Position numbers and translations under genes: made by a program. Shown here one piece after another: positions 1 to 21,400 of a stretch of DNA of 21,400 nucleotides (within the stretch, counting starts at the first letter, position 1; each line of letters opens with the position of its first letter). The notes under the pieces are model-generated. The model made no database searches. It was not told the origin of the DNA and worked only from the letters and a program-made list of their open reading frames with translations. Origin of the DNA: a virus; the IMG/VR virus record IMGVR_UViG_3300006751_000173, positions 1 to 21,400 of that record, one strand, 5' to 3'.

Positions 1-45
1 ACCACATAAAATATAGCTTAACTTTTAAGTATGATGTTATTTTAA

Positions 46-66
46 GTGCCGCAAAAAGTGCGGCAC
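46..66. promoter_or_regulatory. Perfect palindrome with TGCGGCA half-sites (possible operator or RNA hairpin)
   Basis: GTGCCGCA (46-53), a 5-base spacer and TGCGGCAC (59-66) form a perfect inverted repeat with 8-bp arms. A third TGCGGCA lies at 102-108, where it also pairs with CCGCA (92-96) in a smaller hairpin. GC-rich palindromes stand out in this AT-rich sequence. The position just before the first gene suits a protein-binding site or a leader hairpin. There is no U-run after it on the plus strand, so it is not a standard terminator for that direction. The function is inferred. Confidence 0.45.
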
Positions 67-71
67 ATAAA

Positions 72-659
72 ATGGAATTAAGTGTTAAATCCCGCATTAA
101 TTGCGGCATTACTCCTTATATACATACAGTAATAGAATATATATACATACATATACATGCGACTTTTGTTGATATATGTATAAAAAATACACAGTACAGT
201 AAGCTAGAAGAAATTCCAGTCGAGGGAAAGATCTCATTTGAAACTCTCTGGGATTTTTACCACGCCCTATTCGCCAAACGTAGAGAGCGAAAAAAAGCAG
301 CCATGCAAAAATACTACAAGTTGACTGAAACACAACGCAATTGTTGTTTTATGCATATTTGCCATCAGTTCCTATTTTGGTGTTTTGATCAGAAAATAGC
401 ACTGCATTTCTTAGATTTAGATTTTCACAAGCTAAACCAACTCAAGAAAACCCTTGAGACGAAATACGTGCCCTTCTGCCGAACGTTTTTAGAAAACCTA
501 GACCCAGACGAGGGTAAAAATTATGACGACTTACAAGCCCCCTATGAGCGAATCAAACGTGTACAACATACATCCGGAAAACGTAGCCTATCATCCGAAT
601 ATGCACAAAAAGTCCGAAATGCCGGAATTGATCCCATTGCGGATAGTCTCCTCAACTAA
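72..659 (+). CDS. Putative replication-initiator-type protein (start uncertain)
   Basis: 195 codons if read from the ATG at 72. That ATG has no Shine-Dalgarno sequence, and the first ~45 residues (rich in I, Y and H) do not look like a folded domain, so the true start may be further in or the gene may be cut. From about residue 55 the pattern FETLWDFYHAL...KR...A...YYKLTETQR resembles the FxxFWxxYxxK...AxxxWxKL segment found in the C-terminal half of many phage replication initiator or primosomal proteins. That is a pattern match by eye only. The gene lies directly before the lambda-P-like gene and overlaps it by 137 bases in another frame, the position an O-like initiator would have. It could also be an unrelated hypothetical protein. 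Confidence 0.5.
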   Translation: MELSVKSRINCGITPYIHTVIEYIYIHIHATFVDICIKNTQYSKLEEIPVEGKISFETLWDFYHALFAKRRERKKAAMQKYYKLTETQRNCCFMHICHQFLFWCFDQKIALHFLDLDFHKLNQLKKTLETKYVPFCRTFLENLDPDEGKNYDDLQAPYERIKRVQHTSGKRSLSSEYAQKVRNAGIDPIADSLLN

Positions 660-1047
660 TTGTACTACTGAGGAGCTTACAGAGCGCTGTGATAAGGTTT
701 TTAATACGTTTAGGGGAATATATGCCCCAAGGTGGGAAAATGCTTTAAATCGATCAGAAACGGATTTTATATGCATTAGGAAAACTTGGATGTCAATTCT
801 AGCGCACTACTCTATCGAAATTATTGAAAAAGCTCTTCAAGATATGGTAGTTTCTGGCAAGCATGCTGAATTTTGGCCAACACCTATACAATTTAACCAA
901 ATATGTAGAGCTACGAAAAAAATAATGGTCGAAAATAACACAGTTGAACCATGTGACGTTGAACCATGTGACAAAGCCGTACCTATGCCAGAAGAAATGC
1001 GTAGTTATTTCAACAATATAGCAAAACAAAAGAAGGTGGAAAGTTAA
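523..1047 (+). CDS. Lambda replication protein P-like helicase-loader candidate
   Basis: 174 residues. The start ATG at 523 is preceded by GAGGG at a suitable distance. The central part (about residues 55-130) has the layout of the phage replication protein P family: a segment with VFNTFRGIYAPRWENAL, an R-x-x-W stretch (IRKTW) followed by a helix, and then WPTPIQFNQICR, which matches the W/F-x-PSP-x-EF-x-x-x-C motif near the end of these proteins. P proteins bind the host DnaB helicase and bring it to the phage origin. The N-terminal 45 residues lie inside the end of the preceding gene in another frame. A 15-bp tandem repeat adds the sequence VEPCDVEPCD near residues 141-150. The stop overlaps the next ATG (TAATG), which implies translational coupling. 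Confidence 0.6.
   Translation: MTTYKPPMSESNVYNIHPENVAYHPNMHKKSEMPELIPLRIVSSTNCTTEELTERCDKVFNTFRGIYAPRWENALNRSETDFICIRKTWMSILAHYSIEIIEKALQDMVVSGKHAEFWPTPIQFNQICRATKKIMVENNTVEPCDVEPCDKAVPMPEEMRSYFNNIAKQKKVES
943..972 (+). repeat. 15-bp perfect tandem duplication inside the P-like gene
   Basis: GTTGAACCATGTGAC occurs twice back to back (943-957 and 958-972). It keeps the reading frame and adds one VEPCD unit to the protein. It looks like a simple slippage duplication in a linker after the WPTP motif. Confidence 0.9.
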
Positions 1048-1274
1048 TGGAAAATGTACACGAAAAAATACCATTGATTACAAGGGTACAAAAGCTTGAA
1101 GATCAACTAAATAATGAGGTTGAGGGATTACAAAGGGGGCTGTTGGATATTATACAAATATTTATTGAAAAAAACCCCGACATGAAACTAGCCTTAGATA
1201 ATCATACGCAAAATATACAAATCAAGGAATTGTTAAAAAATAAAACCAATGGTCAGGAGGACACATTAGGATGA
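1047..1274 (+). CDS. Small coiled-coil protein of unknown function
   Basis: 75 residues. The ATG overlaps the stop of the P-like gene (TAATG) and follows AAGGTGG, a good ribosome binding site. Residues about 12-45 (ITRVQKLEDQLNNEVEGL and on) show hydrophobic residues at heptad-like spacing, so a short coiled coil or helical bundle is likely. No known motif is seen. Its place between the P-like gene and the resolvase suggests an accessory role in DNA replication or recombination, but that is only inference from context. Confidence 0.7.
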   Translation: MENVHEKIPLITRVQKLEDQLNNEVEGLQRGLLDIIQIFIEKNPDMKLALDNHTQNIQIKELLKNKTNGQEDTLG

Positions 1275-1441
1275 GTAAAATTTATAAAGCTTTAACAGAT
1301 TGTTCAGACTGTGGGGAAATGTTTGAGTTTGATTTCAATAAATCGATTAGAAACGAAAACGGTTTTATTTGCGAAGATTGTGCAAGAGTTTACACCGTGG
1401 TAAACTTAGATGACCTGGAGATGATTTATGACGGAAAATGA
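1271..1441 (+). CDS. Small zinc-ribbon protein
   Basis: 56 residues. The ATG overlaps the previous stop (ATGA) and follows AGGAGG. Two CxxC pairs, CSDC (about residues 11-14) and CEDC (about residues 34-37), are spaced as in a zinc ribbon, so one bound zinc ion is expected. Such tiny ribbons are common in phage early regions as DNA- or protein-binding modules. The partner is unknown. The C-terminus is acidic (NLDDLEMIYDG). The gene runs on into the next small gene, which starts inside its last codons. Confidence 0.75.
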   Translation: MSKIYKALTDCSDCGEMFEFDFNKSIRNENGFICEDCARVYTVVNLDDLEMIYDGK

Positions 1442-1592
1442 AAATCAAATAGTACATCTTTTAACTAGAAAAACTATGGTGGCATTAAACGATTGCGTGA
1501 AAACATTAAAAAAGTATTGTGATGTATTGTCAATATGGACTATCGCCAATAGTGCAGCTATTATTCTTTTGTTTTACTTGGTTTTAAAATGA
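1428..1592 (+). CDS. Small protein with one C-terminal membrane helix
   Basis: 54 residues, starting inside the end of the zinc-ribbon gene, with GGAG seven bases upstream of the ATG. The N-terminal 30 residues are polar. Residues about 33-53 (LSIWTIANSAAIILLFYLVL) form one clear membrane-spanning segment at the C-terminus, so it is probably a tail-anchored inner-membrane peptide with its body in the cytoplasm. No family is recognised. Its stop (TGA, 1590-1592) abuts the promoter of the resolvase gene, so it closes the upstream gene group. Confidence 0.7.
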   Translation: MTENENQIVHLLTRKTMVALNDCVKTLKKYCDVLSIWTIANSAAIILLFYLVLK

Positions 1593-1621
1593 TTGATTTT
1601 TAGTCAAAAATATGCTATAAT
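1593..1621 (+). promoter_or_regulatory. Sigma-70-type promoter for the RusA-like gene
   Basis: TTGATT (1593-1598), a 17-base spacer and TATAAT (1616-1621). The -10 box is a perfect consensus, the spacing is optimal and the -35 box matches four of six positions. Transcription would start near 1627-1630, only a few bases before the ATG at 1631, so the transcript would be leaderless or nearly so. Confidence 0.7.
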
Positions 1622-1630
1622 CATACTATT

Positions 1631-2083
1631 ATGTGTGATGCTACGGAAAGCAAACAAATCTACCTTCCTATATATATACAAAGAGGAAGAAAAAGATACT
1701 ATCTCAACCTTAACAGGTATCGTAACTGGCATTATAGACTTTCTAACGATCTCAAAATATCTTTCAAATCAACTATTAAATGCCAATTGAACTTTAGATT
1801 TGATCAAAAAATACAAATTTCGTATACTTACTACGCACCAGATAACAGAAAACGTGATCTAATGAACGTTATTGCTGTTGTAGATAAATTTTTTCAAGAT
1901 GCTATGACAGAGAATCACTGTATACCAACAGATGATACCGATACTGTTGTCAACGTATCTTGTCTATATGGTGGCGTAGACAAGAATAACCCTAGGATTG
2001 AAGCTAGCATTGCGCAAACAACATTTGACAGACCAAAAATTGACATTTGCGCTTCTGATAAAACTTTATTAAATAAATCATAA
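1631..2083 (+). CDS. rusA-like: RusA-like Holliday junction resolvase
   Basis: 150 residues. RusA enzymes are small Mg-dependent dimeric nucleases that cut four-way DNA junctions, and phages use them to resolve branched DNA before packaging. The fingerprint is in the middle: YAPDNRKRDLMNVIAVVDKF (about residues 68-87), then IPTDDTDTV (about 98-106). This corresponds to the RRRDLDN...D...DD catalytic region of RusA. D76, D85, D101 and D102 are present. The second aspartate of the RDLDN motif is replaced by Met (RDLMN), which may mark a subfamily. The N-terminal IYLPIYIQ...YYLNLNRYRNWHY pattern supports a start near 1631. No Shine-Dalgarno sequence precedes that ATG, and a consensus promoter ends 9 bases before it. 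Confidence 0.75.
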   Translation: MCDATESKQIYLPIYIQRGRKRYYLNLNRYRNWHYRLSNDLKISFKSTIKCQLNFRFDQKIQISYTYYAPDNRKRDLMNVIAVVDKFFQDAMTENHCIPTDDTDTVVNVSCLYGGVDKNNPRIEASIAQTTFDRPKIDICASDKTLLNKS

Positions 2084-2139
2084 CGTTAAGTGATGATTCA
2101 ACAAAACAACATTTAACATTTTCCAAAATAGGATTTAAC

Positions 2140-2433
2140 ATGAACAGTATAGAAAAGTGGATAGAAAGCAGACCAGAACCAATAAGATCTATTGCTAAAA
2201 TTATTAGACCTGGTCAACCTATTTATTGTGAGTGCTGTGGAAAAACGCGCTATGTTATTTCCTATAATGAAGGCACTGTAGAACCATTAATCGGAACTGT
2301 GAATAAATGGCCTGGAGATTTGACAGACGAGGAGTTTGAGGATGAATCAATACGTACATATACCAATGTTTCAGTGTACATCGACTTAAAAACCATGACT
2401 CTAAGGGATCAATTTTCTAATACTCTTTACTAA
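2140..2433 (+). CDS. Hypothetical protein with a CxxC motif
   Basis: 97 residues; the ATG follows AGGA at about seven bases. A CECC motif sits near residues 30-33, followed by an acidic stretch (DLTDEEFEDESIRTY, about 61-75) and a short C-terminal beta-like segment. A single Cys cluster is not enough to claim zinc binding in a monomer. The gene lies 13 bases before the TerS-like gene and is probably cotranscribed with it. No family is recognised. Confidence 0.7.
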   Translation: MNSIEKWIESRPEPIRSIAKIIRPGQPIYCECCGKTRYVISYNEGTVEPLIGTVNKWPGDLTDEEFEDESIRTYTNVSVYIDLKTMTLRDQFSNTLY

Positions 2434-2446
2434 TTAAGGAAATAAC

Positions 2447-3028
2447 ATGGAAGTATCGAACCAATATGTTGACGAAGCAGCAAAAGGAATTCTTGATTCT
2501 AGAGCTAAAAAGCGTTTTATTAATGCTGTAACCAAAGTAGGGCGGCCAACTGAATATTGTGAAAAACTTTGCACTGATTTTTTAGCGCATCGTGCAATTG
2601 GCAAAACTATTGAACAATCACTGCTTGAAGTGGGTATTTCTGATACAACTTATTATAGATGGTTGCAAGAAAAGCCAGAATTTCGGGGTGTAGCTAAAAA
2701 GGGCAAGTATTTAGCCAAAGCTTTTTGGGATGAAATGGCTGAAGACAATGTCGACAATCGTAGCTTTAACTTTCTGCTCTTCGAGAGCCAATATAAGCGC
2801 CGTCATAACTGCTCAGAGTCAGCACCAGTAGATTGCCCTGGATTCTCAGAAGAAAATAGCGATGTTGTCAACATCCAGGCCATTTTTAAATCAATTGCAA
2901 ATAAGCAGGTTTCGCCTGATGATGCCGCCAAACTAATGTCCTTGATTAAAACAAAACAAGAGGTTACAGTAATGCAGGAAATCTTGCCTCGGTTAGATCA
3001 ACTGGAGCATCAAGTTAAGAATAATTAA
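2447..3028 (+). CDS. Small terminase-like DNA-binding protein (TerS)
   Basis: 193 residues with an AAGGA ribosome binding site. GRPTEY (about residues 32-37) followed by a helix-turn-helix (SLLEVGISDTTYYRWLQEKP, about 59-78) and a basic end (QYKRRH) is the layout of many phage small terminase subunits: a GRPTKY lead, an HTH of the ISxxTxYRW type, then oligomerisation helices. TerS recognises the packaging site and loads the large terminase. The last 30 residues (from about 164) form an amphipathic helix (VMQEILPRLDQLEHQV) that may mediate oligomerisation or large-terminase or portal contact. These last codons are duplicated at 3325-3418. No large terminase follows, so a phage transcription factor with the same fold is the alternative. 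Confidence 0.6.
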   Translation: MEVSNQYVDEAAKGILDSRAKKRFINAVTKVGRPTEYCEKLCTDFLAHRAIGKTIEQSLLEVGISDTTYYRWLQEKPEFRGVAKKGKYLAKAFWDEMAEDNVDNRSFNFLLFESQYKRRHNCSESAPVDCPGFSEENSDVVNIQAIFKSIANKQVSPDDAAKLMSLIKTKQEVTVMQEILPRLDQLEHQVKNN

Positions 3029-3043
3029 TCACCTATAGGGGGG
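2935..3043 (+). repeat. Direct repeat, copy 1 (TerS 3' end plus leader of next gene)
   Basis: This 109-bp stretch covers the last 30 codons of the TerS-like gene, its stop and the G-rich ribosome binding site of the next gene. It matches 3325-3433 at 100 of 109 positions by my count. The homology stops abruptly just before an internal ATG of TerS. Confidence 0.9.
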
Positions 3044-3051
3044 GGGATGTA

Positions 3052-3339
3052 ATGACAGAATTAACCGATAAAGAAGTCGAAATAAACAAAAAAGCAAACG
3101 ATCTTCATGAATACGCAAAAAAGCTAGATCGTGATGTTTTAGCTTTTTTGTTTGCTAATATTTTTTCATCGTTAGGATGTCTGGACGCAAAGCTATACTA
3201 CGGTGTTTTTGTACATTTATCTGAAATGCTCAACTTTAAAGGTAGATTTACAGGTATAAATAGCTTCCAATCATTGATGAACGTTTACAGCGATGCGTTA
3301 AATAGTTATCGAGAGGAGTTTTGCAATGACATTGATTAA
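3052..3339 (+). CDS. Hypothetical protein, cargo of the duplicated unit
   Basis: 95 residues. The ATG follows a run of nine G (3038-3046), which acts as a strong but unusual ribosome binding site. The protein is mixed alpha-helical with a charged N-terminal helix (MTELTDKEVEINKKANDLHE) and a hydrophobic middle (DVLAFLFANIFSSLG, about residues 29-43). It could be a soluble helical protein; the hydrophobic part is too short and mixed for a confident membrane call. It is flanked by the two copies of the TerS tail, so it looks like an inserted moron-type gene. Its last codons and stop lie inside repeat copy 2. The function is unknown. Confidence 0.7.
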   Translation: MTELTDKEVEINKKANDLHEYAKKLDRDVLAFLFANIFSSLGCLDAKLYYGVFVHLSEMLNFKGRFTGINSFQSLMNVYSDALNSYREEFCNDID

Positions 3340-3433
3340 GACCAAACAAGAGGTTACAGTAATGCAGGAAATCTTGCCTCGGTTAGATCAACTGGAGCAT
3401 CAGGTTAAAAATAACTAATCACCTGTAAGGGGG
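3325..3433 (+). repeat. Direct repeat, copy 2 (TerS tail plus leader)
   Basis: The second copy of the stretch at 2935-3043, offset by 390 bases, with nine differences, all substitutions. It includes a G-rich ribosome binding site (AAGGGGG) that now serves the gene at 3440. The unit from 3044 to 3433 therefore has the form small gene, TerS tail, leader. Confidence 0.9.
3326..3418 (+). CDS. 30-residue peptide identical in design to the TerS C-terminus
   Basis: A short open frame with ATG at 3326 and GAGGAG about eight bases before it. It encodes the last 30 residues of the TerS-like protein; the only change is Ser to Thr at position 2. Five of the six altered codons are synonymous, as expected if the peptide sequence has been kept by selection, either here or in the phage the copy came from. 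The start overlaps the end of the 95-residue gene in another frame, so translation may be coupled. A free copy of an oligomerisation or docking helix could join TerS rings or act as a competitor. It may equally be a silent leftover of recombination. Confidence 0.5.
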   Translation: MTLIKTKQEVTVMQEILPRLDQLEHQVKNN

Positions 3434-3439
3434 TAAATA

Positions 3440-3700
3440 ATGTCAAAAATAATAAAACTAGAAGGCGAAGCACACACAAAAATGCTTGAGTTATGGGGAA
3501 ATTTAGAGCAAGCAAAATCTGCATTAAAAACTACTGAGAGAAAACGAGACCTAGCAAGGAATATGTTTTGGGTACATGTTGAAGAAAGTAACCCAATACT
3601 TGCTACAGATGGTGTCCAATTTTTAGAAAAAACAGGAGAGTTTAAAATATTTGAGGATGATGAATTAAATGAGTGGATGAATAATAATCTGGCTTTCTAA
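3440..3700 (+). CDS. Hypothetical helical protein
   Basis: 86 residues with a strong ribosome binding site (AAGGGGG, then AAATA before the ATG). The N-terminal half is a charged helix (KMLELWGNLEQAKSALKTTERKRDLARNM split by few breaks, about residues 14-43). The second half is acidic (FEDDELNEWMNNN). The shape suggests a small helical binding protein or inhibitor, but no family is recognised. It directly follows the duplicated TerS tail. Confidence 0.7.
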   Translation: MSKIIKLEGEAHTKMLELWGNLEQAKSALKTTERKRDLARNMFWVHVEESNPILATDGVQFLEKTGEFKIFEDDELNEWMNNNLAF

Positions 3701-3715
3701 TGGATGGATAGCATT

Positions 3716-3847
3716 ATGGAAATAAAGTTTAATTTAGGAGGTGTATGCTTGGTAATTGTTTTAACATTCTGGGCATGTACTGCGATACACGCACATTATA
3801 GTATTAAAGAAAAGCATTCTATTTGTAAGCTAGTAAAAAATGATTAG
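3716..3847 (+). CDS. Possible 43-residue membrane peptide
   Basis: The frame runs from ATG 3716 to TAG 3847. A hydrophobic segment, VCLVIVLTFWACTAIHA (about residues 10-26), is followed by a polar, basic tail, as in a single-pass membrane peptide. The best ribosome binding site, AGGAGG, lies inside this frame and would serve a TTG start at 3749, giving 32 residues. The Cys after FWA does not fit a standard lipobox. Codon use is similar to the neighbours. It is plausible but unconfirmed. Confidence 0.45.
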   Translation: MEIKFNLGGVCLVIVLTFWACTAIHAHYSIKEKHSICKLVKND

Positions 3848-4010
3848 TTCAACAACGCTGTACTGGTTTACGAGACTGGATGATTTCATTCTATCAGCTG
3901 CTAAAGAGTAATCAAAAAGCTTAGCGTGGTGGCGACTATGAGTTAGCTGCATATTATCAAAAATTGATGGAAGATCATGTACATCTTGAGAAAAAAAGAA
4001 TGGGGATGAA
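3848..4010 (+). other. Gap with possible gene remnants
   Basis: There is no convincing gene here. A 23-residue frame starts at 3840 (MISSTTLYWFTRLDDF) and stops at 3911 without a ribosome binding site. A protein-like stretch (GDYELAAYYQKLMEDH) runs to 4013 after a TAG and has no good start. The two pieces could be what is left of one or more decayed small genes. Confidence 0.3.
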
Positions 4011-4397
4011 ATGAGCTTTAAAAAATCTATTGAAGGTTATAAAAAATTTAACCTTGAGCGAGGACATGCATATTTAAATGCAAATATAAAAAGTGATGTG
4101 GGAAAGCATGAAGTGTACATATATTGTCATGATGAGCATGATTTTGATTTGATAGAATCATATGGATATATGTCAAACGCATCAGTGAAATTATTTGATT
4201 TGGTATTAGTTGCAACTCACCAAGGAGCTAAACTATATTTCTATGATATACAGGATCAATTGGTTGATTTCAAAAATAGGTATTATCATAAGTATAATCG
4301 AAAAAAAATATTAGATTTTCTTTTAAAATTAGAAAAAAAGACTGGGTATAAATTACCCACTGAAATAATTAATAATTTTAAAGAGATGCAAGAATGA
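4011..4397 (+). CDS. Hypothetical protein
   Basis: 128 residues; the ATG follows GGGGATGAA, a usable ribosome binding site. It is rich in Lys, Tyr, Phe and Asp with no membrane segment. The middle (SVKLFDLVLVATHQGAKLYF, about residues 58-77) looks like beta strands, and the C-terminal 40 residues like basic helices (YHKYNRKKILDFLLKLEKKT). It shares an ATGA overlap with the next gene, so the two are probably made together. No family is recognised. Confidence 0.7.
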   Translation: MSFKKSIEGYKKFNLERGHAYLNANIKSDVGKHEVYIYCHDEHDFDLIESYGYMSNASVKLFDLVLVATHQGAKLYFYDIQDQLVDFKNRYYHKYNRKKILDFLLKLEKKTGYKLPTEIINNFKEMQE

Positions 4398-4603
4398 AGT
4401 GGATAAGCGTAGAGGATAGGGTTCCTTTTATGTACCAGCGTGTTCTTGTAGCTGTGATAGAATGTGATAAAATTCAAGAGCACCCTAACATTCAAATTTT
4501 AGTTTTTCTTGATAAAGATACTACTTATTTTGAAAAATATAATTTATGGTTGCCAATATGGGATAAGGTAACCCACTGGATGCCGCTTCCGGAGTTGCCA
4601 TGA
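4394..4603 (+). CDS. DUF551 domain protein
   Basis: 69 residues. It begins KWISVEDRVP and ends VTHWMPLPELP, which are the two ends of the DUF551 domain (WISVEDRLP...VTHWMPLPEPP). That domain is common in enterobacterial phages and prophages and often occurs in small proteins of the accessory region. Its function is unknown. The length is normal for a single domain. The start is coupled to the previous gene by ATGA, and the stop overlaps the next start (CCATGACA), so it belongs to a three-gene unit (4011-4881). Confidence 0.85.
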   Translation: MKWISVEDRVPFMYQRVLVAVIECDKIQEHPNIQILVFLDKDTTYFEKYNLWLPIWDKVTHWMPLPELP

Positions 4604-4881
4604 CACATAAAGATATTTTAGATGATTTGTTAAACTATTATAATTTTTTTACTCCAGATGGAAAGTTTTTTCCTAAAAATGAAGCTGATAAGATTGCATG
4701 CATGGCACTCCTATCACGAGCTATTTATATAGCAAACAGCTGGTTTAAAAAAGAGGTAACTTATGATGCATACCTTGTAAAATACTCTAAATCAGGATTT
4801 AAAGGGAATATTTCAGAAGATTTTTATAGTATTAATAAGATTGGATATTTTGAATTTGACTATAAGGTAGTAATAGAATAA
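4600..4881 (+). CDS. Hypothetical protein
   Basis: 93 residues; the ATG overlaps the DUF551 stop and follows GGAG at about seven bases. The N-terminal half is helical (ILDDLLNYYNFF and CMALLSRAIYIANSWF), and the C-terminal half is probably strands (ISEDFYSINKIGYFEFDY). No known motif is seen. It is the last gene of the tightly joined trio; an 88-base gap follows, without a clear promoter or terminator. Confidence 0.7.
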   Translation: MTHKDILDDLLNYYNFFTPDGKFFPKNEADKIACMALLSRAIYIANSWFKKEVTYDAYLVKYSKSGFKGNISEDFYSINKIGYFEFDYKVVIE

Positions 4882-4969
4882 TAAAAAAACTTGAAATAAC
4901 AGGCTATAAATGTTAGTTTAATGTTCAATAGTGGTAGCTAATGGATTAGTTATCAAGCAAGGAGCAGAA

Positions 4970-5131
4970 ATGAAAAAGACAGGGAAAGTCGATATCAAAA
5001 AGGTTCGTAAAGCGTTAAGCATCGCACGAAATTCAAAAGATATAGATCTAAAGAAAATGCTAGGTGGTTTAATGGATAGCAATTCTGCTAACCGTTCACT
5101 AGCTAATCGTATTGTTCACCCATCAAAGTAA
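4970..5131 (+). CDS. Small basic protein
   Basis: 53 residues from the ATG at 4970, chosen because AAGGAG lies seven bases upstream; the frame is open back to a GTG at 4931, which has no such site. The N-terminal third is Lys-rich (MKKTGKVDIKKVRKALSIAR), then LKKMLGGLMDSNSANRSLAN. The net charge is clearly positive, so it may bind nucleic acid or an acidic partner, but there is no recognised fold. Confidence 0.65.
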   Translation: MKKTGKVDIKKVRKALSIARNSKDIDLKKMLGGLMDSNSANRSLANRIVHPSK

Positions 5132-5141
5132 AGGAAATACT

Positions 5142-5378
5142 ATGCATGTTGATGTTGTAGATTATGTTATTGATTTAACAAAAGTAATTGCGGTTGGTGC
5201 TAATAAAAGCAAGCTATATAAAAATGACACTACTTATACAGTATACTTTAGTTGTAATACTTTAGAGGTAAGAGAATCCGTATTTCCACGTGAAAAATTT
5301 ATTAATGACTGGCTAGGTAATACAAAGTCTAATTCTAAACCACAAAAAACTAAAACCAAAACCAAAAATAAGGAGTAG
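5142..5378 (+). CDS. Hypothetical protein with a Lys/Thr tail
   Basis: 78 residues from the ATG at 5142, which follows AAAGGAAA; an upstream TTG in the same frame lies inside the previous gene and has no such site. The body (HVDVVDYVIDLTKVIAVG, then YTVYFSCNTLEVRESVF) looks like a small beta-rich domain. The last 16 residues are a low-complexity basic tail (QKTKTKTKNKE) made by a repeated AAAACC motif in the DNA. The function is unknown. Confidence 0.65.
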   Translation: MHVDVVDYVIDLTKVIAVGANKSKLYKNDTTYTVYFSCNTLEVRESVFPREKFINDWLGNTKSNSKPQKTKTKTKNKE

Positions 5379-5380
5379 TT

Positions 5381-5527
5381 ATGAAGTCTGTGTCTGCCCG
5401 CATTCTTGAAGATAGCAAACCTAAAGAAATCAAAAATGAAACTGTAACCACTCACCCAGCTATGCCAGATATTAAACTAGGTGTAGATGATAACAATAGC
5501 AAACAAAAGAATGTTTATAAATTTTGA
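5381..5527 (+). CDS. Small polar protein
   Basis: 48 residues with an AAGGAG site five bases before the ATG, two bases after the previous stop. The sequence is polar and probably disordered (LEDSKPKEIKNETVTTHP and on) with no motif. The strong ribosome binding site is the main evidence that it is translated. Its stop overlaps a TTG start of the next frame (TTGA). Confidence 0.65.
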   Translation: MKSVSARILEDSKPKEIKNETVTTHPAMPDIKLGVDDNNSKQKNVYKF

Positions 5528-5796
5528 GTGCATTAAGCCTTAAACGTATATTGGCTAAGCTTGAAAGGAAGATACATGCTAAATTCACAGAAAATGTGGA
5601 GTTGATAATAGCTACAGATGAGCAAGACTTAAAAAAACAAATGGATTTGTTATGCGAAGCATCACCAAATGGGTTAAAAGTGTATGTGATACTATTAAGC
5701 GATTTTATAAAGTCATCTCATACAGAAAAGCATTGTCAGCCTGTGACACAGCAGGATATAGAGAAGCATATGTATGCTTTATCTCTACTAAACTAG
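5524..5796 (+). CDS. Possible hypothetical protein from a TTG start
   Basis: 90 residues if started at TTG 5524, which overlaps the previous stop as TTGA. There is no Shine-Dalgarno sequence, so it would rely on coupling. The product looks protein-like: a basic N-terminal helix (LKRILAKLERKIHAKF), a core with strands (NVELIIATDE, LKVYVILLSDF) and an ordinary composition. It fills a region that would otherwise be empty (5528-5651), but its last 145 bases overlap the better supported pre-portal gene in another frame. Either both are real, or this one ends in an overlap that arose later. Confidence 0.45.
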   Translation: MSALSLKRILAKLERKIHAKFTENVELIIATDEQDLKKQMDLLCEASPNGLKVYVILLSDFIKSSHTEKHCQPVTQQDIEKHMYALSLLN

Positions 5797-6146
5797 TATG
5801 GGTGCAATACTTTTTAAAACCTGGTTTCCAGCATTGTATAATTATTTACAAGCTAGAATCAGGTGCTTTATTAGTAAATTTTAAGGTTAATAAAGCAGAT
5901 ATTATAACGTTAACAGACTCAGCTTATGATAGATACTTAGCTATATGTTTAAACAAAGGGGGGCATATCCTAAAGGTACGAAACCGGTCGCCAAAAGCTA
6001 TCACTGGTTTCGTGCCCACTTTATGGAAGCCAAATAATTGTGTTTTACTTGTTAAAAACATGTTAGGCATAAAAGCTAATACCGTATGGACGCCGTATCA
6101 GCTTTACAAGCACATCAAGGAAAACTACGAATACAAGGAGGTATAA
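5652..6146 (+). CDS. Conserved pre-portal podovirus protein
   Basis: 164 residues. I recognise the pattern as one often found just before the portal gene of podoviruses: an N-terminal basic helix, KLVWVQYFLKPGFQHC (about residues 47-62), a strand-rich middle, then NNCVLLVKNMLGI (about 128-140) and TVWTPYQLYKHI (about 143-154). H61, C62 and C130 are in conserved-looking spots, and the spacing could suit a papain-like or NlpC/P60-like fold, but that is speculation. The ribosome binding site at 5652 is weak (GGA). The first 48 residues overlap the preceding frame. The stop is followed one base later by the next start. Confidence 0.6.
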   Translation: MRSITKWVKSVCDTIKRFYKVISYRKALSACDTAGYREAYVCFISTKLVWVQYFLKPGFQHCIIIYKLESGALLVNFKVNKADIITLTDSAYDRYLAICLNKGGHILKVRNRSPKAITGFVPTLWKPNNCVLLVKNMLGIKANTVWTPYQLYKHIKENYEYKEV

Positions 6147-6147
6147 A

Positions 6148-6333
6148 ATGAGTGGTGGAACAGATCCAGCGTTACAGCAACAAGAGCAGCAAACTGAAGC
6201 TGAAAATAAGAAACTACAAGCACAAGAAGCATTACAAAATACAAAAACACAAAAAGACCAGTTAGAAAACATGCGCAGGATGCGCGGTGGTTCTAATGGT
6301 ACAGGTAGTGGTGGAAATACTACACTAGGTTAA
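6148..6333 (+). CDS. Small Gln-rich, Gly-tailed protein before portal
   Basis: 61 residues with an AAGGAGG ribosome binding site. The first 45 residues form a charged Gln-rich helix (LQQQEQQTEAENKKLQAQEA), then RRMRGGSNGTGSGGNTTLG forms a flexible basic and glycine tail. Many podoviruses encode a small protein of this shape, ending in RxxxG...TxLxG, directly before portal. Some are virion or assembly proteins, comparable in place to T7 gp7.3. The exact role is unknown. Confidence 0.6.
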   Translation: MSGGTDPALQQQEQQTEAENKKLQAQEALQNTKTQKDQLENMRRMRGGSNGTGSGGNTTLG

Positions 6334-6354
6334 AATTAGTACAAGGATGTACAG

Positions 6355-7968
6355 ATGATCGATCCTAAGCGCATAAAGGAAAGATACGCAAAAGCAAAAG
6401 CAAAAGCTGAGTTATGGTATAGCAAATTACAAAAGTGCTATGAGTTAACTATGCCTAATAAAGCTAACTTTACTATAAAGAAACAGACTCCTGGCCAGCA
6501 AAAAACACAATATCTTTATGACTCTACAGCAGCTCTCGGTCTTTCTAAGTATGCAGCCAACCTGCAAAACCTTTTATTTGGAGTTAAAGACTGGGCTAAA
6601 TTAGTTCCTGGAAAACTGGTTAAAGAAGGTAAGACTAATATCGACTTAAGCCAAGCAGAAAAGCAGTGTGAAGACTATACAGAACTGTTTTTTGAAAAGC
6701 TTAATCAATCAAATTTTCAAATGGCAGTTTATCAGTGCATCATGGAAATGGGTATTTCTACTGGTGTGCTGCTAGTTAACGAAGGAGACTTTAAGCAACC
6801 CTTTAAGTTTACAGCTATTCCATTACACGAGGTATCAATCGAAGAAGGTCCAGACAACACAATACAGAATGTGTATAGAGAGTACAAAATGACTGCATCT
6901 GTCATTGCGCAAACTTGGCCAGAATCAACAGTTAGCAAAGACCTAGAAAATAAGCTAAAGAAAAATCCAGCAGAAGAAGTTTCATTATTAGAAGGAACTG
7001 TATTTGATCCTTCTGCACCCAAAGGGAAACAGTATTGCTATTTTGTCATGGAAAAAGATAAGGATGGATTTCTTTTTTATGAAGAGCGTTCTTATTCACC
7101 ATGGATCGTGTTTAGACCAAAAGTTATTGCGGGTGAGTTATTTGGTAGGGGTATTATCTATGACTTACTTCCATCAATTAAAGAACTTAACTTAACAATG
7201 GAATACTTATTAAGATCAGCTAGCTTTAATGCAAATCCAATCTTTATGGTACAAACTGGATCTGAAATAAACCCATATACAATGCGTTTAAATCCAGGTT
7301 CAATCGTCCCAGTACAGCCAGGACCTTCACAAAATGCCATATCACAATTAAGTATTACATCAAATGCAAATGAAATGTTGGCATTACGCGAAGAGTTGCG
7401 TGGAACGATCCAAGAATCACTTAATCTTAATCCAATTGGTGATACGCCCACAGCTGGTGACCCATCGCAAACAGCTACAGAAGCAAATCTACGTAATCAA
7501 GAATACATAAAGCAAAACCAATCTATGTATAACCGCCTTCAATATGAGCTTAACCAGCCATTGTTCAAAGTATGCTGGCATATTCTATACCGGTTGGGAA
7601 TGGTGCCAGCACCAGTTATAGACGGTCAACACTTAGCAGTCGAGTTTAACTCACCTGTACAAGATATGGCTAGACAGGAAGATATACAAAAAGCAGTGCA
7701 AGCATCTAGCATTATTCAGCAGATACTTGGGCCACAACTTGGTGAGTATGGTGTTATGTTTGGTATGGATGTAACAGAGGTTCCAGAATTTGTGCTGAAA
7801 AAGCTTGGTGTTAGTTATGACTTATCAAGAGATGCTTTAGGCAAAGCTAAAATGCTTCAGGCTGTGCAAGCCTTAACAGGTCAAAATCCACAGCAACCAC
7901 AAGGTATGCAACCCAGTCCAGCTGCCCAACCTCAACCAAATAAACAGCAATCATTTGTAGGTGTATAA
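6355..7968 (+). CDS. Portal (head-tail connector) protein, T7 gp8-like
   Basis: 537 residues, almost the same length as T7 gp8 (536). Twelve copies form the ring through which DNA is packaged and ejected. The N-terminus (RIKERYAKAKAKAELWYSKL, then CYELTMP about residues 28-34), YLYDSTAALGLSKYAANLQN (about 53-72), the later PWIVFRP and LFGRGIIYDLLPSIKELN segments, and SQTATEANLRNQE (about 368-380) are typical of T7-like connectors. The end is Gln/Pro-rich and probably disordered (about 505-533). The ATG at 6355 follows AAGGA. A Bbp19-like gene and scaffold follow, the usual head order. It is the strongest family call on this strand. Confidence 0.93.
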   Translation: MIDPKRIKERYAKAKAKAELWYSKLQKCYELTMPNKANFTIKKQTPGQQKTQYLYDSTAALGLSKYAANLQNLLFGVKDWAKLVPGKLVKEGKTNIDLSQAEKQCEDYTELFFEKLNQSNFQMAVYQCIMEMGISTGVLLVNEGDFKQPFKFTAIPLHEVSIEEGPDNTIQNVYREYKMTASVIAQTWPESTVSKDLENKLKKNPAEEVSLLEGTVFDPSAPKGKQYCYFVMEKDKDGFLFYEERSYSPWIVFRPKVIAGELFGRGIIYDLLPSIKELNLTMEYLLRSASFNANPIFMVQTGSEINPYTMRLNPGSIVPVQPGPSQNAISQLSITSNANEMLALREELRGTIQESLNLNPIGDTPTAGDPSQTATEANLRNQEYIKQNQSMYNRLQYELNQPLFKVCWHILYRLGMVPAPVIDGQHLAVEFNSPVQDMARQEDIQKAVQASSIIQQILGPQLGEYGVMFGMDVTEVPEFVLKKLGVSYDLSRDALGKAKMLQAVQALTGQNPQQPQGMQPSPAAQPQPNKQQSFVGV

Positions 7969-7972
7969 TACT

Positions 7973-8263
7973 ATGCTAGATTTCGATTCTAATATTGACA
8001 ATATAATAAATTTGAGAGAGTCACAGAAGAATGAACAAGAAAAACATATAAAGCATTTAAATAAGCTTGCTTACGAGGCATTTGAGGTAAACCCAGCAGG
8101 TAAAGAACTTCTATCACACTTTATAGCTGCGATTATGATTCCTTTAGAAGAAGAGCAGCTAAAGGATTTACGATTCCATATGGGAACTAAACAGCCATTT
8201 AAGCGCTTTCTACAAATGATATCTGATCACAAAATGAATTTAACGGGGGTAAATAATGGATAG
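7973..8263 (+). CDS. Bbp19-like small phage protein between portal and scaffold
   Basis: 96 residues from the ATG at 7973; the frame opens at a GTG inside the portal end, which has no ribosome site. The middle (YEAFEVNPAGKELLSHFI, about residues 34-51) and the end (QPFKRFLQMISDH) resemble the Bbp19-type phage proteins, where one sequence motif reads F-x-x-x-x-G+-x-L-x-x-L and the end carries a R-x-F-I/L block. These are usually encoded between portal and scaffold, as here, and their function is not known. It overlaps the scaffold start by eight bases. Confidence 0.55.
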   Translation: MLDFDSNIDNIINLRESQKNEQEKHIKHLNKLAYEAFEVNPAGKELLSHFIAAIMIPLEEEQLKDLRFHMGTKQPFKRFLQMISDHKMNLTGVNNG

Positions 8264-9095
8264 TGAAGTAACAACAGAATCAAATATGCAACCAACATTT
8301 AATGCGGAAGCATCCCAGGTTAGCTCTACCCACAGTGAGCAAACAACTTCAGCTGATAACACGCCTGCCGATCCCCCCCAGAGTGAGAACGCAGAGACTA
8401 TATCAGCTGAAGATCCTAATTTGCCAGATTATGTAATCAAAGGCACTTTTGGAAGCGAATCAGATCAAGCGAAAGCATACCCTGAACTTCAGAAATCAAC
8501 TAGCAAGAAAATACAACAATTAAGTGAGAAGCTTAAAGGTTTTACTGGTGCGCCCGAGGATGGTTACACATTTGAACTATCTAATGAGCTGACTGAATCT
8601 GGTTTTGAATTAGATCAAGACAATGCATATTTCAAAGATTTTGCTGAGCAATGTAAAAAAGCCGGTATGAACCAAGAAACATTTCAAAATCAAATGAGTA
8701 TTGCAGCTAATTATATTCATAACTCTGAACAAGTTAGAGTTGATTATGTAAACAATGCCATCGAGAAACAAATACAACAAGATTTGGATACGATGTCAAA
8801 AGAAACTAAAGATAATTTTGTAAATAATGTTAATGTGGCTAGTAATATTAAAGGGGTTACTGCTGAAGAATTAAATCACTTCGCAGATAATCTGGATACA
8901 TCAATGATTGAGACATTTAATAAATTTATGTCTGATAGAAGAAATACAAGCGTACCGGTTAACACATTAGCATCATTAGATTCTGCCTCATCAAGACGGG
9001 AAGAATTAGCACGTATACATAAGATGCCACATGGTCCTGATAGGCAAGCAGCGCAAGATGCTCTTAATGAACGTTATCGCAAAGCTAGTTATTGA
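8256..9095 (+). CDS. Scaffold / capsid assembly protein, T7 gp9-like
   Basis: 279 residues (T7 gp9 has 307). It is acidic overall with a disordered Ser/Thr/Glu-rich N-terminus (about 1-55). IKGTFGSESDQAKAYPELQK (about residues 61-80), GAPEDGYTFEL (about 97-107) and KDFAEQCKKAGMNQETFQNQ (about 126-145) match the standard pattern of podovirus scaffolds, ending in a basic, helical tail (SRREELARIHKMPHGPDRQA, about 246-265). Scaffold guides capsid assembly and leaves before DNA enters. The ribosome site is GGGGG. In T7-like phages the capsid gene should follow on the same strand; here the next genes come from the other direction, and the stops overlap by seven bases. Confidence 0.85.
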   Translation: MDSEVTTESNMQPTFNAEASQVSSTHSEQTTSADNTPADPPQSENAETISAEDPNLPDYVIKGTFGSESDQAKAYPELQKSTSKKIQQLSEKLKGFTGAPEDGYTFELSNELTESGFELDQDNAYFKDFAEQCKKAGMNQETFQNQMSIAANYIHNSEQVRVDYVNNAIEKQIQQDLDTMSKETKDNFVNNVNVASNIKGVTAEELNHFADNLDTSMIETFNKFMSDRRNTSVPVNTLASLDSASSRREELARIHKMPHGPDRQAAQDALNERYRKASY

Positions 9096-9169
9096 TTCAT
9101 CATATAGATGATGCCAATAGCAGCTAGTACTACAACAAATAGTAGTTCTGAGACTAAAAACCAGATCAT
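9089..9169 (-). CDS. 26-residue membrane peptide at the end of the lysis genes
   Basis: A very short gene with strong signals: AAGGAG about eight bases before the ATG, and an ATGA overlap with the holin stop. The product is almost one membrane span (WFLVSELLFVVVLAAIGI, about residues 3-20) with a short tail YMMNQ. It may be a second holin-like or antiholin peptide, or another lysis accessory, judged only by place and shape. Its stop codon lies inside the last codons of scaffold on the other strand. Confidence 0.6.
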   Translation of the reverse strand: MIWFLVSELLFVVVLAAIGIIYMMNQ

Positions 9170-9624
9170 TTTTTTCTCTCCTTGCTAGGTCCAAAGTAGT
9201 ACGTTACTGTTTGAATAAACACAGTACTTAATGAACCGATTAATAGATCAATTATTTCACTATTCCTTGGTGCAATAGAATCAAAGAACAATAAAAACAC
9301 GACAGCAAAAAAACCAAGCATGACAGATATTGTTATAACGGATGGCATCTTATCTTTTAAAACAAGCTCACGATTTCTAGCATCGGCTCGATCTTTTTGA
9401 TGAATTGATTCAATATTTACCTTATAAGTATAGTCTAAATCTTTTATTTTGACTATTTGCTCTTGAGAGGCGCTATTTAGTGCGTTTTCTAGCTCCATAT
9501 CAGATGGATTATCTTTACCAGGTAAAAGTATAGATGCAATTGTTTTAGTCGCTACAGCGCCAACAGGGCCTCCAATGAGACCCCCGATGACTGGTGCGAA
9601 CTTTGATATAATATCTTTAAGCAT
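9166..9624 (-). CDS. Holin, 3TM gene-transfer-agent type
   Basis: 152 residues from the ATG at 9624, chosen because GGAAG precedes it and it overlaps the lysozyme stop by eight bases; the frame is open further upstream but without a site. Residues about 5-34 form a glycine-rich hydrophobic helix (PVIGGLIGGPVGAVATKTIA), and two C-terminal spans lie at about 96-114 and 124-143, ending in TYYFGPSKERKK. The linker has the typical QKDRADARNREL. This matches the family of three-span holins first named from gene transfer agents. Holins open the inner membrane at lysis. The neighbouring lysozyme-like gene fits. Confidence 0.8.
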   Translation of the reverse strand: MLKDIISKFAPVIGGLIGGPVGAVATKTIASILLPGKDNPSDMELENALNSASQEQIVKIKDLDYTYKVNIESIHQKDRADARNRELVLKDKMPSVITISVMLGFFAVVFLLFFDSIAPRNSEIIDLLIGSLSTVFIQTVTYYFGPSKERKK

Positions 9625-10102
9625 TGGCACTTCCGAAAAGAACACGCATGGCTCTTTGTTTAGCTTGATAGATACTCGTCTTATCAGGGTTTGGACCCCA
9701 GAATTTATGGTAGTATTCCACCATGCCATCAAAATCATGTATTTCAGGTATGGGTTCTGGGAATCTAGCGTAGTGAATACGCGCCATAGCAGTAGCTAGC
9801 TTCATATCCCATATAAGATGATCAGCTTCGGGTGGTGATCCAAATCCAGTTATCTTTAATAGCTTATCTCTAACACCTTTGCGGAAGCGTAAGTTATTTT
9901 CCCAGTTATCATAATAGGTAGCTGGTTCCATTTGATAAACACCCATTGCAGGGCCATCATACTTTTGCATAATAAAGGTACCAAGCTCGCTTTCAACTGC
10001 CATTGTAATAATCAACAATAGAACTGCATTCTCGGAATACATACCCAACTCCTTAAGAGTGGGTATAATTATATGCTTTTCTAACTGTAAACGATTTATC
10101 AA
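9617..10102 (-). CDS. Lysozyme-like muralytic enzyme (endolysin candidate)
   Basis: 161 residues from a TTG at 10102, five bases after GGAGG and overlapping the fibre stop as TTGA. The family is recognisable by MAVESELGTF (about residues 34-43, with the likely catalytic Glu37), GPAMGVYQMEPATYYDNW (about 50-67) and ATAMARIHYARFPEP (about 105-119): the layout of lysozyme-like/transglycosylase proteins of short-tailed phages. No signal peptide is seen, so it would need the holin just downstream. Whether it is a free endolysin or a virion enzyme cannot be told from sequence. A second possible start (ATG 10042, AAGGAG six bases before it) would give a 141-residue form. Confidence 0.65.
   Translation of the reverse strand: MINRLQLEKHIIIPTLKELGMYSENAVLLLIITMAVESELGTFIMQKYDGPAMGVYQMEPATYYDNWENNLRFRKGVRDKLLKITGFGSPPEADHLIWDMKLATAMARIHYARFPEPIPEIHDFDGMVEYYHKFWGPNPDKTSIYQAKQRAMRVLFGSANA
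10041..10066 (-). promoter_or_regulatory. Hairpin over an internal ribosome site of the lysozyme-like gene
   Basis: On the minus strand, ATACCCACTC pairs with GAGTTGGGTAT with one bulged base, giving a ten-pair stem with a five-base loop. The right arm holds part of AAGGAG and abuts the ATG at 10042, so the structure could hide an internal start. It lies inside coding sequence, so chance is possible. Confidence 0.35.
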
Positions 10103-11202
10103 GCATACCTCCAAGCATTTGTCCCTGGTACGGGATTGTCTGCTAATGTAGATGGTGTAATTGGTGTATTAGCATCCCAAGCAGCTTGTGCAGTTGCAGT
10201 TGCTTCACCTAGATAGCTTTCTCGGATAAATATATATAATGCTTCATATGCATCTAAGGGATGAGTTGCCCCAGATGCAGCAGATCCAATTGAATGAGTA
10301 GCATTAACTTGAATCCATGATCCAGATGGATAAGGCTGTGTAGGAACACCAGCTATAAAATCACCAACTCTAAAGGTGCGTGTATTATCTAGCTGAGTCT
10401 GGACGCTAACACTACTACTACCATTCCAGTAAGTAATATAACCAGCACCAGAATCAGATATAGTTGCATCAGTTGTAAAATTATTTATCATTCCTTGAAT
10501 ATTTGTATCTTCAGATGCAGTTATATTCCAACATGGAATGTTTGCTGCTCCAGAAGATGATAAAGATGTAGCTGCTAAGAATATATTATCAAGTTCATTT
10601 TGAACTGTTGTATTACTATCTTTATAATATCCAACTAATGATGCACCTTGAGGTGTAGATGTAGATGCTAATTCAGTTTTTAAGGCTGCGGCACTTCCTG
10701 TTGACGCAATAGGGACACTTACCCAGGCAGTACCATTCCATGCCATCACAGTATTTATGCCACCAGATGGGGCAACAGGCAATGGAAATGTAAGCATAGC
10801 TTCCGTTAATGTACCACTTGTTGTTAGTAATGTTTTTTCATAAGTTACAGCTAAGTTATTTAGCTTATAATCAGCATCAATATTTTCTAGGTAGAAGTTA
10901 TTATTAATTAGGTTTAAGTCGGTTTCAGTAATAGCTGCACCTGGGTTGAATTGTCCTGGTTGATCAATTATTATTGATCTGAATATAAACACTGTTATCC
11001 CATCATCTGGAGCTGTGGAAAATGTCAACACATATGAGGCATCAGTAATTGTGCCAATTGTATAACCGGTTGTTTGTAGAACAGTTCCAAAGTATACGGA
11101 TACATCAGTACTCGCTTGAATCCATTGTGGAATTGTATATTCAGTTGCACTTGCAGCTGTAACAAATGAATAGGCAACCTGTGTTGCTGGTGTAGTTGGC
11201 AT
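10099..11202 (-). CDS. Tail fibre protein with T7 gp17-like N-terminus
   Basis: 367 residues with a very strong site (AAGGAGG). The N-terminal ~125 residues follow the phage T7 tail-fibre head domain: ASATEYTIPQWIQASTDVSV (about 16-35), then strands, then QPGQFNPGAAITETDLNLIN (about 80-99) and DADYKLNNLAVTYEKT. This domain fixes the fibre to the tail. The rest has repeated beta-like parts (TMAWNGTAWVSVP, YITYWNGSSSVSVQTQLDNT) and no chaperone or enzyme domain. At 367 residues it is shorter than T7 gp17 (553), so it may be a short fibre or an adaptor for another protein coded elsewhere. A 38-base gap separates it from the gene above it. Confidence 0.75.
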   Translation of the reverse strand: MPTTPATQVAYSFVTAASATEYTIPQWIQASTDVSVYFGTVLQTTGYTIGTITDASYVLTFSTAPDDGITVFIFRSIIIDQPGQFNPGAAITETDLNLINNNFYLENIDADYKLNNLAVTYEKTLLTTSGTLTEAMLTFPLPVAPSGGINTVMAWNGTAWVSVPIASTGSAAALKTELASTSTPQGASLVGYYKDSNTTVQNELDNIFLAATSLSSSGAANIPCWNITASEDTNIQGMINNFTTDATISDSGAGYITYWNGSSSVSVQTQLDNTRTFRVGDFIAGVPTQPYPSGSWIQVNATHSIGSAASGATHPLDAYEALYIFIRESYLGEATATAQAAWDANTPITPSTLADNPVPGTNAWRYA

Positions 11203-11240
11203 TTTAACTCCTCCTTGAGTTATGTTTATTTATTATACTA

Positions 11241-13748
11241 CTATTGTACTAAAGGTGTAACCCCATACTTTTGATGTAATTGATTCATTTGAGACTCATA
11301 ATTTTCATTATGAGATAAAGCAAGTCCATAATTTAAAGCGATCTGTGCTAATGGGGTATTAATTACAGGAACATTTTTAGTTTTTAAACTAGATAACATT
11401 ATACTAGACAACTTCTTCTTTTGATGCTTATCGCCGAAAACACTACCTGTCATTTCTTGTATAATACCTAAAAGGCTTGTTGCAACACCAGCACCAGGGC
11501 CTAATATTTGGCTTGATAATTTATTAGGTGATCCTGTTAAAGCACCGATTGCATCACCATACATGCCTAATGAACTAAGCATCGAATGTGTCCACATATA
11601 CTCTGCATTAGCACGTTCTTTTGGATTGTTACTAAATAAACTAGGCATACTTGTATTTGAAACTAGGTGTTTAGCACGGTCAGATATATAACTAGCTAAC
11701 ATTATTCCAGATATTGTTGATATTATATTTTTATAAGTTTTAAATTTTTTAAATCCTCCACCTAAAGCTATATCTCTATGAAGTATATTTCTCATGAAAC
11801 CTATAGCGTATGATTTAAATTGAAACATTAAACCTGTTAGTGGTCCATGGCTACCTTGGAATGCTCTTTGCGATATGTCAGAAGATGGAATAGTGAACCG
11901 ATATGAATCATGGTACATACTTAATGCTTTCTGATAAAGTTGATCTCTTGATAAATCAGTTTTCTTCATGTCATCATTAGAAGCATCTAACACAGTATCA
12001 GGGGATAGGTAACTGTTTTTATCACCAAGCTTTTGGTGTCCTTTTCTCCATATATCCCATTCACCTGGTGTAAAGCCATAAGTATTTAAAGTATTTTTTG
12101 TAGCATCATCCAACTTATCAAAGCTAAGGTGAGCACGACGAGCCAGTGCATTACCCCAACCAGCAAATGACGCCTTCCTCATTAATTTATCCCAGTGCTT
12201 TAAACCATTCCAATTCATTTGAGTATTAACAGCTTTAGACATTTTACCACTAAAATCACTCATCTCAGAACTAAATCTATGGCTACCAACGAAGTGATTG
12301 CTTAATACGCCCATTGTTTGGTAAAACTCTTTTCTGTTATCATCAGGTATCATTGATTTAAAAATAGTATTGAATTTTTCTCCCAGTGAAGCATCAAATT
12401 GGGTGGACATCGTGCGCCATTGATTAGGTACATCTCCAAAAACATTTAATGTGCTTAAACCCATTTTGACTAAGATAGTTGCTGATTGTATGTTATGAAC
12501 AAAAGATCCTAACCAAGTATCTGAATCACTACGCATCTCACCTTTTAAATAACGCATCATTGTTTTCATATGCTTAACTGCTTTTAGGGTAGGGGCATAG
12601 GCTTTAGGGTTCTTTTCAAGTATGGATTTTGTTAATTTATTTAATGTTTGCTCTGGGTTTGCGCCAAATCTATCAGTTAAAGCCAAGCTGTGAGCAGTTG
12701 ATCGAGCATCACGATAGATACTATCTAAAACATTACCAGCACCATAATTTTCTTGATAGTCAACCCATGATCCACCATCTTTGAAAAATAAATGACGCTC
12801 TGACCTTTGAATACGATCAGCTAGTGAAAATCCTTTTGTTTCGCCCTCACGAGGGGTAATAATTTTGTCAAAGGTTTCACGAAGAGCATCTTTTACTTCT
12901 GAATCATTATCCCAATCAATGCCCAGCAAAGATAATCTTTTGTCTAATCTAGGTTTGATAAAATCATGCCATTTATTAAATGCAATATCCATTTTTGATA
13001 CATGTAATTCTTTTGAAGATAGTTTTGTAACATAGTCTAAACCATGCTTAGCTAACATAGCCTTATGTATACCTTTGGGATTCATAATCCTCATTACATC
13101 ATGATATTGCCTTGATACACGTCCTGCTAATTCGGTTACTGTTAGGCCATGTTTGCGCATTAGTTTAACTGTATCATGATTATATTTTGTTATAACACGA
13201 GCAATTTTACCTGTTAGGTTATCTGTATAATTTTCACTTAAAACTTGATCAATAACATCTCTTTGATTTTTTTTATCTTTTAGAAACTTAAATCCTTCCA
13301 ATTTTTTAAGTTCAGGTTCTATAGATCCTTTGCTTTTCAATATAGTGCTCAAAAACGCTGACTCAGAAGAATCAAGATTCTGTCTAGCTCCTATGCCTTT
13401 ATGATCTCTACCTGAAAACCAAACACTACTTAATTTTTTAGCATCGTAGTTATGTTCAACCATTTCTTGATTTCTTTTAGCATAAGCAAGAAGATTTAGA
13501 CGAGCATTTTTTTTATCCTCATCAAGTGCTTGCTTCATTTTCTCAGTAACGACATCAGATGCTTTATCTAAAGCAGATTGTGTATCTAGAGTCTGGTCGC
13601 TGCGCAGTAATTTTCTAGCTTCATGTTTTATTGTATTTACAACTTTTTTAACGCCATCCTTATTCATATCTTTAGTAAGATCAGCTAAATCGCCAACTTT
13701 ATCACTCTTTATAAAATTATATATATTTTTTACACACTTATTGCTCAT
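11241..13748 (-). CDS. Large internal virion (ejection) protein, gp16-like part 2
   Basis: 835 residues from the ATG at 13748, which forms ATGA with the preceding stop and has AGGGA upstream; a longer frame to 13769 lacks a site. It is largely helical and basic. SERHLFFKDGGSWVDYQENY with GAGNV (near residue 320) and GLMFQFKSYAIGFMRN (near residue 640) are patterns I know from large podovirus virion proteins thought to enter the host cell wall with the DNA. A weakly hydrophobic stretch follows the second motif (IISTISGIMLASYIS). The position after the gp14- and gp15-like genes fits gp16. T7 gp16 has 1318 residues in one chain; here the two parts sum to about 1441. Confidence 0.65.
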   Translation of the reverse strand: MSNKCVKNIYNFIKSDKVGDLADLTKDMNKDGVKKVVNTIKHEARKLLRSDQTLDTQSALDKASDVVTEKMKQALDEDKKNARLNLLAYAKRNQEMVEHNYDAKKLSSVWFSGRDHKGIGARQNLDSSESAFLSTILKSKGSIEPELKKLEGFKFLKDKKNQRDVIDQVLSENYTDNLTGKIARVITKYNHDTVKLMRKHGLTVTELAGRVSRQYHDVMRIMNPKGIHKAMLAKHGLDYVTKLSSKELHVSKMDIAFNKWHDFIKPRLDKRLSLLGIDWDNDSEVKDALRETFDKIITPREGETKGFSLADRIQRSERHLFFKDGGSWVDYQENYGAGNVLDSIYRDARSTAHSLALTDRFGANPEQTLNKLTKSILEKNPKAYAPTLKAVKHMKTMMRYLKGEMRSDSDTWLGSFVHNIQSATILVKMGLSTLNVFGDVPNQWRTMSTQFDASLGEKFNTIFKSMIPDDNRKEFYQTMGVLSNHFVGSHRFSSEMSDFSGKMSKAVNTQMNWNGLKHWDKLMRKASFAGWGNALARRAHLSFDKLDDATKNTLNTYGFTPGEWDIWRKGHQKLGDKNSYLSPDTVLDASNDDMKKTDLSRDQLYQKALSMYHDSYRFTIPSSDISQRAFQGSHGPLTGLMFQFKSYAIGFMRNILHRDIALGGGFKKFKTYKNIISTISGIMLASYISDRAKHLVSNTSMPSLFSNNPKERANAEYMWTHSMLSSLGMYGDAIGALTGSPNKLSSQILGPGAGVATSLLGIIQEMTGSVFGDKHQKKKLSSIMLSSLKTKNVPVINTPLAQIALNYGLALSHNENYESQMNQLHQKYGVTPLVQ

Positions 13749-15565
13749 AATCCATTCCCTAGTAAGCATGTTTTAATCATATCAAAAAACTTTTGCTGCC
13801 CTGCATCATTTTTTTCTGCCTCATCAATACTATTAATCTCATCAAAATCCTCTGTATTTAACCTTCCATTATCTAAATGTTGCTGTAATTGATGATCCAT
13901 ATCTTCTATTGTAGGCGTTGCTTGAGAATAGGGCTGGTCATCTTTGGTGATATCATCGATAGATGGTGTTGCGGATTCATCACCAATATTATCAGAGTCA
14001 TTGATAACACTATCAGCCATATTATTAATTGGACTTGTTAAATCGTTCTTTTCTGCTGTTTTATATTCTAAATTACTTTGTGCATTATCAACATCTAACT
14101 TTTTATTAGCAAAGTCATCTAACGCATCATTAATAGCAGGTAAGTGTTTGGAATATAATGGCATTGATTTTACAGGCGTATCATTAGACCTAATAGCAGC
14201 TGCACGATTATTTAGTACATCTTGATTTTCAGGTGTGTAGTCATCTTTATCCATCTGATCAATGATATCTGCTTCGTTTTTTGGATCATGCAAGCTTTCG
14301 ATTAGTTTTCTATCATCTGGATGCACAATGTAACTACGTAATTTCATAGCATCAGAAATAGTTTGAGCTGGTCCAAAATTGTAACTGCTACTTTTTAACG
14401 TAGTCGATAGTTTATTTATATTATCGCCAGTTTCAGGGGACAGGCCATTTGTGGCTTTAATTTTCTCAATTGATTCAACTAATCTTGGTAAAGGTGTTTT
14501 TAGCGCCTCATTTTTTAGTTTATCAGAGTCTAACTCACCATATTCATCATTTATGTTACTTAAAATCCCCTTAATATTGTCTTCTGAACTGCTTAAATTA
14601 GTCTTAGCTTGATCAACATTATCTTGCAGTTGTTGCAATGGTGATGGGATATTAGATTTATCCTCATCTGGTAATTGCTCATAGGCAGCTTGTTTAGATT
14701 TAACCTCATCAATAGCTCTATTTTGGTCAGCCATGATGTGAACTTCCACATTGACCTTCTTACCTGCTGAAGCCTGTTTAATGGCTGTATCAGCTGAAGC
14801 TTGTACTGCTTCGTCTTTAACAGGTGTATCATTTTGAACGCTTACCGCATCTTCTGTTAGTGTTTTAGGGTTAAATTTACCTTTTACACCTTTCCATATA
14901 TCGTTCAATACAGGGCCAGCAACTCCGCCTGCAGCACCCATTGCTGTCCAATTTGTTATATTGCTCATATAATCATTAAGTGACATTTGATTAGGGCTAC
15001 CAGCTTCCACACCTGCTTTAATAGCTCCGGTAGCTGCTCCACCTAATGCACCAGATATAGTACCCTTAATGGCACCTTTTACTAATCGTGCTCCTAATGC
15101 TGTACCGGCTTCACTTTCAAGCATTGTAGCTACACTTGGTAATGCTGCTTTTAATCCAATCTCAGCAATACCACCACCTGCTATAACTGTTGGATCATAT
15201 AGACTTCCAACAAATCTTGATGCTCCTGTGGAGTACCAGTGTTGGTCGTCTGTTGGTACTTTTGATGCAGTTTGCTGTAATGATGTTCTTAATTGTTTTT
15301 GCTGTTCAATATCACGATTATATTCATCTTGGCCATAAAACAATTCACGCTCACGGGCTACTGCCGTACCTGCAAATTTTAGCGGCATGCCAAGTGCTAG
15401 ATTTGATCCCAAGCTACTTAGTGTTCCTGTTTGATCTTTAGAGCCTATTAAATTTCCTGTAGCGTCAGGTTCAGGGGTGTTTTGTAATAAGCCTGTATAT
15501 GATTCGCTTCCATCTGATAGCTTAGATAAATCATCATCTACTGGCTGTTGATTATCCGATATCAT
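13745..15565 (-). CDS. Internal virion (ejection) protein, gp16-like part 1
   Basis: 606 residues; GAGGG lies before the ATG, and the start overlaps the gp15-like end by 14 bases. Residues about 100-220 hold small-residue-rich hydrophobic stretches (SRFVGSLYDPTVIAGGGIAE, then AIKGTISGALGGAATGAIKA) that could span or attach to membrane, like the part of T7 gp16 after its enzyme domain. The rest is acidic, helical and probably partly disordered. No lysozyme or transglycosylase signature is seen at its N-terminus, unlike T7 gp16. It ends at TGA in an ATGA junction with part 2, so the two are likely made in equal amounts. Confidence 0.6.
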   Translation of the reverse strand: MISDNQQPVDDDLSKLSDGSESYTGLLQNTPEPDATGNLIGSKDQTGTLSSLGSNLALGMPLKFAGTAVARERELFYGQDEYNRDIEQQKQLRTSLQQTASKVPTDDQHWYSTGASRFVGSLYDPTVIAGGGIAEIGLKAALPSVATMLESEAGTALGARLVKGAIKGTISGALGGAATGAIKAGVEAGSPNQMSLNDYMSNITNWTAMGAAGGVAGPVLNDIWKGVKGKFNPKTLTEDAVSVQNDTPVKDEAVQASADTAIKQASAGKKVNVEVHIMADQNRAIDEVKSKQAAYEQLPDEDKSNIPSPLQQLQDNVDQAKTNLSSSEDNIKGILSNINDEYGELDSDKLKNEALKTPLPRLVESIEKIKATNGLSPETGDNINKLSTTLKSSSYNFGPAQTISDAMKLRSYIVHPDDRKLIESLHDPKNEADIIDQMDKDDYTPENQDVLNNRAAAIRSNDTPVKSMPLYSKHLPAINDALDDFANKKLDVDNAQSNLEYKTAEKNDLTSPINNMADSVINDSDNIGDESATPSIDDITKDDQPYSQATPTIEDMDHQLQQHLDNGRLNTEDFDEINSIDEAEKNDAGQQKFFDMIKTCLLGNGL

Positions 15566-18032
15566 GATATGCCCTCGATACTATATTATTATGCACATAT
15601 TCTTGATAATCTGATGGTAAGGATCCAGGGTTAGCTGCAGTATTAAAACTAAATGCATATGGTTTCTTATTTTTAAAATAAAATGGTTTACCATTTGACT
15701 GAACAAGCATCAATCCATTACCAGATGGGGTATTTACCCATTTAGAATTATAAATAGCTTTTTTAACATCTATATTATTTTCTAAATTTGCTTGTTCCGG
15801 TGCCTTGTTTTTATAATAAGCCATCATATTCTTAACTGTGTCGTAGTTTATTGGTGATTGTGTATAACCACCTGAAGGATTTTTATTCATAATTTGGTAT
15901 GGAACTCTAATACCATCTTGAGCACCTTTCTGATAAAGACCATTTAGCACATCATTTATAGCCTGTTTTGTTGTATTATTACTTCCAAAAAATGGCATGC
16001 CTGAACTTGGAGCATCCCACTTTTTACCAGCCTTATTAAGCCTAGATACTGAAGTATCTATAATTGTGTCAACTAATCCATTCAACATATTTGAAGTAGC
16101 AGATCCAGGATTTTTATTTAGGTTACTAATAAGATCACTTGGCAAGTTATTAATAATATCTTGTCTTGCTGTACTATAAGATAGTTTGTTCCCATCATAA
16201 GCCAAATCACTAAATACTTTACTAGAATTCTGTTTTATCATATCCTGACCATTTGCCATATCAGTAATTAAACTGCTATCTTTTGTGTTACGCATGATCT
16301 GTGCTGATAAGAGATCTTGATATGGTAGCTTTGCATGAATTAAAGCACGCTGCACTGCTCCCCAGTTATTACCATAGTTTTGCTGTGCAGTTGTAATTGC
16401 TTGTATACGATCAATAGGATCTTTAGCATTTAAATCATTGACGATATTTTTAGCTTGGTCTGCACTTATAAGCGTTTGATGTTGACCATCTATACCATGG
16501 GAATTTTGTAGTTGTAATAGGTGAGTATTGGCATCATTAAGTGACTCAGATACTTGTGGTGATCTTAATGAGGTAAAGTTAGTCATGGGATCATTGATAC
16601 TATTATGAAACTCAGTTTGTAATTGACCATTAGATACCTTAGGGTCATTAGATTGTAACTTACTAGCTGTGTTTGATATATAACTTTGTGCAGGTTGTGT
16701 GTTACTAATACTAGAGTAGGGGTCGTTATTAATATATTTTTTGTAAGAATTGAATTGAGATAATAATTGTGTTTTTACCATTTGGCTGGCATTTGCATCT
16801 AGTCCAGGAATAGTAAATGTTTTATGTGGATCAGAATTTTCATCAATAAAACCTTGTACGGAACTTAAACCACGTGATGTATAGTCCTGGTAATATTTGT
16901 ATGCTACTGATGCTGCTTGCACTTTATCATTATATGCAGGAAAAATTTTTGCTGGCACAGTGGACATAAAATTAGCATCTATATGGCCAGTATTATTAAC
17001 AGCAACAAGATTATTAGCCATATTAACTTTCATTTGCGATGCATCAGCAGAAATTGATTTTCCTATTTGAGATGACATTCTATTTAAAGTTCGTGTTACT
17101 TTTTCACGATCTAAAGCTGACATATTATCATTAAGGCTTACTTGACCGTAGACTTTTTGCATACTAGCATCGGTATCAAAATTTTCAGGGTATTTTTGTA
17201 TTTCACTTGCAATAATAGGCTTATCTTTATCATCTGCATCATTATATCTTTGTATTAAACCTTGCATCCTGCCATAAATAGAAGAATTTAAAAAATTTAC
17301 AGCATTAGTTCTTTTCAACTCTGCTGCTTTCATGGGATCACCAGAAATTGTAGCTAAATGATCTGCTACTTGTTGTGCACTTTGGTATATATCATAAGAT
17401 GTTTTTTGTGATTGATCTCTTCCTGATCCCTTTGGAACCATCCATGACTGAGTCATAAGATTACTGGCTTGATTAGATAGCTGGTTATAGTTATTTAAAG
17501 CATCCGCAGATGCTTGTGATCTTTGATAAGTTCCAACCCTATTAGCAATCCTAGATCCATATGAAGTACGTGCACTTTCAAATATTTGATCCATATATGG
17601 TTTCATTTTAGGATCAATTGTTTGTGATGCTTGATTATAGTATTTTGTTACAGCAGTATTAAATTTTGCAAGATTACCATATTTCGGATCATCTGATATA
17701 GGCTGATTCATTTGTTCATTATATGCTTGACTTACTCTTCCTATTATCTGAGATGATGCAATTCTATCAGATAAGGGCTGCCCAGCACGATTATAAGCAC
17801 GACCAGCTTCAGTTAAGTTTGATTTTGGAGACCAAGCTAATCCTTGTTTAGAAGCATCTTGTTGGCCTTCTTGTGCTTCTTTTTGGTTAACACTTTGCTG
17901 TGCCATACCAAATGACTTTTGTGCTAATTTACCGTACAGATTTGCTCGTTCTTCATCAGACTGAGCCATGGGTGAATCACCCGATCCAACCTGCATTTCA
18001 ACAGATGGGTTATATTGTGGATAATCGCTCAT
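15552..18032 (-). CDS. Internal virion (ejection) protein, gp15-like
   Basis: 826 residues from the ATG at 18032 (GGAG eight bases before; the preceding stop shares one base with it, TAATG); a GTG nine bases upstream has no site. It is long, mostly helical and rich in Asn, Gln and Ser, with no membrane segment or enzyme motif. It is slightly longer than T7 gp15 (747). The end has a small strand-rich part (PSGNGLMLVQSNGKPFYF, about residues 773-790). Placed between gp14- and gp16-like genes, it is expected to form part of the internal core and the ejected periplasmic channel. The call depends mainly on order and size. Confidence 0.65.
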   Translation of the reverse strand: MSDYPQYNPSVEMQVGSGDSPMAQSDEERANLYGKLAQKSFGMAQQSVNQKEAQEGQQDASKQGLAWSPKSNLTEAGRAYNRAGQPLSDRIASSQIIGRVSQAYNEQMNQPISDDPKYGNLAKFNTAVTKYYNQASQTIDPKMKPYMDQIFESARTSYGSRIANRVGTYQRSQASADALNNYNQLSNQASNLMTQSWMVPKGSGRDQSQKTSYDIYQSAQQVADHLATISGDPMKAAELKRTNAVNFLNSSIYGRMQGLIQRYNDADDKDKPIIASEIQKYPENFDTDASMQKVYGQVSLNDNMSALDREKVTRTLNRMSSQIGKSISADASQMKVNMANNLVAVNNTGHIDANFMSTVPAKIFPAYNDKVQAASVAYKYYQDYTSRGLSSVQGFIDENSDPHKTFTIPGLDANASQMVKTQLLSQFNSYKKYINNDPYSSISNTQPAQSYISNTASKLQSNDPKVSNGQLQTEFHNSINDPMTNFTSLRSPQVSESLNDANTHLLQLQNSHGIDGQHQTLISADQAKNIVNDLNAKDPIDRIQAITTAQQNYGNNWGAVQRALIHAKLPYQDLLSAQIMRNTKDSSLITDMANGQDMIKQNSSKVFSDLAYDGNKLSYSTARQDIINNLPSDLISNLNKNPGSATSNMLNGLVDTIIDTSVSRLNKAGKKWDAPSSGMPFFGSNNTTKQAINDVLNGLYQKGAQDGIRVPYQIMNKNPSGGYTQSPINYDTVKNMMAYYKNKAPEQANLENNIDVKKAIYNSKWVNTPSGNGLMLVQSNGKPFYFKNKKPYAFSFNTAANPGSLPSDYQEYVHNNIVSRAYHDIG

Positions 18033-18598
18033 TAGTACCACTCCACGCTATGCTTTAAGTAATAATCATAATCACCTTTAGGTGACATATAAGTTTGATC
18101 AATTTTTTTATTAAAGTCATCATTGGGCTCATCATTTGATGACGTTTTCCCTGAGGGGCTACTTTTACCAAAACTAACCATATTAGCAGCATCACCAACT
18201 GAAGATATAAGGTTTCCCCATAGTTGTGTATGGTATTGAGACTGGGCAGCATCCATTTTTTCTTGTATCTCAGACTCTTGATAAGATAAATTTATATTGG
18301 CTATATTAGTATCTTGTGCAAAAGCATTGTAGCTTGCATCAGATAGTGATTGGTATGTACCACTACTTAATGACATGCCTGAAGCAACAGCCCTAGCTTT
18401 TTGGGATGATTGTGCTTGCTGTTCTTGTTTATCACGAGATATTTGGTCTTGCGAAGATTTGGCCTTTGCCTGTTGTTCTTGAAGTTGCAAAGCTTGTTGC
18501 TGTTGTTTTTCTGCCTGTCCTTCTTCATGAGCTTGCATAGCTTCACCTGCTATGCCTGCTCCTGCTGAAATTGCTGCTAATATTCCTGCGCCCGCCAT
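18032..18598 (-). CDS. Internal virion protein, gp14-like
   Basis: 188 residues (T7 gp14: 196) with an AAGGA site. It opens with a small-residue hydrophobic helix (GAGILAAISAGAGIAGEA, about 3-20) and continues with a Gln/Ala-rich charged helix (KQQQQALQLQEQQAKAKSSQ, about 31-50), then GMSLSSGTYQSLSDASYNAF (about 73-92), a pattern seen in podovirus gp14-type proteins. In T7, gp14 goes to the outer membrane and makes the first pore for the DNA. It is followed directly by gp15- and gp16-like genes. Confidence 0.75.
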   Translation of the reverse strand: MAGAGILAAISAGAGIAGEAMQAHEEGQAEKQQQQALQLQEQQAKAKSSQDQISRDKQEQQAQSSQKARAVASGMSLSSGTYQSLSDASYNAFAQDTNIANINLSYQESEIQEKMDAAQSQYHTQLWGNLISSVGDAANMVSFGKSSPSGKTSSNDEPNDDFNKKIDQTYMSPKGDYDYYLKHSVEWY

Positions 18599-18607
18599 AG
18601 TTTTTCC

Positions 18608-20614
18608 TTAAACTGTTAACTCCACAGATACACCTAAAATATTCATAGATAATGGTGCATCCTGCTCTATTATAACATTAACTGTACGACTCCATCCAAG
18701 TTTTATATTTGGTGATGTATAAATTCCTGATTGAAAAGTTGCACTAGTCAATGTAGGTAATGATTGGTCACTAGTGCTCAAATATTTCATCGGCACGCTC
18801 TTTCCATTTACCTTAAATGATAATGACTCATAATAATGAATATATATTTTGTTTATTTTCTTTTTAGTATAAAGAGTATCGCCTTGTTGAGTCATAAGAT
18901 GTGCTGGTAATGTTTCAAGCTCTTGCTTAAATTTATATCCAAAATAATACTTGCTATCAATAGGGAAAACACCAGTAACATTTCCAGAACCATCGCATGA
19001 CATTTCACCTATATACATTGGCACATATGGTTCACCAGGCCATGCTACTACACTAACATCAGTTTGTGAATAAGAATTACTTGGTAGGGTGATTGTCTGT
19101 TCCGCAGTGCTACCAGAGATGTTGTCTACTTCACTATAAGCATCTAAATTAATATTCCAATCAATTTCTTCAATACCATAATAAGATAATATGAAAACTC
19201 TTTTATCAATACTAACAACATTATAAACATCTTTATTAGTCATTGCTCTGCTTGTTTTGCTCCATGCAGATATGTTCTGATCAATCATAGTTTGATAAAT
19301 AATCAACTGATTGTCCACAACGGATAATAAAATATTAGTTGGAAATAAATCATTATCTGTATATGCACACATATCTGTAGGATTGTTAATCAAGTGGGAA
19401 CTCATGATGGATTCATCGCTTGATATGTATCCAGTTGAACTTTCATTGCTTGAAAATGACATTACTGATTTGCCACCTTGCTTGATATAAAACGTTCTAT
19501 TATCCAAGGTTACAGGTTGCAATTCTGTGCTTCCATTGCCAGTTTGCAAAGAGATTGATATATTAGAAGGGGTTAAAACATTGTTGCTCCATAAGCTCGT
19601 TGCATATTCAGATTTATTTGTAAATATTTGAAGAGATTTAGATGAAACAATATTTTGTATATTTCCACCTTCTTCTGATCCTATTGTAAAACTTATAGCA
19701 TCTGAATCTAAACCATCACCTGGGCTAAAGTCTCTAAAATCACCAATAGCACTCATAAATATAGTTTGATTAATGCTAGAACCACCAGCTAATATAAGGC
19801 GATCTTGAAATATACTGATACAAGCAGGCCACCCGTTAGTTGTGTTATAAGCTGTTTGTGTAAGATTACTTACACTTCCCTTGAGCTCACCCAAAGGTCC
19901 AGATGTTGGTACTGGATCTATAGCTGCAAATTCTGAATCAATTCTTATGGATACAGAAGTTGAGCTTATAAATTGTGTTATTTGACCTCGTCCTATACCG
20001 TCGCTTGTTGATGGACCTAAAGACTCGAACCATCCCCCAACATAATCAGCTGTAAATCCACCAAAAGATCCCATCGTTTTTATAGTTAAATTAGCATCAA
20101 ATGCAGCATCTGGGGAAGTTATTTTTACTGTATCTAGGTTGAATACAGTATCATCATAATTTATGTCATACTCATAAGTTGGAGGGTTTTTAAATGTTAA
20201 AGTTGATGTGCTAAAATCTTCTTCAATAACCATAGGTTGGTTTTGTCCATCAGATAAATAAAATTTATTTTGATGAGATATACCTTTCACTGTACTTGGA
20301 TTTATTAATGTATTGGATATTGTGTTTGAATCACTAACAATATCTACGTTTTGCATATAAATGCTTCCAGATCCTACTATAATAATAAAATTTTTGTTAG
20401 ATGATTCCCATCCAAACATTCTAGTTGGCAAGGCAAGAGTTGGTATCGCAAACAAAGAAGATCCAAACCTACTTTTTACTGAACCGCCAGGCTGTACTAT
20501 TAAATTTTGTATTGTTTTTGCTGACTTATTATAAAATTGCAAATCAGATCTAGCAAATAACTTTGGGTCTAATTCACCATGAGTAAAATCATGGTTAGTT
20601 ACTATTTCCCCCAT
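18608..20614 (-). CDS. Tail tubular protein B (nozzle), gp12-like
   Basis: 668 residues (T7 gp12: 794) with an AAGGA site. The N-terminus HGELDPKLFARSDLQFYNK (about residues 12-30), then NLIVQPGGSVKSRFGSSLF (about 37-55) is the GELSPxLxxRxDxxxYxxG...N...PxGGxxxRxGT signature of podovirus tail nozzle proteins. The middle has SIFQDRLILAGG (about 263-274) and FTIGSEEGGNIQNI (about 301-314), common in these. The protein is mostly beta with a propeller-like layout. It forms the end of the short tail through which DNA leaves. It directly follows tail tubular protein A. Confidence 0.85.
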   Translation of the reverse strand: MGEIVTNHDFTHGELDPKLFARSDLQFYNKSAKTIQNLIVQPGGSVKSRFGSSLFAIPTLALPTRMFGWESSNKNFIIIVGSGSIYMQNVDIVSDSNTISNTLINPSTVKGISHQNKFYLSDGQNQPMVIEEDFSTSTLTFKNPPTYEYDINYDDTVFNLDTVKITSPDAAFDANLTIKTMGSFGGFTADYVGGWFESLGPSTSDGIGRGQITQFISSTSVSIRIDSEFAAIDPVPTSGPLGELKGSVSNLTQTAYNTTNGWPACISIFQDRLILAGGSSINQTIFMSAIGDFRDFSPGDGLDSDAISFTIGSEEGGNIQNIVSSKSLQIFTNKSEYATSLWSNNVLTPSNISISLQTGNGSTELQPVTLDNRTFYIKQGGKSVMSFSSNESSTGYISSDESIMSSHLINNPTDMCAYTDNDLFPTNILLSVVDNQLIIYQTMIDQNISAWSKTSRAMTNKDVYNVVSIDKRVFILSYYGIEEIDWNINLDAYSEVDNISGSTAEQTITLPSNSYSQTDVSVVAWPGEPYVPMYIGEMSCDGSGNVTGVFPIDSKYYFGYKFKQELETLPAHLMTQQGDTLYTKKKINKIYIHYYESLSFKVNGKSVPMKYLSTSDQSLPTLTSATFQSGIYTSPNIKLGWSRTVNVIIEQDAPLSMNILGVSVELTV

Positions 20615-20623
20615 GACAAATCC

Positions 20624-21187
20624 TTATGTCCAATGCTCATTCCAAATTGTTTGATCTACTATAGTAGGACTAGGTTGCGCCGTAAAATCTCTATTCATGG
20701 CAATAGCTTTTTGGCTAATCATTCTTTCTGACCAGAATTGTGCTCGCTGTTCATTTTCAGTTAATAATAATGCTGCTTCAGCCGCTAGCGTATAAGCCAT
20801 TAATTTTGTAAAGTATTCAGGGAATTGACCTTCATCAACGTTATAAATATATTGCATTTTAAAACTGCTACTTTGATTGCAATATAATCTGTTTTCGCTA
20901 AGTATTTCATAATTACAGATTGGATATACTTGGTATGCAGTTATATAATCTACAGGTATATAATACTCATAAGACCATCTTGGGTCGTCTGGCGTATTAG
21001 GTGATTTAACTAATAGGGCCCATTTTTTTGCAAAACTCCAATAGCCACTTGCTAACATATCTTTTTTTTCAGTGTCGTATAGATTAGACATTGCGGCAAC
21101 CACTTCATCTGATATATCTAAAGTATTAACTGATGGGTTACCAAGGTAGTTTAAAGCTTTATTTATAATGCTCAATTTAGTAGCCAT
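20624..21187 (-). CDS. Tail tubular protein A (gatekeeper), gp11-like
   Basis: 187 residues from the ATG at 21187, five bases after AAGGA; an ATG two codons earlier (21193) directly touches that site and is less likely. The pattern LSIINKALNYLGNPSVNTL (about residues 4-22), a helix with LYDTEKKDMLASGYWSFAKK and late LMAYTLAAEAALLLTENEQR matches the T7 gp11 family (196 residues), which forms the ring between portal and nozzle and keeps DNA in the head. Confidence 0.85.
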   Translation of the reverse strand: MATKLSIINKALNYLGNPSVNTLDISDEVVAAMSNLYDTEKKDMLASGYWSFAKKWALLVKSPNTPDDPRWSYEYYIPVDYITAYQVYPICNYEILSENRLYCNQSSSFKMQYIYNVDEGQFPEYFTKLMAYTLAAEAALLLTENEQRAQFWSERMISQKAIAMNRDFTAQPSPTIVDQTIWNEHWT

Positions 21188-21204
21188 ACTCATCCTTAAG
21201 CAAG

Positions 21205-21238
21205 AATAAGGTAGCTATACAATTATAACTACCTTATT
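21205..21238 (-). terminator. Hairpin after the gene in the capsid position (possible terminator)
   Basis: AATAAGGTAG (21205-21214) and its exact complement CTACCTTATT (21229-21238) form a ten-pair stem with a 14-base loop, in the gap between the right-hand gene and tail tubular protein A. On the minus strand it is followed by CTTGCTT, only moderately U-rich. T7 has its main terminator at this very place, after gene 10, where partial stopping gives more capsid than tail protein. Confidence 0.5.
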
Positions 21239-21243
21239 AGTTT

Positions 21244-21400
21244 TTATGGTCGGAATACAGTGATATTTACTGTAAAGCTTGATCCAGTTGTTGTGCTATA
21301 ACGTAAAGAAACGTCATCAGTCCCAGCAGATGATCCATGAACTGTTACTGTTCCACTATCTGCAAAGCTTACTTGTGCTTGAACAACATCAGTTGCTACA
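21244..21400 (-). CDS. Partial gene (C-terminal 52 residues), capsid or decoration protein candidate
   Basis: An open frame enters from the right edge and ends at TAA (21244-21246). The visible end is rich in Ser, Thr, Val and Gly with alternating polar and non-polar residues (DSGTVTVHGSSAGTDDVSLR, SFTVNITVFRP), so it should be beta strands, like an Ig-like or fibre-like domain. It sits where T7-like phages have the major capsid gene, just before tail tubular protein A. It may be the end of a capsid protein with an added domain, or a separate decoration protein. The visible piece alone cannot decide. Confidence 0.6.
   Translation of the reverse strand, partial: VATDVVQAQVSFADSGTVTVHGSSAGTDDVSLRYSTTTGSSFTVNITVFRP

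Follow-up and report, generated by a model that had tools for sequence, protein, structure and literature searches.

A Direct Repeat at the 3' End of the Terminase Small Subunit Gene

In the window (the whole stretch of 21,400 nucleotides that was analyzed), a 95-codon ORF comes after the gene for a terminase small subunit (TerS), and a second TerS end comes next. The positions of these features are collected in Table 1. A scan of the 21.4-kb window found a single substantial direct repeat, 109 nt long at 92% identity, and a match of this kind is not due to chance. The two repeat copies flank the 95-codon ORF, which together with one tail copy and its leader makes up a unit of 390 bp.

Table 1. 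Features at the 3' end of the TerS gene (L004, sister contig; L005, outgroup)
Feature	Position	Strand	Basis
TerS gene, 193 aa	2447..3028	+	PHROG terminase small subunit models phrog_309 (2.4e-7) and phrog_1482 (1.2e-6), matched at 26-95
Repeat copy 1: TerS 3' end, stop, and leader with the G-run that forms the ribosome site of the ORF at 3052	2935..3043	+	direct-repeat scan, 92% to 3325-3433
95-aa ORF (cargo) of no known family, with its stop codon inside copy 2; missing in both L004 and L005	3052..3339	+
GAGGAG: Shine-Dalgarno match of copy 2 that also encodes Glu-Glu in the overlapping 95-aa ORF	3313..3318	+
Repeat copy 2: tail opening with ATG, its stop codon, and a leader whose AAGGGGG is the ribosome site of the gene at 3440	3325..3433	+	repeat scan and anti-Shine-Dalgarno pairing
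Free-standing copy of the last 30 TerS residues plus stop, MTLIKTKQEVTVMQEILPRLDQLEHQVKNN	3326..3418	+	ORF list, codon comparison
59-nt core, identical in copy 2, copy 1 (partner 2954-3012), and L004	3344..3402	+	sequence comparison
Gene directly 3' of TerS in L004, 86 aa, no known family	3440..3700	+
Junction sequences, TTTTGCAATGACATTGATTAAG and AATAATTAATCACCTATAGGG

Repeat copy 1 takes in the last 31 codons of TerS (30 residues and the stop), and the repeat starts one base ahead of an internal ATG of that gene. The repeat is longer than the peptide that it encodes, extending 15 nt beyond the stop codon and reaching the ribosome site of the next gene. As judged from anti-Shine-Dalgarno pairing, a strong ribosome site stands at the end of each copy, that of copy 1 belonging to the 95-aa ORF and that of copy 2 to the 86-aa gene. 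The copies differ at nine positions, all of which lie within the 50 flanking nucleotides at the two ends of the repeat and none in the central 59 nt. An identical run of 59 nt has a probability of p = 0.006 when nine differences are placed randomly over 109 nt. Such a core without differences, with all nine in the flanks, is expected where copies recombine.

The protein encoded by the 95-codon ORF had no significant match, to nucleases or otherwise, in Pfam or PHROGs, and neither a relative nor a donor phage of the ORF was found in IMG/VR, the GTDB genomes, or the GenBank phages. Its structure model had a mean pLDDT of 50.1 and was unfit for a fold search. The leader of the ORF holds a run of nine G residues (3038-3046); slippage could alter the length of this run and hence its spacing to the start codon. 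A long imperfect hairpin with A-rich and T-rich arms (3062-3173; z = -2.07) occupies the 5' part of the ORF, and it matched no Rfam family above threshold.

Among GenBank phages, likeness to TerS was confined to the N-terminal half and was found with a TerS of Vibrio phages, and no near DNA match to the window was present. A TerS profile search of the GTDB genomes returned none. The structure model of TerS was poor (mean pLDDT 50.9) and likewise unfit for a fold search. Residues 126-190, in the C-terminal part, match phrog_9747, a family of unknown function, at 5.1e-6; this family may represent the TerS tails of other phages.

A Nearly Identical Contig Lacks the 390-bp Unit

The IMG/VR contig IMGVR_UViG_3300025096_000496 (L004; 10,177 nt) is co-linear with window positions 177-10743. 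Like the window record, it is a metagenomic contig. Outside the repeat region, the two differ by a single SNP, at 7191, in about 10 kb. L004 is without exactly 390 bp, a length equal to the repeat spacing and made up of the 95-aa ORF and one tail copy. The direct repeats of the window thus surround a gene that is dispensable, the unit being missing in L004, as would be expected of cargo bounded by recombination. Also expected of such cargo is an empty-site relative with one hybrid tail, and L004 is one. Left of the core, its single TerS end agrees with copy 1 throughout; right of the core, it agrees with copy 2 throughout, and the match to copy 2 continues through the leader and the 86-aa gene. 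The switch from copy 1 to copy 2 falls within the identical core. One crossover in the core would convert the window arrangement into that of L004, and the reverse exchange with a donor would give the opposite.

An Outgroup with a Single Tail

A more distant relative, L005 (IMGVR_UViG_3300006916_000031, a 30.7-kb record), has a portal protein 77% and a TerS 68% identical to those of the window. L005 has one TerS tail and different genes after TerS, and the 95-aa ORF was not found in its 30.7-kb record. Because of these three features, the single-tail state is probably older at some depth. On the same comparison, the stretch after TerS is taken to be variable within this phage group. The small ORFs that follow TerS in the window (3440-4960) are of unknown family and do not occur in L005, which has other ORFs there, about 500 nt.

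Three of the sites at which the copies differ were polarized by L005 (2941/3331, 2950/3340, and 3019/3409). At all three, the L005 base was that of the resident side, i.e. of copy 1 left of the core and of copy 2 right of it, and the derived base was on the side of the unit. This polarity, seen at three sites only, weakly favors the entry of a diverged segment over decay of a duplicate in place. It is likewise weakly favored that L004 has kept the older state and that the unit came from a diverged phage; a deletion out of a two-copy ancestor is nearly as likely. Recent neutral decay of a duplicate formed in place is disfavored, as the copies have nine differences in 109 nt versus one SNP in 10 kb between the contigs, with zero in the 59-nt core.

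The Free-standing Peptide ORF and Its Synonymous Changes

An earlier note on this DNA, made from the sequence alone, had described copy 2 as an ATG-started ORF of 30 residues with its own ribosome site, and the ORF list indeed contains this ORF. The GAGGAG motif was also found ahead of its ATG, at a spacing of seven bases and not the eight given. The predicted anti-Shine-Dalgarno pairing for the ATG at 3326 is -8.6 kcal/mol, a value equaled or bettered by 14 of the 927 ATGs in the window. In the comparison with the TerS end (2936-3028), codons 2, 5, 6, 26, 28, and 30 differed, involving seven bases. Codon 2 is TCC in TerS and ACA in the free copy (Ser to Thr), and the remaining five codons carry synonymous third-base changes, in agreement with the earlier count of five synonymous changes plus two in a single codon (Ser to Thr). 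The ACA of codon 2 is located at the edge of homology and repeats the AATGACA present at the start of the 95-aa ORF (3051-3057). It could be a feature of the junction rather than a substitution.

About 20% of the possible single-base changes are synonymous, and all five of the single-change codons were synonymous in the observed set, which is unlikely without purifying selection. Where this selection acted is a separate matter. Codons 26, 28, and 30, i.e. three of the five synonymous changes, fall in the right half of copy 2, which is the real TerS end in L004. Specific to the free copy are codons 5 and 6, both synonymous, together with the Ser/Thr codon, and these are too few for a test. Because the right half of copy 2 ends a true TerS in L004, selection on TerS ends would suffice for the synonymous excess, which appears better explained in this way than by selection on the peptide.

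The preferred reading of the earlier note, selection on the free peptide, is thus not supported, given a sister phage that lacks the peptide and has one SNP in about 10 kb. The roles suggested for such a peptide, tuning of TerS or blocking of rival phages, are not supported for the same reason. Its alternative, that selection acted while this copy was the end of a true TerS, fits better, since three of the five synonymous sites lie in the TerS gene of L004.

IMG/VR was searched with degenerate DNA patterns for QEVTVMQEI and IKTKQEVT, and no further free-standing tail was found. The pattern matches were L004, L005, and L006 alone; L006 matched by chance and had no TerS similarity outside the pattern. 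The peptide is not kept as a free-standing gene in the relatives, the tail being single in both L004 and L005. The 30-residue peptide is probably translatable, as a by-product, and would be without function.

A Probable Gene-gain/Loss Event at the TerS End and Competing Explanations

We consider it likely that a gene was gained or lost at the 3' end of TerS and that copy 2 is what this event left behind, a scar of recombination between duplicated ends. A unit of 390 bp, consisting of the 95-codon ORF and one TerS end with its leader, would have been placed between TerS and the gene that follows. With the TerS end, the stop, and a ribosome site present in both copies, TerS would remain whole with or without the unit, and each neighboring gene would retain a ribosome site in both states. 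Removal of the unit would proceed by homologous recombination between the repeats, and insertion by the opposite exchange, with a donor in which the ORF is present. The synonymous pattern would come from selection on TerS ends. We infer that recombination and not assembly lies behind the difference between the window and L004, and the direction of the event, gain or loss, is likewise deduced. Against the scar, no donor phage with the ORF was found in IMG/VR, the GTDB genomes, or the GenBank phages, and copy 2 starts just one base ahead of an ATG that is in frame and has a good ribosome site, more than is expected of a random breakpoint.

This ATG also belongs to the case for a functional free TerS-tail peptide, a 30-residue helix made from 3326 that binds TerS rings or the terminase large subunit (TerL) and tunes packaging or blocks that of relatives. 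The ATG is in frame, its anti-Shine-Dalgarno pairing is among the best 14 of the 927, and the copy has one amino acid change and no stops or frameshifts. The TerS tail is predicted to be helical at 174-191, in a poor model. The C-terminal regions of TerS bind TerL in lambda and P22 (PMC9611059), and in P22 TerS residues 140-162 bind the N terminus of TerL (PMC9611059), so that a decoy is conceivable. The peptide is, however, missing from the all-but-identical phage L004, copy 2 has just two synonymous changes of its own, no second free-standing copy was found in IMG/VR, and the bases of the ribosome site also serve as codons of the 95-aa ORF that overlaps it. A function of the peptide is accordingly unlikely, and less likely than gene gain or loss. 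The 95-aa ORF might instead be a mobile gene that, like a free-standing homing gene, promotes its own spread into TerS ends; the half-converted tails would then be tracts of co-conversion flanking a break in the resident tail. Its presence or absence at an exact site and the fact that both copies carry unit-specific sequence on their inner side would be in line with this, and co-conversion of flanks is typical of the free-standing endonucleases of T4 (PMC2988022). But homing normally leaves no duplicated target, and the ORF has no match to a nuclease or to any other family in Pfam or PHROGs; we regard a self-spreading gene as quite improbable.

An assembly artifact, in which the two-copy form alone is natural and L004 was misjoined across the identical core, is very unlikely. 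Fifty-nine identical bases do fall inside the k-mer range of metagenome assemblers, but L004 otherwise matches perfectly to either side of its junction and the outgroup L005 is independently one-tailed. The two-copy form of the window is not explicable in this manner, since the assembly would have had to invent the 95-aa ORF as well as both hybrid flanks. The unit as a competition cassette, in which the orphan ORF and a translatable TerS-tail decoy impede the packaging of co-infecting relatives and which moves between phages via the TerS tail, is highly improbable. A site-specific integrative element was also considered and rejected, 390 bp being too small for an integrase.

Comparison with Known Systems

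Cargo placed between boundary sequences that recombine is familiar from phages, and the present locus, read as gene gain or loss at a duplicated gene boundary, follows the same logic. The promoter-stem-loop cassettes (PeSLs) of T4-type phages, as cited in PMC4503421, involve gene gain and loss at repeated boundaries. Going by that citation, they resemble the present locus in having cargo ORFs between copies of a short recombinable boundary while essential neighbors are left intact, but here the coding 3' end of TerS, together with a ribosome site, forms the boundary. Neither repeat copy showed a promoter-like or terminator-like site as would be expected of a PeSL. In cyanophage S-PM2, a spontaneous deletion of the ORFanage removed about 9.5 kb (PMC4503421). 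There, too, orphan ORFs are present in one form and missing in an otherwise near-identical form of the phage, although the segment here measures 390 bp against about 9.5 kb and repeats are unmentioned in PMC4503421.

Segmental amplification in T6 by SegB and UvsX/UvsY (PMC13096335) is similar in that short stretches of likeness located at gene ends recombine, which shifts copy number and truncates a gene copy. It differs in yielding a tandem array under selection, whereas the window holds a single flanked orphan ORF and no recognized endonuclease. The free-standing homing endonuclease genes of T4-like phages (PMC2988022) share with the unit a small gene present or absent between conserved genes and converted flanks; here, the target end is duplicated and a match to a nuclease family is lacking. 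The nuclease domains sought (GIY-YIG, HNH, and LAGLIDADG) were not found in the 95-aa ORF by Pfam or PHROGs.

Gain or loss of a phage gene has here been caught between two genomes that are almost identical, and the interval of exchange is exactly visible. An extra gene can thus adjoin an essential packaging gene without breaking it. A caution also follows: when a free-standing fragment of a gene shows an excess of synonymous changes, the fragment itself need not be under selection.

Two further observations concern gene arrangement in this phage group. Tail and internal virion genes of the window (9166-21193) are located on the minus strand, opposite to TerS and portal; they include tail proteins at 18608-20614 and 20624-21193 and a virion protein of phrog_684 at 11241-13769 (minus strand). 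In L005, a 38-nt direct repeat of 87% identity (1701-1738 and 2436-2473) spans the leader and first codons (ATGCAAAAC) of two adjacent minus-strand ORFs, a further repeat at a gene boundary within this phage group.
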